The notes beneath the pieces were generated by a model. That model worked only from the letters and a program-made list of their open reading frames with translations. It made no database searches and was not told the DNA's origin. From a virus, in the IMG/VR virus record IMGVR_UViG_3300032223_002295, positions 1 through 48,389 of that record: a DNA stretch of 48,389 nt; one strand, given 5' to 3'. Positions within the stretch are counted from its first letter, which is position 1. The number at the start of each line of letters is the position of its first letter. The position numbers and the translations under genes are program-made. Shown here piece by piece: positions 1 through 48,389 of the stretch.

Positions 1-1
1 T

Positions 2-976
2 CTTGATGATTATAATGCAAAGATTAAAGCTATTCAAGGAAGTTATTATGACACCACAGCGGGTGCAAAGATGTATGCTATGGCAATTCAAAACCAGTCA
101 AAGAAAGCTGGAGATGCAAATGATGTGTTGTCAAAGAGTATTACAACTATGTCCAATATGGGACTTACACTAAGTCAAATTATTGCTCTTGAAAAAGATC
201 CAAATTCTACAAAGATGATTGATAAGCTTGTTGCTGATCAAAAGAAAGGCGACCTTAAAGCAGTTGCAGCAGACATGGCAGCAATTAATAAATCAATTGC
301 TGGTTCTTTAGCAACAACACCTGGAGCAGGTGGAGCAGGTGGCGGAGGCGGTGGAGGAGGAAGTGGTTCAACATCCATATTCTCTGGAACTACAGCACAA
401 AAAGAAATGAAAAAGCTTCTTGAAGCAAGACAAAAAGATGAGAATGTTGTTCTTAAAGGACTTAATGAACAACTTAAAACTTATAAGCAACAAGCAGCAG
501 AAGCAAAGCGTATTCTTGATTATGAAAATCAAAGATTTAGTTTAATGCAAGATCAAAAGACTGCACTTATGAGCGGTAACTATTTAGGTGCTGCAGAATT
601 TAAACAAGCATCTGTAAATCTTGGTGTAGATTTTAATGCAACTACAAAAGAAAATCAAATGCAAGCTACAGTTGATAAAATTCAGTTAAGAGCAGATGAA
701 TTTGCTACTGCACTTGCAGACCTTAATGATGCAATTGCAAATGGAAGCAAAGCAATTGATCCTTCAATTAAAAAGGTTGCAGGATTTTCTAGACTTGCTG
801 CCAACAATGCAGGAACTGGTACAATTACTGTACAGAATAATATTACAATTAGCAGTCTTGAGAATCCTCAACAGATTGCAACAGCAGTTGCAGCACAAGC
901 TCAAAAGGGAACAATGGCGGGTGTTGCAGCAGCTAAAACAACAACTAACGGTAAACCAGTGGCGGTGCATAAATGA
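2..976 (+). CDS. Tape-measure-like tail protein, C-terminal part (5' truncated)
   Basis: The reading frame is open from the first complete codon of the window, so the true start lies upstream; the internal ATG at 71 is not needed. The visible part is alanine-, lysine- and glutamine-rich. It has a glycine-rich linker encoded around 322-372, then a long predicted coiled coil (about 400-750) and a Ser/Thr/Ala-rich tail. In tailed phages a long helical protein immediately before the distal tail and hub genes is usually the tape measure, which sets tail length and is threaded through the tail tube. Only the end is visible, so the assignment rests on composition and gene order. It overlaps the next gene by 4 nt (ATGA). 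Confidence 0.6.
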   Translation, partial: LDDYNAKIKAIQGSYYDTTAGAKMYAMAIQNQSKKAGDANDVLSKSITTMSNMGLTLSQIIALEKDPNSTKMIDKLVADQKKGDLKAVAADMAAINKSIAGSLATTPGAGGAGGGGGGGGSGSTSIFSGTTAQKEMKKLLEARQKDENVVLKGLNEQLKTYKQQAAEAKRILDYENQRFSLMQDQKTALMSGNYLGAAEFKQASVNLGVDFNATTKENQMQATVDKIQLRADEFATALADLNDAIANGSKAIDPSIKKVAGFSRLAANNAGTGTITVQNNITISSLENPQQIATAVAAQAQKGTMAGVAAAKTTTNGKPVAVHK

Positions 977-1491
977 GTTATTCAATTCCTCAAGGAGTTC
1001 AAGTATCATTAGGGCTTGACTCAAACGGACAAACCACAACAGTTCCATCAAACATGGTTTGGTATAAACTTTCAGATCACAATCGCCAACCTATAGGTGT
1101 TACATATAATCTTATTGAATCTACAGATAGAATGGCAAATGGAACTTTAAGAAAGTTTATCGTAGCCCGTAAATTTGTTATTAAGGTAGATTGGAAAGAC
1201 TTTCCAACATTAGATTCAAATCTTGTTGACTATGCAAGCGGTTCATTGGGTGCTGCTTGGCTTAAAGCTTTTTATGAAGGTAATTCGTTTAACCCAATTT
1301 ATGTTAAATTAATGTATGCACTTGATACACCACAAGCAAATTCAATTCCAGTAGCTAACAGTTATGTGGATTCTAAATCAACTACGGGTCAGGTTTACAA
1401 TGCATTTATGACAACATTTTCATATGATGTCACAAAAAGAAGAGCAGGGTACGACTACGTAAATCTTACTATAGAATTTACGGAGATCTAA
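973..1491 (+). CDS. Small tail protein (distal-tail/minor tail type)
   Basis: This 172-aa protein starts in an ATGA overlap with the tape-measure-like gene and ends in a TAATG junction with the 1450-aa hub-like gene, so the three are translationally coupled. It has no signal peptide or membrane segment and looks like a mixed alpha/beta soluble protein. Position between tape measure and hub is where distal tail or tail-completion proteins are found in long-tailed phages. No diagnostic motif is visible; the role is inferred from synteny only. Confidence 0.5.
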   Translation: MSYSIPQGVQVSLGLDSNGQTTTVPSNMVWYKLSDHNRQPIGVTYNLIESTDRMANGTLRKFIVARKFVIKVDWKDFPTLDSNLVDYASGSLGAAWLKAFYEGNSFNPIYVKLMYALDTPQANSIPVANSYVDSKSTTGQVYNAFMTTFSYDVTKRRAGYDYVNLTIEFTEI

Positions 1492-4400
1492 TGCTAACTA
1501 ATGTTGACTCCAGCGTATTTTTAAATTCTAACTCTATTGAACTTCAGCCTATTGTTTCAGCAGAATGGAATCATAATCTTTTTAATACCCCATACATGAC
1601 AGTAGCTGGGACGGGAACTTTAATAACTCCAACCATATCTTCTGGATCATCATCGTCAATTAATCATATAGGAGTAGATTCAACTATTCCAGGTTTTGAT
1701 GTTTATGCATTTTATTTAACTATTGGTCAAAATACAGCAAGTCAAAGTATTTCTTACACAGCAAGTTCATTAAGCTGTGCTGCATATAAAATTGTTACAT
1801 ATGTTAAAACTACAAACCCTACTCCTATTTTAGTTAATTGCTATGCAAAAGGATCATCAACTCAGTACGGATCACAAACAGAAGAAGTTAATTCTTACGG
1901 TTGGACAAAAATTGAAACTTATGTAGGAGGACAAAATTCTTCAGATATTATATCTTCTTTAACTTATACAATTAACGCTAACTCTTTAGATTCAGATATG
2001 ACTCCAACTGCAGTTTATTATACTATCCCAGAAATTTATCAAACAACATTTTTTGATTACCAGTACCATTCAATGTGGCCTACTGAATCAGCATTTACTT
2101 ATTTTAGACCAGGTGAATCGTACGTACCGTCTGGTAATACAAATATCACAATACCTTCTCAATTTAGAAAAGTTAACTCTACTTTAATTAGTAATGAACC
2201 AACTACTTATACACCAGTTAGTTCAATTATTCAAAATCCTAATTTTACAATTACTGCACCCCCAGTTGCTTTATTAAAAAATGCTTTGCCAAGTGAAATG
2301 TCTACATATAAATATTTTGTTTCTGATAATACAACTAGACAAATTGCTGCAATGTATAGTCAAAATATTAATACTAATAAAATTGTAATTAAATTTAATA
2401 CATTAATTACGGTCCCAACTTTTAATTTATATATTGATGGATCAATAATTACCGTAGACGGTAGCACGTCAATTACACCGCCAACAAATGCTGACGGGGT
2501 GTGTACAGGAGTAGTTACTTTATATTGGACAGGCACAGCTTGGACTACAACACGCTGGTCTACAATGCCACATTTTGATTCAACTGGTGTTCTTACAAAC
2601 TATACATCATTTAAAAAAATATCTATTACCCAAATATCTCAAACAATTAATTCAAGCTTTTCTTCTTATTCAAACTCAAGTTTTACATCTGATTCAACAA
2701 GAATGCAACTTGTTGAGCTATCTCCTAGATTAGAAATTGATTTAACTGATTTTGTAAAAGATGTTAATATTAATAAATCATTAGATAGTAAAAATAACTT
2801 TGTACCAATTTCTTCTATAAATGCAGATGATGCAACAATTAATTTATCAGCAATTCCAATTTCACTTAACAATGGTTTTGTTCCTATTTTTTCTAGCCAA
2901 AGCAATCTTTCAACAAATGTGCTTTCTAATATGTTAAGAAAAAATATTAAGCTTTATGTTAATTGGAAATTAAAATCATATGTTGATCCAACAGGTTTTC
3001 ATTTAACTAGCACTATAATCCCAGCGGGAATATTTTATTCAGATTCATGGGACGAAACAGATATTAAAGATGTTAAAATTGTTGCTTACGATATTACAAG
3101 ATACCTTCAAACAACAGCAGTATCTGATTATGTTGGAAGTTTAAAACCAGTATTTGATGTTATAACAAATATGCTTGACTTGTCTGGGTTTACGGATTAC
3201 GATGTAGATTCTTTATATCAAGTCTGTACAGACAAAGCAACGCCATTAGACCTTGCTTACTTTTATACTAATGGACGGGACACAACAATTGTTGATACCC
3301 TAGCAGAGATATTTTTAGCATATCAAATAGGAGCCTACATAGACGAGTACGGCATTATGAAGTTTAAAAGCTTGTCTCAAATATTAAACAATCAAAGTTC
3401 AACAATGACCATATCTGAATCCAGCATTCATCAAGGTGGATATACTGTTGTAAACAAGGCTAAGCCTGGCAAGATATCTTTAAGATATCAATCTCCAAAG
3501 ATTAAACAAAGTGCAGCATTACAAAATGCTTCAGATCCAGCCATCAAAAATTCACCATCATTTATTTATACCACGTCAAACGACATTATGTGGTCTCAAG
3601 AAACTACAGATTCTGTAGGATTTAATTACCTATATTCAAACATGGCAGAAACGGATAGCTCATTTTCAATTAATCAAAATGATTTTCTTGATTTATTTCA
3701 TACATTTACACTTAATAGCAATGGGTATGCAGTTATTGAAAATGAATTAGTTTCTTTTGTTTATAAAGAATACACTTTATCTAATTCAACAAATTCTGTT
3801 ACAGTATCTGTAAAAAATGATTTAGAGCTTTCTTCAGAAATAAATAAATTTACAAAAAAGTATGCAACAGGATTGGTTACAAATTGGGCTACAGTAACTA
3901 GTGCAGTTGGAAATGGAACCAGCATTACTTTTACAGCAAGCAATAATTTTGTAGCAGGCCAAAAAGTTTCAGTATCTGGTACAAATCCATCAACATATAC
4001 TGGAATAGGAAAAATTACTTCTGCTAATGCAAATTCATTTACAGTAAAAGGAACCACAACAGCAGCATACGTAAGCGGTGGAGAAGCAGTAGTATCTGCA
4101 GATTATGATGTAGTAGTAACCCCAACTGGAAGAATCACCAATGTTCAAAGAGGTCAATTTGGAACAGTACCCTCTTCACATGCATTAATTACTTCATTAG
4201 GAAGTAAAGGTTTACTTGAAGCATCAATTAATTCTAGCAATGTTATGAGTACTGGTGGTTCTAGAACAACAATAAAAAACAATACAGATTTTTATTCAAA
4301 GTTACCAAGTGTTAAAAAGATTTCAGTAACCGCACCGCCTGCAACAAAATGTTTAGTTTATCCTTCAACAACAGATCTAGGATATAAAACTTATTCTGTT

Positions 4401-5843
4401 AAATTTGATTTTGATACTGGCATTGGCCAACAGATGGGAACAGCAGGCCTTTTCTTTAATAACAATGGATCAACTACAGAAGGTAGTTATTTTGTAGAGC
4501 TGTTATTTTATAATCAAATAAACAATACTGGAGCAGGCCCATTTTATACTGTTTATAACCCACCAAAATATCAATGGTTAGTTTCTGTTTCAAAAATGAC
4601 AGGTGGAACATTATCTCAAATAGCTTGGGCAGATGTTACGGGTACTATTAATTCAATACAAAAGAATTTTGAAAAAGTATTTGTAAAAGGTACAAACACA
4701 TATAATGCAGTATCAGATAACGTATATCATTTAAGAGCAACGCACTGGACTTCAGATGGTACAGCTGCAACAAATTCATTGGGCGAAGATTCAGGAGAAC
4801 TACTTAAAGTTTTCTTAAACAATATTCAAATAACTGGATGGAATGTTCCTGGCGGTTCAACAAATTCATATTTTGGAAGTAGCACTTGGACATCTTTAAG
4901 TAAAAATGCTGTCACTAGTGTTAAAAAGAGTATTAAGTTAAGTAGTTCAGCTATAAATACAACAGGCACATATTTTGGGTATTGCACATCAACATACCCA
5001 TTTGGATTAGTAGGCTATCACACAGTGTCTGGCTCAACCAGTTCATCAACAATGATTTCAAGCGTAAGAGAAATTTATGCTTGTGAAAAGCCTTTAATCG
5101 AACGTAGTGTAAATTATTGGTATCAAGATAGAGAATTTTTAAATGGATTAGTACAAAAACAAAATATTTTTGGAAAATATAAAAACTTTATTATTCAAAC
5201 AAACCCTGAAATTGTTGGATTAAATGTTTATGATGTTCAATATACAAACCCAGCAGCGGTCACTGTTGATTCATATTGGGGCGGGTACCTTATGCAGTAC
5301 TACCCTGGTCCAGAAGTATCTGATCAAGGATTTAAACAAGCACAGATCATTGATGAATATGGACTAGCATTTTCTACACCATTAAATACTGGGTTTAGAG
5401 CAAAGATGGCAGTAACTAATAATTCAAATCAAATGGTTTATTTATCTCGTAAACCAGATTCTAACGTTCAAGTAGACTCTAGATTTACCCTTTGGACACA
5501 TGAAATTATTGGACCGTCAGATCCTCAAATTTTAGAAAAAATTACAGATAGATCTAATATAACTGAAGTTGCACAAGTAGATTCTATTTGGATTCAATCC
5601 CCCGAAGCAGCAGGCAAGCTTTTATCTGTTATCCAAAAAGGTTTTGAAGGTTTTTCAAAAGATACAACAATTCAAATTTTTGGTAATCCTTTGATACAGG
5701 TGGGAGATGTTATTACAGTTAATTATTCTTTATCAAAGATTAATCAACAAAAGTATGCAGTTCACTCAGTTACCCATGCTTTTAATCAAGGCTTAAAGAC
5801 TACATTAGTCCTTAATCAAGTTGACAAGGGAGTAACTTACTAA
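1491..5843 (+). CDS. Large tail hub / minor tail protein
   Basis: This 1450-aa protein is rich in Ser, Thr and Asn. The middle (about residues 540-640) resembles the hub-like part of phage minor tail proteins. A later section (about 980-1120) looks like a LamG/concanavalin-type beta sandwich. The last about 90 residues contain the pattern 'QVGDVITVNY' followed by a beta-rich end, as in the C-termini of Siphoviridae-type tail hub proteins, which join the tail tip to fibres. The start codon overlaps the upstream stop (TAATG), and the gene ends just before a promoter-like element. The family call is by general resemblance; which parts form the hub ring cannot be told by eye. Confidence 0.6.
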   Translation: MLTNVDSSVFLNSNSIELQPIVSAEWNHNLFNTPYMTVAGTGTLITPTISSGSSSSINHIGVDSTIPGFDVYAFYLTIGQNTASQSISYTASSLSCAAYKIVTYVKTTNPTPILVNCYAKGSSTQYGSQTEEVNSYGWTKIETYVGGQNSSDIISSLTYTINANSLDSDMTPTAVYYTIPEIYQTTFFDYQYHSMWPTESAFTYFRPGESYVPSGNTNITIPSQFRKVNSTLISNEPTTYTPVSSIIQNPNFTITAPPVALLKNALPSEMSTYKYFVSDNTTRQIAAMYSQNINTNKIVIKFNTLITVPTFNLYIDGSIITVDGSTSITPPTNADGVCTGVVTLYWTGTAWTTTRWSTMPHFDSTGVLTNYTSFKKISITQISQTINSSFSSYSNSSFTSDSTRMQLVELSPRLEIDLTDFVKDVNINKSLDSKNNFVPISSINADDATINLSAIPISLNNGFVPIFSSQSNLSTNVLSNMLRKNIKLYVNWKLKSYVDPTGFHLTSTIIPAGIFYSDSWDETDIKDVKIVAYDITRYLQTTAVSDYVGSLKPVFDVITNMLDLSGFTDYDVDSLYQVCTDKATPLDLAYFYTNGRDTTIVDTLAEIFLAYQIGAYIDEYGIMKFKSLSQILNNQSSTMTISESSIHQGGYTVVNKAKPGKISLRYQSPKIKQSAALQNASDPAIKNSPSFIYTTSNDIMWSQETTDSVGFNYLYSNMAETDSSFSINQNDFLDLFHTFTLNSNGYAVIENELVSFVYKEYTLSNSTNSVTVSVKNDLELSSEINKFTKKYATGLVTNWATVTSAVGNGTSITFTASNNFVAGQKVSVSGTNPSTYTGIGKITSANANSFTVKGTTTAAYVSGGEAVVSADYDVVVTPTGRITNVQRGQFGTVPSSHALITSLGSKGLLEASINSSNVMSTGGSRTTIKNNTDFYSKLPSVKKISVTAPPATKCLVYPSTTDLGYKTYSVKFDFDTGIGQQMGTAGLFFNNNGSTTEGSYFVELLFYNQINNTGAGPFYTVYNPPKYQWLVSVSKMTGGTLSQIAWADVTGTINSIQKNFEKVFVKGTNTYNAVSDNVYHLRATHWTSDGTAATNSLGEDSGELLKVFLNNIQITGWNVPGGSTNSYFGSSTWTSLSKNAVTSVKKSIKLSSSAINTTGTYFGYCTSTYPFGLVGYHTVSGSTSSSTMISSVREIYACEKPLIERSVNYWYQDREFLNGLVQKQNIFGKYKNFIIQTNPEIVGLNVYDVQYTNPAAVTVDSYWGGYLMQYYPGPEVSDQGFKQAQIIDEYGLAFSTPLNTGFRAKMAVTNNSNQMVYLSRKPDSNVQVDSRFTLWTHEIIGPSDPQILEKITDRSNITEVAQVDSIWIQSPEAAGKLLSVIQKGFEGFSKDTTIQIFGNPLIQVGDVITVNYSLSKINQQKYAVHSVTHAFNQGLKTTLVLNQVDKGVTY

Positions 5844-5856
5844 AATGACCCAAAAA

Positions 5857-5865
5857 TGGTATAAT
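5857..5865 (+). promoter_or_regulatory. Extended -10 promoter (TGGTATAAT)
   Basis: A perfect TATAAT preceded by TGN lies 14 nt after the hub gene stop and 28 nt before the next start. No good -35 hexamer sits 17-18 nt upstream, as expected for an extended -10 promoter. It would start a transcript near 5872 for the receptor-binding and fibre genes downstream. The same TGN-TATAAT motif occurs before several other transcription units in this window. Confidence 0.6.
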
Positions 5866-5893
5866 TTATACATAAATAAGAAAAGGTGGATAA

Positions 5894-6409
5894 ATGTCCT
5901 ATATTAAAATATCAGATCCAAATATCATAGATATTGCAGCATGGCACCAGGTAATCAATGTTGTCAATCAACATAGCGACAGCCTTGCATCAATTACCAA
6001 CAATTTTGGTATTTCCAGCACAGTAGACTGGAATACAAACCTTGGATTCTCACACCAGTTTGACTCTGGCACTCAAGCAATTATTTTTGGTAGAGCGGGT
6101 GGGCAAGGTGTATTTACCCCAGATAATGCTACAACACCAACAGTTTATTATAATCAAGTTACATTTGCAGACACAAACACAGGAGTAAATTCTTTTGCTG
6201 CCACACCAGTTGTTACCGCAACAGTATTTACGGGAAATCCTAGCGGTGGTGCTCAAGTAGGTACAACCTTAGATGATTTAGTATTACAGGTTTATAATGT
6301 AACCCCTACAAGTTTTTATTATAGACTATTTAGAACTGGAACAAATAAAGCAATTGGTTCCACTCTTTATGTTTATGTAAATTGGATGGCAATAGGTCCA
6401 AGACAGTAG
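5894..6409 (+). CDS. Small tail-tip protein with H-type-lectin-like C-terminus
   Basis: This 171-aa protein follows its own extended -10 promoter and an AAGGTGG ribosome site. The second half is beta-rich and ends with 'VNWMAIG'. That pattern resembles the end of H-type lectin domains found in phage receptor-binding proteins, preceded by alternating Phe-x-x-x-Pro-x-Val strands. Sitting between the hub and the giant fibre proteins, it could be a receptor-binding or fibre-tip protein. The lectin resemblance is by eye and moderate; a generic minor tail protein is the alternative. Confidence 0.45.
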   Translation: MSYIKISDPNIIDIAAWHQVINVVNQHSDSLASITNNFGISSTVDWNTNLGFSHQFDSGTQAIIFGRAGGQGVFTPDNATTPTVYYNQVTFADTNTGVNSFAATPVVTATVFTGNPSGGAQVGTTLDDLVLQVYNVTPTSFYYRLFRTGTNKAIGSTLYVYVNWMAIGPRQ

Positions 6410-6418
6410 GGAGGTGCA

Positions 6419-9400
6419 ATGAAAGCTACACCAGAAGGTAGTAACAAAGCAAGTAAAAAGCCTACGCTTTTTATTGATGTTAATGACCCACGTTTAAAAA
6501 GAACTAATGCAGGTATTACTTATGCAAGAAGTAATGCTGAAATTAATCCTGTAAACTTATCTGCGGTTTCTTTATCTGCTTTAAGTTCTGCAACTCTTGC
6601 AGGAAATAATTTAAATGCTTTAAATCAAATTACAGGAACAGATAGCTCACTTGGTGTAATTGCAACTAACAACGGTCAATTTACACAAGCAAATGCACCA
6701 TTGCAAGTAACAGGTCTTACAGCTTCTTATGTTGGTGATACAATCGTTGTTAATTTTACCTTTGATTTATCAGATACTTTAAATGCTTCTTTTACACATA
6801 TACTTTTTAAAGTTTATAGTTCAGTAACAAATACATATCTTTCTCTTGTTAGCTCATTTTCTAAAGATCTTTTAAGCACATCTGGCTCTTCTCAAACAGT
6901 AAAGCTAACTCCATATTTTCTTAGCGAAACAGGTGTGGGTAATACAACGGTATTTACAAAAGTAGAGCTTGCAACATTTGCATCTATATATACAAATGGC
7001 TATGTAGAATCAAACACATTTGCTTATACCTGTGATCTTCCAGTCCCAGTCATAACTGCATCACACTCTACAGGTTCTTATTCTGTTTCAATAACAAATC
7101 TTGCAACACTTCAAACTTATGCTGATTTTGGAGATGTAATTGTTCAAGAATATATTACTAATAATAATTTAACTCAAGTACAAGCAGCAGACACAGCAGG
7201 AACTTCTACTTGGAATCAAATAGCACCTGCTACAAAAACAACACCATTAAATATTCTTGCTTTAGACGGCGCACATAGATGGATTAGAGCTTATTCTGAA
7301 TCTACATCAGGAGGAAGATCAGTTGCTTCAACTTATGTTGATACTACGCCAGACGCTGTTAATCCTACAAACTTAACTCCTCCAGATAATTTTACATCAG
7401 CTACAGCAACTTGGTCAGGTAAAGATATTGTTATTACTTGGGTAATGCCAGCTTCAAATGCGGGTAATACTTTAAGAGTAAAACTTGTACCAGTACAAAA
7501 TGGAAGTATTAGTGCGGGACTATATGGATATTTTTATATACCTATATCCAGTGGACAAACATCAGGAACTATTACAAATGCACAAATTGTAGGAATTTTT
7601 GGAAAGAACTACTCTTCTTTTCAAGCACATATTGATGCCATATCTAACGTAGGATCAGCTAGTACAACAGTTATAGATATATCAACTTTTACAAGAACTA
7701 ATCCATTAGCAGGTGTAACACCAACTGCAACAGTTTCAAACGTTATTGATGGTTTTTCTGTTCAATTTGACCTTTCAAAATATGAAGCAGATTATGCAGA
7801 AGTTTACGAATATTTTGTTGACCCATCAATGATGATTTCAATGATGACAGATCTTCACGATTATATGGACGCAGAGTGGTCGTCTGGTGGAGCAAATGGA
7901 GCTACAACAATTGTTTTAAAAAATTGGACAGGAGAAGATGGACAAACAATTGATCCAACATATTGTGAAGGTCAATTAATTACTGGTACAAATATACAGC
8001 CAAATACATATGTTACGGCAATTAATGGTTTGGGGCCAACATATACAGTAACATTAAGCAAACCATTGACTGGACAAGCTTCTGGGTTTTATCATATGCA
8101 AGCATTGGTGTATTCTGGAACAACTGCTGCAAATATTTTTTCTAACATATATCAAACACAATATATTGTTGTTGTTTATTATGATAATTTTGACAACAAC
8201 TCTATGCCATCAAATACTTACTTAGCTTTTCCAATAAATCCGTCTCAGTCTGTTATTGCAAATGCAGTACAAGTTGGATCGCCAAATGGTGCAATATGGG
8301 TAGGTAATGGTTCAGGTGCAACAAAAACAACAGGTGCAAGAGTAGTACTTGGTTCATCATTAGACGGGTCTTATTCTGGAATATTTGCTTTTGATGCAGG
8401 TTCTACATCTTCAACGGCACCAACTACTTCTATTATTTCAAATGATAATAATGGGCATTCTTATACGTTTGAAACTCAAAACGCAAAAATTGCTAATTGG
8501 ATTATTGGAACAGATAGAATACAAAATACATTAGGTACATCATCAAATTATGTTGGTATGGCAGCTAGCGGTAATTATTCATTTTGGGCAGGCTCAACAA
8601 CAAACGGTGGAGATTCACTTGCTAAATTTTCAGTAACACCTCAAGGTGCTGTTATAGCAAGAAGCATTAGTATTTATGGTAACGGCACAGATAATACAAC
8701 ATTAACTATTGGCGGTTCAACATATAGTAATTCTCCATTTGCAGTAGATGCTCAGGGAAATATGAAAGCAACATCTGCAACAATATCTGGAGATATTACG
8801 GCTGTGTCTGGAAACTTCACGGGCAATGTAAATCTTGTTGGAACAAATGGTATTTTAGGAGCCTATTCTTCAGGGGCAACACAAACCTCTGGTTCAAGAG
8901 TTATGTTTAGGTCAACTGGTATATATGCATATGATGGTTCAAACGCTGCTCCAACAACAGCAATTTTTTCTACACCTTTAGCAGGGGCATATACATTTCA
9001 AACTTGGCAAGCATTACTTGGAAAAGATGCAGCACATGGCTGGGTAATTACTGGAAATGATAATGCAACAACAATTTCTTCTAATAAAATAACATTAAGT
9101 TCTAACACAGAAACGATTACTGTTCTTGCAGCAGACTCAAATCAAAATGGTGTAGTAATTAGTGGTGCAAGTGGCACTGGATCTGGCTATGCAATAACAA
9201 GTGGAACATTAAATCCAAGCACAGCAAACTTTACAGTTACCCACGGTGGTGTATTAACAGCAGTAGGAGCAACAATTACTGGTGTTTTAAAATCTAGAAC
9301 AAGTTCTACAGGGGTTAATGTAAGTAGTACTTCTCAATCAACAGACGGTGTGCCAGGTTATTATTTTGATAGTTCGGGTTCTTTTATTATGGGAAGTTTT

Positions 9401-9838
9401 GATAGTTATATACAATATCAAGGTACAGGTTCAATTAATATAATTGGTTCAAAAACTAGTTATACTTATCTTGATACAGTTTATAGTGGTTATTCAGGAG
9501 ACGGTGCAGGTATTAGAGCAAACACATATGGAGCAGGTTCTAAAATTATTTTAAATCCTACAAACCGTGGACTTAATATATTTGGAATGCCTATTCAGGG
9601 AAACACAAATTCTTCTGGTTATTATCATACATATGCAAATGAAAACAATCCTGGGTCTTTTGGTTTGGGTGCATTGGGAAGACAAAGAATGCTGGTTGAA
9701 GATCCTTATGATGGAATGGTAAGACTAGGCATGGGAATTTATTATCAAGATTCTTCAAGTGGCGGAGTATCTGGTACACATACATCTGCCCCAACATACA
9801 CGTCAGGTTATGTTGGAGATTTATGGGTGGTGTTTTAA
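6419..9838 (+). CDS. Giant tail fibre/adhesin protein (1139 aa)
   Basis: A strong GGGAGGTG ribosome site precedes the ATG. The first about 100 residues are a Lys-rich attachment-like region. They are followed by Fn3-like beta domains (about 100-210 and 310-420), then a long section with two related copies of a block containing 'APTT' and a Trp-Ile/Val-Ile-x-G motif (about 620-700 and 810-880). The C-terminal 250 residues are Gly/Ser/Tyr-rich, like fibre tips. No catalytic motif is visible. Phage tail fibres and baseplate wedge proteins of this kind bind host surface glycans. The stop codon is directly followed by the TTG start of the next giant gene. Confidence 0.6.
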   Translation: MKATPEGSNKASKKPTLFIDVNDPRLKRTNAGITYARSNAEINPVNLSAVSLSALSSATLAGNNLNALNQITGTDSSLGVIATNNGQFTQANAPLQVTGLTASYVGDTIVVNFTFDLSDTLNASFTHILFKVYSSVTNTYLSLVSSFSKDLLSTSGSSQTVKLTPYFLSETGVGNTTVFTKVELATFASIYTNGYVESNTFAYTCDLPVPVITASHSTGSYSVSITNLATLQTYADFGDVIVQEYITNNNLTQVQAADTAGTSTWNQIAPATKTTPLNILALDGAHRWIRAYSESTSGGRSVASTYVDTTPDAVNPTNLTPPDNFTSATATWSGKDIVITWVMPASNAGNTLRVKLVPVQNGSISAGLYGYFYIPISSGQTSGTITNAQIVGIFGKNYSSFQAHIDAISNVGSASTTVIDISTFTRTNPLAGVTPTATVSNVIDGFSVQFDLSKYEADYAEVYEYFVDPSMMISMMTDLHDYMDAEWSSGGANGATTIVLKNWTGEDGQTIDPTYCEGQLITGTNIQPNTYVTAINGLGPTYTVTLSKPLTGQASGFYHMQALVYSGTTAANIFSNIYQTQYIVVVYYDNFDNNSMPSNTYLAFPINPSQSVIANAVQVGSPNGAIWVGNGSGATKTTGARVVLGSSLDGSYSGIFAFDAGSTSSTAPTTSIISNDNNGHSYTFETQNAKIANWIIGTDRIQNTLGTSSNYVGMAASGNYSFWAGSTTNGGDSLAKFSVTPQGAVIARSISIYGNGTDNTTLTIGGSTYSNSPFAVDAQGNMKATSATISGDITAVSGNFTGNVNLVGTNGILGAYSSGATQTSGSRVMFRSTGIYAYDGSNAAPTTAIFSTPLAGAYTFQTWQALLGKDAAHGWVITGNDNATTISSNKITLSSNTETITVLAADSNQNGVVISGASGTGSGYAITSGTLNPSTANFTVTHGGVLTAVGATITGVLKSRTSSTGVNVSSTSQSTDGVPGYYFDSSGSFIMGSFDSYIQYQGTGSINIIGSKTSYTYLDTVYSGYSGDGAGIRANTYGAGSKIILNPTNRGLNIFGMPIQGNTNSSGYYHTYANENNPGSFGLGALGRQRMLVEDPYDGMVRLGMGIYYQDSSSGGVSGTHTSAPTYTSGYVGDLWVVF

Positions 9839-12800
9839 TTGGGAGCATATGTAAAAAAAGATGAGTATACTTGGTCACCAATAAAAAAGATTTATGTTAA
9901 AGTAAATCCAACAGGTTCAAGTGCTTGGAAATTAGTTCAAAGAATTTATACAAAAATTAATACTTCTGGCTGGGTTTTATTTTGGCCTAAAATTGGTCCT
10001 TATGCAACATATGTTCCTTCTTTTTCAACAGATAGCGGTAATGTTTATCCAGTAACTGATAACATAGCAAAAGGTTCAGATACTGTTTTTTATAGAAAGA
10101 TAGGACAATCTTTGTATGGACAAAATGCTGTTTGGAATGCAAACAACTATACAATTAGTGGATATAGTTGGCAATTAAAAGGATGGACGGCTTATAATGG
10201 TGGCACAGTAACAGATACTTTTGCTACAGGCACTACTTTTCCAAAATCAATATCATTGTCAACAAGTGGTTTTGATGGGTGGACAACAATATCTCAATGG
10301 GCTGGAAAATTTTTAACATTTTCAGTAACTGCAAATACTACAACTACAGGAGTAATAGGTTCTTCAGCATCAGATGATTTTCTTTCAGGGCTTGGATATA
10401 CACCAACAAAACTTGCTATTGTTCAAAATTCTCCATCTCCCAAAGGAGGTTCAACAAGTGGTGTTCAAGGAATAAAGCTCGGAGACACTATTTATTATTA
10501 TGGCACTTGGGATGGCAGAGAATTATATTGTCCCGATTGGAATAAAAGCTCTATATCTTTATATAAATCAACAACAGATTTTGGATCAAACTTTACACTT
10601 GCAAGTTTAATAAATGGGGGAGCAACTTTAGTAAAAACTGAATTAGCATATGCAGGACTTACAACATTTTCAGGAGACGGTACAACATTTAATACTGGCA
10701 CATCTTATACCACTACAACAGGAGATGAAAACTGTTATTTTTATTTTGTAGAAGCTCAACAAAATAGTGCAGATTTTCTTGGCAATAGTCCAGTATATCA
10801 ATATGCTAAAAGCAATCAAGTTTCAACTCCTCCACAAGTAGTTGTTGCACCAACGATCACCGCAACAACACCTTCAGGCTATGGCGGAAACCAAAATTCA
10901 TTTACAGTAGGCGGTACTGTAACATTTAATACTGGTCAATGGACCCCTACGCCTAGTGGAAGCTATGCTGTTTCTTGGTTAGGTTTGTGGGGAACTTCTT
11001 CATCTTTAAACATTTCAAACGGCTATCAAACAAACTTTAATCAAATGTATTTAACACTTAATTATTCAACTTTTTATAAAGAAGGTGCTTTTGATACTTC
11101 TCAAAATCAAAATCATAGTTTTACTATTCCTTCTTATTTTTATACAAGCTCAAATGGGGCGGGAGGGTCGTCTTCAGCAGGCAAATATATTAGCTTAGAA
11201 ACTATTACTAAAGTCGGATCAGGTCCAGCTTCTACTGCTTATTATAATACTCCAGTACAAATACACGATGTACCTTATGCATCAACTGTTAGTCTATCGT
11301 CCACTGGTCAAAATAAAGCAGATGTTACATTTCAGTCAACGGGGTCGTATTATTATCAACTTCAATATTCAGCAGATGGTTCAACTGGTTGGACAAATGT
11401 TGGATCAATTAAATATATATCTACTTTAAATTTAATTGGTTATACAATTTCATATACCAATCTTCCTAGTGGTTCTCAATATTATAGAGTGCTTTCATAT
11501 AATGATGACGGTGTTACAATAGCAGGCACTTCAACTACATTTAATTCTACACCGCCACCAGCAAATGTAACTTTTTATTATTACCCTTCCGATACATACA
11601 ATAGCAAAAACACATACGGAACTCCTACTGTTGAAGCTGCAGTACACGTTACAGGAGATTCAACAACAACTTCTATTGCATATAATATATATAGAGCAAC
11701 CAGTGGAACTGGTATTGATGGATATGGTAATTATAATAGCTATGTTTTTTATGACAGTGGTACATTTACTTCAAACAATGGTTATGCAGGAGGGTACTAT
11801 TGGTTCCCAGAGAATGGTTATTACTTTATGGAAGCAACTCCATCAAATTCCAACGGAGCTGGAAATACCACAACATCAAATTCTTACGGCATATATGGCG
11901 TATCAAGAAACTGGGGTTATGCAGGAACTCCAGCAGACCCTACAGCAGGTTCAGCTGTAACAGCAACAAAAACTAGTTTAACTTGTAACTGGGTTCTTCC
12001 CACAAATATTAATACAGATAGCAGTGCTTCCATAACAAATAACGTTCACGGATCAAGTGCAAGCTATGAAGTTTGGTGGCAAGGTGTTCCAAATACAACC
12101 TCAGTACCTGGAGCAGGTTATACTGCAGACTATACTGGAATAAGTCCAACCTCAACTTCTTTAATAGACGATAACCATGGGATAAATCTAGGTGGCGGAG
12201 TTACAAGGTATTATTTTGTAAGATCTAGAAATGTTAATGGTGCAGGCAACTGGGTTTATTTAGGCGGAAACACAACATTGCTTTCAGATCAAACCGCACC
12301 AACATTGGGAACTTATACTTCAACAGGTGGTGGCTTTACTTTATCAATTACTAATTATGATTCTTCGGCAACTTATACTGTAAATATTGGAACAACAAAT
12401 AGTACTTCAACACCTACAGGATCAGTAAGTTCTTCAACTGTAACTGTTTCAAATATGTCCTCGGGAAGTTATTGTTATATAACTGTTACTGCCAGTAAAA
12501 CTGGTTATAACAATGCAACATCAAGCTCCACGTATGGTTATGCAGCAACTCTTTCTGCAGTTACATCTTTAAGTGCATCAACTACAGATTCAACTAAAAT
12601 TACTTTAACTTGGAGTGGAGGATCAGGCACAAATTATGACGTGGCTTATTCTAATAGTTCTACAAGTTCAGCATTAGGTGCAAATGGCTCAGGTTTTGTA
12701 GATTTTGCAAACGTTGGATCTTCTCCTTACGATGTAACTTCTTTAAGCGGTGCTTCTTATAGAGGTTCAGATCTTTACTCACGATGGTTTTGGATTAGAG

Positions 12801-14080
12801 CAAATGCTGGAACTAGCCATACAAGTTGGTATCCAGCATACAATAGTACAGGTATTAAAGGTTTCATGCCTTATTATCCACCACCTGCACCAACTTCTCC
12901 ACTTACTTCAGGTGTAACTGCAACTAATATAACATTTAGTTGGACAGATGGTGGTCATGATTCAACTCATGATCAAGCCACTTCTTATGATTATTATACA
13001 AGCACAAGTAGTACATCTCCAGATGGGTCAACAACGCCTACTGGAAATACAACATCAACTAGTAAAAGCTTTAGTTATACGGCATCTTCTACCCCAACAA
13101 AACAATATTTTTGGGTTAGAGGAAAAAACTTAGATTCAGTAGGAAACTGGACATCATCTGTTAATGCAACACCAACTGCACAATATACAATTGCATATGA
13201 TGGAAATTCAAATACTGGTGGATCAACAACTTCTACAACGGGAAATGGTTCCGTAACTCTTGCTTCAAATGGTTTTACACGCACAGGATATAGTTTTGAT
13301 AGTTGGAATACAAAATCAGATGCAAGTGGAGTTAAATATACAGCAGGGACATCTTATACTCTTTCAGCAGACATTACGTTATATGCAATTTGGACATTAA
13401 CTCCAACTTTAACCGCACCAACAAATTTTTCAGCAGGAAACCCTTCTCAAAGTGGAATAGGCTTATCTTGGACGGCGGGTACAAATGCAACAAAATATTA
13501 TATAGGTATGAGTAGTACAACAACCCAACCTGCAAAAAGTAGTTTTACTAATGTTGGAAATGTAACTTCATATAGATATACAGGTTTATCTGCAGGCACA
13601 AAGTATTATTTTTGGATTTATGATACAGACGGAACAAATGATTCTTCTATTGTTGGATCTACAAATGCAACAACAGCAGCTGCTCCAACATTAACAAATC
13701 CAAAATGGAATACAACAGCTCCTTCAAATTTTCAAAGAATTACGGGAACAACGCCATCTTTAAGATATGGTTTTGATAATGGAACTGTGTCACCCACGTC
13801 TGGTACTTATACAACTATGACCTTGGATAAAACTTATTTATACATATACACAAGTTCATCAGGATCAACTCTTTATGACAGTAATGGCCCAGGAGCTTTT
13901 GCATATACTACCACTACTTCTGGTTCTTTAGTTAATGGAACTGCAAGAAATTATGTAAAGGTGTATACAAATTCAACAACCCCAGCTTATACATCAAGTT
14001 CTGTATATGGTAGTATATACATATCTGCTAAAGATTATGAAGGCTCTGTTTGGCTAAGTACTACAACAGGAAGAATTTAG
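9839..14080 (+). CDS. Giant Fn3/InlB-repeat adhesin-like tail protein (1413 aa)
   Basis: The only sensible start is TTG, immediately after the upstream stop, with GGGTGGTG as ribosome site. The first 60 residues contain a doubled motif, 'IKKIYVKVNPTGSSAWK' then 'VQRIYTKINTSGW'. A series of Fn3-like modules follows, recognisable by repeated 'ITLTW/ISFSW' strands and 'SGTKYYFWI'-type strands. Around residues 1116-1185 lies a Flg_new/InlB B-repeat (Listeria-Bacteroides repeat), with the hallmark 'GYSFDSWNT' and 'ITLYAIW'. Tyrosine and threonine are very frequent. It is most likely a virion surface fibre that binds host envelope structures. No enzyme motif is seen. Confidence 0.6.
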   Translation: MGAYVKKDEYTWSPIKKIYVKVNPTGSSAWKLVQRIYTKINTSGWVLFWPKIGPYATYVPSFSTDSGNVYPVTDNIAKGSDTVFYRKIGQSLYGQNAVWNANNYTISGYSWQLKGWTAYNGGTVTDTFATGTTFPKSISLSTSGFDGWTTISQWAGKFLTFSVTANTTTTGVIGSSASDDFLSGLGYTPTKLAIVQNSPSPKGGSTSGVQGIKLGDTIYYYGTWDGRELYCPDWNKSSISLYKSTTDFGSNFTLASLINGGATLVKTELAYAGLTTFSGDGTTFNTGTSYTTTTGDENCYFYFVEAQQNSADFLGNSPVYQYAKSNQVSTPPQVVVAPTITATTPSGYGGNQNSFTVGGTVTFNTGQWTPTPSGSYAVSWLGLWGTSSSLNISNGYQTNFNQMYLTLNYSTFYKEGAFDTSQNQNHSFTIPSYFYTSSNGAGGSSSAGKYISLETITKVGSGPASTAYYNTPVQIHDVPYASTVSLSSTGQNKADVTFQSTGSYYYQLQYSADGSTGWTNVGSIKYISTLNLIGYTISYTNLPSGSQYYRVLSYNDDGVTIAGTSTTFNSTPPPANVTFYYYPSDTYNSKNTYGTPTVEAAVHVTGDSTTTSIAYNIYRATSGTGIDGYGNYNSYVFYDSGTFTSNNGYAGGYYWFPENGYYFMEATPSNSNGAGNTTTSNSYGIYGVSRNWGYAGTPADPTAGSAVTATKTSLTCNWVLPTNINTDSSASITNNVHGSSASYEVWWQGVPNTTSVPGAGYTADYTGISPTSTSLIDDNHGINLGGGVTRYYFVRSRNVNGAGNWVYLGGNTTLLSDQTAPTLGTYTSTGGGFTLSITNYDSSATYTVNIGTTNSTSTPTGSVSSSTVTVSNMSSGSYCYITVTASKTGYNNATSSSTYGYAATLSAVTSLSASTTDSTKITLTWSGGSGTNYDVAYSNSSTSSALGANGSGFVDFANVGSSPYDVTSLSGASYRGSDLYSRWFWIRANAGTSHTSWYPAYNSTGIKGFMPYYPPPAPTSPLTSGVTATNITFSWTDGGHDSTHDQATSYDYYTSTSSTSPDGSTTPTGNTTSTSKSFSYTASSTPTKQYFWVRGKNLDSVGNWTSSVNATPTAQYTIAYDGNSNTGGSTTSTTGNGSVTLASNGFTRTGYSFDSWNTKSDASGVKYTAGTSYTLSADITLYAIWTLTPTLTAPTNFSAGNPSQSGIGLSWTAGTNATKYYIGMSSTTTQPAKSSFTNVGNVTSYRYTGLSAGTKYYFWIYDTDGTNDSSIVGSTNATTAAAPTLTNPKWNTTAPSNFQRITGTTPSLRYGFDNGTVSPTSGTYTTMTLDKTYLYIYTSSSGSTLYDSNGPGAFAYTTTTSGSLVNGTARNYVKVYTNSTTPAYTSSSVYGSIYISAKDYEGSVWLSTTTGRI

Positions 14081-14090
14081 AAAGGAAATT

Positions 14091-14387
14091 ATGGGAGTAT
14101 TTGTAATTCATAATATAAAAGCCACATCAGGCCCTGATATATTAAATGAAGAAAGATTTCACATTGTAAATGATAGATTAGGTGAACTAGCATCTCAAAG
14201 AGAAAAAATGCTAAATGAATTAATTAATGATATAGGTATTGAAAATTTTGAATCATCAAATTTTGATGTTTCTAGATTAGAGCCTATCAATGAAGTAGAA
14301 AGGATTATGGGGGCTTTAATGCATGAATTTGAGAGGTTGATAAAAGCAATAAACCCTGATATAATAGAACAGGAGGAAAACATATGA
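14091..14387 (+). CDS. Hypothetical protein (98 aa)
   Basis: A GAAAGGAAA ribosome site precedes the ATG and the gene ends in an ATGA overlap with the next gene. The protein is largely helical and acidic, with a central stretch suited to a coiled coil. No family is recognised. Position directly after the fibre genes suggests a small tail-associated or fibre-assembly protein, but this is only context. Confidence 0.55.
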   Translation: MGVFVIHNIKATSGPDILNEERFHIVNDRLGELASQREKMLNELINDIGIENFESSNFDVSRLEPINEVERIMGALMHEFERLIKAINPDIIEQEENI

Positions 14388-14629
14388 CATTATCATTAAC
14401 ACCAGAAGAGAAGCTTCAAATTGCAGAACAACATTTAAGAAGCTTGCTTCTTTCAGAGTATAATAATTCGCTTAGCTTAATTGAAGCTAACGCCGTTTCT
14501 GTTAAAAATGAAGCAAATCTTACAGCCTTAAATACAGCATCAACAGAAATTGCATCTCAGAAAGCTGCTTTACAAAGAGAAATTGATTCTTTGAATGCAG
14601 AAATTACTCCAGCTACCCCTACTAAATAG
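14384..14629 (+). CDS. Small coiled-coil protein (81 aa)
   Basis: It starts in an ATGA overlap with a good AGGAGG ribosome site inside the upstream gene. The protein is almost entirely helical, with Leu/Ala heptad spacing from about residue 8 to 75 and a short Pro/Thr tail. A small trimeric or dimeric helical protein after fibre genes could be an assembly chaperone. Function is not recognised. Confidence 0.55.
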   Translation: MTLSLTPEEKLQIAEQHLRSLLLSEYNNSLSLIEANAVSVKNEANLTALNTASTEIASQKAALQREIDSLNAEITPATPTK

Positions 14630-14642
14630 AAATAGGATTTAA

Positions 14643-15266
14643 ATGGACAAATCTTTACTAGTACCAGGAATTGTGGTATATAAAAACGTATTGCCTAATT
14701 CCGCTGAACTTATTGAATTACTCGAAACCGCAGCATCCAAAGGATTGTTTGATTGGAGAAAAGGCGGGGTTGTACAAACAAATGATTCAGGAATGAAGTT
14801 TGATGTTACAGATGAAAAGGTAAGAGATGTTGATACATTTAATCTTCCTTATAGTAAATCTTTATTATCTTTTGACGGGGATCCATCAGAAGATTTTGAT
14901 TCTTTTGCCAAATTAATAAACAACTATATTTATCAATCTATTGAAGAAGTTATGGATGACTACAAAAAAGAATTTGGCATTGATGAATTTGATAATCAAG
15001 ATTCATATCAATTTTTAAAATATGGCAAAGGTCAATTCTTTAATAACCACATGGATGATTGCAGAACATATTTAAGAAGAATATCGTATTCTTTATATTT
15101 AAATGATGACTACACTGGCGGAGAAATTAATTTTCCTCGTTTTGGCATATCATATAAGCCAACAATACATGACATGGTAGTATTTCCCGCAAATTATGTT
15201 TATAACCACTCAGTTTCAATGGTTACAGAAGGAACTAGATATTGCATAGTTAGCTGGACTAATTAA
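14643..15266 (+). CDS. 2-oxoglutarate/Fe(II)-dependent oxygenase (prolyl-4-hydroxylase type)
   Basis: This 207-aa protein has the complete double-stranded beta-helix signature of the 2OG-Fe(II) oxygenase superfamily. The HxD pair is at H136/D138, the distal iron-binding His at H189 ('YNHSV') and the 2OG-binding Arg at R199 ('GTRYCIVSW'). Such enzymes hydroxylate amino-acid side chains, nucleobases or sugars using O2 and 2-oxoglutarate. The gene lies after the fibre genes and ends in a TAATG junction with a second oxygenase-like gene. A virion-protein substrate is plausible from position but unproven. Confidence 0.85.
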   Translation: MDKSLLVPGIVVYKNVLPNSAELIELLETAASKGLFDWRKGGVVQTNDSGMKFDVTDEKVRDVDTFNLPYSKSLLSFDGDPSEDFDSFAKLINNYIYQSIEEVMDDYKKEFGIDEFDNQDSYQFLKYGKGQFFNNHMDDCRTYLRRISYSLYLNDDYTGGEINFPRFGISYKPTIHDMVVFPANYVYNHSVSMVTEGTRYCIVSWTN

Positions 15267-15817
15267 TGATTCAATATTTTAATATACTTCCAGAAAATTT
15301 TGCAGATAGCCTTTATCAACTAGGTTTAGATATAGCAAGTCAAAAGTGCAATGAAAAATTTCAAATTCACACAAATTGGAGTTGGGATCCAGGGATCGTT
15401 GAAGAAAGTGCTCCAGTAATATGCATTAAGCTTGACGGAGAAAGACTTCAAATGGTACAATCTATACTTGAAGCAAAAGGTGTATATGATCCAGAAACGG
15501 ATCTTCCGCTTCAAGAAGCAGGCGGAGCTATGATTTATCTTTGGACAAATGGCTCATATATCCCATCACATAGCGATGGAGTTTATGCAAAAGCAATAAC
15601 CATTTATTTAAATAGAGATTGGTCTTTTAATGATGGCGGTATGTTTAACTGGTATGAAGAATCTCAAAACGAATGGAAATCAGTATTGCCTTCATTTAAT
15701 ATGGGTATGTTAAATGACACCCTACAATTACATGGGACTTCAGCTGTAACCACAAAAAATAAAATGAGAATTACATTACAAGTCTTTTATAGACTTAAAA
15801 AGGAAAAGGTTCAATAA
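15266..15817 (+). CDS. Second 2OG-Fe(II) oxygenase-like protein
   Basis: This 183-aa protein has its own set of candidate iron ligands, H102/D104 ('SHSDG') and H156 ('LHGTS'), plus R168 ('KMRITLQVFY') as the probable 2OG-carboxylate anchor. Spacing fits the small phage 2OG-Fe(II) oxygenases common in aquatic phages. It is not a close copy of the upstream enzyme, so the pair probably act on different substrates. It is coupled by TAATG on both sides. Confidence 0.75.
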   Translation: MIQYFNILPENFADSLYQLGLDIASQKCNEKFQIHTNWSWDPGIVEESAPVICIKLDGERLQMVQSILEAKGVYDPETDLPLQEAGGAMIYLWTNGSYIPSHSDGVYAKAITIYLNRDWSFNDGGMFNWYEESQNEWKSVLPSFNMGMLNDTLQLHGTSAVTTKNKMRITLQVFYRLKKEKVQ

Positions 15818-16005
15818 TGGATAGAGATGCAGAGTTAACAATTACAGCACTTCAACAAAGAATTGGCGAATTGGTTTCAAATTATGAAATGCAAATTGCT
15901 TTATTAAGAGTTGAAATAACAAAAATCATGGAGAAAGAGCAGGCTAAGGATGAATATTCTCAAAATCTTTCAGAAATCACAAGCCAAGCAGCCACACAAT
16001 CATAA
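15817..16005 (+). CDS. Small coiled-coil protein (62 aa)
   Basis: It begins in a TAATG junction after AAAAAGGAAAAGG. The protein is a single long amphipathic helix with leucine/isoleucine heptads (residues about 5-45) and a Ser/Gln tail. Its last 56 nt overlap the next gene's proposed start. No family is recognised. Confidence 0.5.
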   Translation: MDRDAELTITALQQRIGELVSNYEMQIALLRVEITKIMEKEQAKDEYSQNLSEITSQAATQS

Positions 16006-16348
16006 CCCTGTAGTCCCCAGTGGATTAATTGCTCATACTGAAAAAGGATATTTTTATATTAAAGGTAAAAAAAGATTTAAATTTGTTTCTGATAGAGCAA
16101 TGCAATCTTGGAATTTACCAGTTATTGAAACAAAAGAATTTACAATGGCAGGAATTGTTTCAAGTGGTACTTTAGGGTTTCGTGATGGAACTTTGGTTCA
16201 AGATATTTCAGATGGTAAAATATATCTTGTAAGCGATTCTAAACGCAGACACATTACAGATCCAGATGTTTTAGAATGGCTTGATAGTGAAATCGTTAAG
16301 ATTGGACAAAAAGAGCTTTTTGTTCATGATGAAGGAGAAAAGCTATAA
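15950..16348 (+). CDS. Hypothetical protein with a surface-protein 'DGTLV...RRHI' repeat motif
   Basis: This 132-aa frame starts inside the previous gene (56-nt overlap); no closer ATG would keep the conserved N-terminal half. The section 'RDGTLVQDISDGKIYLVSD' followed by 'KRRHITDP' matches a short beta repeat seen in many bacterial extracellular and actinophage structural proteins, of the form Gly-x-Leu-Val ... Val-Tyr-Leu-Ile ... Lys-Arg-x-Ile. No signal peptide is present. It may be a minor structural or host-surface-binding protein. The start is uncertain. Confidence 0.5.
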   Translation: MNILKIFQKSQAKQPHNHNPVVPSGLIAHTEKGYFYIKGKKRFKFVSDRAMQSWNLPVIETKEFTMAGIVSSGTLGFRDGTLVQDISDGKIYLVSDSKRRHITDPDVLEWLDSEIVKIGQKELFVHDEGEKL

Positions 16349-16349
16349 C

Positions 16350-16610
16350 ATGTACACGCCTATCAAATCTTGGACAAAGAGAGATAGGGTTGTCAGTAAA
16401 GAAGGTTATGTTTTGGTAAAAGTTCCAGAGCATCCAAAAAATTTTAAAGGCTGGTATTATGAACACCGCCTAGTAATTGAAAAACAATTAAATAGAATAA
16501 TTAATGATTGGGAAACAATCCATCATATTAATGAAGATAAGGTTGATAATAGATTAATCAATCTTTTTTTGTGTTCAAGAACAGAACATAATAAAGCACA
16601 CGTTGCTTGA
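16350..16610 (+). CDS. HNH endonuclease (homing-type, small)
   Basis: The ATG two nt after the upstream stop is preferred over an upstream in-frame start within the preceding gene; AAGGAG lies about 12 nt upstream. The 86-aa product has the HNH core 'IHHINEDKVDNRLINLFL' with the following 'TEHNKAH', giving the His-His, Asn and His ligands of the beta-beta-alpha metal fold. Free-standing HNH enzymes in phages are mostly homing endonucleases or packaging-associated nickases. The stop codon overlaps the -35 box of the next promoter. Confidence 0.8.
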   Translation: MYTPIKSWTKRDRVVSKEGYVLVKVPEHPKNFKGWYYEHRLVIEKQLNRIINDWETIHHINEDKVDNRLINLFLCSRTEHNKAHVA

Positions 16611-16636
16611 CAAAAAACAATACTATACGCTACAAT
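16607..16636 (+). promoter_or_regulatory. Sigma70-type promoter TTGACA-18-TACAAT
   Basis: A perfect -35 (16607-16612) and a -10 TACAAT (16631-16636) are separated by 18 nt. The -35 overlaps the HNH gene stop codon. Predicted start near 16643 gives a short leader of about 19 nt to the metallophosphoesterase ATG, with GGATT as ribosome site. Confidence 0.75.
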
Positions 16637-16661
16637 TAACTAAACCTAGAAAAAGGATTAT

Positions 16662-17465
16662 ATGACTAACGACTTAAAGTGGATGCTATCATCTGATCAG
16701 CAATTCCCTTATCAAGATGATAAAGCTATTGAACTTTGGTTCAAGGTTATGAAATGGTTTAAACCAGATGTTGTTGACTATCTTGGCGATACAGATGACC
16801 AAGCATGCTACAGCAAATATACAGAAGGTCGCTCTGCAGAATTTTTGCAGTTACATAAAGACGACAGCAAAGATCTTATTGTTCCTATGATGAGACATGA
16901 AGCAAAGGGTGCAAGAGATTTTTATGCCAAGACCCGTGAGATGCTTCCAGATGCACAATTATTTTCAGCATTGGGAAATCACGATATTAGAATTTTTGAT
17001 TACATTGACAAGAAGCTTCCAGATTATGCTAAAGACATTACGCCAGAATCCCTGTGGTCTTTAGATTCTTTGGGATATGATTATATTTATTACAATGAAT
17101 TACCTAAGCATCGCTTTGGTGACATTCACGTTCATCACGGTCTTTCAATTGCTGACACAGGTGCAGTAAGAAAAGACATAGATGATTTGCAGATCTCTCT
17201 TATTAGAGGTCACTCACATAGAATTGCCTCACACTTCCAAACATACGAGTTGCCATTGGCGACGGGCGGAAGAACAATCCGTGGATACGAGATTGGTCAT
17301 ATGTGTGATGAAAAGAGTTCGGGCATGAAGTATACCCAGAACCACAATTGGCAAAAAGGTTTCGCAATCGCACACATTGAGAATGGTCAACATCCTCACG
17401 TACAGATTGTGGAAATTTCCCCAGAATACACATGTTATGTGGACGGGAAATTATTTTCGGTATAA
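16662..17465 (+). CDS. Calcineurin-like metallophosphoesterase
   Basis: This 267-aa protein carries the metallophosphoesterase motifs in order: a degenerate first motif near D12, 'GDTDD' (42-46), 'GNHD' (105-108), 'VHHG' (157-160) and 'GHSHR' (183-187). They coordinate a two-metal centre that hydrolyses phosphomono- or diesters. The first motif lacks the usual DxH His. Phage members of this family are widespread with mostly unknown substrates. It is driven by its own promoter and precedes a holin-like gene. Confidence 0.8.
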   Translation: MTNDLKWMLSSDQQFPYQDDKAIELWFKVMKWFKPDVVDYLGDTDDQACYSKYTEGRSAEFLQLHKDDSKDLIVPMMRHEAKGARDFYAKTREMLPDAQLFSALGNHDIRIFDYIDKKLPDYAKDITPESLWSLDSLGYDYIYYNELPKHRFGDIHVHHGLSIADTGAVRKDIDDLQISLIRGHSHRIASHFQTYELPLATGGRTIRGYEIGHMCDEKSSGMKYTQNHNWQKGFAIAHIENGQHPHVQIVEISPEYTCYVDGKLFSV

Positions 17466-17466
17466 T
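17461..17466 (+). promoter_or_regulatory. Possible -10 box (TATAAT) before holin-like gene
   Basis: A perfect TATAAT overlaps the stop codon of the phosphoesterase gene, 67 nt before the holin-like ATG. No convincing -35 or TGN extension is seen. It is listed because isolated TATAAT boxes mark most other unit starts here. Confidence 0.35.
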
Positions 17467-17533
17467 GCAAAAATTATATGTAGAAAAAGGTTTCAAAACC
17501 TCGCATATACCCTTAACTAATAAGGAGAAAAAA

Positions 17534-17815
17534 ATGAAGATTAACCAAGCGTTAATTGAATCATACGTACGTAACTTGCTTGGTCAAGTTATTGCAGCAG
17601 CAACAATCGTGTCTTCAACAAGCCACGTATCACTAACAAGCTTTGGATCACACGAGTGGGGCCTAGTAGCCAACTCTTTGTGGGCATCGTTAGTTCCAGT
17701 TATCTTGCGTTTTGTTAACAAGAAAGATCCAGCATTTGGTCTTGTAGCAGAGCAAGCAACTGATGCTGTTTCATCAACTATTGCAAAGAAGACCGCAAAG
17801 AAGTCAGCTAAGTAA
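17534..17815 (+). CDS. Holin-like small membrane protein
   Basis: The ATG after TAAGGAGAAAAAA is chosen; an upstream in-frame start would add a non-hydrophobic extension. The 93-aa product has two hydrophobic segments (about residues 10-30 and 38-58), then 'KKDPAFG' and a Lys/Ala-rich cytoplasmic tail. That plan matches actinophage holins, in which two membrane helices are followed by 'KDPAFG'. Holins time lysis by permeabilising the membrane. No endolysin gene is recognised next to it, which is unusual. The leader has the 'ACTAAtAAGGAG' element found before other single genes here. Confidence 0.65.
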   Translation: MKINQALIESYVRNLLGQVIAAATIVSSTSHVSLTSFGSHEWGLVANSLWASLVPVILRFVNKKDPAFGLVAEQATDAVSSTIAKKTAKKSAK

Positions 17816-17836
17816 TAGTAAATAGAAAACTGAATA

Positions 17837-18022
17837 ATGCTTAATTGTAAAAAGTGCAAAGGACGAGTTTTTGTAGACAGGGTTTACTCCCTAAACCTTC
17901 GTGTCGAATTATTCTGTGCTTTGTGCGGTAAGAGATGGATGATCAGAAGAGAAAATAGGTTCGCATCATGGCTAGCAAAAAAAGAGGAATACCTTCAAAA
18001 CAGCTACGCTATTTCTTCCTGA
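17837..18022 (+). CDS. Small zinc-ribbon protein
   Basis: This 61-aa protein has two CxxC knuckles, 'CKKC' near the N-terminus (residues 4-7) and 'CALC' (about 28-31), typical of a zinc ribbon, followed by a basic helix. It overlaps the next DNA-binding gene by 55 nt, hinting at coupled expression. Role unknown; nucleic-acid or protein binding is likely. Confidence 0.6.
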   Translation: MLNCKKCKGRVFVDRVYSLNLRVELFCALCGKRWMIRRENRFASWLAKKEEYLQNSYAISS

Positions 18023-18483
18023 ACAATAAACTTCACAAAGTTTTAAGACGTTCTAGGGCAGAAGACTTATTGGTTGCTTGGGATTATCAATTGGGTAAGC
18101 GTGTTGCTTATAATTTAACAGATGTGAATAAAAATAAACAACATGCCTACCCAATCTCTGAAGTTGTAAAAATCATTGGAAAACATGAAGATACAATTAA
18201 AATGCATTTATACAAGGGAAACTTAAAGTATCCAGAACAATCTTATTCTTTAAATGGCAAAAGAACTCCAGGAAAATATTTTTGGAGTGAAGATAATATT
18301 AGGGAGATGCATGATTTTTTTAAAACAGTTCATAGGGGAAGACCTAGAAAAGATGGAGCAATTACTCCAGGCAATCTGCCAAGTAGAGCAGAGTTAGAAG
18401 CTATAATGAAACAAGAAAACATTTTATATGTTAAAAACAACGACGGGGAATTTGTCCCAGTTTGGAAACAACCCGAATGGTAG
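17968..18483 (+). CDS. Predicted DNA-binding protein (MerR/excisionase-like HTH)
   Basis: In this 171-aa protein residues about 58-110 ('PISEVVKIIGKHEDTI' then 'KYFWSEDNIREMHDFF') look like the winged helix-turn-helix of MerR/excisionase-type proteins. A following 'RGRPRKDG' resembles an AT-hook. It opens the replication module and could regulate it or help origin recognition. The helical assignment is by pattern; no exact family is claimed. It overlaps the upstream zinc-ribbon gene. Confidence 0.55.
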   Translation: MASKKRGIPSKQLRYFFLNNKLHKVLRRSRAEDLLVAWDYQLGKRVAYNLTDVNKNKQHAYPISEVVKIIGKHEDTIKMHLYKGNLKYPEQSYSLNGKRTPGKYFWSEDNIREMHDFFKTVHRGRPRKDGAITPGNLPSRAELEAIMKQENILYVKNNDGEFVPVWKQPEW

Positions 18484-18713
18484 AAAAGAAATTAAATAAA
18501 GAAGCAAGACAAACTCTTGATTCAGCATTGAAGGTTCTAGAATATGCAATGGAGCTGGCTGGACAAAAAGAGGATCTTGATGCTATGATAGCCATATCGG
18601 ATAGACTTATGATGTTATATCAACATTTGTCAGAAAATAATCCTAAGAAATTTAAACCAGGCTTTGCATTAGTTGAAAAGGAAGAAAAAGATGACGAACC
18701 AAACGAACGTTAA
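18477..18713 (+). CDS. Hypothetical helical protein (78 aa)
   Basis: The ATG overlapping the upstream stop (ATGGTAG) is preferred over an in-frame TTG 15 nt upstream. The protein is helical and acidic-basic mixed, with tetratricopeptide-like spacing but too short for a clear repeat. It has no recognised family and sits in the early replication operon. Confidence 0.55.
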   Translation: MVEKKLNKEARQTLDSALKVLEYAMELAGQKEDLDAMIAISDRLMMLYQHLSENNPKKFKPGFALVEKEEKDDEPNER

Positions 18714-18909
18714 GGTTGAGTTACAATTTACAAGAAACCTTGGTAACTATGAAAGTGTTAAAATTGCTATAGGCGTTGAAGATTTTCAACGTGCTGGAGA
18801 AAATATTGACGAAGCAACTAACAGAGTGTATAATTTTGTTGAGGGCAAGGTCATGGAAAAAGTTAATGAGATTGAAGAAGAATTGCAGTCAAACAAAGGT
18901 AAGAAATGA
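18691..18909 (+). CDS. Conserved phage hypothetical protein (72 aa)
   Basis: The ATG at 18691 with AAGGAAG upstream is chosen rather than an in-frame TTG 18 nt upstream. The motif 'RNLGNYESVKI' followed by an amphipathic helix resembles a small conserved protein found in replication regions of many actinophages. Function is unknown. It overlaps its neighbours on both sides (23 nt and ATGA). Confidence 0.55.
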   Translation: MTNQTNVKVELQFTRNLGNYESVKIAIGVEDFQRAGENIDEATNRVYNFVEGKVMEKVNEIEEELQSNKGKK

Positions 18910-19235
18910 CAAAAGATGAAGCCAAGCTTGCTTATGGCTTAGTTAGTCTTTATTGTGCTTTATATAAAGAAAAATACTCTAAGCCTCCAGTTGTAAATAA
19001 GTACCGTGAAAAATGGGCCATGCAAGATGTAATTGATAGTGTGGGCTATGATCGTGCAAAAGTTCTTTTAGAATATTATTTTAAGGTAGCAAAATCTTCA
19101 CACCCAATCAGTTGGTTTTTTTATAACTTTGAAAAGCTGGATATGACTTTGCAGCAAGTAGAAGAAGATAAGACAAGAAGAGAATTAATTAGAAGCAAGA
19201 CTAAAAATATGGTGAGGGAAATAGATAGTGAATAA
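18906..19235 (+). CDS. Hypothetical protein upstream of helicase (possible loader)
   Basis: This 109-aa all-helical protein has a Lys/Arg-rich tail, starts at an ATGA overlap and overlaps the helicase GTG start by 8 nt. Small helical proteins directly before a DnaB-type helicase are often helicase loaders or inhibitors. Here that is inference from position and size only; no motif is seen. Confidence 0.5.
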   Translation: MTKDEAKLAYGLVSLYCALYKEKYSKPPVVNKYREKWAMQDVIDSVGYDRAKVLLEYYFKVAKSSHPISWFFYNFEKLDMTLQQVEEDKTRRELIRSKTKNMVREIDSE

Positions 19236-20454
19236 TGAATCAGCAGTAATTACGGCAGTATGTAATAACAAAGATATAGCAACAGTACTTGCCGAAAATA
19301 TTGATGAGATTTTCACTTCACATAGAGATGTGTGGGAAGGACTAAAATCCTATTATTTAAAGTTTAAAGCAGTTCCCGATGTATCTGTTCTTACAGAAAG
19401 ATTTAAAGATTTTGAACCCGTGACAGTTAAAGGTGAAACAGCATACTATCTTGATACTTTAAAAAATGAATACCTAGCAAGTAGAATTAGAAACCTTTTG
19501 CTATCCTCTGGGGCAAGTCTTAAAACAGAAGCTTCAGGTAGAGTAATTGCTCAAATGCAAGCAGAGTTAAATTCTCTTGGAAAATTAACATCTAACGTTA
19601 GAGATGTTGACCTTACAGATTTTAAATTAGCTGAACAACATTTTGAATCAGTTAAAAACCGTTCTGATGCCATGGGCGGTAGTCCAGGTATTATGACTGG
19701 GTTCAAAGCAATTGACTACGCATATCCCACAGGAATGGCCCCAGGACACCTTATCGTAATGATTGGTTGGCCAGGTAGGGGTAAGACTTGGTTCTCGTCT
19801 TATTTAGCCTGCAAGGCATGGGAACAAGGCTTTAAACCTATGATCATATCCCTTGAAATGACTCCTGAGAACATGCGTGACCGTATCTATACTATGATGG
19901 GGTCGGGATTGTTTAAGGCTTCAGATTTTTCAAGAGGTAATGTAGATATTGATAAGTTTGATGAATGGGGTGCTAAAAAATTTAGCAACAAGAATCAGTT
20001 TATCTTGGTATCAAATGAAGGTACAGGTCAGGTTACACCTAACACAGTACAGGCAAAGATTGACCAACATAAGCCCGATTTAGTTATTCTTGATTATCAT
20101 CAACTATTTAATGATTCATCTGGAGCAAAATCTGAAGTAGAGCGTAACCGTAATATTTCTCGTGACTTTAAATTGTTAGCAGTTAGAAATAATATTCCTA
20201 TTATTGATATTACTGCTGCCACTATGGACGATGTATCAGATCAAGATTCGCCACCATTACTTTCTCAAGTTGCTTGGTCTAAGGCTATTGAATACGATGC
20301 GGATATGGCAATCGCTGTTCACAAGACTCCAGACACCAATGTTGTTGAGATTGTAAGTAGAAAGAATCGCCATGGTACAGAGTTTGGTTTCTATTTGGAC
20401 TGGGATTTAAACCGAGGAATTATTCAAGAACTATACGATAAACCAATCGGGTAG
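19228..20454 (+). CDS. Replicative DNA helicase, DnaB-like
   Basis: This 408-aa protein starts at GTG with GAGGGA about 10 nt upstream; the nearby ATG is in another frame. A helical N-terminal part (1-140) precedes a RecA-like ATPase with Walker A 'GWPGRGKT' (180-187), motif 'IISLEMTPE' (206-214) and Walker B 'LVILDY' (285-290). This is the DnaB/T7 gp4 C-terminal arrangement. It unwinds the fork as a hexamer and works with the primase encoded just downstream. Confidence 0.85.
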   Translation: MNNESAVITAVCNNKDIATVLAENIDEIFTSHRDVWEGLKSYYLKFKAVPDVSVLTERFKDFEPVTVKGETAYYLDTLKNEYLASRIRNLLLSSGASLKTEASGRVIAQMQAELNSLGKLTSNVRDVDLTDFKLAEQHFESVKNRSDAMGGSPGIMTGFKAIDYAYPTGMAPGHLIVMIGWPGRGKTWFSSYLACKAWEQGFKPMIISLEMTPENMRDRIYTMMGSGLFKASDFSRGNVDIDKFDEWGAKKFSNKNQFILVSNEGTGQVTPNTVQAKIDQHKPDLVILDYHQLFNDSSGAKSEVERNRNISRDFKLLAVRNNIPIIDITAATMDDVSDQDSPPLLSQVAWSKAIEYDADMAIAVHKTPDTNVVEIVSRKNRHGTEFGFYLDWDLNRGIIQELYDKPIG

Positions 20455-20476
20455 CTTATGTAATCAATCTTTAACT

Positions 20477-20485
20477 TGATATAAT
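20477..20485 (+). promoter_or_regulatory. Extended -10 promoter (TGATATAAT)
   Basis: TGA plus a perfect TATAAT lies 25 nt before the next ATG, with no convincing -35. Predicted start near 20492 would give a leader of about 19 nt. Confidence 0.55.
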
Positions 20486-20510
20486 TAGGTATCAAGAAAG
20501 ATTGGTGATC

Positions 20511-20795
20511 ATGTACCCAAGAAAGATACATGACTTTTGGATGTCTGGGACTATTAAAGATGATTCTAAATTCCAAAGCTCAAGGGAGAACTATGAAAGA
20601 CTACTTGTTCAGCAGATGCGTGACAAGGGTTATGTTCCTGTACTTGACATGCAACCACAATTTAATATAAAATATAATGAGAATAAAGATCACTATTCTT
20701 TCAATCTTGTAATGTACGGCATTTATCTTGGTAAAGCCAAGGCATTAAAGTATGAAGGGTTCTCTGGTCAGAGTTTAATACCTAAAGGAAAATAA
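20511..20795 (+). CDS. Hypothetical protein (94 aa)
   Basis: The ATG is chosen over an in-frame TTG 9 nt upstream. The protein is soluble, basic and mixed alpha/beta, with no recognised motif. It lies between helicase and primase under its own extended -10 promoter and ends immediately before the primase ATG, so a replication-related role is plausible. Confidence 0.55.
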   Translation: MYPRKIHDFWMSGTIKDDSKFQSSRENYERLLVQQMRDKGYVPVLDMQPQFNIKYNENKDHYSFNLVMYGIYLGKAKALKYEGFSGQSLIPKGK

Positions 20796-21749
20796 ATGAC
20801 ACAAGCATATAGCAAAGCGGATCTCCGCTCTATTCTGCATGCCTGTAATATAGAAATTGTTTATTTGGCAGGGACAGACTTTATGTGTCTTTGTCCATTT
20901 CACCATAACACTGATTCGCCAGCCTTTGCAGTAAGTTACTCAAAAGGTCTTTATATTTGTTATAACCAGATGTGCAACGCTGCTGGAACAATAATGGATT
21001 TAGTAAAAAATCTTACCAATAGAAATGATTTTGAAGCACTTAGATTTATATCTGCAAATAGACTTACAACAGAGCAGGCTTTAGAAGAAGAACTTAAAGA
21101 GCTTTTAGATGATAAACCAGAGTTTGATATATTTTCTCAAGATATTCTTGACAACTTACATAACAGACTAAATGAGAAAGCAAGGGAATACTTTTATGCT
21201 AGGCATATTTTGGACGACGCTATTGATTATTTTTATCTTGGATATTCACAGAAACAAGGAATGGTAACAGTACCGCTTCATTCACCAAACGGAGAGCCAG
21301 TAGGTATTATTGGCAGATCTATAGAAAGTAAAAGGTTTAAGAATAGTGTTAATCTTCCACGCAATAAAACTATGTTTAATTTGCATAGGGCAAAACGTGA
21401 GGGCGGAACTATTATTGTTGTAGAATCTAGTTTTGATGCAATTAGGCTATGGCAAGCAGGTTTTCCAAATGCAGTTGCAACATTAGGCGGAAGCATATCT
21501 GATACAAACATTAATCATTTAAACAAATATTCAACCACGATTATTATTATGACAGACAATGATGCTGCGGGACGTGCTTTAGGTCACACAATTGCTAGTA
21601 AGTTAAAGGGTAAAAATGTCCTATGGGCATGTTATAATTACGATAAGGTTTATCCACATGATGCAAAAGACGTGGGTGATATGACAGACGAAGAAATAAA
21701 ACAGTGTATAAAAAATGCAATTCCGCATTTTGAGTACGCAACTATGTGA
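20796..21749 (+). CDS. DNA primase, DnaG-like (CHC2 zinc finger + Toprim)
   Basis: This 317-aa protein has the CHC2 zinc-binding pattern C33-x2-H36, C55-x4-C60 at the N-terminus. A Toprim domain follows with E210 ('VVESSFDAIRL') and D254/D256 ('MTDNDAAG'), the metal-binding residues of nucleotidyl transfer. It lacks the C-terminal helicase-interaction domain of bacterial DnaG, which fits the short phage versions. It makes RNA primers for the DnaE-type polymerase. It directly abuts the preceding gene, and its stop overlaps the next promoter. Confidence 0.85.
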   Translation: MTQAYSKADLRSILHACNIEIVYLAGTDFMCLCPFHHNTDSPAFAVSYSKGLYICYNQMCNAAGTIMDLVKNLTNRNDFEALRFISANRLTTEQALEEELKELLDDKPEFDIFSQDILDNLHNRLNEKAREYFYARHILDDAIDYFYLGYSQKQGMVTVPLHSPNGEPVGIIGRSIESKRFKNSVNLPRNKTMFNLHRAKREGGTIIVVESSFDAIRLWQAGFPNAVATLGGSISDTNINHLNKYSTTIIIMTDNDAAGRALGHTIASKLKGKNVLWACYNYDKVYPHDAKDVGDMTDEEIKQCIKNAIPHFEYATM

Positions 21750-21755
21750 TATAAT
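21747..21755 (+). promoter_or_regulatory. Extended -10 promoter (TGATATAAT)
   Basis: TGA (the primase stop) is followed directly by a perfect TATAAT. No good -35 at the usual distance. It would start a leader of about 38 nt carrying AAGGAGATATA before the ssDNA-binding protein gene. Confidence 0.6.
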
Positions 21756-21799
21756 AAAGAAAAGGGCATAATATAGCCCACTACACAAGGAGATATACT

Positions 21800-22480
21800 A
21801 TGGGAATCGTTAAAGGCTTAAGTGCACTTAACCAACAAATGGAACAAAAGTCATCACACAGTGGTGATTCGCAAAAGGGAAGATGGCTAGCCCTCAAAGA
21901 TGGTCAATCGTTAAAAATTCGTTTCTTGCAAGAAATTGATCCAGACTCAAAGAATTACATTGAAAAGGCTGGACTTGCTTTTATTGCAGTTGAACATACA
22001 AATCCAAAAGATTACAAGCGTAAAGCACTCTGCACAATTGAAGACCAGGGTCGTTGCTTCGGATGTGAACAACATCGTCGTGACCCAAAGGCTGGTTGGA
22101 AGGGTCGTTCACGTTTTTATGCTAACGTTCTTGTTGATGATGGTCAAGAAGAACCTTATGTTGCAATTTTTTCTCAAGGTGCTGGACCAAAGTCTGCAAC
22201 ACCTGAAATTATTAATTACGCAGGTGAGACTGGTAGCATTTCAAATCTTAACTGGAAGCTAAAGCGTACAGGTGAAAAGACTGATACAAACTATTCAATC
22301 ATTCCTTTGCCAACTGCTGACGTATCACCAGTTGATTTAACAAAGTACGAGTTGTTTGATCTTGAAAAGACAGCAGTTCGTGATGTACCCTATGCAGATC
22401 AAGAGTCATTCTATTTTGGAATTACTTCTGATGCATCTTCAGAGCCTGCAATGGCTTCTTCATCCGCTGTTGAGTGGTAA
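21800..22480 (+). CDS. Single-stranded DNA-binding protein (phage type)
   Basis: This 226-aa protein has a consensus AAGGAGATATA ribosome site. An N-terminal 'KIRFLQEID' strand, a zinc-like cluster ('CTIEDQGRCFGCEQHRRD') and an OB-fold-like middle resemble phage ssDNA-binding proteins of the T4 gp32/T7 gp2.5 functional class. The C-terminus is Ser/Glu-rich and ends in an aromatic residue, as in partner-binding tails. Its place between primase and polymerase supports the call. Sequence similarity to known SSBs is limited by eye. Confidence 0.6.
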   Translation: MGIVKGLSALNQQMEQKSSHSGDSQKGRWLALKDGQSLKIRFLQEIDPDSKNYIEKAGLAFIAVEHTNPKDYKRKALCTIEDQGRCFGCEQHRRDPKAGWKGRSRFYANVLVDDGQEEPYVAIFSQGAGPKSATPEIINYAGETGSISNLNWKLKRTGEKTDTNYSIIPLPTADVSPVDLTKYELFDLEKTAVRDVPYADQESFYFGITSDASSEPAMASSSAVEW

Positions 22481-22505
22481 TTAAAAACTAGTAGAAAAGT
22501 TAAAC

Positions 22506-25500
22506 ATGTCTGATTTTGTTCATTTGCATGTCCATTCGCATTACTCGCTTATGGATGGTTTAAATACACCTCATGAATTACTTGAGGCTGCAAAAAATCA
22601 AGGTCAGGCATGTTTAGCTATTACAGACCACGGCACTTTATCTTCTCACAGAGATATGCAGATTGGTGCTAAAGAATTAAGCATGAAGCCAATACTTGGT
22701 CTTGAAGCTTACATTTCAGAAACAGACCGTTTTGACAAAAGAGCGGTAGCAAAAAGAGATGACAACACCTCTCTTTACTCTCACATTATCTTATTAGCAA
22801 AAAATGATTTAGGTTTAAAGAACCTTCAAAAACTTTCTCAAATTGCTTGGACAGAAGGTTATTATCATAAGCCACGCATTGACATGGAAGCCCTCTTTGA
22901 GTTTGGTGACGGTATAATTGTATTGTCTGGTTGTATGGGTGGAATTATTTCTAAAGCCATTGAGCGTGGAGATAATGAAAAGGCAAGAGAATATACTAAG
23001 ATGCTTAAAGATCGTTTCGGTAAAGATTTTTATATTGAAGTACAAGCACATAACCCAGACAATTTAAATTCTGCTTTGTTTGCATTAGCAGATGAATTTG
23101 AGGTGAAGCCAGTTGCTACAGGAGACTGTCATTTTGCAGTTAAAGAGGAGAGGGATTTGGAAGAACTCCTACTCATACTCTCAACAAAACCTACGCAAAA
23201 CAAAGAAGCAGATTACGCAAGTGGTCGTGCACAATCTAATATTATTGACCGCTTTGATCATCTTTATCCCAATCGCCCTATTTCTTTCGCTGACATTAAC
23301 GTTTATATTCAATCCTATTCTGAAATTAAGATGGACTTTGAAAAAGCGGGTGTTACAAGAAAAGATATCTATTCATCAACACTAGAGATTGCAGATAAGA
23401 TTGAAGCTTATGATTTTCATGAAAACCTTGATTTACTTCCAGTACCAAAAAAGAATGCATTAAAAACATTACAAGAAATGTGCAACAAGTCTCTAATAGA
23501 TATGGGGTTAAATAATGAGGCTTATACAGAAAGACTTGAAGAAGAACTTAAAGTCATCAAAGACAAGAATTTTGCTAGTTACTTTCTCGTTGTTAGTGAT
23601 ATGGTTAATTGGGCGAAGCAGAATGAAATTCTTGTTGGGCCAGGCCGTGGGTCAGCAGCAGGATCGCTAGTATGTTATTTATTGGGCATTACGGAAGTAG
23701 ACCCAATTAAGTTTGACCTTTTGTTCTTTAGATTTATTAATCCAGAACGTAATGACTTTCCAGATATTGATACAGACTTCATGGACCGTCGTCGTGGTGA
23801 AGTAAAAGATTACCTTAAAAAGAAATTCAAGCATGTTGCTTCTATTTCTACGTATACTTATTTTAAAGATAAGGGAGTTATTCGTGACGTTGCTAGAGCA
23901 TTTTTGGTGCCACTTGGTGAAGTTGATAAAGCACTTAAGGGTGTTGAGACGTTTGAAGAATATGAATCTTCCCCAAGTACAGACGAATTTAGAAAGAAAT
24001 ACCCAGAAGTAACTAAATATGCTTCAATGTTGCGTGGAAAAATTCGTTCAAATGGAATGCATGCAGCGGGTGTTGTTGTAGCAAAAGATGATATTAGCAA
24101 GTATGTACCAATTGAAACACGCAAAGATCCAAACGAATCAGTTTCTGGTCGCATTCCAGTAGTTGCTTATGACATGGAACAAACAGCAGATCTTGGTTTA
24201 ATTAAACTTGACGTGCTTGGATTAAAAACACTTTCAGTTATTGATGATGCTTTAAAAACTATTGGTCATATTAAAAAGAAAAACATTAATATTAAAGAAA
24301 TACCACTTGATGATTCAAAGGTATTTGAAATGCTTTCAAACGGATTTACAAAAGGTGTGTTTCAGGCGGAAGCAACGCCATACACAAATTTATTGATGAA
24401 AATGGGTGTAAGCACATTTGAAGATCTTGCAGCCTCTAATGCATTAGTACGTCCAGGTGCCATGAATACGGTTGGAGGATCGTATATAAGACGTAAAAAA
24501 GGTGATGAGATAGTAACTTATGCACACCCAATTATGCAAGAATTTACAGCAAGAACCTATGGAGTTATTATTTATCAGGAACAGGTTATGCAAGCTTGCG
24601 TATATTTGGGCGGGATGTCATGGGCTGATGCTGATAAAGTAAGAAAGATTATTGGAAAGAAAAAGGATGCAAGTGAATTTGATGCGTATAGAGATCAATT
24701 TGTTAAAGGTGCAAGTAAGCACATTACTCAAGAAGATGCAGAAAAATTATGGCATGATTTTGAAGCACATGCGGGTTATTCCTTTAATCGTTCTCACGCT
24801 ATTGCTTATTCTATGCTCTCTTATTATACGGCTTGGCTTAAGCATTATTATCCTCTTGAATTTATGTTTGCGGTTCTTAAGAATGAAAAAGACAAAGATG
24901 CAAGAACAGACTACCTCCTTGAGGCTAAGCGATTGGGAATTAAGGTCTTATTACCCCATGTAAATGAATCAGAATTAGATTTTAGTATTCAAGGTAATTC
25001 AATTCGTTTTGGTTTGTCTAACATTAAATATATTTCAGATAATATTGGTAGCAAGATAAAAGCATTAAGACCATTTAATTCATACAAAGAATTTACAGAA
25101 AAAGCTGGAGAAAAAGGAAGCGGTATTAATTCAAGGGCAATTGAATCTCTCAACATGATTGGGGCTGCTGCATTTTCAGATAACAAACGTAGTGGTACAG
25201 AAAATGAAAAGCTTTATGAGTATCTTGGTATACCAAAGTTTGATACAGGAAAATTAACTCCTAAAATTAAAGCACAAGTTAATCCTTTAGAAGATTTTCT
25301 TGAAGAAGGTTGCTACGTGCTCCTGGCTATGGTTAAATCAATCAAAAAAGGGCAGGGCTGGAGCCGTGTTGAGTTGGTAGATGATACAGGATCAGTTGGT
25401 ATATTTCACAGCGAAAATACTCAAATTGAAACTGGAATGATGTACTTCTTTTTGGTTGGCGACAATCGCATTCATAAGTATGTTACAATTAATGATGTTG

Positions 25501-25784
25501 TTGAAAAAATTGACGACCCTTTTGTAACTTGGCTTTACAAAGATAAATTAAAGATTGATGACGGTAAAAGATTGGTTCTAGATTTTACACATTATAAGAC
25601 AAAAGCCAACAAGATGATGGCACATATTATTCTTTCGGATTCGGAAAAGAATTTAGAAAGAGTCATTGCATTCCCTAAAATGTACACAACTACACTTGGC
25701 AAAATGAAGCCAGGAACTATTTGTGATCCAGCAATTGCAAGAATGGATGACGGAACACTATATGTAAAGGAGGTGACAATATAA
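22506..25784 (+). CDS. dnaE: DNA polymerase III alpha subunit (C-family, DnaE type)
   Basis: This 1092-aa protein is nearly full length for DnaE. An N-terminal PHP domain carries 'HVHSH' (8-12) and 'DHG' (41-43). The palm has 'GPGRGSAAGS' (378-387), the catalytic 'PDIDTDF' (D422, D424) and the third Asp in 'IKLDVLGL' (D569). A helix-hairpin-helix and OB-like region follow (about 840-1000). It replicates the phage genome; no sliding clamp or clamp loader is seen in the window, so host ones may be used. The stop overlaps the next ATG. Confidence 0.95.
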   Translation: MSDFVHLHVHSHYSLMDGLNTPHELLEAAKNQGQACLAITDHGTLSSHRDMQIGAKELSMKPILGLEAYISETDRFDKRAVAKRDDNTSLYSHIILLAKNDLGLKNLQKLSQIAWTEGYYHKPRIDMEALFEFGDGIIVLSGCMGGIISKAIERGDNEKAREYTKMLKDRFGKDFYIEVQAHNPDNLNSALFALADEFEVKPVATGDCHFAVKEERDLEELLLILSTKPTQNKEADYASGRAQSNIIDRFDHLYPNRPISFADINVYIQSYSEIKMDFEKAGVTRKDIYSSTLEIADKIEAYDFHENLDLLPVPKKNALKTLQEMCNKSLIDMGLNNEAYTERLEEELKVIKDKNFASYFLVVSDMVNWAKQNEILVGPGRGSAAGSLVCYLLGITEVDPIKFDLLFFRFINPERNDFPDIDTDFMDRRRGEVKDYLKKKFKHVASISTYTYFKDKGVIRDVARAFLVPLGEVDKALKGVETFEEYESSPSTDEFRKKYPEVTKYASMLRGKIRSNGMHAAGVVVAKDDISKYVPIETRKDPNESVSGRIPVVAYDMEQTADLGLIKLDVLGLKTLSVIDDALKTIGHIKKKNINIKEIPLDDSKVFEMLSNGFTKGVFQAEATPYTNLLMKMGVSTFEDLAASNALVRPGAMNTVGGSYIRRKKGDEIVTYAHPIMQEFTARTYGVIIYQEQVMQACVYLGGMSWADADKVRKIIGKKKDASEFDAYRDQFVKGASKHITQEDAEKLWHDFEAHAGYSFNRSHAIAYSMLSYYTAWLKHYYPLEFMFAVLKNEKDKDARTDYLLEAKRLGIKVLLPHVNESELDFSIQGNSIRFGLSNIKYISDNIGSKIKALRPFNSYKEFTEKAGEKGSGINSRAIESLNMIGAAAFSDNKRSGTENEKLYEYLGIPKFDTGKLTPKIKAQVNPLEDFLEEGCYVLLAMVKSIKKGQGWSRVELVDDTGSVGIFHSENTQIETGMMYFFLVGDNRIHKYVTINDVVEKIDDPFVTWLYKDKLKIDDGKRLVLDFTHYKTKANKMMAHIILSDSEKNLERVIAFPKMYTTTLGKMKPGTICDPAIARMDDGTLYVKEVTI

Positions 25785-26044
25785 TGGCAGACATCGAAGT
25801 TACAGGTACAGCACCTGAAGGCACACCAGCAGCAGTTGTAAACGAAGAGCTTACAAACGTTCAGATTACTCTTGAGCAGATTTGTGCAGCAATTCTTAAC
25901 AAGATTGGTACAACAGAGATTCCAGTTGCTGATATCCTTAAGGATTACAGCGGTAAGACAATCTCAATTAATCATGATGACGAGAAGAACGTTCTTCTTT
26001 TCAACTTGGTAGATGCACCAGCAGCTCCAGCAGAAAACGCTTAA
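25784..26044 (+). CDS. Hypothetical protein (86 aa) with very strong ribosome site
   Basis: The ATG sits in a TAATG junction preceded by AAGGAGGTG, the best anti-SD match in the window, so the protein is probably abundant. The N- and C-termini are Ala/Pro/Thr-rich and flank a compact 55-residue core. No family is recognised. Location between polymerase and RecA suggests a replication accessory role. Confidence 0.55.
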   Translation: MADIEVTGTAPEGTPAAVVNEELTNVQITLEQICAAILNKIGTTEIPVADILKDYSGKTISINHDDEKNVLLFNLVDAPAAPAENA

Positions 26045-26050
26045 ACAAGG

Positions 26051-26056
26051 TATAAT
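26051..26056 (+). promoter_or_regulatory. -10 box (TATAAT) 9 nt before a start codon
   Basis: A perfect TATAAT lies after GG, with no clear -35. Transcription would start about 2-3 nt before the ATG at 26066, giving an essentially leaderless mRNA. No ribosome site is present before that ATG, which supports this reading. Confidence 0.5.
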
Positions 26057-26065
26057 AGATATATT

Positions 26066-26320
26066 ATGTCCCAGGCGTATATACTGGCAGGAACAGAAAA
26101 TGAATATCTTCTTGTGATAAGAGCAGAAGATGAAAAAGCAATCTATAGCATTATAGACTTTTTGTCAACAAGTCGTAATGAACAGATAAAGCAAGTAGCA
26201 ATTGAATTAGAGAAGAGTATGAATGATAACGGAAGAGATTCTAGCAAAACTAGACCCAAAAACAAGGGCAAGAGTACAATTAGCAACAAAAGTAGAAGTA
26301 GAAAAACAAAAGACACCTAG
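26066..26320 (+). CDS. Hypothetical protein overlapping recA (84 aa)
   Basis: The first about 52 residues form a plausible small alpha/beta domain ('EYLLVIRAEDEKAIYSIIDF'). The last 32 residues are extremely basic and polar and are encoded in the 98 nt that overlap the RecA gene in another frame. The tail is therefore probably an overprinted extension. No ribosome site but a -10 box just upstream. Function unknown. Confidence 0.45.
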   Translation: MSQAYILAGTENEYLLVIRAEDEKAIYSIIDFLSTSRNEQIKQVAIELEKSMNDNGRDSSKTRPKNKGKSTISNKSRSRKTKDT

Positions 26321-27221
26321 CATTGGCCTTAACATGGCATTAAAAGGCGGTCTTGGATTTGGTCGTCAGGTTCTTATCTGGGGTAACAAGTCTGCAGGTA
26401 AATCTTCTTTCTGCTTGCAAATGATTGCAGAAGCTCAACGTAACGGCAAGACATGTGCTTGGATTGATGCAGAAGCATCTTATGATCCAGCATGGGCACA
26501 AAAGCTTGGTGTAGATTCAGACAAACTAATCTATTCTCCCGCTAAAACAATTAATGACATGGTGGACGTAGCACAACAATTGATGGAGGCGGGAGTAGAT
26601 GTAATTGTAGTTGATTCTATATCAGCACTACTCCCTGCTATCTATTTTGAAAAAGATAGTACAGACCTAAAGAAATTGGAAGATACTAAACAAATCGGTG
26701 CAGAAGCAAAGGATATGACTCATGCGGTTAAAATGCTTAACTATGCCAATAAAAATACATTACTCGTACTTATTTCTCAACAGAGAAACCAGTTTGGAAG
26801 TATGCATGCATCTCACATCCCGACAGGAGGGATGGCAGTTAAGTTTTTCTCTTCCACAGTCATCAAACTCTGGTCATCGGAAGCTGAAGCAAATGCTATT
26901 AAATCTGGAATCCAAGTTGGTGATAAGATTATTGAGCAAAGGGTTGGAAGACCAGTTAACTGGATCATTGACTACAATAAACTTGGACCCCCTAATCTTT
27001 CAGGTCAATACGACTTCTACTATCAAGGGGAAACTCTTGGAGTTGACTCTGTTGGAGAAGTCCTTGATACAGCAGAAATGATGGGTATTGTTCAAAAAGG
27101 TGGTGCTTGGTACACAATTGGTGAAGAACGTTTTCAAGGACGAGCTAAATCAGTAGAATACTTAAGAAGCAATCCAGATGTTGTAGATGATTTGAAAGAA
27201 AAAATCTATGTCAAGTCTTGA
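26223..27221 (+). CDS. recA: RecA-like recombinase
   Basis: This 332-aa protein has Walker A 'GNKSAGKS' (54-61), Walker B 'VIVVDSIS' with D131, and the 'QQRN' L2-proximal region typical of RecA. It promotes strand exchange and repair, and in phages supports recombination-dependent replication with the Cas4-like nuclease and RuvC-like resolvase downstream. Length is close to bacterial RecA, with a reduced C-terminal domain. A long 98-nt overlap with the upstream gene is unusual. Ribosome site GAGAAGAG. Confidence 0.9.
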   Translation: MITEEILAKLDPKTRARVQLATKVEVEKQKTPSIGLNMALKGGLGFGRQVLIWGNKSAGKSSFCLQMIAEAQRNGKTCAWIDAEASYDPAWAQKLGVDSDKLIYSPAKTINDMVDVAQQLMEAGVDVIVVDSISALLPAIYFEKDSTDLKKLEDTKQIGAEAKDMTHAVKMLNYANKNTLLVLISQQRNQFGSMHASHIPTGGMAVKFFSSTVIKLWSSEAEANAIKSGIQVGDKIIEQRVGRPVNWIIDYNKLGPPNLSGQYDFYYQGETLGVDSVGEVLDTAEMMGIVQKGGAWYTIGEERFQGRAKSVEYLRSNPDVVDDLKEKIYVKS

Positions 27222-27402
27222 TGATTTCTTACAAAGACATAAAAGAAAAAGAATCCTTGCAGATTTAGAAGACATGACTGGCACATTTACTTGCCAAAAT
27301 GATGAATGTTTAGAAACTGTTTTAGATGCAAAGTTTGATGTTTCTACAGACACAGTTGTTTGGTATTGCAGCAAAGGTCATGAATCGGAGATTAAACTTT
27401 AA
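27208..27402 (+). CDS. Small zinc-binding protein (64 aa)
   Basis: It starts 14 nt before the RecA stop. It has paired Cys near residues 29 and 34 ('CQNDEC') and Cys/His near 54-58 ('CSKGH'), consistent with one zinc site. Residues 1-20 are a charged helix. It ends in a TAATG junction. Function unknown; likely a nucleic-acid-associated accessory protein. Confidence 0.55.
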   Translation: MSSLDDFLQRHKRKRILADLEDMTGTFTCQNDECLETVLDAKFDVSTDTVVWYCSKGHESEIKL

Positions 27403-27710
27403 TGTCAGAGCGAGGAGAAATAAAGCGTGACGGTGCAAAAGGACAAAAGAATTCAGGACGTGGGGATTATCAAAAGGGTGATGCTCAGTGGCACGATTTT
27501 TTGGTTGATTATAAAGAGTACTCAAAGTCCATTTCCATTAGTAAGGAAATATGGGCGAAAATTTGCACAGACACTTTTAAAGTCAGTCGGGATAAGTATC
27601 CAGTTCTTAAATTAATTTTAGGCGGAGAAGGTCAAAAGACTAGGCTTGCAGTAATTGAATGGGCGTTATTAGAACAACTTATAGAGTGTTGGGAGACACA
27701 TAATGATTAA
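27402..27710 (+). CDS. Possible PD-(D/E)XK-fold nuclease (102 aa)
   Basis: The pattern 'FLVDYKEYSKSISISKEIWAKI' can be split as D-x-K/E core 'VDYKEY' followed by a Ser/Lys-rich helix, and 'VLKLILGG' plus 'TRLAVIEW' form further strands. This resembles small phage Holliday-junction-resolvase-like proteins with a restriction-endonuclease fold found next to recA. The N-terminus is Gly/Lys/Arg-rich. The assignment is tentative, as the metal-binding residues cannot be fixed by eye. Confidence 0.4.
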   Translation: MSERGEIKRDGAKGQKNSGRGDYQKGDAQWHDFLVDYKEYSKSISISKEIWAKICTDTFKVSRDKYPVLKLILGGEGQKTRLAVIEWALLEQLIECWETHND

Positions 27711-27885
27711 AGATGAAGATCACGAAGAGTTTATGATCTGGTTCAACAACGGAGTAGACCGTGGTTGGATTTCAACAATGTTTTGCGATACACATGAAGG
27801 TCCCCCATTAAATGATGAAGAGATGAAAGAATTTGAAGATGGCGGAGACCCTTGTGTTTTCTGCATTAAAGTTAATCAGGATTAA
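27703..27885 (+). CDS. Small acidic conserved phage protein (60 aa)
   Basis: The motif 'CDTHEGPPLNDEEMKEFEDGG' cut into its parts shows Cys-x-x-His, Gly, two acidic clusters and then 'DPCVFC'. This short protein type is very common in actinophages and in Actinobacteria but has no known function. It overlaps the upstream gene by 8 nt. Confidence 0.6.
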   Translation: MIKDEDHEEFMIWFNNGVDRGWISTMFCDTHEGPPLNDEEMKEFEDGGDPCVFCIKVNQD

Positions 27886-27888
27886 TAA

Positions 27889-28215
27889 ATGACAGACAAA
27901 CCAGTTATAGAATTAATTAGTGAACTTACAGAGTTCAATGATATGAAAGAGTTTATGAATGACAAGGATTTGGATTATGCCCTTGATCTTATTATTAAGC
28001 TTATCTCAAAGCCTGATGTACCAAGTTCAAAAGCACCAGACCTCATTATCAAGATGCAAGCGTTGGCTGCAAAATTTGCTATGATGTCACGCTATTACAC
28101 CACCTTTGAAAAAGGCGGGGAGAATAGTAAGAAAAAGAACGTGTATTACACCGCTGAAGAAGCAATTAACAGACTGGTAGATGCTCTTAAGTATTCTGCA
28201 AGATATGGAGCATAA
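27889..28215 (+). CDS. Conserved phage hypothetical protein (108 aa)
   Basis: This is a helical protein with conserved-looking 'APDLIIKMQALAAKFAM' and an aromatic/basic end. Proteins of this type sit beside recombination genes in several actinophages. TAATG couples it to the Cas4-like nuclease gene, so they may work together. No enzymatic motif. Confidence 0.55.
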   Translation: MTDKPVIELISELTEFNDMKEFMNDKDLDYALDLIIKLISKPDVPSSKAPDLIIKMQALAAKFAMMSRYYTTFEKGGENSKKKNVYYTAEEAINRLVDALKYSARYGA

Positions 28216-29003
28216 TGGGAAGAGATTTAATAGCAAACTTAAAGTTTCAAAAGATTTCAAATCCAGATGGGTTTGATCCAATTAAGTTTGCAGAAATGTA
28301 TGAGGAGGCTGTATTAAGTGGTAAAAGACCAAATGAATTTACCCAAAAAAAGACTTTTAGCCCTAGTAGTGTTGGTTATGGTAATGGTAACTGCCCTAGA
28401 TATTGGTTCATTGCTTTTACTGGTGCTGAATTTGAAAATGAAACCGATGCTATGGGTGTCGTTAATATGGATAATGGTACGTATGTGCATGATCGCATAC
28501 AGAAAGTCATGGCAAAAACTTCAGTCTTCAAAGCAAATGAAACAGAAGTTACCCATGATGATCCTCCAATTCGAGGCTTTGCAGATACTTTTATCGAGTG
28601 GAATGGAAAAGAAGTAGTAGGAGAAATTAAATCTGCTAAACAAGAAATCTTTGATATTCGTCAAGCTGAAATGAAAGGTTTGCCATACCACAAAATTCAA
28701 CTGCTAACTTACATGAAGATTCGTGGGGCTGAACAAGGATTTTTCTTTTATGAAAACAAAAACGATAATAGCTTTTTAATTATTCCAGTTAATATGGATG
28801 AAAAGAACACAGAGTTAATTAATAGTGTTTGGGATTGGATGCGTAAAGTTTATGCTGCTTATGAAGCTAAGACTTTGCCAGAAAGAACTTTTACAAAATC
28901 AACTTGGGCATGTAAAGGTTGCCCAGTTAAAACTGTCTGCTGGAAAGATATGAAAGCAGAAGAGGGTGATGTATATATAGAGCCGTTGGTGCTTGAAAAA
29001 TGA
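28215..29003 (+). CDS. Cas4/RecB-family exonuclease with Fe-S cysteines
   Basis: This 262-aa protein has the full Cas4-type PD-(D/E)XK set: H92, D124 ('GFADTF'), E137-x-K139 ('GEIKSAK') and Q162-x3-Y166. It also has four Cys (C60, and C233, C236, C242 in 'CKGCPVKTVC') fitting a 4Fe-4S cluster. No cas1/cas2 or CRISPR array is nearby. As in other phages, it most likely processes DNA ends for RecA-mediated recombination. Confidence 0.85.
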   Translation: MGRDLIANLKFQKISNPDGFDPIKFAEMYEEAVLSGKRPNEFTQKKTFSPSSVGYGNGNCPRYWFIAFTGAEFENETDAMGVVNMDNGTYVHDRIQKVMAKTSVFKANETEVTHDDPPIRGFADTFIEWNGKEVVGEIKSAKQEIFDIRQAEMKGLPYHKIQLLTYMKIRGAEQGFFFYENKNDNSFLIIPVNMDEKNTELINSVWDWMRKVYAAYEAKTLPERTFTKSTWACKGCPVKTVCWKDMKAEEGDVYIEPLVLEK

Positions 29004-29302
29004 TTTGTGCTTATGAAGAATGTCAAAAGGATTTTACTCCTAAGACACACAACCAGAAATATTGTTGTGATGAATGTTGCAGAACAGCAACTAATAAAAA
29101 GTTAAAAGAGCAATATTACGCAAAGAAAGCAAGACTTGCGGGAGCAGAAAGAATTTGTAAAAGAAAAGGATGCGATACAAAGTTAGTTATGTATAATGAA
29201 TCTGACATTTGTAGCGGTTGTATTGCAGAAGATAAAGCTAAAGAACGAGATGTTTTAGTAGAAATGATGAGAAGTGTCTCTGGCAAAACTCGTAAAGCCT
29301 AA
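29000..29302 (+). CDS. Zinc-finger protein (two Cys clusters, 100 aa)
   Basis: The N-terminal cluster 'CAYEEC' ... 'FTPKTHNQKYCCDEC' ... is a known phage/bacterial zinc-ribbon type with 'KTHNQKYC'. A second cluster 'CKRKGC' ... 'CSGC' follows (about 53-77). A basic helix separates them, suggesting DNA binding. ATGA overlap with the exonuclease and a 29-nt overlap with the RuvC-like gene indicate coupling. Confidence 0.65.
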   Translation: MICAYEECQKDFTPKTHNQKYCCDECCRTATNKKLKEQYYAKKARLAGAERICKRKGCDTKLVMYNESDICSGCIAEDKAKERDVLVEMMRSVSGKTRKA

Positions 29303-29831
29303 ATCAGATAAGGTTTTAGGAATAGATGCAAGCACAAATAGTATTGCTTTTTGCCTTATGCATAACAAAAAAGCAGTAAAATGGGGCGAAATTCAATTTG
29401 AGGGTGCAGACGTTTATGAAAGAATTTTAGACGCTAAAAGAAAAGTAAAGTCTTTTAAAAAGGAATTAGATGCAGATTTTGTTGTAATTGAAGCAGCAAT
29501 CTCAGTTAGATCAGTTCACACGGGAATGAAGATGGCTTACGTGTTTGGTGCTATAATGGGAGAGTTACTTAGTGATAATATGCAGGTTGTTGAGGTTCAC
29601 CCAATAACTTGGCAATCTTACATTGGGAATAAAAATTTTACAAAATCAGAAAAGCAGGCGGTCAAAAATGAGTTTCCAGGAAAATCAGAAAACTGGTACA
29701 AAGGAAAAATCAGAGAAATTAGAAAACAAAGAACTTTGGATTTTGCTAGAACGCTTGGCATCGAGGTTCAAAGTGATAATGTCTCTGATGCTGCGGGAAT
29801 AGCCTGGTATGCAGTTAATGAAGTTGTGTGA
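29274..29831 (+). CDS. RuvC-like Holliday-junction resolvase
   Basis: This 185-aa protein starts at GTG inside the upstream gene. It has an RNase-H fold with acidic residues D18 ('LGIDAST'), E73 ('VVIEAAI') and D172 ('VSDAAGIA'), the RuvC catalytic set. It resolves branched DNA before packaging, in line with the RecA and Cas4-like genes. A Lys/Arg-rich segment (about 130-155) may contact DNA. Confidence 0.85.
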   Translation: MSLAKLVKPKSDKVLGIDASTNSIAFCLMHNKKAVKWGEIQFEGADVYERILDAKRKVKSFKKELDADFVVIEAAISVRSVHTGMKMAYVFGAIMGELLSDNMQVVEVHPITWQSYIGNKNFTKSEKQAVKNEFPGKSENWYKGKIREIRKQRTLDFARTLGIEVQSDNVSDAAGIAWYAVNEVV

Positions 29832-29840
29832 GGAGGTATA

Positions 29841-30014
29841 ATGGCTAAAAGTACAAAGCTTTGGGATAATAAAGACTGGGTATACAAAAGATACGTAGTT
29901 GAAAAGAAAAGTGTTTTGGACATGGCGATGGAAGCAAAATGCTCTCACATGACAATCCAACGTGCATTAGAAAGATTTGATCTTATTAAGAAACCTAGAA
30001 AGTGGACTAAGTAG
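29841..30014 (+). CDS. Small helix-turn-helix protein (57 aa)
   Basis: A short gene with a near-perfect GAGGAGG ribosome site 4-5 nt before the ATG. The product is basic, and residues about 24-46 ('VLDMAMEAKCSHMTIQRALER') form a helix-turn-helix of the resolvase/Hin type. It may be a small regulator or part of the recombination module. Its stop TAG overlaps the GTG start of the glycosyltransferase (TAGTG). Confidence 0.65.
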   Translation: MAKSTKLWDNKDWVYKRYVVEKKSVLDMAMEAKCSHMTIQRALERFDLIKKPRKWTK

Positions 30015-30664
30015 TGGTACCAGTATTAATTATTCCTGTTTTAAACAGATATGATTTGCTTGATGAATCTCTTCAAGAAATTGATTATCCAATTAATGAG
30101 ATATTAATTATTAATAATGGCATTGAAGAATACGTGCCTAAAAGATCTGATTTAAACTTTAGAGTTTTAAATCTTCCATCAAATCAAGGCATAGCAGGTT
30201 CATGGAATTTGGGTATTAAACTTTACCCACATGTTCCTTATTGGCTTATTTCTTCTGCAGATACAAGCTTTAGGTCTGGAGAATTAGAAAAGATGCATTC
30301 GTTTAGTTCCCCCGATAAGTTTGTAAAGAGCAACGCACACTATAGTTGTTTTTCTATTGGAGAAAACATAGTGGCAAAAGTTGGTTTGTTTGATGAATAT
30401 ATTTATCCAGCCTACTTTGAAGATAACGATTATGATGACAGGATGGTATTAGCAGGATTATCTGACAGTATTATTTGTCCAGGAATCCAAGTTGATGATC
30501 ATGGTGGCTCACAAACAATTAAAAGCGATGCAAAATTAATGAATAGAAATCATGAAACATTTAATAAAAATGGAGAATATTACAGAGAAAAGAAAAGATC
30601 AGGCGACTATACAGTTAAAGGCTGGGATCTTACAAGAAGACGGGAAAATGAATGGCTGAAATAG
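30014..30664 (+). CDS. Family 2-like glycosyltransferase (GT-A fold)
   Basis: This 216-aa protein starts at GTG in a TAGTG junction. The N-terminus 'VPVLIIPVLNR' and 'EILIINNG', and 'NQGIAGSWNLGI' (about 60-70), are the nucleotide-sugar-binding hallmarks of GT2 enzymes. 'YFEDNDYDDRM' is the acceptor/catalytic-base region. The metal-binding DxD is reduced to 'SADTS'. Phage GT2 enzymes decorate DNA or virion proteins, or change host glycans; the target is unknown. Followed by methyltransferase and epimerase genes. Confidence 0.8.
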   Translation: MVPVLIIPVLNRYDLLDESLQEIDYPINEILIINNGIEEYVPKRSDLNFRVLNLPSNQGIAGSWNLGIKLYPHVPYWLISSADTSFRSGELEKMHSFSSPDKFVKSNAHYSCFSIGENIVAKVGLFDEYIYPAYFEDNDYDDRMVLAGLSDSIICPGIQVDDHGGSQTIKSDAKLMNRNHETFNKNGEYYREKKRSGDYTVKGWDLTRRRENEWLK

Positions 30665-31215
30665 AACTATTTAAAAATACTTTTTTAAAGTATGGCTCAG
30701 ATAAATCAGGATATCATTCTTATGAAGGAGTGTATGGAAGCCTATTTAATGATAGAGAGTCTGTTAAAAACGTATTGGAAGTTGGCATACATCTAGGATC
30801 ATCTTTAAAAGCTTGGAAAGAGTTGTTCCCAAATGCCAATGTTATTGGTTTAGAAAATAATACTGAAAGGTTTTTTACAGAACCTAGAATACATTCTATG
30901 TATGTAGACCAATCTGTTCCTCAAACTTTTAAAGATTTTAAATCGGTTATGCGTGGCACTGAATTTTGTTTTATTGTTGATGACGGATGTCATTATTTAA
31001 AAGAAACTAAAGATACATTTAAACAACTTTTGCCATTATTAAAGGTAAATGGGTGGTATGTGGTAGAAGATATTCGTGAAGAATTTGAAGAGGAATGGCG
31101 TAGTATTGCTGACGGATTAAGCGATTCATATGATTGTTTTTTGTATAACATGAACCATATTTCAGAAACTAAAGGAAAAGATAACATTGCGTTAGCAGTT
31201 AAGAGGCTAGCATGA
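30652..31215 (+). CDS. SAM-dependent methyltransferase (class I)
   Basis: This 187-aa protein opens with 'YGSDKSGYHSYEGVYGSLF', a pattern of methyltransferases found with glycan genes. The SAM-binding glycine motif is 'VLEVGIHLGSS' (about 41-51), and 'VDDGCHY' and 'VVEDI' (about 105-140) follow. Similar enzymes O-methylate sugars. Overlaps with both neighbours (13 nt and ATGA) put it in a glycan-modifying operon. Confidence 0.75.
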   Translation: MAEIELFKNTFLKYGSDKSGYHSYEGVYGSLFNDRESVKNVLEVGIHLGSSLKAWKELFPNANVIGLENNTERFFTEPRIHSMYVDQSVPQTFKDFKSVMRGTEFCFIVDDGCHYLKETKDTFKQLLPLLKVNGWYVVEDIREEFEEEWRSIADGLSDSYDCFLYNMNHISETKGKDNIALAVKRLA

Positions 31216-32216
31216 AAGTTTTAATCACAGGCGTTGCTGGGTTTATGGGTAGCCATTTGGCTGATGAGTTTTTAAAGCGTGGACATTATGTAGTGGGTAT
31301 TGATAATTTAATTGGCGGTTATTATGAAAATGTACCCATGGGCGTTGAATTTTATTCAAAAGATCTTGGAGATTTTGATTCCGTTAAAGAGCACTTTAAA
31401 GGGATAGATCTGGTTGTTCATACAGCATGTACTGCTTACGAAGGTTTGTCAGTATTTAGTCCTGCACTTGTAACTCGAAACACCTCACACATTACAACAG
31501 TTGCTCTTTCAGCATCTATTAGGGGCGGGGTTAAGAAATTTGTTCATATGTCATCAATGGCTAGATACGGCACACAAGATACAGTCCCATTTACAGAAGA
31601 TATGACTCCAAAACCACAAGATCCATATGGTATTGCAAAGTATGGAGCAGAGCTTTTAATTAAAAACATTTGTGAAACCCACGGGATGAAATATGTTATT
31701 CTTGTTCCGCATAATATTATTGGTCCACGTCAAAAATATGATGACCCATTTAGAAATGTAGCATCAATTATGATTAACCGTATGCTTAAAGGTGAACAAC
31801 CTATAGTTTACGGAGATGGAAATCAAATGCGTTGTTTTTCTTTTTGGGAAGACGTAGCAAATCCATTAATGATTGCATGTGAATCAGATGTGGTTGACGG
31901 TCAAGTTGTTAATATTGGGCCAGACGAAGAGTTTATTACAATCAATGAATTGGCTCAAAAACTAGCTAAGATTATTGGGTTTGATCTTAATATTAAATAT
32001 ATGCCAGGCAGACCTCAAGAAGTAAAGCATGCTAATTGTTCTGCAGATAAGGCAAGACAATTATTAAACTATCAAACATCTAAAACTCTTGATGAGGGAT
32101 TGACAGAATTGGTAGAATGGATTAAGATAAAGGGGACAAAACCATTTGATTATCATTTGCCACTTGAGTTTGTTACAGAAAAAACCCCTAAAACTTGGAC
32201 AGAAAGGTTAATGTAG
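31212..32216 (+). CDS. NAD-dependent nucleotide-sugar epimerase/dehydratase (extended SDR)
   Basis: This 334-aa protein has the Rossmann motif G7-x2-G10-x2-G13, the SDR pair Y139-x3-K143 ('YGIAK') and an upstream Ser in 'HMSSMARYG'. Extended SDRs convert UDP- or GDP-sugars (epimerisation or dehydration). It likely supplies the sugar for the glycosyltransferase two genes upstream. The stop overlaps the next GTG (TAGTG). Confidence 0.85.
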   Translation: MKVLITGVAGFMGSHLADEFLKRGHYVVGIDNLIGGYYENVPMGVEFYSKDLGDFDSVKEHFKGIDLVVHTACTAYEGLSVFSPALVTRNTSHITTVALSASIRGGVKKFVHMSSMARYGTQDTVPFTEDMTPKPQDPYGIAKYGAELLIKNICETHGMKYVILVPHNIIGPRQKYDDPFRNVASIMINRMLKGEQPIVYGDGNQMRCFSFWEDVANPLMIACESDVVDGQVVNIGPDEEFITINELAQKLAKIIGFDLNIKYMPGRPQEVKHANCSADKARQLLNYQTSKTLDEGLTELVEWIKIKGTKPFDYHLPLEFVTEKTPKTWTERLM

Positions 32217-32557
32217 TGTTAAAGCCAGTATTTGAAGATGTTAGTCAATTTAGCTGTAACGATCTATATTTACATTCAACTAGTGCCCCTTCTGGTAAAA
32301 GAATTTGGGATGTCTGCCATGAAATAGCACAACTTCTTATTGAAAAGAATATTTCTTACGGTGATTCAGCTTTGTCCCCAAACAGAATATTTGCACAATC
32401 TGACAATATTGAGCAGTTAAAAGTAAGAATTGATGATAAATTAAATCGTGTAAAAAATAACCAAGGTTTTGCAGGAGACAATGATGTTGATGATTTGATT
32501 GGTTATTTAATCTTACTTAAAATTGCTATTGACAAAGAGGGTTCTAAAGGAGTATAA
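32216..32557 (+). CDS. DUF1599/MazG-like nucleotide-modification-associated protein
   Basis: The GTG in a TAGTG junction is preferred over an in-frame TTG inside the epimerase gene. The 113-aa helical protein contains 'EKNISYGDSAL', an Arg/Asp/Lys helix 'VRIDDKLNRV' and 'DDLIGYLILL', matching the DUF1599 pattern. Such proteins resemble all-alpha nucleotide pyrophosphohydrolases and are often linked to modified nucleotides. The active substrate is not known. The -10/SD composite before the next gene overlaps its end. Confidence 0.6.
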   Translation: MLKPVFEDVSQFSCNDLYLHSTSAPSGKRIWDVCHEIAQLLIEKNISYGDSALSPNRIFAQSDNIEQLKVRIDDKLNRVKNNQGFAGDNDVDDLIGYLILLKIAIDKEGSKGV

Positions 32558-32558
32558 T
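32547..32558 (+). promoter_or_regulatory. Composite ribosome site / -10 box (AAAGGAGTATAAT type)
   Basis: AAAGGAG runs into a perfect TATAAT (32553-32558), only 5 nt before the FmdB-like ATG. Depending on where transcription starts, the next gene is read either from a normal ribosome site or as a leaderless mRNA. The same composite recurs at 40191-40203. Confidence 0.45.
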
Positions 32559-32563
32559 AGATT

Positions 32564-32743
32564 ATGCCTACATATGAATACACATGTATTGAATGTGAAA
32601 AAAGTCGAGAAGTAAGTCGGGGTTTTAATGACCCAGAAGTAGTCCCACCGTGTTCATCTTGCGGTTATAAAATGGTTAGGGTATATTCCCCAGCTGGAAT
32701 TCAGTTTAAAGGATCAGGGTTTTATAAAACAGACAATGGATAA
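32564..32743 (+). CDS. FmdB-family zinc-ribbon protein (59 aa)
   Basis: A small gene with the FmdB hallmark: N-terminal 'MPTYEYTC', zinc ligands C8, C11, C30 and C33, and 'FKGSGFYKTD' near the end. FmdB proteins are putative regulators of unknown mechanism, often beside actinophage structural or replication genes. The last 8 nt overlap the terminase small-subunit start. Confidence 0.8.
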   Translation: MPTYEYTCIECEKSREVSRGFNDPEVVPPCSSCGYKMVRVYSPAGIQFKGSGFYKTDNG

Positions 32744-33263
32744 TGAAATAGAAGTTGCTGGTCAATTTGACCAAATGAATAAGGTAGTTGAAGAGTTACT
32801 TAAAGGTAATACTCCTGCCCAAATTTCACGCACTTTAGAATTAACTCGTGTTCAAGTTGAAACACACATTAATACTTGGAAAGAATTAGTACAAGATAAC
32901 ACGGCAATTAAAGCCCGTGCTAAAGAAGCACTTGCAGGAGCAGATGAACATTACAATATGCTTATTAAAGAAGCATGGCGTACAGTTGAGCAAGCAGATG
33001 TTCAAGACGCACTTAATGTTAAAGCACAAACTCTTAAACTTATTGCTGATATTGAAGCCAAGCGTATTGACATGCTTAATAAAGCGGGGGTCTTAGAAAA
33101 TGATTCCATGGCATCAGAGATTTTAGAATCAGAAAGAAAGCAAGAGATACTTGTTGGTATATTAAAGGAAGTAACGGCTAACTGCGACAAGTGTAAATGG
33201 GAAGTTTCAAAAAGACTTTCAGAAGTAACTGGGCAAATTGAAGCCGTAATTATCAATGACTGA
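32736..33263 (+). CDS. Terminase small subunit
   Basis: This 175-aa protein has an N-terminal helix-turn-helix ('TPAQISRTLELTRVQVETHI', about 28-47) and a long helical oligomerisation region ending in Lys/Glu helices. This is the usual small-terminase plan: DNA recognition plus ring formation. It lies directly before the large terminase (8-nt overlap), which supports the call. It selects phage DNA for packaging. Confidence 0.7.
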   Translation: MDNEIEVAGQFDQMNKVVEELLKGNTPAQISRTLELTRVQVETHINTWKELVQDNTAIKARAKEALAGADEHYNMLIKEAWRTVEQADVQDALNVKAQTLKLIADIEAKRIDMLNKAGVLENDSMASEILESERKQEILVGILKEVTANCDKCKWEVSKRLSEVTGQIEAVIIND

Positions 33264-35115
33264 TTTTAGTGATTTTTTAAATGCACTTGATTCCGAAGAG
33301 TTTGAAGAAACTCCTGCAACAATTGAAGAGTTTGTAACAAACAAAAAATATTTAGGTTTGCCACCTCTTTCATCTTATCAATACACAATGATTAGGGCTT
33401 CTTCGCAAGTATACAAACGTGAGACTTTACATAAGCTTTATGGGGCTGATGAAGGCGAAAAAATATTTAAGCAAACTTGTAACGAAGTTATTCTTCAACT
33501 TGGCAAAGGTTCTGGTAAAGACTATACATCTACAATTGCATGTGCATATATTGTGCACCTTTTGTTATGTTTAAAAGATCCAGCAGTCTACTATGGTAAG
33601 CCACCAGGAGATGCTATTGATATTATTAACATTGCTATTAATGCTGTTCAAGCTAACCGAGTATTCTTTAAAGGTTTTAATCAGCGTATTGAAAAATCAC
33701 CTTGGTTTCAAGGAAGATATATTGCTAAAGCAAATAGTATAGAATTTGATAAAGAAATTACTGTTCACTCAGGTCACTCACAAAGAGAATCTTGGGAAGG
33801 ATATAACGTTCTTGTGGTTATCCTTGATGAAATTTCAGGCTTTGATCTAGAATCCACAAGCGGTAATGAACAGGCAAAAACTGCTTCAAGTATTTATAAG
33901 ATGTATAAAGCGTCTGTAACATCTCGTTTTCCAGACTTTGGCAAATTAGTTTTGCTTTCATTCCCACGTTTTAAAATGGATTATATCCAACAAAGATACA
34001 ATGAAGTTATTGCTGAAAAAGAAGTTGTTCTTAGACATCACAGGTTTAAGGTTGATCCAGATCTGCCAGACGGAACCGAGGGCAACGAATTTGAAATGGA
34101 ATGGGAAGAAGACCATATTGTTTCTTATAAAGTGCCAAGAATATTTGCACTCAAACGCCCTACATGGGAAATTAATCCTACACGCAAGATTGAAGACTTT
34201 ACAGAAGCTTTTTACACAGATCCAACAGATGCTCTTTCAAGATTTGCATGTATGCCACCTGATGCAACAGATGCATTCTTTAAAAATAGAGCAGTAATTG
34301 AAAAAGCATTTAGCAATCCTAAGTTAAATGTAGACTCATATGGAAGATTTGACGATGACTTCAGACCAAACCCAGAAAAAACATATTTCATGCACGTTGA
34401 CTTAGCACAAAAGCATGACCATTGTGCCGTAGCTTTATCGCATGTTGATGGCTGGGTAACAATGAAAATTGGTGAACAATATAAAGAAGCAGCACCTAGA
34501 GTTGTTATTGATGCAGTAAGATATTGGACACCTACTGCATCTAAATCAGTTGATTTTACAGAAGTAAAAGATTATATTACAAGCGTTAGAGATCGTGGGT
34601 TTAATTTAAAAATGGTTACATTTGACCGATGGAATTCACACGATATGATGCAGCAACTTGGAGTGCACGGGATTAAAACAGAAATCCTTTCTGTAGCCAA
34701 AAAGCATTACGAAGATATGTCTCTTACTTTAACTGAAGAAAGATTACATGGACCACGTATTCAATTATTAATTGATGAATTGCTTCAACTACGTATTGTA
34801 AGAGATAAGGTAGACCACCCTAGAAAGGGTTCTAAAGACCTTTCAGACGCAGTTTGTGGTGCAGTGTACAACGCTATAGCCTTAACTCCTCCAGACGCTG
34901 ATAAAGAAGTTGAGATCTATACTTATTCTGGCGTATTTGCTACAGAAATTGAGCAATTAAGGCAGGAATCTGAAGCTAGATTAAAGAGAGATAAAACAAT
35001 TAGAATGCCAGAAAGAAAGTCAGTTCCAACTAACTTAAGAGAATTTATGGGTATGGAAGAAGATGAAGACTATGATGATGAGAGAATGCGTATTGACAGC
35101 TTTAGAATACTCTGA
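33256..35115 (+). CDS. Terminase large subunit (packaging ATPase/nuclease)
   Basis: This 619-aa protein has Walker A 'GKGSGKDY' (83-90), Walker B with 'VILDE' (D191/E192) and a C-terminal RNase-H-type nuclease with first Asp D382 ('MHVDLAQKHDHC') and a late Asp near 'SDAVCGAVYN'. It powers DNA translocation into the prohead and cuts the concatemer. No intein is visible. Ends 12 nt before a leaderless-type gene. Confidence 0.9.
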   Translation: MTDFSDFLNALDSEEFEETPATIEEFVTNKKYLGLPPLSSYQYTMIRASSQVYKRETLHKLYGADEGEKIFKQTCNEVILQLGKGSGKDYTSTIACAYIVHLLLCLKDPAVYYGKPPGDAIDIINIAINAVQANRVFFKGFNQRIEKSPWFQGRYIAKANSIEFDKEITVHSGHSQRESWEGYNVLVVILDEISGFDLESTSGNEQAKTASSIYKMYKASVTSRFPDFGKLVLLSFPRFKMDYIQQRYNEVIAEKEVVLRHHRFKVDPDLPDGTEGNEFEMEWEEDHIVSYKVPRIFALKRPTWEINPTRKIEDFTEAFYTDPTDALSRFACMPPDATDAFFKNRAVIEKAFSNPKLNVDSYGRFDDDFRPNPEKTYFMHVDLAQKHDHCAVALSHVDGWVTMKIGEQYKEAAPRVVIDAVRYWTPTASKSVDFTEVKDYITSVRDRGFNLKMVTFDRWNSHDMMQQLGVHGIKTEILSVAKKHYEDMSLTLTEERLHGPRIQLLIDELLQLRIVRDKVDHPRKGSKDLSDAVCGAVYNAIALTPPDADKEVEIYTYSGVFATEIEQLRQESEARLKRDKTIRMPERKSVPTNLREFMGMEEDEDYDDERMRIDSFRIL

Positions 35116-35121
35116 TAGACT
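35093..35121 (+). promoter_or_regulatory. Leaderless promoter TTGACA-17-(TGA)TAGACT
   Basis: A perfect -35 (35093-35098) lies inside the terminase gene; a 17-nt spacer leads to TGA-TAGACT (35116-35121). The -10 ends 6 nt before the ATG at 35128, so RNA would start at or within one nt of the start codon. No ribosome site is present. Confidence 0.7.
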
Positions 35122-35127
35122 GTCGTC

Positions 35128-35415
35128 ATGATAGCAAACGGAACAATTAGAACAATCGAAGATGAAGATGATATCTACATCTCACTTACAGCATTGTGTG
35201 AATATTTTACACAATCATCAGTTAATATGAAACATCAGGTTGAAGAAATTGAACCTAATGATGCAAAATATGCACAAGGTTTGGTAGACATGATGTTTAC
35301 AATAGCTCAAGAAATGGTTGAGCTTGGCAAATATGAAGCACAACGTCGCATGATTAATAGCCCAGAAGATCTATTAAAAATGATTGACAAAAACCCATTC
35401 GGTAAGATAGAATAG
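35128..35415 (+). CDS. Hypothetical protein from a predicted leaderless mRNA (95 aa)
   Basis: This small acidic alpha-helical protein has 'DDIYISLTALCEYF' at the N-terminus and a helical body. Similar small proteins occur in actinophages without known function. The promoter architecture puts the transcription start on its ATG. It is followed directly by tRNA-Asn. Confidence 0.6.
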   Translation: MIANGTIRTIEDEDDIYISLTALCEYFTQSSVNMKHQVEEIEPNDAKYAQGLVDMMFTIAQEMVELGKYEAQRRMINSPEDLLKMIDKNPFGKIE

Positions 35416-35421
35416 CAACAT

Positions 35422-35494
35422 TGCCCCATAGCTCAATTGGCAGAGCACCGCACTGTTAATGCGGGTGTTCCTGGTTCGAGTCCAGGTGGGGCAG
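35422..35494 (+). tRNA. tRNA-Asn (GTT)
   Basis: A full cloverleaf fits: 7-bp acceptor TGCCCCA/TGGGGCA, D-stem GCTC/GAGC, anticodon stem CCGCA/TGCGG with loop CTGTTAA, T-stem CCTGG/CCAGG with loop TTCGAGT, discriminator G. The anticodon is GTT. The 3' CCA is not encoded. Confidence 0.92.
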
Positions 35495-35522
35495 CGATTT
35501 ATTAATAAACTAGAGAAAGCAG

Positions 35523-35528
35523 TATAAT
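35523..35528 (+). promoter_or_regulatory. -10 box (TATAAT) of a probable leaderless gene
   Basis: A perfect TATAAT lies 1 nt before one ATG and 7 nt before a second in-frame ATG (35536). No ribosome site is seen, so initiation at the second ATG of a leaderless mRNA fits best. Confidence 0.5.
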
Positions 35529-35535
35529 TATGAAT

Positions 35536-35775
35536 ATGACTACAGAAAAAGCAGTTGACGTAATTGAAGAAAAAGAATACATTTTGGGTCCTACTACAAG
35601 ATGCGATCAATGCTCTGCTGAGGCACTGGTTTTAGTAAAAGGTGTAACTGGAGAACTTATGTTCTGCAAGCATCATTACGAAAAAAATGAATCTGCTTTA
35701 TCAAAGTTTGCATACGAAACTATTGATGAGCGTGAAAAAATACAAGACAATCGTCTAATTGGTAAATCATACTAA
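35536..35775 (+). CDS. DUF7455-like zinc-binding protein
   Basis: The second of two in-frame ATGs is chosen because the -10 box overlaps the space before the first (35530). The 79-aa protein has 'CDQCSAEALVLV' and 'GELMFCKHHYEK', the Cys-x2-Cys ... Cys-x2-His pattern of DUF7455. That family is typical of Actinobacteria and their phages and of unknown function. It is one of the host-range clues in this window. Confidence 0.75.
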   Translation: MTTEKAVDVIEEKEYILGPTTRCDQCSAEALVLVKGVTGELMFCKHHYEKNESALSKFAYETIDEREKIQDNRLIGKSY

Positions 35776-35800
35776 ACAACTACTAACAAAGGATAATAAA

Positions 35801-36157
35801 ATGAACTTCAAGAAATTGATTTCATCAGTACTTCTTGCTGTCGGTTTACTTACTGGAATCTCAGTTCCAGCACATGCTGACACTGCAAAGCAAACAAGCA
35901 TTTCTTCTACTCCTAGCGGATTTGCCGTATCTCCAAGCACTAATTCAGGTGTAGGCGGGTTCACAAGCGTTGTTACTTTGGCACAACTGGCATATAAAGC
36001 TCAAACTGGGCTATCTATTCCTTTGCCAAATTATTCAAACGGATTTGTTCCATTTACATTACCTCAATCAGTAACAGTTGCTCCACCAGCATTGCCTATG
36101 GCGGTTATTCCATTCCGCCCAATGGTTACATTTGGTGCAAATGTAGCAACAAAGTAA
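35801..36157 (+). CDS. Secreted/surface protein with signal peptide (118 aa)
   Basis: The ATG after 'ACTAACAAAGGATAATAAA' is chosen over an upstream in-frame TTG within the previous gene. The N-terminus 'MNFKKLISSVLLAVGLLTG' is a classic Sec signal peptide with a cleavage site after 'AHA' (about residue 26). The mature part is Ser/Thr/Pro-rich with no Cys. No function is recognised. A secreted protein made from an infected cell could act on the envelope or in superinfection exclusion. Confidence 0.65.
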   Translation: MNFKKLISSVLLAVGLLTGISVPAHADTAKQTSISSTPSGFAVSPSTNSGVGGFTSVVTLAQLAYKAQTGLSIPLPNYSNGFVPFTLPQSVTVAPPALPMAVIPFRPMVTFGANVATK

Positions 36158-36164
36158 TTGGATT

Positions 36165-36238
36165 GCGAAAATAGCTTAGTTGGTTAAAGCCCCGAACTCA
36201 TAATTCGGTAATCGTAGGTTCGAGTCCTACTTTTCGCA
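36165..36238 (+). tRNA. tRNA with CAT anticodon (Met, or Ile2)
   Basis: Cloverleaf: acceptor GCGAAAA/TTTTCGC, D-stem GCTT/AAGC, anticodon stem CCGAA/TTCGG with loop CTCATAA, T-stem GTAGG/CCTAC with loop TTCGAGT, discriminator A. The CAT anticodon is read as elongator Met unless C34 is changed to lysidine (Ile). No encoded CCA. Confidence 0.88.
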
Positions 36239-36241
36239 CAA

Positions 36242-36354
36242 GGCTATATGCAGCACACCTTAGAATGGTATAGTTACATATAACAGACCCGCAGCGTAAG
36301 AGTTCGGGTGAGATAGGGCAGCGTCATTTGGTGCTGGAATATCTGCATATAGCC
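36242..36354 (+). ncRNA. Predicted structured RNA of unknown class between tRNA genes
   Basis: A perfect 12-bp closing stem pairs 36242-36253 (GGCTATATGCAG) with 36343-36354 (CTGCATATAGCC). Inside are three further hairpins: GTTA/TAAC (36273-36284), ACCCG/CGGGT (36287-36309) and CAGC/GCTG extended by two G-T pairs (36319-36336). The whole is a four-way-junction fold. It has no T-arm signature and no plausible reading frame. It lies between tRNA-CAT and tRNA-Gln and could be co-processed with them. The class is not recognised. Confidence 0.55.
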
Positions 36355-36359
36355 CCCAA

Positions 36360-36430
36360 TCTCAGATCGTCTAATGGTAGGACATCGCCCTTTGGAGGCG
36401 AGTATCTTGGTTCGAGTCCAGGTCTGAGAG
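36360..36430 (+). tRNA. tRNA-Gln (TTG)
   Basis: Cloverleaf: 7-bp acceptor TCTCAGA/TCTGAGA, D-stem GTCT/GGAC, anticodon stem TCGCC/GGCGA with loop CTTTGGA, T-stem CTTGG/CCAGG with loop TTCGAGT, discriminator G. Anticodon TTG. It starts 5 nt after the structured RNA. Confidence 0.88.
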
Positions 36431-36436
36431 CAAAGA

Positions 36437-36445
36437 TGATATAAT
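36437..36445 (+). promoter_or_regulatory. Extended -10 promoter (TGATATAAT)
   Basis: TGA plus TATAAT directly follows tRNA-Gln and lies 34 nt before the next ATG. No good -35. It gives a leader of about 28 nt with TTAGGAGATT as ribosome site. Confidence 0.6.
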
Positions 36446-36479
36446 TACTCTATAAATAAATTTATATTAGGAGATTTAA

Positions 36480-36764
36480 ATGTCATTATCACATTCACTT
36501 GTAGCATTAAATGCATCAACAGCAACAATTGTTACAATACCCGCAGCCTCTGAGCAAGCATATTCACAATCTTTAAACATTTCTATTCAAAATACAGGAT
36601 CAGTAAACGTTTATCTTGGAGATAGCACTGTAACATCATCATCTTATGGCTATATTTTAGGGCCAGGAGCAGTTTTTTCAGCAGATCTTGCACCAACTGA
36701 TGAGATTTATGCTATAGCAGACAGCGGTACACCAAATGTCGCAACCATAAAGGTTCAACACTAA
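36480..36764 (+). CDS. Beta-rich structural/decoration-like protein (94 aa)
   Basis: This small Ser/Thr/Ala-rich beta protein has no charged helices. The pattern 'SLNISIQNTGSVNVYLGDSTV' and 'GAVFSADLAPTDEIYAIA' resembles small phage head or decoration proteins that place a lipid-like or sugar-binding beta sandwich on the capsid. It is coupled by TAATG to a second structural-looking gene. Assignment by composition. Confidence 0.5.
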   Translation: MSLSHSLVALNASTATIVTIPAASEQAYSQSLNISIQNTGSVNVYLGDSTVTSSSYGYILGPGAVFSADLAPTDEIYAIADSGTPNVATIKVQH

Positions 36765-37264
36765 TGACTAAAATTTCAACTACGCCCTCAGCAGCACAAA
36801 TTCTTTACTTTGGTAATTTTGCAAGAAGCACAAGCATGGCTTCTGGCGGTGCGACATCAGATAATATAATTACTTGGGATACAACAAACAATTCAAAAGG
36901 CATGTCAATATCTGGCACAGATGCAAGCAAAATTGTTTTTGCTAATCCAGGAATTTATAACTTAAATTTTTTAGGTCAGTTTAATTTTACTGGTGGAGCA
37001 TCTAATTACAATATTACTACTTGGTATTCTAAAAATGGTGTACAGGTACCATCTTCGTCTTTTACATTTACAACTACAAGTGCTCAAGGTTCTCAAGTTT
37101 TAGCAAACGTTGAAGCCCCAATTACAGTTGCTGCAGGAGATTATATTCAATTTCACTGGTGGTCAGGTGCAGCGGGGATGTCATTAATTGCAACAGCAGC
37201 AGGAACAAACCCAACAAGACCAGCATCACCAAGTGCTAATCTAACAATTTATAACGTAGGATAA
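36764..37264 (+). CDS. C1q/TNF-like jelly-roll structural protein
   Basis: This 166-aa protein is Gly/Ser/Thr/Asn-rich. The alternating pattern 'PGIYNLNFLGQFNF' ... 'VAAGDYIQFHWWSG' ... 'SANLTIYNVG' matches the strands of C1q/TNF-type jelly-rolls used in phage fibres and decoration proteins. It is probably a trimeric virion surface protein. Starts in TAATG and is followed after 2 nt by the next gene. Confidence 0.55.
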   Translation: MTKISTTPSAAQILYFGNFARSTSMASGGATSDNIITWDTTNNSKGMSISGTDASKIVFANPGIYNLNFLGQFNFTGGASNYNITTWYSKNGVQVPSSSFTFTTTSAQGSQVLANVEAPITVAAGDYIQFHWWSGAAGMSLIATAAGTNPTRPASPSANLTIYNVG

Positions 37265-37266
37265 AA

Positions 37267-37974
37267 ATGCCATACAAAATCGTGCAACATGGAAATAAGT
37301 TTTCAGTAGTAGCTCAAAATACAGGACATGTTGCGGGAACTCATCCAAGCAAAGCTAAGGCTCAAGCACAAATGGCTGCTTTATATGCTAATGAGCCTGC
37401 AGCAAGCGTAAAGAAGTGTATGACTTGTGGATGCGATGATTTAGGTAATGATCACCATTATGTTTCAGATACAGAAAAGTGTGCATATTGTATTGATAAA
37501 GGTCAAGGCCCATGTTGGGATGGTTACGAATATGCTGGAACTAAAGAAAAAGATGGTAAGACAGTTCCTAATTGTATTCCCGTTAAAAAAGAATCCGCAG
37601 GTGCTGGAAGAATTTCTGGTGGTGTAGGATTTAAATTAGAATACAATGTTCCAGACTGCTTGGGTGGTTATGCAATTACAAAAGCGGGAACAGGGCAAGT
37701 AATTGGTTGTTATACAACTAAAGAACATGCAGAAGAAGCTATGAAAGCAATTGCTACAAATGAACCTGTAGTAAAAGGCGATCAAACAAAGCAAGATGAA
37801 CAAGAAGGTATTGGATCATTCACATCATGGGGTGGTTCTTTTGCTCCTGTTATGGGAACACAAATGCAAGACATGAGATACAACTCAACATACAATAGTC
37901 CACCACAGAAAGACGGACAGCCGTCAGCGGGGTACGGAAATCGTTCAGATAAAAATGGACGAAGCAACCAATAA
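37267..37974 (+). CDS. Phage protein with Cys motifs and 'WGGSFAP' tail (235 aa)
   Basis: The N-terminal about 40 residues form a DUF2188-like compact domain ('YKIVQHGNKFSVVAQ' ... 'SKAKAQAQMAALYANE'). The middle has 'CMTCGCDD' and 'CAYC', then 'PCWDGYEYAGTKEKDGK' with 'VPNCIPVK', a motif seen in aquatic-phage structural/morphogenesis proteins. The tail holds 'SWGGSFAPV', also found at the end of the protein encoded at 41734. Function unknown; virion assembly is suggested by neighbours. Confidence 0.5.
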   Translation: MPYKIVQHGNKFSVVAQNTGHVAGTHPSKAKAQAQMAALYANEPAASVKKCMTCGCDDLGNDHHYVSDTEKCAYCIDKGQGPCWDGYEYAGTKEKDGKTVPNCIPVKKESAGAGRISGGVGFKLEYNVPDCLGGYAITKAGTGQVIGCYTTKEHAEEAMKAIATNEPVVKGDQTKQDEQEGIGSFTSWGGSFAPVMGTQMQDMRYNSTYNSPPQKDGQPSAGYGNRSDKNGRSNQ

Positions 37975-38743
37975 TATAATAGTATATTCATTTCATTATA
38001 CAGAAAATACTTTTGAAGAATCCAAATGGTATTGGATGCTTAGGTATTCACTTAAAACATTGCAAGATGTTGGCAATACTATACCTGTTCAAGTATATGT
38101 ATCTAAATTTGATGCATATAACAAATTGTCTAAAGATTTTAAAAATATTAATTTTATTTTATTTAATAATGATTATAAAAATATATTTTGTAAAGAATAT
38201 AAAGAATATGGCAAAATGCAATTTCATAAAGTTGTAAGCGTTTATAATTGTTACGAAATGTTTAATCCAGATAATATATTGTACGTTGATGTTGATACAA
38301 TTTGGTATAAAAATCCACAAATTATATTTGATAAATATAGTAACACAGAATATGTTTGGGCTTGCCCAGATAATGTATTTAATGTTCATAAATTATTAAA
38401 TTTAGATAAATCAATGAATGATGGTTTTTTCTTAATTAATCCAAAAAAATGTTTAAACTTAAAAGTTAATTGGCATAGATATATACAGGGTTACATAAAT
38501 ACAAACCTTGAAGTTTTAAGTAAAATTTTAAAAGGACAAGATTTTATACAAGCTTGCTGGGTAACAATGCAGTATGGCAATTATAAGTATTTTGTAGATC
38601 ATTCAAATGGGGTCAAATATTTTGATGAGTTAGATGTGATTATATCTAATAAAATACATGATGTTGACCAGTCTAAGGTTGTAATTCACCATTATTTAAA
38701 TAGTGAATATGAGGTATATGTGCCCTCAGAATACCGCCCTTGA
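37955..38743 (+). CDS. Glycosyltransferase with DxD motif (GT8-like GT-A)
   Basis: This 262-aa protein starts 20 nt before the upstream stop. It has 'ILYVDVDTIWYKNP' (about 108-121), a DxD metal/nucleotide-sugar site as in GT8-like enzymes, and 'NDGFFLINPK' and 'GQDFIQACW' as acceptor-side motifs. The gene is noticeably more AT-rich (long Asn/Tyr/Lys/Ile runs) than its neighbours, suggesting separate acquisition. It may glycosylate the virion proteins encoded just before it. Confidence 0.7.
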   Translation: MDEATNNIIVYSFHYTENTFEESKWYWMLRYSLKTLQDVGNTIPVQVYVSKFDAYNKLSKDFKNINFILFNNDYKNIFCKEYKEYGKMQFHKVVSVYNCYEMFNPDNILYVDVDTIWYKNPQIIFDKYSNTEYVWACPDNVFNVHKLLNLDKSMNDGFFLINPKKCLNLKVNWHRYIQGYINTNLEVLSKILKGQDFIQACWVTMQYGNYKYFVDHSNGVKYFDELDVIISNKIHDVDQSKVVIHHYLNSEYEVYVPSEYRP

Positions 38744-38769
38744 CAAAAATATAGTCTATTTGCTATAAT
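38740..38769 (+). promoter_or_regulatory. Strong promoter TTGACA-18-(TGC)TATAAT
   Basis: A perfect -35 (38740-38745) and a perfect -10 (38764-38769) with extended TGC, 18-nt spacer. Start near 38776 gives a leader of about 57 nt with a hairpin (CAGGT 38777-38781 / ACCTG 38793-38797), an 'ACTAACTAAC' stretch and AAAAGGAGCA before hsp20. The best promoter in the window together with that at 40879. Confidence 0.8.
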
Positions 38770-38832
38770 ATTAGTACAGGTAGCCTACGGGGACCTGAAT
38801 CTAACTAACTCGCTGAAAAGGAGCAAGTAAAA

Positions 38833-39267
38833 ATGACACATCTAAGATATACAGACCCATTTACACAAATTCAATCTATTTTCAATGACCCGTTTTTTCT
38901 AGGGTTTAATGATCAATTTGTTAGATGGGAATCAAATAAGAAGACAACATCTCAATTCCCACCATACAATGTAAAGAAAATTGATGACGACAATTACACG
39001 ATTGAGCTTGCAGTTGCAGGATATGACCGTGAAGATCTAGAAATCAAGGTAGAAAAAGATACGCTAACAATTAGCAGTGACAAGGACAATGACGATAAGT
39101 CAGATTTCTTACACCGTGGTATTGCTGGACGTAACTTTACCCAATACTTTACTCTTGGGGAATATATGAGTGTTAAGTCTGCTTCACTTGAGAACGGAAT
39201 GCTTATCATTAAGATTGAGCGTGAACTTCCAGAAGAAGCAAAGCCTAAGACAATTCGCATCAAATAA
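38833..39267 (+). CDS. Small heat-shock protein (Hsp20/alpha-crystallin)
   Basis: This 144-aa protein has a complete alpha-crystallin domain (about 42-140): 'PPYNVKKIDDDNYTIELAVAGY', shortened here to its elements P-Y-N-V ... E-L-A-V-A-G, then 'EIKVEKDTLTIS', 'FTLGEYMSVKSASLENGML' and 'IKIERELPEE'. The conserved 'A-x-x-x-N-G-[ML]-L' is present. Hsp20 holds unfolded proteins in a refoldable state. The strong promoter implies high expression. Phage Hsp20 is best known from cyanophages. Confidence 0.9.
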   Translation: MTHLRYTDPFTQIQSIFNDPFFLGFNDQFVRWESNKKTTSQFPPYNVKKIDDDNYTIELAVAGYDREDLEIKVEKDTLTISSDKDNDDKSDFLHRGIAGRNFTQYFTLGEYMSVKSASLENGMLIIKIERELPEEAKPKTIRIK

Positions 39268-39276
39268 GGTACAATA

Positions 39277-39282
39277 TATAAT
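39277..39282 (+). promoter_or_regulatory. Possible -10 box (TATAAT) after hsp20
   Basis: TATAAT (and TACAAT just upstream at 39270) lies 10 nt after the hsp20 stop with no clear -35. It could start the about 85-nt leader of the 48-aa gene, or be coincidental in an AT-rich gap. Confidence 0.3.
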
Positions 39283-39319
39283 ATAGTTACTGCACCACCT
39301 CACCGTGGAGTCGCAGGAC

Positions 39320-39341
39320 AAGGACCTGAGCAAGTCCTTTT
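39320..39341 (+). terminator. Hairpin with short T-run (attenuator or weak terminator)
   Basis: AAGGAC (39320-39325) pairs with GTCCTT (39334-39339) across an 8-nt loop, followed by TT. It lies in the leader between hsp20 and the 48-aa gene. The short stem makes termination weak; it may instead be an mRNA leader structure. Confidence 0.35.
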
Positions 39342-39370
39342 CTAAACTGCTCATCTAACAAAGGATAAAA

Positions 39371-39517
39371 ATGGGTAGCAAGAAAAATCAAATGAAGATT
39401 GCAGCAGCACTAGAAGTTCGTATTGCAAAGATGCCTAAAGGCTCTGGGTTTAAGAAACCAGGATCAATGAATAAAAAGAAAACTGGTTATATCAAGATTG
39501 CACCGTTAAATAAATAA
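39371..39517 (+). CDS. Small basic protein (48 aa)
   Basis: A short gene after 'CTAACAAAGGATAAAA'. The product is very Lys-rich (about one residue in four), with no acidic cluster, and ends in a TAATG junction with the following gene. Nucleic-acid binding is likely from charge alone. It shares its leader type with the secreted-protein and groES genes. Confidence 0.55.
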   Translation: MGSKKNQMKIAAALEVRIAKMPKGSGFKKPGSMNKKKTGYIKIAPLNK

Positions 39518-40206
39518 TGCCAAAGATTAAAGTATCTGCAGAGGAAGAGTTTATTTCTCCTATTCAACCTGCAAAAAAATATGTTCCTAATTGGTATTCA
39601 AAAGCACAATCTTTTATTGGTGGCAAGCCATCGTATGTAGATGGTAAAACAAATGCTGCAATTAAAAGTTGTGTACCGTTTATGGATTCTTATTTAACAG
39701 GATATACAGCAGAACTTTGGTGTGACATACAAGTTGTACAAAAAGTTACAGGACCAGAATTAAGATTTAGTAAGGATTTACTTGCACCAGTTGGCTCAAG
39801 AAGTCCAGATATCAGTCATCCAATGCCAACTCCAAACGGCTATGATGATACACATTTTGTTTGGCATAGCCCTTATTTAATTAAAACTCCTCCAGGATAT
39901 AGTTTATTGATTACACAACCATTAAATCAATATGATCTGCCAACTTTTACACTATCAGCAATTGTTGATGCGGACAAAGAATTGTTCCCAAATGGCAGAA
40001 TACCATTTTTTATTAAAAAAGGATTTGAAGGTGTTATAGAAAAAGGCACACCTATATTTCAAGTTATCCCATTTAAAAGGGAAAGCTGGGAGTCTGTAGA
40101 TTCCCCAGAACTCAGAAAAGAAGCGGATCAAAGGTCATTCAATGTAGCCACAGTCATGTATGGCTGGTATAAAAAGAACGTTTGGACAAAAAAGGAGTAT
40201 AATTAG
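39517..40206 (+). CDS. Paralogous phage protein A (DUF6065-like, 229 aa)
   Basis: The N-terminus has 'PNWYSKA' and a 'CVPFMDSYLTGY' block. The centre has 'KTPPGYSLLITQPLNQYDLPT' reduced here to its elements (K-T-P-P-G-Y-S, P-L-N, D-L-P), and the end has 'GFEGVIEKGTPIFQVIPFKRE'. The protein encoded at 46926 has the same blocks in the same order, so the two are paralogs. Related beta-rich proteins of unknown function are found in aquatic phages. It is not secreted and has no enzyme motif. Confidence 0.55.
   Translation: MPKIKVSAEEEFISPIQPAKKYVPNWYSKAQSFIGGKPSYVDGKTNAAIKSCVPFMDSYLTGYTAELWCDIQVVQKVTGPELRFSKDLLAPVGSRSPDISHPMPTPNGYDDTHFVWHSPYLIKTPPGYSLLITQPLNQYDLPTFTLSAIVDADKELFPNGRIPFFIKKGFEGVIEKGTPIFQVIPFKRESWESVDSPELRKEADQRSFNVATVMYGWYKKNVWTKKEYN
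40191..40203 (+). promoter_or_regulatory. Composite ribosome site / -10 box (AAAGGAGTATAAT)
   Basis: AAAGGAG (40191-40197) is followed directly by TATAAT (40198-40203), which overlaps the upstream stop codon. The ATG at 40211 is 7 nt past the -10, fitting a leaderless start; the SD-like part would be 13 nt away, too far to be optimal. Confidence 0.45.
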
Positions 40207-40210
40207 ATAT

Positions 40211-40456
40211 ATGGTCAATATATCTAAATACATAAAGAATAACCCAGCCAGACTATCTGGCTATGTCTCAGCACTTATCTTGTGGGGACATAAATATTTC
40301 CCCGCAAAGTTAATTGACCTTGTTATACCATCAATTTTATTTATGGTAGGGCTTGGAGAATACAGTCAGCGTGTGGAAGATAAGAAAACAATAAAAGCTA
40401 TTTACTTAGAACCTGACCCAAATAGACCAGATGAAGAAATGATCAAGGAGATATAA
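40211..40456 (+). CDS. Small membrane protein (81 aa)
   Basis: The ATG after the -10 box is chosen over an in-frame TTG inside the previous gene. A hydrophobic segment (about residues 32-50, 'LIDLVIPSILFMVGLG') is preceded by a weaker one (15-25) and followed by a charged C-terminal tail, as in holins or small inner-membrane accessory proteins. It is coupled by TAATG to dps. A second holin/antiholin is possible but unproven. Confidence 0.5.
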   Translation: MVNISKYIKNNPARLSGYVSALILWGHKYFPAKLIDLVIPSILFMVGLGEYSQRVEDKKTIKAIYLEPDPNRPDEEMIKEI

Positions 40457-40899
40457 TGGAAGAAAAAGATTTAATTGACGCTTTAAAAACTTTAAAATCA
40501 ATGGTAGTAAAAATGTATGTTCAATCACACGGATATCATTGGAACATTGAGGGTTCAGGTTTTCCCCAATATCATAAATTTTTATTAAAAATTTACTCAG
40601 ATGTTTATGAATCTATTGATCCAATTGCAGAAAACATACGTAAATTGGGTGCAAAAGCTCCTTTTGGATTAAAATCTTGGCTTGAAGGCAGTGCTTTAGA
40701 AATTAATGATTCAGAAAATCTTGATGCAAGAACTATGTTACAAGAGCTAGTTCAAACAAATACAGTAGTTTTAGCAATGCTTAGAAGAACATATGACATA
40801 TCTAATGAATTAGATGAACAAGGAATCTGTAATTTTATTGCTGGTAGAATTGAGCAACATAAATTTTGGCAATGGCAGTTGACAGCAACACTCAAATAA
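40456..40899 (+). CDS. dps: Dps-family ferritin-like protein
   Basis: This 147-aa four-helix protein has the inter-subunit ferroxidase ligands H28, H40, D55 and E59. Their spacing (12, 15 and 4) is the same as in canonical Dps (H31, H43, D58, E62). 'HGYHWNIEG' is the family signature. Dps oxidises Fe(II) with peroxide, stores iron and can coat DNA. There is no long Lys-rich tail, so DNA binding is less certain than iron detoxification. Coupled to the small membrane protein upstream. Confidence 0.9.
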   Translation: MEEKDLIDALKTLKSMVVKMYVQSHGYHWNIEGSGFPQYHKFLLKIYSDVYESIDPIAENIRKLGAKAPFGLKSWLEGSALEINDSENLDARTMLQELVQTNTVVLAMLRRTYDISNELDEQGICNFIAGRIEQHKFWQWQLTATLK

Positions 40900-40908
40900 T
40901 AGTATAAT
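40879..40908 (+). promoter_or_regulatory. Consensus promoter TTGACA-18-TATAAT for tRNA pair
   Basis: Both hexamers are perfect: -35 at 40879-40884 inside the dps gene, -10 at 40903-40908, spacer 18. It would start near 40915 and transcribe a UUCG hairpin, tRNA-Leu and tRNA-Arg. Confidence 0.8.
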
Positions 40909-40922
40909 ACCAATACAAGTTA

Positions 40923-40948
40923 ACAGAAGGTCCTTCGGGGCCTTTTGT
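40923..40948 (+). terminator. UUCG-tetraloop hairpin before tRNA-Leu
   Basis: ACAGAAGGTCC (40923-40933) pairs with GGGCCTTTTGT (40938-40948) around a TTCG loop, 11 bp with G-T pairs. The T-tract after it is poor (GTGTTT). It may terminate the dps transcript, or act as a 5' processing/leader structure of the tRNA transcript. Confidence 0.45.
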
Positions 40949-40952
40949 GTTT

Positions 40953-41025
40953 GCCCCAGTAATCCAGCGGTAGAGATAGTGGACTTAAAATCCATACAGC
41001 GACAGTTCGAATCTGTCTTGGGGTA
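40953..41025 (+). tRNA. tRNA-Leu (TAA) with short variable loop
   Basis: Acceptor GCCCCAG/TTGGGGT (two G-T pairs), D-stem ATC/GAT, anticodon stem GTGGA/TCCAT with loop CTTAAAA, T-stem GACAG/CTGTC with loop TTCGAAT, discriminator A. The anticodon is TAA (UUA codons). The variable region is only 5 nt (ACAGC), whereas bacterial tRNA-Leu normally has a long variable arm. No encoded CCA. Confidence 0.8.
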
Positions 41026-41026
41026 C

Positions 41027-41099
41027 GGCTCTGTAGCTCAGAGGATAGAGCGTGACTCTTCTAAGGTCAGCGTCGTAGGTTCGATTCCTACCAGGGTCG
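41027..41099 (+). tRNA. tRNA-Arg (TCT)
   Basis: Acceptor GGCTCTG/CAGGGTC, D-stem GCTC/GAGC, anticodon stem TGACT/GGTCA with loop CTTCTAA, T-stem GTAGG/CCTAC with loop TTCGATT, discriminator G. Anticodon TCT reads AGA. It starts 1 nt after tRNA-Leu, so the two are co-transcribed. Confidence 0.9.
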
Positions 41100-41108
41100 C
41101 AAGTAAGG

Positions 41109-41114
41109 TATAAT
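41109..41114 (+). promoter_or_regulatory. -10 box (TATAAT) after tRNA-Arg
   Basis: A perfect TATAAT lies 10 nt after the tRNA. Transcription would start near 41121, at or just before GAGGA (41121-41125), which is 8 nt before TTG 41134. Confidence 0.4.
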
Positions 41115-41133
41115 AGTGGTGAGGAAGTGCAAA

Positions 41134-41463
41134 TTGGAATACGATCCTTCAGATGAAGAGCATAGAGAAATAATGGAGTACCTTATATCAGAGGGAGCTG
41201 CAGAATTCGACGGCGTAGATGAAGATGGTGAACCAATTTATAAATTTGACATGGAAATGTTAGAAGAAGTAATGCCTGATTTATATCAGGTTATGCAGGA
41301 TGACATGGATAATACTTTAGTTGAATTATTCAACAGAGGATTATTAGATGTATCTTATGATGAAAACTTGAATGCAATGATATCTCTTTCAGAAGAAGCA
41401 AAAGCATCTTTAATTAAAGAAGGTTTTAGCTTTGAAGATGAAGAAGAAGATTGGCAAGAATAG
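41134..41463 (+). CDS. Acidic hypothetical protein (109 aa)
   Basis: Start choices in this frame are GTG 41116, GTG 41119 and TTG 41134. The TTG is preferred because GAGGA lies 8 nt before it and the earlier GTGs sit on the predicted promoter and ribosome site. The protein is very acidic (Glu/Asp-rich throughout), helical and ends in a Glu/Asp run. It may mimic nucleic acid or act as a scaffold/chaperone. No family recognised. Confidence 0.5.
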   Translation: MEYDPSDEEHREIMEYLISEGAAEFDGVDEDGEPIYKFDMEMLEEVMPDLYQVMQDDMDNTLVELFNRGLLDVSYDENLNAMISLSEEAKASLIKEGFSFEDEEEDWQE

Positions 41464-41496
41464 TTTACAATTTAAACCATAGGTGGTGATTTAAAA

Positions 41497-41733
41497 ATGG
41501 ATAACAACCAACAAGTAGCGGGAGCTGGAAATGAACAACCTTCATCAGCAACTCCTGTAACAGAACAAGCAGGTCCTAATGGTGGCGAGGCTTCATCTCC
41601 AACACGCAATCTTGGAGTGAATAACCCAGGCACCTTAAATGTGGGCACACCTTTCACTGGCAAAGATGTTTCAATGACTACACCTCAATATGCAGGTGGA
41701 AACATTACAACAACAGAGGCAGGTTCAAAGTAA
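41497..41733 (+). CDS. Low-complexity polar protein (78 aa)
   Basis: AGGTGGTGA precedes the ATG. The protein is rich in Gly, Pro, Thr, Asn and Gln with no hydrophobic core, so it is likely disordered. It is directly followed by the ATG of the next low-complexity gene with no spacer, and the pair may be virion or scaffold-type proteins. No function is recognised. Confidence 0.5.
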   Translation: MDNNQQVAGAGNEQPSSATPVTEQAGPNGGEASSPTRNLGVNNPGTLNVGTPFTGKDVSMTTPQYAGGNITTTEAGSK

Positions 41734-42354
41734 ATGGAATCAGCAGAGGCTAAGCTTACAAAATTTATTGATGATGTTAAAGATGCTATTGCTAAAGCAA
41801 TTGGCACCTCATCCTCAGCAAACCAAGAGGCAGATGAAAGATCTGTCGAAAATTATGTCAGAGGCAATTCAGCAACTGACGGAATAGGAGGAAACATAGT
41901 GTCAAATACAACAGAACCAGATCCAAAGGGAGATATTGCCGTAACAAAGGTAATTGATCAAACAACTCGTCCAGAAGACAATGTTTCAGTTTCTGATGCT
42001 CCAAATGAGCCAGGAATTGTTCCAAACAATGAAACATTCCCAGGAGAGGGATCAGCAGTTGCTCCAACAGCAGCAGAAATGGCAGAGCCAGTTAAGAAAG
42101 CTGATGCAGGAAAGTGTGCATCATGCGGTCAAACACTTCCAGTTGAAAAGGCTGATGAAGCAAAAGAAGAAGACGAAATTACAAAGTCTGCATCATGTGC
42201 AGATTGCGGTAAGTCTATGGACCTATGCGATTGCATGGGCAAAGCAGTAGATGAAAAAGAAACTGCAGCAGAATCTGCTAAAGAAACAGCAGCAGATGAA
42301 AAGGCAGAAATGAAGAAGTCCCTATGGGGCGGAGCATTTGCACCAATTAAGTAA
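41734..42354 (+). CDS. Disordered acidic protein with Cys clusters and 'WGGAFAP' end (206 aa)
   Basis: A short helical N-terminal segment is followed by a long Ala/Glu/Thr/Pro-rich disordered region, then 'CASCGQTLP' and 'CADCGKSMDLCDC' (paired CxxC clusters) in Lys/Glu repeats. The last residues 'SLWGGAFAPIK' match the tail of the 235-aa protein at 37267. A shared C-terminal peptide suggests a common binding partner, for example a prohead or chaperone. The gene ends at a strong terminator. Confidence 0.5.
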   Translation: MESAEAKLTKFIDDVKDAIAKAIGTSSSANQEADERSVENYVRGNSATDGIGGNIVSNTTEPDPKGDIAVTKVIDQTTRPEDNVSVSDAPNEPGIVPNNETFPGEGSAVAPTAAEMAEPVKKADAGKCASCGQTLPVEKADEAKEEDEITKSASCADCGKSMDLCDCMGKAVDEKETAAESAKETAADEKAEMKKSLWGGAFAPIK

Positions 42355-42375
42355 TAAATATATACGTATATATTG

Positions 42376-42410
42376 ACACAGAAGGTCGGGAAACCGATCT
42401 TCTGTGTTTT
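42376..42410 (+). terminator. Rho-independent terminator
   Basis: A 14-bp stem (42376-42389 with 42394-42407, one G-T pair) closes on a GAAA tetraloop and is followed by TTT within a TTTT run. It ends the block of genes before the YspA-like gene. It is the clearest terminator here. Confidence 0.85.
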
Positions 42411-42424
42411 ACGGAAAGGAAACC

Positions 42425-42793
42425 ATGAAGGTAATAGTATTTGGAAGTAAAAACTATACAGATTATAACGAATTAATGCGTCAAATAACTGTGTTGCTTG
42501 ATGACCGCAAGCACTTCTATCCTGATGACAAGCAACATATATTTGTACATGGCGGGATGCAGGGTGCAGAAAACATGGTTACTGAATATATTGGCAAGGT
42601 AGAAAAATATATGCGTCAAAAAGGTTATTCAATCAAAGAAGAATTAAGTAGACTTAAAACATCATTAAATGATTTATCATTGATTGAACAAGGAGCAGAC
42701 TTTGCTTTGATCTTTGGAGTTTCAGAAAGAAACTATACATGCGAAAAGCTTTTAAAAGAATATGCAATTCCCTATAGATTTATTAAAGAATAG
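42425..42793 (+). CDS. YspA/YpsA-like SLOG-family protein (DUF2493)
   Basis: The ATG after ACGGAAAGGAAACC is preferred over an in-frame GTG inside the terminator. The 122-aa protein has 'VIVFGSKNYTDY' (1-15) and 'FVHGGMQGAEN' (about 45-55), the nucleotide-binding loops of the SLOG Rossmann-like fold. The end has 'FALIFGVS'. SLOG proteins bind nucleotide-derived ligands, and phage ones are of unknown role, possibly linked to ADP-ribose or defence signalling. Confidence 0.7.
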   Translation: MKVIVFGSKNYTDYNELMRQITVLLDDRKHFYPDDKQHIFVHGGMQGAENMVTEYIGKVEKYMRQKGYSIKEELSRLKTSLNDLSLIEQGADFALIFGVSERNYTCEKLLKEYAIPYRFIKE

Positions 42794-42795
42794 GC

Positions 42796-42825
42796 TTGAC
42801 ATAGCATCAAATAAAATGATACAAT
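42796..42825 (+). promoter_or_regulatory. Promoter TTGACA-18-(TGA)TACAAT for groES
   Basis: Perfect -35 (42796-42801), -10 TACAAT (42820-42825) with extended TGA, 18-nt spacer. Start near 42832 gives a leader of about 26 nt carrying 'ACTAACAAAGGA'. Confidence 0.75.
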
Positions 42826-42857
42826 AGGTAAAACGTCCCTACTAACAAAGGAAATAA

Positions 42858-43166
42858 ATGACAAAGATACAGCCACTCGGCAGTCTAGTCTTAGTAAAAG
42901 AAAATAAGCAAGAAGATAGAACAACAAAGTCAGGTTTAGTAATTGCTGCAACTGTGGCAGATACAAACCTATGTCGTGGTGTAGTTATTGCAGTTGGTCC
43001 AGGAGACAATGATAACGTTGGTAACCACTATGACATCCCGCTTAAAATGGGGGATACAGTAATTTATTCTCATAATCATGCAACAGATGTTGAAGATGAT
43101 GATAACGAAAAATATCAATTTATTAATTGGAGAAACCTACTAGGCGTTGTAAAGGAAAATAACTAA
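42858..43166 (+). CDS. groES: Co-chaperonin GroES (Cpn10)
   Basis: This 102-aa protein is close to the usual GroES length. It has 'QPLGSLVLVKENKQEDRT', the mobile-loop region 'KSGLVIAATVADTN', 'GVVIAVGPG' and 'LKMGDTVIYSHNHATDVE' near the expected dome and base positions. It caps the host GroEL ring, probably adapting it to fold phage proteins, as T4 gp31 does. A stand-alone promoter and standard ribosome site imply early or strong expression. No groEL is present. Confidence 0.9.
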   Translation: MTKIQPLGSLVLVKENKQEDRTTKSGLVIAATVADTNLCRGVVIAVGPGDNDNVGNHYDIPLKMGDTVIYSHNHATDVEDDDNEKYQFINWRNLLGVVKENN

Positions 43167-43396
43167 TGCCATCATTTGAATTAAACTACGAAGAAGCTCA
43201 TGCTTTTGTAGAAAAGAATCTTAAAAACAACTTTTTTTGGGATGGTTACACTTTAGTAAAGTGGAATCAAAATCCCGATGGCTACATGGCAACAAACGGA
43301 TTGTTTAGAAAAGGTAAGTGGGGATATGCTACTTATTATAAAATGACTAACCGTGGCACTTGGAAGGTTAGCGACAAGTATGCCAGGTTTATTTAG
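43166..43396 (+). CDS. Hypothetical protein (76 aa)
   Basis: It begins in a TAATG junction with groES. The product is aromatic-rich (Tyr, Phe, Trp) and basic. 'FFWDGYTLVKW' and 'MATNGLFRKGKWGYATYYK' look like beta strands. It overlaps the WhiB start by 17 nt. Not recognised. Confidence 0.55.
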   Translation: MPSFELNYEEAHAFVEKNLKNNFFWDGYTLVKWNQNPDGYMATNGLFRKGKWGYATYYKMTNRGTWKVSDKYARFI

Positions 43397-43706
43397 TCAT
43401 TTAGGTATTGATGAAGTTGATATCAAATGGTATCATCTTTCGGCATGTCGCAACATGTCAATTAATTGGTTTTATGACGATTATGAATCAGATAAAGAAC
43501 TTGCAAAACAAGTTGATCAAGTATGTTTACATTGCCCAGTAATTAAGCAATGTCACGAACAAGGTGTATTAGGCAAAGAAAAAGGTGTCTGGGGCGGTGT
43601 GTATATGGATCTTGGCAGAACTGACAAGCAAAACAATACTCACAAAGAACCAGAGATTTGGAAACAGTTAAAGAAAATTCATGGCAAAAATATCGTACAC
43701 GGTTGA
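43380..43706 (+). CDS. WhiB-family Fe-S transcriptional regulator
   Basis: The ATG at 43380 is chosen over an upstream GTG in frame with no better ribosome site. The 108-aa protein has the four WhiB cysteines C23, C49, C52 and C58 and the 'GVWGG' turn (69-73). These ligate a 4Fe-4S cluster that senses redox or NO and binds the host sigma factor. WhiB proteins are restricted to Actinobacteria and their phages, making this the best host marker. A phage WhiB can alter host transcription, as shown for mycobacteriophage TM4. Confidence 0.92.
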   Translation: MPGLFSHLGIDEVDIKWYHLSACRNMSINWFYDDYESDKELAKQVDQVCLHCPVIKQCHEQGVLGKEKGVWGGVYMDLGRTDKQNNTHKEPEIWKQLKKIHGKNIVHG

Positions 43707-43959
43707 GATGGCTAAAAAAGTCAGGGCAATTAAATGTCCTGTCAAAAACCTTATCTTAGATGTTAGAGCAAGACCAAACTATCTTGCTTTAACTGTGTAT
43801 GAAAGTAATGTCATGGAGTTTAATGAAAGCCAAAGAATGCAGATCATGGAATATTTATTATTAGTCCGTGAACTTATTCAAGCTTATGGTACACCATGCG
43901 AGATAGAAGGGATGAAATATACTGATGAGCAGGCAAGAGCAAGAAGAGGACAACGCTGA
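43681..43959 (+). CDS. Hypothetical protein (92 aa)
   Basis: This starts inside the WhiB gene (26-nt overlap) and overlaps the next gene by 35 nt. It is basic with a compact alpha/beta core ('VKNLILDVRARPNYLALTVYE') and an Arg/Lys-rich end. Found only as an uncharacterised phage protein type by eye. Confidence 0.5.
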   Translation: MAKISYTVEMAKKVRAIKCPVKNLILDVRARPNYLALTVYESNVMEFNESQRMQIMEYLLLVRELIQAYGTPCEIEGMKYTDEQARARRGQR

Positions 43960-44149
43960 GAATTCAATAACTTACGTATACATACCCGACGAGGATGTGT
44001 ATGGAATTATTAAAACTCACGGTGCTTGGGCTTCTCTGATTGAATATTATGAGGGCGGGGTAAAATACCTTATAGAGGTCCCAAACGAGGAGTTTATTGT
44101 GGTAGATGAAATAGGAATAGGTTATATTGACGAAACGGAAGGTTTATAA
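43925..44149 (+). CDS. Conserved hypothetical protein (74 aa)
   Basis: It starts 35 nt before the upstream stop and ends in TAATG. The sequence 'YVYIPDEDVYGIIKTHGAWAS' with 'KYLIEVPNEEFIVVDEI' suggests a small beta-barrel (SH3-like). Small proteins with this pattern recur in actinophages without known function. Confidence 0.55.
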   Translation: MSRQEQEEDNAENSITYVYIPDEDVYGIIKTHGAWASLIEYYEGGVKYLIEVPNEEFIVVDEIGIGYIDETEGL

Positions 44150-44379
44150 TGCTGTGTTTTAGCTGTGGAAAGACCAAAAATGAGCTTCATCCAAAGAAAT
44201 CCGATATAATGGAAGGTGTGATGCTTTATTTGTGCCAGTTGTGCATAGATAATCGTTACGAGCCTAGATGGGTAATTATCTTGGGCGGAAGACAGAATGG
44301 TGCTGAATCAGTTAGAGATTATATTCTTAAGCGTCGTTATGTTGGAAATCCAATTTCAGCGGAGGAACTAATTGCTTAA
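44149..44379 (+). CDS. Small zinc-finger protein (76 aa)
   Basis: A 'CFSCGKTKNELHPKKSD' N-terminus with a second 'CQLC' pair gives a four-Cys zinc site. The rest is basic with 'EPRWVIILGGRQNG' and a helical end. This type is frequent in actinophages. It overlaps the thioredoxin gene by 8 nt. Confidence 0.6.
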   Translation: MLCFSCGKTKNELHPKKSDIMEGVMLYLCQLCIDNRYEPRWVIILGGRQNGAESVRDYILKRRYVGNPISAEELIA

Positions 44380-44668
44380 GATTACAGATGATGCAAAAGA
44401 ATTTCAATCTGAAAATGAATGTGTAGTTTATTTTACAGCTGAATGGTGCAACCCATGTAGGCAATTAAAGCCACATTATGGCAAGGTTTCTGTAATGGAT
44501 CCTGAAACTAACTATTATCTTGTAGATGTTGACAAGGTTGGCTCAAAGGTGGTAGAATACTATAATATCAAGAGCATCCCCCAGATTTTTACAATGAAAA
44601 ATGGGGAGATTGTTGACCGTATTGAATCTCGAACAGCAGAATCCATTTTGGAGGAATTAGGAAAGTGA
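44372..44668 (+). CDS. Thioredoxin-like protein (active site WCNPC)
   Basis: The TTG is supported by a GGAGGA ribosome site 5 nt upstream, and no other start retains the first strand. The 98-aa protein has the active site 'WCNPC' (25-29) and the cis-Pro in 'SIPQIF', with length and order of a thioredoxin. The CNPC dipeptide is unusual relative to CGPC and should shift redox potential. It may reduce host or phage disulfides or serve a phage ribonucleotide reductase not visible here. ATGA-like GTGA overlap couples it to the next gene. Confidence 0.85.
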   Translation: MLKITDDAKEFQSENECVVYFTAEWCNPCRQLKPHYGKVSVMDPETNYYLVDVDKVGSKVVEYYNIKSIPQIFTMKNGEIVDRIESRTAESILEELGK

Positions 44669-45210
44669 CAACAATTGTTGCGGTAGTCAAGAACGGCAAT
44701 GTTACTATGGGTGCAGATGCTCAAGTAACAGATGGTTCACGTCCAAATCGCCATGCTCAAATGGAAAAGATTACCAAAAATAATGGTTGGTTAATTGCAG
44801 GTAGTGGTGATTCAACCCCTTGCGATATTTTACAGTTAATGTTTGTTCCACCAGTTCCTACAATTAAGGAACGAGAAAATCTTTATAAGTTTATGATAAC
44901 AAAGTTTGTTCCTGCCATGCGTGAGTGCTTAGAAGATAACGGTTGGAAAGAAGATAAAGAAGATAAAGACTCAGGATTTAGTATGCTATTTGCATTTGAT
45001 GGCGAAGTCTTTGATATTGGAAATGATTTTAGCGTATTGTTAAATAGCGATGGCATATACGGCGTAGGTAATGGATCTCAATTCGCTATTGGTGCGTTGT
45101 ACGCTGGGGCTTCAATAGAAAAAGCTCTTGAAATTGCTGCTAACAATGATATTTATACATCTGGACCTTTTCAGATTTTAAAACAACAAAAACAAACAAA
45201 GAAAAACTAA
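44665..45210 (+). CDS. HslV-like Ntn-hydrolase peptidase
   Basis: It starts at GTG in a GTGA overlap. After Met removal the N-terminus is Thr-Thr ('TTIVAVVKNG'), as in HslV. The 'MGADAQVTDG' block carries the Asp (D18 with Met, D17 in mature numbering), and K35 is close to the catalytic Lys33. 'WLIAGSGD' and 'YGVGNGSQFAIGAL' match later HslV strands. HslV is the peptidase of the HslUV protease; no HslU ATPase gene is seen. Function as a self-compartmentalised or host-ATPase-driven protease is inferred. Confidence 0.8.
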   Translation: MTTIVAVVKNGNVTMGADAQVTDGSRPNRHAQMEKITKNNGWLIAGSGDSTPCDILQLMFVPPVPTIKERENLYKFMITKFVPAMRECLEDNGWKEDKEDKDSGFSMLFAFDGEVFDIGNDFSVLLNSDGIYGVGNGSQFAIGALYAGASIEKALEIAANNDIYTSGPFQILKQQKQTKKN

Positions 45211-45217
45211 AGTACAC

Positions 45218-45247
45218 TTGACTTATAGCGTATGTTTAGGATACAAT
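45218..45247 (+). promoter_or_regulatory. Promoter TTGACT-18-TACAAT
   Basis: -35 TTGACT (45218-45223) and -10 TACAAT (45242-45247) with an 18-nt spacer. The about 55-nt leader holds a hairpin (TCGTGCC/GGTACGA, 45255-45272), a second small one, and 'ACTAACTAGATAGGA' before the ATG. Confidence 0.7.
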
Positions 45248-45309
45248 AGAGTATTCGTGCCGTTTGGTACGATTATCCTGTACAGGGATACTAACTAGAT
45301 AGGAAAAAT

Positions 45310-46356
45310 ATGAAAACAAATAAGAAGATTGCCATTGCTATCGCTGCAGCCCTAGCATTCACAGGCATCTCGGCTTCAGCACAGGCAGCACCACTTGCTG
45401 TTACTGTAGCAGGAGTAACTAACGCAACAACATCTGCAGCACCACGTACAGTTGCAGTACCAGTATCAAATGTAATTGATTCATCAAATACAGTAGCACT
45501 TGCTGCTACAGCAGATACAGGCACAGTTGTAACATTTGTTGCATCAGGCGTAAAGCTTGTTTCAGCACTTAATACATCACTTGCACCAGTCAATGCAGCA
45601 TCAGGCGTTTCATCGCTTTCTGTAACATCTCAGGGTGTTGCAGCAACTGTATATGCTTATACAACAAGCACAACTGTTGGATCAGTAACCATTACAAATG
45701 GTTCATATTCAACAATTGTTTACATTCAAGGAACAGCAGGAGTTGCAGCAAACGTTGCAGTTTCAGTTCCAGCATCAGCAGCAGTCAATACTGCTCCTAC
45801 AATTTCAGTTTCAGCAACTGACGTATTTGGTAATCCAGTAGCGTCTGAGGCTATCTCTGTAACACTCGTTGGTGCAACCTTCTCTGATGCATCAATCACA
45901 AAGACTCTTACAACTTCTGCAGTTACATCTGCAGCAGGTGTAACACCAGTAACAGTTCTTGGTTCAGCAACAGGTACACTTTCTGCAGTAGCAGCAGGTA
46001 CAGTTACAGTTCTTGCAACTGATTCATCAATTGCAGCAACAGCAACAGGTCTTCCTGTGGCAGTAAAGTCAGCAATTGCAACATTTGCAGTATCAGATCT
46101 AAGCGGTCAGATTACAGCACTCAATGCACAAATTGCATCTCTCAATGCACAAATTGCATCTCTCAATGCACAACTTGTAGCAGCAAAGGCTGCTCAAGCA
46201 ACTGCAGAAGCAGCAACAGCAACTGCAAAGGCTGCAACAACAGCAGCACAAGCAGCAGCAGATCTTGCATCAGCAGCATATAAGGCAGAGTACAACGCTC
46301 TTGCTACAAAGTGGAACAAGGCTCATCCAAAGGCTAAGGTTGCACTAAAGAAGTAA
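45310..46356 (+). CDS. Secreted coiled-coil surface protein (348 aa), host-like
   Basis: The N-terminus 'KTNKKIAIAIAAALAFTG' is a Sec signal peptide ending at 'AQA-AP' (about residue 27). The mature part is an Ala/Thr/Val/Ser-rich beta region (about 28-255). It is followed by a C-terminal coiled coil with three 'LNAQIAS'-type heptads and Ala-rich helices. Codon and base composition (more GC, GCA/ACA-rich) differs from the neighbouring genes. It resembles actinobacterial S-layer or surface proteins, so recent acquisition from a host is inferred. Role could be surface modification of the infected cell. Confidence 0.65.
   Translation: MKTNKKIAIAIAAALAFTGISASAQAAPLAVTVAGVTNATTSAAPRTVAVPVSNVIDSSNTVALAATADTGTVVTFVASGVKLVSALNTSLAPVNAASGVSSLSVTSQGVAATVYAYTTSTTVGSVTITNGSYSTIVYIQGTAGVAANVAVSVPASAAVNTAPTISVSATDVFGNPVASEAISVTLVGATFSDASITKTLTTSAVTSAAGVTPVTVLGSATGTLSAVAAGTVTVLATDSSIAATATGLPVAVKSAIATFAVSDLSGQITALNAQIASLNAQIASLNAQLVAAKAAQATAEAATATAKAATTAAQAAADLASAAYKAEYNALATKWNKAHPKAKVALKK
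46120..46179 (+). repeat. 21-nt tandem repeat in the coiled-coil coding region
   Basis: Two exact 21-nt units (46120-46140 and 46141-46161) and a third diverging copy (from 46162) each encode one heptad 'LNAQIAS/L'. The near-identity at DNA level shows recent duplication and offers a site for length variation. Confidence 0.85.
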
Positions 46357-46366
46357 GTTATATATT

Positions 46367-46398
46367 CAAAAGGGGTAGACAAAAGTCTGCCCCTTTTG
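46367..46398 (+). terminator. Rho-independent terminator
   Basis: A 14-bp stem (46367-46380 with 46385-46398, one G-T pair) around an AAAA loop has flanking A and T runs, so it may work in both directions. Its 3' arm overlaps the extended -10 promoter of the next gene. Confidence 0.8.
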
Positions 46399-46405
46399 GT
46401 ATAAT
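46397..46405 (+). promoter_or_regulatory. Extended -10 promoter (TGGTATAAT)
   Basis: TGG plus a perfect TATAAT begins in the terminator arm and lies 16 nt before the ATG, with AGGAG between. Its overlap with the terminator stem means the two could be linked. Confidence 0.6.
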
Positions 46406-46421
46406 TAAATAGGAGAATAAA

Positions 46422-46706
46422 ATGCAACAATGGCAGTCATGGGCACTATCTTGTGTAGGTGTTATAGGTATTTACTTAACAGGTCGTAAAAACTGGCGAG
46501 GGTATGCAGTAGGTATCTTTACAGAATGTGCTTGGGTATGGTATGCTATTGTAACAAAGCAATGGGGATTCATTTTTGGATCAACCATTTACGTATCAGT
46601 ATATTTATTTAATATTAACAAATGGATTACAGAAGCAAGGGCAAATAGAATTAGAAATATGTTTCATATCAATCCACTTCACAACTACAATAGAAAGAGT
46701 AAATAA
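46422..46706 (+). CDS. Three-helix membrane protein (PnuC-like fragment)
   Basis: The 94-aa protein has three hydrophobic segments (about 5-21, 27-44 and 48-66) with 'GRKNWRGYAVGIFTECAWVWYA' style order, cut here as G-R-K-N ... W-V-W-Y-A, and 'TKQWGFIFGS'. The pattern resembles the core of PnuC nicotinamide riboside transporters, but full PnuC is about twice as long with seven helices. It may be a minimal phage homolog or only similar by membrane-helix composition. Followed by a TAATG junction. Confidence 0.5.
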   Translation: MQQWQSWALSCVGVIGIYLTGRKNWRGYAVGIFTECAWVWYAIVTKQWGFIFGSTIYVSVYLFNINKWITEARANRIRNMFHINPLHNYNRKSK

Positions 46707-46948
46707 TGTCAGATGGAGCAGTACCGCTACATTTTAGCGAATTAGAAAAGCTTGTAACAGAGGTTGCAGGGGAACTACTAGAACACTGGGCTATTAAGGG
46801 TCGCTATACAGAAGAAGAGCAAGATAAGGCAGCCCAAGATGCTGTTGATGACACTGTATACGTAATCAATTCATATATGATTAAGTTTAATGAATTAATC
46901 GCATTGGAACAGGCCAAGAAGAGTAATGTTCAAATTCAAACAAAATAA
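46706..46948 (+). CDS. Hypothetical helical protein (80 aa)
   Basis: It starts in TAATG and overlaps the next gene by 23 nt. The sequence is helical and acidic ('EEEQDKAAQDAVDDTVYVINSY'-type, broken here), with no motif recognised. Confidence 0.5.
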   Translation: MSDGAVPLHFSELEKLVTEVAGELLEHWAIKGRYTEEEQDKAAQDAVDDTVYVINSYMIKFNELIALEQAKKSNVQIQTK

Positions 46949-47657
46949 GATCAAAGAAGGCGAAATTCACTTTCAGCCTATTGATTCAAACCGATTTTTT
47001 TCAGCTTCACAACCAACTCCAGCGGTAAAACATTTACCACAATGGTATAAAAACATTGAAAGAAATGTAACTCATACACATAAAGATATAGAAGATAAGT
47101 CAAAGTTTAAAATTATCCCTATGGGTACAGTTAAAAAATGTATTCCTGTGTTGGATGCATTTTCCGCTGGTTACATTTATTCTGCACCAATTGAATTATT
47201 TTTTAGCGAAGAAGCACAAGATTTTGCACACAATTCAAATATTGAATTTATTCAAGGTCATGACGGAAGACAATTAGAAGGTTGGGCAGCAGACCCAAGT
47301 TATATTCAAATGGCTTTTAAATGGAGAAATCTTAATATAATTAAAACAGCTCCAGGGTGGTCTTGTTTGTTTACTCATCCATTAAATAGACTTGATTTAC
47401 CTTTTTATACATTGTCAGGTGTTGTGGATACAGATGTACATCCAATGCCAGTTAATTTTCCTTTTGTTATGAAAAGAGGATTTACTGGAAAGATTTTTGT
47501 TGGTACACCTTTAGTACAAATTATTCCATTTAAAAGACAAGATTGGAAATCTGTTACTGATGAGTATGATCCAACAGATCCCGCAGTTCATATAACAACA
47601 AGATTAACTGAAGATATTTATAAGAAAACTTTGTGGAATAAAAAGCGTTACAATTAA
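46926..47657 (+). CDS. Paralogous phage protein B (DUF6065-like, 243 aa)
   Basis: Paralog of the 229-aa protein at 39517. Shared landmarks in the same order are 'P-x-W-Y', 'K-x-C-x-P-x-x-D-[AS]-[FY]', 'T-[AP]-P-G-[WY]-S-[CL]-L-[FI]-T-[HQ]-P-L-N', 'D-L-P-[TF]' and 'G-x-G-T-P-[LI]-[VF]-Q-[VI]-I-P-F-K-R'. Both end in 'KK-x-[EY]-YN'. The N-terminus is longer and Lys-rich. Function unknown; two diverged copies in one genome suggest a heteromer or specialised roles. Confidence 0.55.
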   Translation: MFKFKQNKIKEGEIHFQPIDSNRFFSASQPTPAVKHLPQWYKNIERNVTHTHKDIEDKSKFKIIPMGTVKKCIPVLDAFSAGYIYSAPIELFFSEEAQDFAHNSNIEFIQGHDGRQLEGWAADPSYIQMAFKWRNLNIIKTAPGWSCLFTHPLNRLDLPFYTLSGVVDTDVHPMPVNFPFVMKRGFTGKIFVGTPLVQIIPFKRQDWKSVTDEYDPTDPAVHITTRLTEDIYKKTLWNKKRYN

Positions 47658-47677
47658 TATAATAAATATGGTAAAAT
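47658..47677 (+). promoter_or_regulatory. Possible -10 elements before DUF1003 gene
   Basis: TATAAT (47658-47663) and an extended TGGTAAAAT (47669-47677) lie 40-55 nt before the DUF1003 ATG in an AT-rich gap. No clear -35. The gap also holds an AATGTA/TACATT inverted repeat around 47681-47700. Confidence 0.35.
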
Positions 47678-47717
47678 AAGAATGTAATTAAAAATACATT
47701 TTTATAGGGCGTGACGC

Positions 47718-48074
47718 ATGAAAAACTGGTTTGTAAGATTTAATAAAAAGGTTGAAGAGTTTTCAGATAAAGTTGCTGATATTTCAGCAAATCCACTTTT
47801 TATTATCTTTCATATCGTTTGGTGGGGCGTTTGGATAGGATTTAAAATTGAACCCTTTCCTTTTGGACTATTAACCCTAGTAGTATCTTTAGAGGCTATT
47901 GTTTTATCTTCACTATTGCTTTCATCAGGCAATAGGGAGGGTGAAGCGGAAAAGAAAATAGCTCGTAAAGACCTAAGAATCAGTACGGAAACCAACATGA
48001 TGGTTGAAGAAATCCATGATATTTTGCGGGATCTTCAAGAAGACGTTCGTTTCCTTAAAGATGAGGAGGACTAA
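47718..48074 (+). CDS. DUF1003 membrane protein (118 aa)
   Basis: The family signature is visible: 'NPLFIIFHIVWWGVWI' (TM1), 'EPFPFGLLTLVVSLEAIVLSS' (TM2, cut here), 'RKDL' and a charged C-terminal helix. DUF1003 proteins are small bacterial membrane proteins of unknown function. The C-terminal half is a likely coiled coil ('EEIHDILRDLQEDVRFLKDE'). A strong GAGGAGGA inside its end serves the next small gene. Confidence 0.75.
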   Translation: MKNWFVRFNKKVEEFSDKVADISANPLFIIFHIVWWGVWIGFKIEPFPFGLLTLVVSLEAIVLSSLLLSSGNREGEAEKKIARKDLRISTETNMMVEEIHDILRDLQEDVRFLKDEED

Positions 48075-48160
48075 TGGATTGTTGGTTACTATGGGCATCA
48101 ATGCTCGTTATATTAAGTTTATCTTTTAAGTGCCATTTCAAGCGTTCGCACAAGCAATAA
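48074..48160 (+). CDS. 28-aa small membrane peptide
   Basis: Very short gene with a near-consensus GAGGAGGA ribosome site and a TAATG junction. The product has a hydrophobic core ('LLWASMLVILSLSF') followed by a basic, His/Cys-containing end. The strong ribosome site favours a real gene. Function unknown, possibly linked to the DUF1003 protein. Confidence 0.55.
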   Translation: MDCWLLWASMLVILSLSFKCHFKRSHKQ

Positions 48161-48162
48161 TA

Positions 48163-48191
48163 TTGACAGCTTGACCTTTAAATGATAGGAT
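48163..48191 (+). promoter_or_regulatory. Leaderless promoter TTGACA-17-(TGA)TAGGAT
   Basis: Perfect -35 (48163-48168), 17-nt spacer, extended TGA and -10 TAGGAT (48186-48191). The ATG at 48198 is 6 nt after the -10, so the RNA should start at the ATG. Same geometry as the promoter at 35093. Confidence 0.7.
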
Positions 48192-48197
48192 AGCACA

Positions 48198-48389
48198 ATG
48201 AATCAAGAAGAGATCATCCAGCTAATACTGGATAGATACTTGTTATGTCCTCAAATTGAAAATTACACTTGCGACCTATGGTGGAAGCATGACGATTGCC
48301 TTGTCTTATGGCAATTATTACATGAAATTAACCCAGACAAATACCCTAAGCCTCCCCTTGAGGACAATTGGCATATTAAAAAGATGGAA
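48198..48389 (+). CDS. Hypothetical protein, 3' truncated by window end
   Basis: Open for 64 codons to the end of the window. Features are 'EEIIQLILDRYLLCP', then Trp pairs ('LWWKHDDC') and 'DKYPKPPLED'. It starts from a predicted leaderless promoter with no ribosome site. No family recognised; the rest lies outside the window. Confidence 0.5.
   Translation, partial: MNQEEIIQLILDRYLLCPQIENYTCDLWWKHDDCLVLWQLLHEINPDKYPKPPLEDNWHIKKME

Follow-up and report, generated by a model that had tools for sequence, protein, structure and literature searches.

Bacterial trans-acting antisense sRNAs are small structured RNAs whose conserved loops are complementary to an RNA made elsewhere. The phage RNA described here resembles them, but it is predicted to pair with 23S rRNA, at its functional core, instead of with an mRNA, and it differs also by several short antiparallel segments and by permuted forms. 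The C/D and H/ACA guide RNAs likewise pair with short conserved stretches of rRNA, whereas the phage RNA would use several segments at once, and to our knowledge bacteria have no C/D and H/ACA guide machinery. The pRNA of phage phi29, which binds the prohead and is required for packaging, is about 120 nt long and has paired ends. Paired ends are common to the family studied here, which lies near packaging genes in many copies; unlike pRNA, it occurs in unrelated phages with a full-size terminase, is complementary to 23S rRNA, and in phage Samisti12 lies 46 kb from TerL.

HDV-like ribozymes have a double-pseudoknot core and cleave themselves at their 5' end. Theta ribozymes, which are HDV-like, are also small structured phage RNAs beside tRNA genes, and their cleavage site often adjoins the tRNAs (PMC10879173). 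The phage RNA differs from them in its paired ends, own promoters and rRNA complementarity, and matches no Rfam ribozyme. GOLLD and ROOL are described as phage RNAs without an assigned function that often occur close to tRNA islands; they are about 600-800 nt long and form nanocages, and ribosomes were reported to bind GOLLD in pull-downs (PMC12286853). The phage RNA, in contrast, has 77-138 nt and no Rfam match. Rfam gave no hit for the RNA, and in the literature listings covered, which took in few subscription papers or preprints, we found no phage RNA directed against rRNA.

Genomic location of the RNA element

The window is the whole analysed stretch of 48,389 nucleotides, a contig from IMG/VR (IMGVR_UViG_3300032223_002295). 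The RNA element contains 113 nt (36242..36354, + strand, as are all its parts given below) and is located between a tRNA-Met (36165..36239, +) and a tRNA-Gln (36360..36431, +), both predicted by ARAGORN. The preliminary description stated that it exactly fills the gap between the tRNA genes; the position between them was confirmed, but 2 nt remain on the tRNA-Met side and 5 nt on the tRNA-Gln side, so the gap is nearly and not exactly filled. The predicted fold of the element has -40.6 kcal/mol against -27.6 ± 3.2 in 200 shuffles (z -4.1), none of which was as good.

Against Rfam 15 the window element gave no match at gathering level; at E<=10 there were just the two flanking tRNAs and below-threshold matches, and in the relatives tRNAs alone passed the gathering scores. 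The GOLLD and ROOL models did not match the element (113 nt against about 600-800 nt). The flanking tRNAs were scored by ARAGORN and the tRNA model RF00005, while the element was not. With no Rfam family matched, the original reading holds: a structured RNA of the phage, unclassified and set in a tRNA array. On the complement of the tRNA-Met (36165-36239, - strand), RF04354 (Plastid-ycf2 leader) reached 57 bits with a cutoff of 65.7; this family seems to be an antisense tRNA.

A phage-type TerL is encoded on the 48-kb contig at 33256-35112, along with genes for tail, helicase, primase and UvsX-like proteins and a DUF7455 gene, a domain that we take to be associated with Actinomycetota. Among the rows listed at 59% or more, the window TerL showed 59-66% identity with the TerL of Streptomyces phages, so the host of this phage is likely an actinobacterium. 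Two DUF6065-like genes (39517-40203 and 46926-47654), one of them just below the family cutoff, and a ferritin-like gene (40456-40896) were also found in the window.

Distribution and transcribed strand

Through pattern scans of IMG/VR, 152 viral loci were obtained, 30 of which, most lying within open frames, lacked the end stem and were discarded as chance matches (L017, L020, L040, L041, L043, L046, L050-L053, L057, L059, L060, L074, L081, L091, L092, L112, L113, L117, L118, L126, L130, L132, L141, L144, L148, L150, L152 and L157). The family therefore comprises at least 122 phage loci. Several search patterns required core letters, so for copies that only those patterns detected, the constancy of the core is in part a product of the search. 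A scan of genome contigs with a single pattern gave six matches (L065-L070), all by chance, and thus no cellular copy.

Both ends were located in 113 copies, including that of the window, with lengths of 77-138 nt. A tRNA precedes the RNA at 0-2 nt in 82 of these copies, a TATAAT-like box is found within the preceding 25 nt in 29, and two have neither; downstream, a tRNA begins within 12 nt in 72/113. The identity of the neighbouring tRNAs varies between copies; the element thus moves between tRNA positions as a unit. At one locus (L038, 319-2580) 23 phage tRNAs are densely arrayed, and one more tRNA adjoins a standalone copy of the RNA. In 93 of 126 entries, the 126 including the two chance matches L017 and L050, TerL precedes the element on its strand by 16 nt to 6 kb; in Samisti12 the distance is 46 kb.

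Adjoining tRNAs are on the same strand as the RNA. For copies without an adjoining tRNA, we searched for a -10 box with at most one mismatch, 4-10 nt before the end stem P1. It was present upstream in 28 of the 30 copies tested (31 minus one at a contig edge, since full flanks were required) and on the other strand in two, and the matches fall at 6-8 nt; among the tRNA-adjacent copies a box on the other strand was detected in 2/82. The tRNA at 0-2 nt, or the TATAAT box mostly 6-8 nt upstream, thus identifies the transcribed strand, and as the -10 boxes are on the RNA strand, the transcript is antisense to 23S rRNA.

Secondary structure

The end stem P1 is formed by GGCTATATGCAG (36242..36253) and CTGCATATAGCC (36343..36354), which are exact complements over 12 bp, as the preliminary description had reported. 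In 46 distinct window-type sequences, two-sided changes were found at all 12 pairs and 99.8% of 551 cells were paired, and pairing fell to 23-44% when the partner was slid by 1-3 columns. The covariation score was 0.680, compared with 0.306 for shuffled and 0.06-0.14 for slid partners. In a wider set of 71 distinct rows 847 of 852 P1 cells pair, in a table where P1 was placed by the longest stem, which favours pairing, and where one row (L122:4253-4363) is a false match, kept here and left out of the later 23S comparisons. By these sequence comparisons P1 is proven by covariation. A chance origin of the stem, already considered improbable at the outset, is excluded because the stem is conserved with two-sided changes among relatives, and the fold surpassed all 200 shuffles. 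The compensatory changes in relatives and the lack of an Rfam match at gathering level are also the two points on which the preliminary description had made its proposal depend.

Within P1, the internal helix P2 joins CCUUA (36258..36262) to UAGGG (36314..36318), a pairing that comparison of relatives supports. An A-U to G-C change converts it to CCUUG/CAGGG in 9 of 47 rows; it is unpaired in L048 and partial in L044 and L045, and the minimum-energy fold of L047 also contains it. Further parts are hairpin P4 (CCCG...GTAAGAG...CGGG, 36288..36308), hairpin P5 with the conserved CATT..GTGC (36319..36336) and the conserved GGAAT (36336..36340). The loops TATAGTTAC, CATT, GTG and GGAAT are near-invariant in the 46 distinct window-type sequences. 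The element had been drawn as three small hairpins in a cloverleaf-like four-way junction. The structured character and the end stem remain, but the single-sequence fold of the window copy has a fourth, longer hairpin, and since relatives support the long-range P2, the element is not a cloverleaf.

Four readings of single motifs were rejected. The GUAAGAG loop, which presumably resembles a loop of bacterial RNase P, is missing from other family groups; the core taken as a tRNA D-arm is explained better by P2 and the 23S match; the window copy has no CsrA-type GGA motif; and a Met-Val-stop mini-frame (AUGGUAUAG) is at odds with a spacer of 1 to 5 nt among relatives.

Complementarity to 23S rRNA

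Apart from one mismatch and one bulge, the core of the window copy, ACCTTAGAATGGTATAGTTAC (36257..36277), is complementary to actinobacterial 23S rRNA at about 1910-1931, which comprises the helix 69 loop and the following strand. The reverse complement of actinobacterial helix 69, with its Actinomycetota-type CCAU, is the family core, CCUUAGnAUGG-UAUAGUUAC. The 23S rRNA of Tsukamurella (Actinomycetota), used as reference in place of that of the true host, has GGTAACTATAACCATCCTAAGG where E. coli has CGTAACTATAACGGTCCTAAGG, and CCTTAGGATGGTTATAGTTACC, from the reverse complement of the Tsukamurella sequence, equals the family core; all 80 cores tested were closer to the Tsukamurella than to the E. 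coli version. For the window core the predicted duplex with helix 69 reached -25.6 kcal/mol, while 500 shuffled cores had a mean of -6.7 and a best value of -15.9, none being as strong, and the next best unrelated tile of Tsukamurella 23S gave -16.8 kcal/mol.

Three further segments of the window copy match the rRNA downstream: GGAAT is the complement of ATTCC at about 1938-1942; GCGTCATTTG, within P5 (36319..36336), is complementary to about 1967-1976 through 7 Watson-Crick and 3 G-U pairs; and TGAGATAG (36309..36316) is complementary to about 1990-1997 over 8 bp with one G-U, which is weak for the window copy alone. Many relatives have more conserved loops of this kind, which follow one another in antiparallel order and are complementary to about 1938-1942, 1962-1974 and 1990-2010. 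Similarity to antisense 23S runs, with gaps, across about 100 nt. On this pairing map P1 falls between the segments that would bind at about 1938 and about 1931.

With the RNAs rotated at P1 and compared with antisense 23S, 27 of 30 representatives scored above all 1196 null windows, which were taken on both strands from bacterial genome loci, E. coli 16S and other parts of the Tsukamurella rRNA locus. The remaining three were reached by one (L001), three (Jada) and three (Annadreamy) null windows. When the core was masked, nine of the 30 were reached by at most 23 of the 1196 windows (L137 0, L047 1, L128 6, L045 7, L094 9, L104 10, L096 13, L054 19 and Samisti12 23); the window copy (L007) outside its core was not above chance, 268/1196 windows being as good. 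In an unselected both-strand scan of the 48 kb, the element ranked first of 6432 windows against antisense 23S (60.0, next 50.8). The same scan placed the RNA first in Samisti12 and TunaTartare, second in Muntaha and StarPlatinum, third in Jada and outside the top four in Annadreamy.

E. coli 23S as target gave a hint of helix 69 with mixed statistics: against 60 shuffled 23S several window-type RNAs were not separated from chance, the window copy being matched by 35/60, and in a larger null with the core masked 7 of 1546 windows were at or above the target. Taken at the level of sequence, the comparisons demonstrate a complementarity of the conserved core to 23S helix 69 beyond chance. Two points count against pairing with 23S: the core shares bases with P2, so P2 pairing and 23S pairing should compete, and in finished ribosomes helix 69 is folded.

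Copies in Streptomyces phages and circular permutation

In L093, L095 and L114 the motifs were found in the rotated order GUGC...CUUAG...AUG...UAUAGUUAC, in L093 within a new end stem. A core search of GenBank phages led to Streptomyces phages, and in all seven of those read (Jada, TunaTartare, Annadreamy, Muntaha, StarPlatinum, Yaboi and Samisti12) the RNA lies between the endolysin gene and the portal operon, where it has both a -10-like box and a hairpin resembling a terminator. These copies precede the phrog_11584-portal operon and lack P1; six of the seven have additional spacer bases, and the pair at C1914 is broken in every one, both points against the antisense reading. Considering that P1 lies between the 1938- and 1931-binding segments, rotated forms could work without it.

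In GenBank, 126 Streptomyces phage records match the RNA, and query coverage is at least 80% in 114 of the 127 matching records. Among the matches listed, no annotated feature was found at the RNA site in the annotated Streptomyces phage records. By these comparisons the RNA is a real, widespread and unannotated phage family with a core complementary to actinobacterial helix 69. A stretch of 19 nt in Klebsiella phage RCIP0095 (L161, 2501-2519), ahead of a gene and inside a GGGGUA/UACCCC hairpin, is identical to a portion of the L093 query; this match is probably due to chance.

Proposed function and alternative explanations

Helices 69-71 lie where the large subunit contacts the small one and the tRNAs. 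Helix 69 forms the inter-subunit bridge B2a, and in mycobacteria 50S subunits with disordered helices 68-71 accumulate during splitting (PMC12493154). We lean slightly towards the reading that the element is a trans-acting antisense RNA by which actinobacterial phages control host translation, directed against domain IV (helices 69-71) of host 23S rRNA. The RNA would be released from the tRNA transcript by cleavage, or transcribed from a promoter of its own, and would meet 50S subunits that are free or still immature and whose helices 68-71 are loose. By pairing with helix 69 and its neighbours it may form a clamp on helices 69-71 at the subunit interface, and a clamped 50S would be kept from joining 30S or from maturing; the phage could thereby set how much of the host ribosome pool translates during infection. 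P1 would merely close the loop between the segments binding at about 1931 and 1938, and circular permutation is expected because just the order of pairing segments along the rRNA matters. Both the binding to 23S and the effect on the ribosome are what we infer from the pairing map.

The same complementarity data would fit an RNA that acts as a shield or chaperone of helices 69-71, for instance when host nucleases cut rRNA there in abortive infection, or that aids late 50S maturation. The conserved GGAAU stands opposite AUUCC at about 1938-1942, a site reportedly cut by a mycobacterial MazF toxin, but no defence system is linked to the RNA. The data do not separate shielding from blocking; we consider shielding unlikely and would rather infer a block of joining or maturation. 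That the RNA is a structural part of the packaging machinery, as pRNA is in phi29, might be suspected from the same-strand TerL upstream in 93 of 126 entries, from the position of the Streptomyces-phage copies ahead of the phrog_11584-portal operon, and from the 126 Streptomyces phage records with the RNA beside 127 with a similar TerL, two lists that were not matched record by record. Related phages have most genes in common anyway, though, synteny fails in Samisti12 with its TerL 46 kb off, and the 23S complementarity is left unexplained, which makes a packaging role quite improbable.

The preliminary description had offered a tRNA-like decoy, a Y-RNA-like molecule or a processing element, and a mere spacer of the tRNA array would look similar: 82/113 copies begin 0-2 nt after a tRNA, and the end stem has 12 bp, the joint length of the acceptor and T stems of a tRNA. 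The decoy is not supported, as the element is unseen by ARAGORN and the tRNA model and many relatives are away from tRNAs. Nor is the Y-RNA, for YrlA (RF02553) scored at best 16.3 (L054) and 24.4 bits (L111) where 69 are required, and over tRNA-containing stretches. In 29/113 copies a -10 box replaces the tRNA, the copies in Streptomyces phages possess a terminator but lack P1, the Rfam models for tRNA, YrlA and others gave no match, and a spacer would not need conserved loops; as a group these readings have a very low probability. The tRNA-adjacent position and the permuted forms, permutation being typical of ribozymes, might also recall a theta-like self-cleaving ribozyme that matures phage tRNAs. 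The ends of HDV-like folds are not paired with each other, whereas here both ends pair together; no Rfam ribozyme matched, and copies with their own promoter have no tRNA to cut, so that we hardly believe in a ribozyme. The gapped similarity to antisense 23S over about 100 nt could have arisen from reverse-complement rDNA captured by an ancestral phage and now functionless. Against such a relic, P1 is kept through compensatory change, the loops are fixed, promoters and terminators are retained, and a different RNA of a Rhodococcus phage keeps the 23S match; its likelihood is minimal.

Most explanations of how lytic phages take over host ribosomes invoke proteins. If the antisense reading is true, a phage RNA that pairs with a highly conserved part of the large subunit would be a new mode of takeover, and also a natural antisense ligand of helix 69, which is a known drug site. 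The proposal is readily testable, since the RNA lies unannotated in more than 100 GenBank genomes of culturable Streptomyces phages.

Similar RNAs in other phages

An unannotated intergenic RNA of Rhodococcus phage Peregrin (L168, 16331-16531; 31330-31530 of the phage) ranked first of 2648 windows in 20 kb against antisense 23S (76.0, next 50.8). It lacks the family core motif yet matches the same rRNA region, and it lies between a -10-like box and a strong terminator hairpin. Considering the actinobacterial family and Peregrin, together with unproven leads in intergenic stretches of Arya, TS33, TPWB06 and a Sextaecvirus, we might speculate, with somewhat less than even confidence, that antisense RNAs against 23S helices 69-71 are a general phage strategy of more than one origin, which would clamp the subunit interface and take over host translation.

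For each of the four leads 0/998 null windows were as good, a comparison that is not fair because they were selected by BLAST, in a search that returned mainly 23S genes; chance is therefore not excluded for them. Arcanobacterium phage TPWB06 (L185) and Staphylococcus phage vB_SpsS-DH5 (L186, Sextaecvirus) have in common GAACTATCCGACGAGGGATTTCGCTACCTTTCTAGGATTAAG, near antisense 23S about 1924-1957. Matches of the GGAACTTACCCGACAA type, to antisense 23S about 1934-1960, were found in Enterobacter phage Arya (L184), in the gap at 25350-25945 after a tRNA-Arg, and in Hafnia phage TS33 (L187), between the lysin and the next gene. Terminator-like hairpins are located downstream of both of these intergenic matches.

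Follow-up and report, generated by a model that had tools for sequence, protein, structure and literature searches.

A WhiB operon with added co-chaperonin, thioredoxin and proteasome-family peptidase genes: a probable conserved accessory module of Stanwilliamsviridae-related actinophages

The DNA analysed here (the window) is a 48,389-base IMG/VR virus record (IMGVR_UViG_3300032223_002295). An earlier note had claimed that Hsp20, Dps, GroES, WhiB, thioredoxin and an HslV-like peptidase are encoded together within 38833-45210; all six genes proved to be real, with their key residues essentially intact. The arm is composed of the following features.

38740..38769, + strand: sigma-70-type promoter before Hsp20, 12/12
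38833..39267, + strand: Hsp20 small heat-shock protein, 144 aa (PF00011, 3.7e-17; phrog_432, 1.1e-39), a separate unit
40160-40456: TM98, a small membrane-type gene whose stop is overlapped by the Dps start
40456..40899, + strand: Dps-type ferritin, 147 aa (PF00210, 1.6e-16; phrog_3636, 2.6e-24)
40879..40908, + strand: promoter-like site before a tRNA-Leu/tRNA-Arg pair, 12/12
42425..42793, + strand: SLOG/YAcAr-like protein, 122 aa from ATG (PF10686, 18.9 bits, below cut-off)
42796..42825, + strand: operon promoter, TTGACA-18-TACAAT, 11/12
42858..43166, + strand: GroES co-chaperonin, 102 aa, operon gene 1 (PF00166, 4.6e-21)
43166..43396, + strand: g43166, first gene of the ancestral WhiB core (phrog_10869)
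43353..43706, + strand: WhiB-like Fe-S regulator (PF02467, 7.3e-10)
43681..43959, + strand: g43681, WhiB core (AlphaFold pLDDT 86)
43925..44149, + strand: g43925, WhiB core
44149..44379, + strand: g44149, WhiB core (phrog_11425), CxxC...CxxC, zinc-ribbon-like
44372..44668, + strand: thioredoxin (WCNPC), TTG start (PF00085, 1.5e-14)
44665..45210, + strand: HslV-like group-I proteasome homologue, 181 aa, GTG start (phrog_1040, 1.5e-32)

The GroES, g43166, WhiB, g43681, g43925, g44149, thioredoxin and HslV-like genes form an eight-gene operon (42858-45210) in which consecutive genes overlap, with spacings of -1, -44, -26, -35, -1, -8 and -4 nt. Hsp20 and Dps are units apart from the operon; between Hsp20, Dps and the SLOG gene lie DUF6065-like and membrane-type genes, two tRNAs and three hypothetical genes. 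Of the coordinated cassette proposed in the earlier note, four of the named genes are thus in one operon, and Hsp20 and Dps stand outside it.

Regarding the identity of the individual proteins, GroES scores 75.1 bits against Cpn10 (cut-off 21.1) and has the T.SGL[VI] mobile-loop motif of GroES/Cpn10 proteins, conserved in 79 sequences. WhiB is recognised by its four cysteine ligands (C...CxxC...C) and GVWGG turn, both conserved in relatives, Hsp20 by an alpha-crystallin domain with a conserved C-terminal IxI, and thioredoxin by a conserved WCxPC motif and cis-Pro loop (SIPQ). The ferroxidase ligand set of Dps proteins is H, H, D, D, E; here HWN, H, D and E are conserved, so that four of the five ligands are kept and the fifth is changed from D to L. 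The DUF2493/SLOG gene claimed by the earlier note is a weak call, with a score of 18.9 bits against a curated YAcAr (PF10686) cut-off of 28.2, although its motif, FGS...H.G..GAENM..EYIGK, is conserved in relatives; in almost all of them the gene immediately precedes the operon. Among the small core genes, g44149 has 127 cultured relatives, all of them Streptomyces phages. A fold search with the g43681 model found no significant solved relative, and the predicted fold has relatives among actinophages, in Rhodococcus phage Trina and Streptomyces phage Coruscant.

The peptidase belongs to phrog_1040, 'peptidase HslV family', and falls below the cut-off of the Pfam proteasome profile (17.9 bits, cut-off 22.4) and of two HslV equivalog models (31.0 bits versus 157.75 for TIGR03692; 32.7 versus 137 for NF003964). 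Its AlphaFold model (pLDDT 91) has helices at 50-59, 69-91, 138-146 and 151-161 and is matched by Foldseek to BPH and HslV with E values of 8e-12 to 1e-9, with TM scores of 0.68-0.73 to BPH, as a monomer fold, and 0.67 to HslV. T2 (Thr1 once Met is removed), D18 and K35, corresponding to the HslV-type Thr/Asp17/Lys33 set, are invariant in 30 sequences, and the oxyanion G48 is also invariant in relatives of the peptidase. On the predicted structure, the protein is a group-I proteasome homologue as near BPH as HslV. It shares with BPH, AAH, PPH and HslV the Ntn-hydrolase fold, the catalytic Thr/Asp/Lys, the oxyanion Gly, the lack of a propeptide and a compact subunit (Fuchs 2021, PMC8665760). 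PPH itself was ruled out, as it has about 140 aa and no helix H2 (PMC8665760), versus 181 aa and four helices here. No HslU gene is present in the window. Relatives on rhizobial plasmids are about 30% identical. The 2021 survey had no Actinobacteria-specific phage with AAH (PMC8665760); GenBank now includes HslV-like 'protease' genes from phages of Microbacterium and Arthrobacter, where they occur without the other stress genes.

Hsp20 and GroES had been credited with their own promoters. Near-consensus sites do precede both (12/12 and 11/12, respectively), but the GroES site is the operon promoter. Across the window, sites of at least 11/12 number 12 on the + strand and zero on the - strand, where about two per strand are expected. 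Among the + strand sites are those at 32529, 35384, 40879 (before the two tRNA genes) and 46376; strong promoters thus occur throughout the arm and do not single out the stress genes. In clade A, 31 of 37 arms have a promoter of at least 11/12 before GroES, compared with 4% of random 150-base stretches. Clade B comprises the nine arms in which GroES lies behind HslV (L004, L009, L012, L013, L015, L022, L028, L214 and L215); in all of these (9/9) the promoter precedes g43166, and in none (0/9) does the relocated GroES have one. Because the promoter stays before the operon when GroES relocates, it belongs to the operon, and clade B rules out a private promoter for GroES. The internal genes from WhiB to g44149 have no promoter. 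Sharing one promoter, the GroES, WhiB, thioredoxin and peptidase genes should, judging by the sequence, be expressed in a single wave. Upstream of Hsp20, a site of at least 10/12 was found in 21/37 relatives. A promoter-like site also occurs at 44529, inside the thioredoxin coding region, and recurs nearby in about half of clade A; it may reflect coding constraint or may be an internal HslV promoter.

In order to follow the arm through related viruses, 50 distinct arms were compared, with counts taken over those covering the given region; 'distinct' here refers to sequence, many of the arms share a sampling project, and they do not count as independent events. Presence was called with profiles built on this lineage, and GroES, Hsp20, ferritin and thioredoxin were checked with Pfam on 29 records. 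All eight operon genes are present in 34/34 covered arms, Dps in 36/38 and Hsp20 in 29/38; GroES is relocated in 9/42. The nine of 38 arms missing Hsp20 sometimes carry AhpC/AhpD genes. Co-occurrence in related phage contigs, which the earlier note had set as a test, was found in 32 distinct arms, where all seven named genes fall within 5.1-10.6 kb. Since dozens of related viruses hold the set, it looks selected. Retention alone is no proof of joint function, however, as the non-stress neighbours g41116 and g46706 are retained as well as the stress genes. The divergence of HslV correlates poorly with that of the WhiB core (r 0.44), thioredoxin (0.19) and SLOG (0.03), and in not tracking the other genes it indicates that the parts reassort.

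The terminase of the window is about 65% identical, over 96%, to those of Streptomyces phages of the Stanwilliamsviridae. Together with the common gene order of the WhiB core, this suggests a relationship of the virus to that family. Both groups have g43166-WhiB-g43681-g43925-g44149 in identical order, and in Wakanda the WhiB operon is preceded by TTGACA-18-TAACAT, just as a promoter precedes the operon here. Unlike the operon of the window, those of the cultured phages Wakanda, Blueeyedbeauty and Gilson contain the five-gene core without stress genes, with no SLOG, GroES, thioredoxin or HslV within; thioredoxin and ferritin of Gilson are located elsewhere. The absence of GroES, thioredoxin and the peptidase from this core indicates that the three were added at its ends. 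We favour, with a probability of roughly 0.6, that the arm is a conserved accessory module of Stanwilliamsviridae-related actinophages: an old WhiB operon with added GroES, thioredoxin and peptidase, plus separate Hsp20 and Dps genes. WhiB together with the low GC suggests low-GC actinobacteria as the probable hosts, and literature on such phages, rather than sample data, suggests a probably freshwater setting. AhpC was rejected as uninformative about the host, its nearest bacterial matches being Betaproteobacteria at no more than 69%.

Sister phages hold various parts of the set. In G015, whose terminase is 69% identical, SLOG and the full five-gene WhiB core are accompanied by a divergent HslV, which thioredoxin follows; it has no GroES, and its Hsp20 lies about 20 kb away. 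L094 combines the WhiB core and HslV with Dps and Hsp20, and L099 has Dps and HslV. Such subsets, with the bare core of the cultured phages, indicate that the set was assembled stepwise, with genes replaced in place. Between the window and L004, HslV is about 83-87% identical, and GroES, WhiB and thioredoxin 42-64%; HslV was probably swapped between clades, a reading that is suggestive only, because fourfold sites are near saturation. Scattering and independent gain, which would have told against the cassette, are therefore found in part, at the deeper level of sisters and cultured relatives, while the set is conserved within close arms; as a fixed unit the cassette is weakened by a GroES that moves, an Hsp20 that is missing from some arms, the subsets in sisters and the lack of GroES, thioredoxin and HslV in the operon of cultured relatives.

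The same observations could mean that the stress genes are independent accessory genes (morons), each useful alone, without joint function and clustered only because the arm tolerates insertions. This is a real possibility, though one that we hold to be short of even. It accounts for the different subsets in L094, L099 and G015, for the gain, loss or movement of GroES, Hsp20 and AhpC/D, for the apparent exchange of HslV between clades and for the Gilson arm, where the same place is packed with tRNA genes and one tmRNA gene. It does not explain why GroES, thioredoxin and HslV are all kept in 34/34 covered arms despite the reshuffling, why there is a single operon promoter, or why thioredoxin is again near HslV in G015, in reversed order.

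A further reading puts host takeover first: WhiB would reprogram host transcription and the peptidase would degrade host regulators, the chaperone and redox genes being secondary. WhiB is the ancestral element, and in phage TM4 the protein represses host whiB2 (PMC8612146). In DSL-LC01 an HslV-like gene adjoins WhiB. A second lineage of phages, whose HslV is 42-53% identical, has WhiB about 2 kb before HslV and often Hsp20 at a similar distance, about 2 kb, behind HslV; the surrounding region is one of DNA metabolism. We nevertheless consider this emphasis unlikely, since it has no known host target, the WhiB operon of the cultured Streptomyces relatives lacks HslV, and no partner ATPase was found in 18 related phage records.

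Redox genes could also serve as a ROS-defence cassette, in which Dps and thioredoxin, with AhpC/AhpD in some relatives, shield infected cells against peroxide or against grazers. Such a role was proposed for freshwater phages, of which more than 10% carry ferritin, thioredoxin or other ROS genes (Kavagutti et al. 2019, PMC6802176), and the presence of AhpC/AhpD in some arms fits a redox role. As the explanation of the whole set it is improbable, because GroES, Hsp20 and HslV are left unexplained and AhpC is found in only 6/38 arms (AhpD in 5/38). Still less probable is a role in virion assembly, with GroES, Hsp20 and the peptidase folding or processing capsid proteins. T4 gp31, a phage GroES homologue serving T4 capsid folding, is a precedent. 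GroES is also a conserved core gene of HTVC023P-type pelagiphages (PMC9599517). However, as judged by reading of its ORFs, the 112-kb relative G001, a contig of L004, begins with tail and replication genes, followed by the terminase at 42 kb, the stress arm at 43-69 kb, a minus-strand block, tail fibres and structural genes, with portal, likely prohead protease and likely capsid gene at about 107-111 kb, versus 53-64 kb for the arm genes. The arm is therefore an accessory region behind the terminase and not a capsid region; an ordinary-looking prohead protease is already present, and the capsid-assembly reading was set aside on account of this distance. A reading as anti-phage defence was rejected, as PADLOC gave no match.

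Under the accessory-module reading, the old operon would have consisted of a promoter, g43166, WhiB and three small proteins; GroES would have been recruited at its front, and thioredoxin and the proteasome-family peptidase at its end. In the most likely mechanism, WhiB would redirect host transcription, and phage GroES would cap host GroEL. Hsp20 would hold unfolding proteins, so that with GroES/GroEL the virion proteins fold. Thioredoxin, recharged by host thioredoxin reductase, would keep thiols safe, as Dps would iron, and the peptidase would remove host proteins or damaged ones, either unaided or together with an ATPase of the host. In 18 related phage records neither GroEL (PF00118) nor an AAA_2 ATPase of HslU/ClpX kind (PF07724) has a match, whereas 14/14 control genomes were positive. 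These records are mostly fragments of varying length, although four (G001, G002, G003 and G015) are longer than 100 kb and two are complete genomes of cultured phages; the absence of GroEL, HslU and ClpX is therefore not proof, but it makes host partners likely. On this reading the stress genes may act jointly, which is an inference. The stronger proposal, that WhiB, co-chaperonin, thioredoxin and an ATPase-less proteasome are co-produced and act as one regulated proteostasis/redox system, with the proteasome working free of HslU or with a hijacked host ATPase, is doubtful.

Singly, phage ROS genes, GroES, Hsp20 and proteasome homologues are already published; the operon architecture appears to be new. 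The phages of Kavagutti 2019 (PMC6802176) have ferritin and thioredoxin, as do the probable freshwater actinophages here, but the main text of that study does not mention chaperones, heat-shock proteins or Dps, whereas GroES, Hsp20 and a proteasome homologue occur here in a fixed layout. Phage-borne chaperones are likewise represented by pelagiphage GroES and by Hsp20 in cyanophages (PMC3827213), which account for most of the 508 phage records with Hsp20; in the literature searched, neither is reported with WhiB, thioredoxin and a proteasome homologue in one operon. No paper was found in the open-access literature on the combined chaperone/redox set of freshwater actinophages, nor on the combination of stress genes within a WhiB operon. 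Overall, proteasome-family peptidases are now firmly placed in WhiB-bearing actinophages, where the 2021 survey (PMC8665760) had no AAH-type homologue, and scattered phage 'stress genes' are tied to one operon with a traceable history.

The accessory arm behind the terminase carries two DUF6065-like paralogues in the window, a family that is rare among the covered distinct arms (2 of 38):

39517-40206, DUF6065-like copy between Hsp20 and Dps
46926-47657, DUF6065-like copy past HslV

The gene at 45310-46356 encodes a low-complexity protein that looks secreted and has a coiled-coil-like tail. It is preceded by a promoter-like TTGACT-18-TACAAT, and a site with at least 10 of 12 matches to the sigma-70-type promoter is often present upstream of its counterpart in relatives.

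Regarding peroxide and redox genes, AhpC is found in 6 and AhpD in 5 of the 38 covered arms. In the clade B locus L004 the AhpC-like (1451-1984) and AhpD-like (1987-2499) genes adjoin, and the closest bacterial AhpC found is from Betaproteobacteria (69%). The replication region of G001, the 112-kb contig of L004, has a candidate glutathione peroxidase, read by eye (37501-37965 on the reversed contig). In the related locus L025, an extra gene (9411-9986) sits between Trx and HslV; the start of its product resembles a signal peptide, and it has an HNH-like motif, EEDHLISLQLGG. Loci such as L224, L227 and L239 represent a phage lineage distinct from that of the window, in which about 6 kb holds WhiB, RecA-like, Cas4-like nuclease, RuvC-like, HslV and Hsp20 genes.

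Two window proteins that otherwise look unrelated have the tail motif WGG[AS]FAP in common:

37267-37974, tail SFTSWGGSFAPVMG
41734-42354, tail KKSLWGGAFAPIK

Similar tails are also present in L004 and in the sister phage G015. WGG[AS]FAP is possibly a recurrent phage tag.

Follow-up and report, generated by a model that had tools for sequence, protein, structure and literature searches.

A phage-encoded HslV/BPH-like N-terminal-threonine peptidase beside GroES, thioredoxin and WhiB genes in viruses of actinobacteria

The window analysed here, a virus record of 48,389 bases that represents a fragment of a virus, carries on its plus strand a gene (44665-45210, GTG start, 181 aa) for an HslV/BPH-like N-terminal-threonine peptidase. 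Judged from its structure model, the product is a divergent group I proteasome homologue, with a fold as near to that of BPH as to that of HslV. The enzyme looks active and motorless, it has long been kept in a context of chaperone, redox and WhiB genes, and it is replaceable. We therefore propose, with moderate confidence, that it is a compact, uncapped group I proteasome homologue which digests unfolded or unstructured proteins during infection. A preliminary description of this DNA had suggested that the enzyme pairs with a host ATPase, cleaves unfolded proteins alone or acts in capsid maturation; among these options, digestion of unfolded proteins alone would fit best.

A Shine-Dalgarno-like GGAGG (44650-44654) precedes the GTG start, which overlaps the 3' end of the thioredoxin gene (44372-44668) by 4 nt. 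Upstream of this GTG, the open frame (194 codons) contains no in-frame ATG, GTG or TTG before the stop, and thus no propeptide is seen. The Met-Thr start would make the protein a substrate for methionine aminopeptidase; judging from this start and from the lack of a start codon for a propeptide, the host enzyme would remove Met and expose Thr1. Gene order and overlap are observed, and by coupling the peptidase may be translated as the distal partner of thioredoxin in the WhiB/GroES/thioredoxin cassette. Indeed, the open reading frame, the GGAGG, the family profile, the fold model and purifying selection all agree that the gene is real, as had been assumed. A promoter scan yielded 25 promoter-like sites versus 24.0 expected and was therefore not used.

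The active site was examined in 98 distinct sequences, drawn from 136 viral-contig rows (one pattern scan for relatives kept the best 80 of 199). Thr2 (codon 44668-44670; the nucleophile, Thr1 after removal of the initiator Met), Asp18 (mature Asp17, 44716-44718), Lys35 (44767-44769) and the oxyanion Gly48 are invariant in 98/98, the conservation of Thr2 and Lys35 being partly built in for some loci because some scan patterns include one or the other; Asp18 and Gly48 are in none of the peptidase patterns. Thr, Asp and Lys are also present in 10/10 divergent homologues reached via a neighbour gene. The earlier claim that the N-terminal Thr and mature Asp17 are kept, so that the enzyme looks active, is therefore supported by the sequences. 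The Lys announced near position 33 is present as well, with mature number 34, one residue after the HslV/proteasome Lys33 with which it aligns. The auxiliary serine position of the GSG motif, which we equate with proteasome Ser129, varies (S 45, N 27, T 24, A 2; n=98), and the Asn found there in the window counts against the uncapped peptidase that we propose, as does a score under the PF00227 cut-off. Finally, the NG86 method gave a median dN/dS of 0.121 (range 0.011-0.268; 335 usable of 406 pairs) with a median dS of 1.29, which is near saturation. These values point to strong purifying selection on the peptidase.

With regard to its family, the peptidase matches phrog_1040, 'peptidase HslV family', with an E value of 1.5e-32. 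It scores 31.0 bits with TIGR03692 (HslV; cut-off 157.75), 32.7 bits with PRK05456 (cut-off 137) and 17.9 bits with PF00227 (Pfam Proteasome), under the 22.4 cut-off. In a profile search of solved structures the best match was BPH 5ovu (E 1.6e-10), followed by 5ovs and several HslV, and the best BFVD match is an uncultured phage 'HslV' (E 2.3e-18). An AlphaFold2 model built with 57 window and viral-contig rows (pLDDT 91.9, pTM 0.88) aligned with BPH 5ovt at Z 19.0 (2.2 A, 161 residues, 24% identity), with HslV 4hnz at Z 18.4 and with E. coli HslV 1e94 at Z 17.7; HslV structures range over 17-18.4, and since structural matches within 1 Z unit were counted as tied, BPH and HslV are tied. The structure model and fold comparison that the preliminary description had recommended thus predict an Ntn/HslV-type fold, with a long helix H2 (residues 69-91), and the peptidase unites the features of group I proteasome-like Ntn enzymes, i.e. 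the fold, Thr1, Asp17, Lys33 and the oxyanion Gly47. The name 'HslV-type peptidase' given earlier is appropriate for the active-looking Ntn/HslV-type fold, but the protein is not HslV itself, which we rejected on equivalog scores far under their cut-offs and on the longer pore loop. A 20S core was rejected too: each of the matching records searched has a single peptidase copy, PF00227 matches the window once, and there is no alpha/beta pair.

In a tree of 35 rows the window, the LanE43-F5 family and a third clade group together (92/94). A separate clade (100/100) contains Sinorhizobium, Streptomyces and Paraburkholderia plasmid genes and Psychrobacter, Vibrio and Moorella phage genes. The window clade is placed at sister level to this putatively AAH-like clade, with weak support (80/72) and several long branches, and HslV, the PPH-like rows and BPH fall outside, BPH forming its own branch (100/100) of length 1.54. 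A bacterial homologue on a Sinorhizobium fredii plasmid (L040:8001-8546) lies among nitrogen-fixation genes, with nifQ on one side and iron-sulphur/nifS-nifW genes on the other.

According to the model and the alignment, codons 92-104 (44938-44976) would form a pore-type loop, charged and acidic, that connects helix H2 to the next strand. Counted between the same anchors, the pore-loop region has 34-39 residues in 98/98 viral sequences versus 29 in 4/4 HslV; the short loop expected of HslV was thus not found, the loop of the peptidase being 5-10 residues longer. Two BPH rows have 35 residues between these anchors, with a gap at the start. A long acidic pore loop was tied to the unfoldase-free BPH in the consulted sections of Fuchs 2021 (PMC8665760), and the peptidase combines such a loop with a fold closest to that of BPH.

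PF07724 (AAA_2, the HslU/ClpX core) matched none of 41 distinct phage records, namely 25 from a first search, 15 further ones and the window, most of them fragments or of unstated completeness; as positive controls, 14/14 control genomes were matched. The 26th record of the first search is a MAG and has five matches. No AAA_2 match was obtained in the nearest relatives of the window, which are up to 102-112 kb long; the window-type relatives are without exception fragments or records whose completeness is not stated. PF00004 (AAA) was detected neither in ten window-type records nor in the window; weak matches to it occur in 14/26 records, one of which is the MAG, and those in F5-type, C-type and other phages (12/12) are short AAA proteins, of 261-272 aa in the F5-type genomes. 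The earlier observation that HslU is missing from the window consequently holds, with no AAA_2 or AAA domain found there, and the wider search that had been advised retrieved hslU from none of the phage relatives searched.

The peptidase could nevertheless be one half of a mixed machine: by docking on an AAA+ unfoldase of the host, such as ClpX or Mpa/ARC, it would redirect the degradation carried out by the host. Enzymes with the HslV fold are typically fed by an AAA+ ring, and a host motor would account for the fact that the phage encodes no unfoldase. However, the pore loop is long and BPH-like, unlike the short loop of HslV, and the sections of Fuchs 2021 considered here give no co-occurring AAA+ for such homologues (PMC8665760). 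In addition, HslV is not marked for Actinobacteria in Table 1 of that paper, among the parts consulted, so that HslU would probably not be supplied by the host, and the host is probably devoid of HslU. For Nanopelagicales with a proteasome, nothing was found in the open-access literature. We consider docking on a host unfoldase unlikely.

If the peptidase instead acts uncapped, as we propose, its fold suggests that the subunits would assemble into a ring or a double-ring barrel. This barrel would have no dedicated AAA+ motor; peptides, as well as proteins that are unfolded or loosely folded, would enter it by a pore carrying the long acidic loop, as proposed for BPH. Phage HslU being absent from the records searched, the barrel may work uncapped and independently of ATP. 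Its likely use would be to break down unfolded proteins of the host or the phage during infection, beside the GroES, Hsp20 and thioredoxin of the phage.

The cassette genes are all on the plus strand. Directly upstream of the peptidase, the thioredoxin gene (44372-44668; WCNPC motif, PF00085 54.3 bits) follows a gene for a phrog_11425 protein with four Cys in CxxC pairs (44149-44379), two other conserved cassette genes (43925-44149 and 43681-43959) and the gene of a WhiB-like regulator, an actinophage marker, whose start is uncertain (43353-43706; PF02467 39.7 bits). Further upstream we found a conserved gene (43166-43396), the GroES co-chaperonin gene (42858-43166; PF00166 75.1 bits), a gene for a SLOG-like protein, recognised by a weak match under the Pfam cut-off (42404-42793), and three conserved genes (41116-41463, 41497-41733 and 41734-42354). 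A gene for an Hsp20 small heat-shock protein (38833-39267; phrog_432, E 1.1e-39) belongs to the same strand run. Other genes surround the cassette. Five tRNA genes (Asn, Met, Gln, Leu, Arg) are spread over 35422-41100, two of them just before the cassette, and repeated DUF6065/phrog_7084 proteins are encoded at 39517-40206 and 46926-47657, as they are in L131, L133, L134 and L135; in L135 a pair of them encloses a tryptophan-halogenase-like gene (PF04820 342 bits) on the upstream side of the peptidase. Just 3' of the peptidase, a gene preceded by a promoter-like TTGACT-18-TACAAT (45218-45247) encodes a secreted, low-complexity surface-like protein with a coiled-coil C-terminus (45310-46356).

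One and the same series of genes stands ahead of the peptidase in 28 viral loci and in L151. Thioredoxin, always upstream, GroES, within 2.5 kb, and WhiB accompany it in 29/29 of these loci, a set that includes the near-identical contigs L013/L014, L019/L020 and L024/L025. Hsp20 is present in 20/29, some loci ending too early to show it. The 4-base overlap between thioredoxin and peptidase is seen in 18/29 loci, seven have an extra gene or a gap between the two, and in eight GroES lies downstream of the peptidase, still at most 1.3 kb away. L151 (CAINGU010000031.1), the sole relative among the genome_contigs, is a contig of 109,918 bp with the same phage cassette; we rejected a chromosomal origin and regard it as phage DNA that was binned into a MAG with the title 'cyanobacterium'. 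Searches of the open-access literature listed no report of the peptidase in acI or other actinophages, nor of the WhiB/GroES/thioredoxin cassette.

Loci found via the peptidase cannot show how frequent it is, and for this reason neighbour genes were used as bait. The first bait, 43681-43959, retrieved 37 loci, with the peptidase in 31 of the 32 that extend at least 2.2 kb downstream, five being too short. The second bait, 44149-44379, retrieved 33 loci, with the peptidase in 31/32 that have room; L321 ends too early. Both searches share contigs, and their sole exception is one and the same contig (L201 = L316), where a 549-aa DUF885 protein (L201:5993-7642; PF05960 380 bits) stands exactly in the slot of the peptidase, behind thioredoxin. 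This protein has the metallopeptidase-like motif HESVPGHH (HExxPGHH) and may be a metallopeptidase. Ten loci retrieved with the second bait diverge most (L323-L332), and there the slot contains an AAH-like MTCIV type (seven loci) or by a third, MTVI type (three loci), at about 5300-6700 and 0.5-1.6 kb after WhiB. Tentatively, actinophages may thus keep a long-lived 'protease slot' at the side of WhiB, occupied by three or more diverged kinds of proteasome homologue and once by DUF885, as a self-contained module without an ATP motor that acts with GroES and thioredoxin; with it the virus would dispose of host proteins, or reuse them, under a control linked to WhiB.

The same observations could be read in terms of a protease that serves counter-defence or host takeover and is dedicated to one or a few particular targets in the host. 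Such a role would agree with a single conserved copy per genome, strong purifying selection and the linkage to WhiB, and also with the DUF885 protein that substitutes for the peptidase in one phage. Still, no defence-linked neighbour was recognised, and with a length of 178-186 aa in 98/98 sequences the peptidase has no insertion that would suggest a narrow specificity; we regard this role as quite unlikely.

The window virus is a virus of freshwater actinobacteria; WhiB is used as an actinophage marker in the consulted parts of two papers (PMC6802176, PMC10202952). The closest relatives in the phage collection are OX376641 (LanE43-AprF5) and OX376640 (LanE43-AprE7), with 36 and 35% identity, the two phages for which 'Ca. 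Planktophila' served as the culture host. The sections considered of PMC10202952 present LanE43-F5 as a complete genome of 38.9 kb; the main text of that paper nowhere mentions protease, peptidase, proteasome or HslV, and it refers genes for the degradation of host proteins to a supplementary table. L165 and OX376640, both Planktophila phage records, bear the organism name 'Caudovirales sp. ct2KA10' and are unannotated, so that searches by name miss them. Homologues were also found in Actinomycetia phage DSL-LC01, where the gene adjoins WhiB, in Arthrobacter phage Pitbull and in the Microbacterium phages Pumpernickel and Lifes. The gene of the cultured Planktophila phages follows the portal gene, away from chaperones, and the link with chaperones is therefore not general.

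This position after the portal gene led us to pursue capsid maturation, which had been mentioned among the possible roles. In the LanE43-F5 family the gene is directly 3' of the portal gene in 74/74 loci that have more than 700 nt upstream, and an S78 protease was not found in 9/9 genomes of this family; in Lifes and DSL-LC01 the gene stands some kb ahead of terminase and portal. All this would suit a head-maturation or virion protease. However, the peptidase itself is not an S78 protein, the type of caudovirus prohead proteases, and in the window-type relative G001 its gene is about 45 kb from the portal, S78 protease and capsid genes, which lie together. S78 is present in G001, G002, G003 and G005, i.e. 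4/4 window-type contigs above 73 kb, G004 excepted, as well as in 10/12 further large cassette phages. Among the F5 capsid-gene loci (best 80 of 595 relatives, 15 of the 80 showing the portal end with room), 3/15 are without the peptidase, their gene order being unchanged and the slot empty of any other protease. Likewise, the whole records of the Streptomyces phages Kumquat and FlowerPower contain no homologue; their portal proteins show 43 and 42% identity, and the Kumquat capsid protein shows 56 and 64% identity to the F5 type in two blocks. Since the large relatives possess their own S78 protease and cultured-phage-type heads are formed by phages devoid of the gene, a role in capsid maturation is unlikely for the window lineage, and in the F5 lineage this process can dispense with the gene. 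We rejected this candidate, and a head-maturation or virion protease seems very improbable to us.

In the sections of Fuchs 2021 (PMC8665760) considered here, there is no genomic context hinting at a function of orphan proteasome homologues and no actinophage AAH. The conserved GroES/thioredoxin/WhiB context and the actinophage relatives address both gaps. Furthermore, two cultured 'Ca. Planktophila' phages carry relatives, so that what a viral proteasome homologue does can be tested with an actual phage and its host.

Orphan HslV-like phage genes without HslU are already in print (PMC8665760, PMC7823757 and PMC8953757, in the parts consulted), and the peptidase can be compared with several known systems. 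With HslV (ClpQ) it shares the fold (Z 17-18.4), Thr1, Asp17, the Lys and an N-terminus where nothing beyond Met is to be removed; it differs from HslV by its score (31 versus 157.75 bits), by a pore loop 5-10 residues longer and by the lack of HslU. PPH, the type to which we compare phrog_1040, is likewise phage-encoded and orphan. However, PPH has about 140 residues and no H2, according to the consulted part of PMC8665760, whereas the peptidase has 181 residues and a long H2, and PPH was rejected on these grounds. BPH (5ovs, 5ovt, 5ovu) is the best match by fold and by profile, and has in common with the peptidase a long acidic pore loop and no known unfoldase; on the other hand, it forms its own 100/100 branch in the tree, and Table 1 of Fuchs 2021 (PMC8665760), as far as this source was consulted, has no BPH mark for phages or for Actinobacteria. 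AAH resembles the peptidase by a group I fold with H1 and H2, by being orphan and present in phages, and by having no known AAA+ partner; the plasmid relatives in Rhizobium/Sinorhizobium and Streptomyces fit the stated host range of AAH, but the window clade is apart from the Sinorhizobium-Streptomyces-Paraburkholderia-Moorella phage clade (100/100), to which the AAH label would apply. Finally, the Salmonella jumbo phage pSal-SNUABM-04 has HslV genes with HslU stated to be absent (PMC7823757), and the Citromicrobium phage RXM has a BPH-type gene, g89 'BPH', which in the view of its authors may be powered by a phage AAA ATPase (PMC8953757). Both phages have other hosts, and in the sections considered of these two papers no conserved chaperone/WhiB cassette is described. 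What is new here is the conserved actinophage cassette with GroES, WhiB and thioredoxin beside the peptidase.
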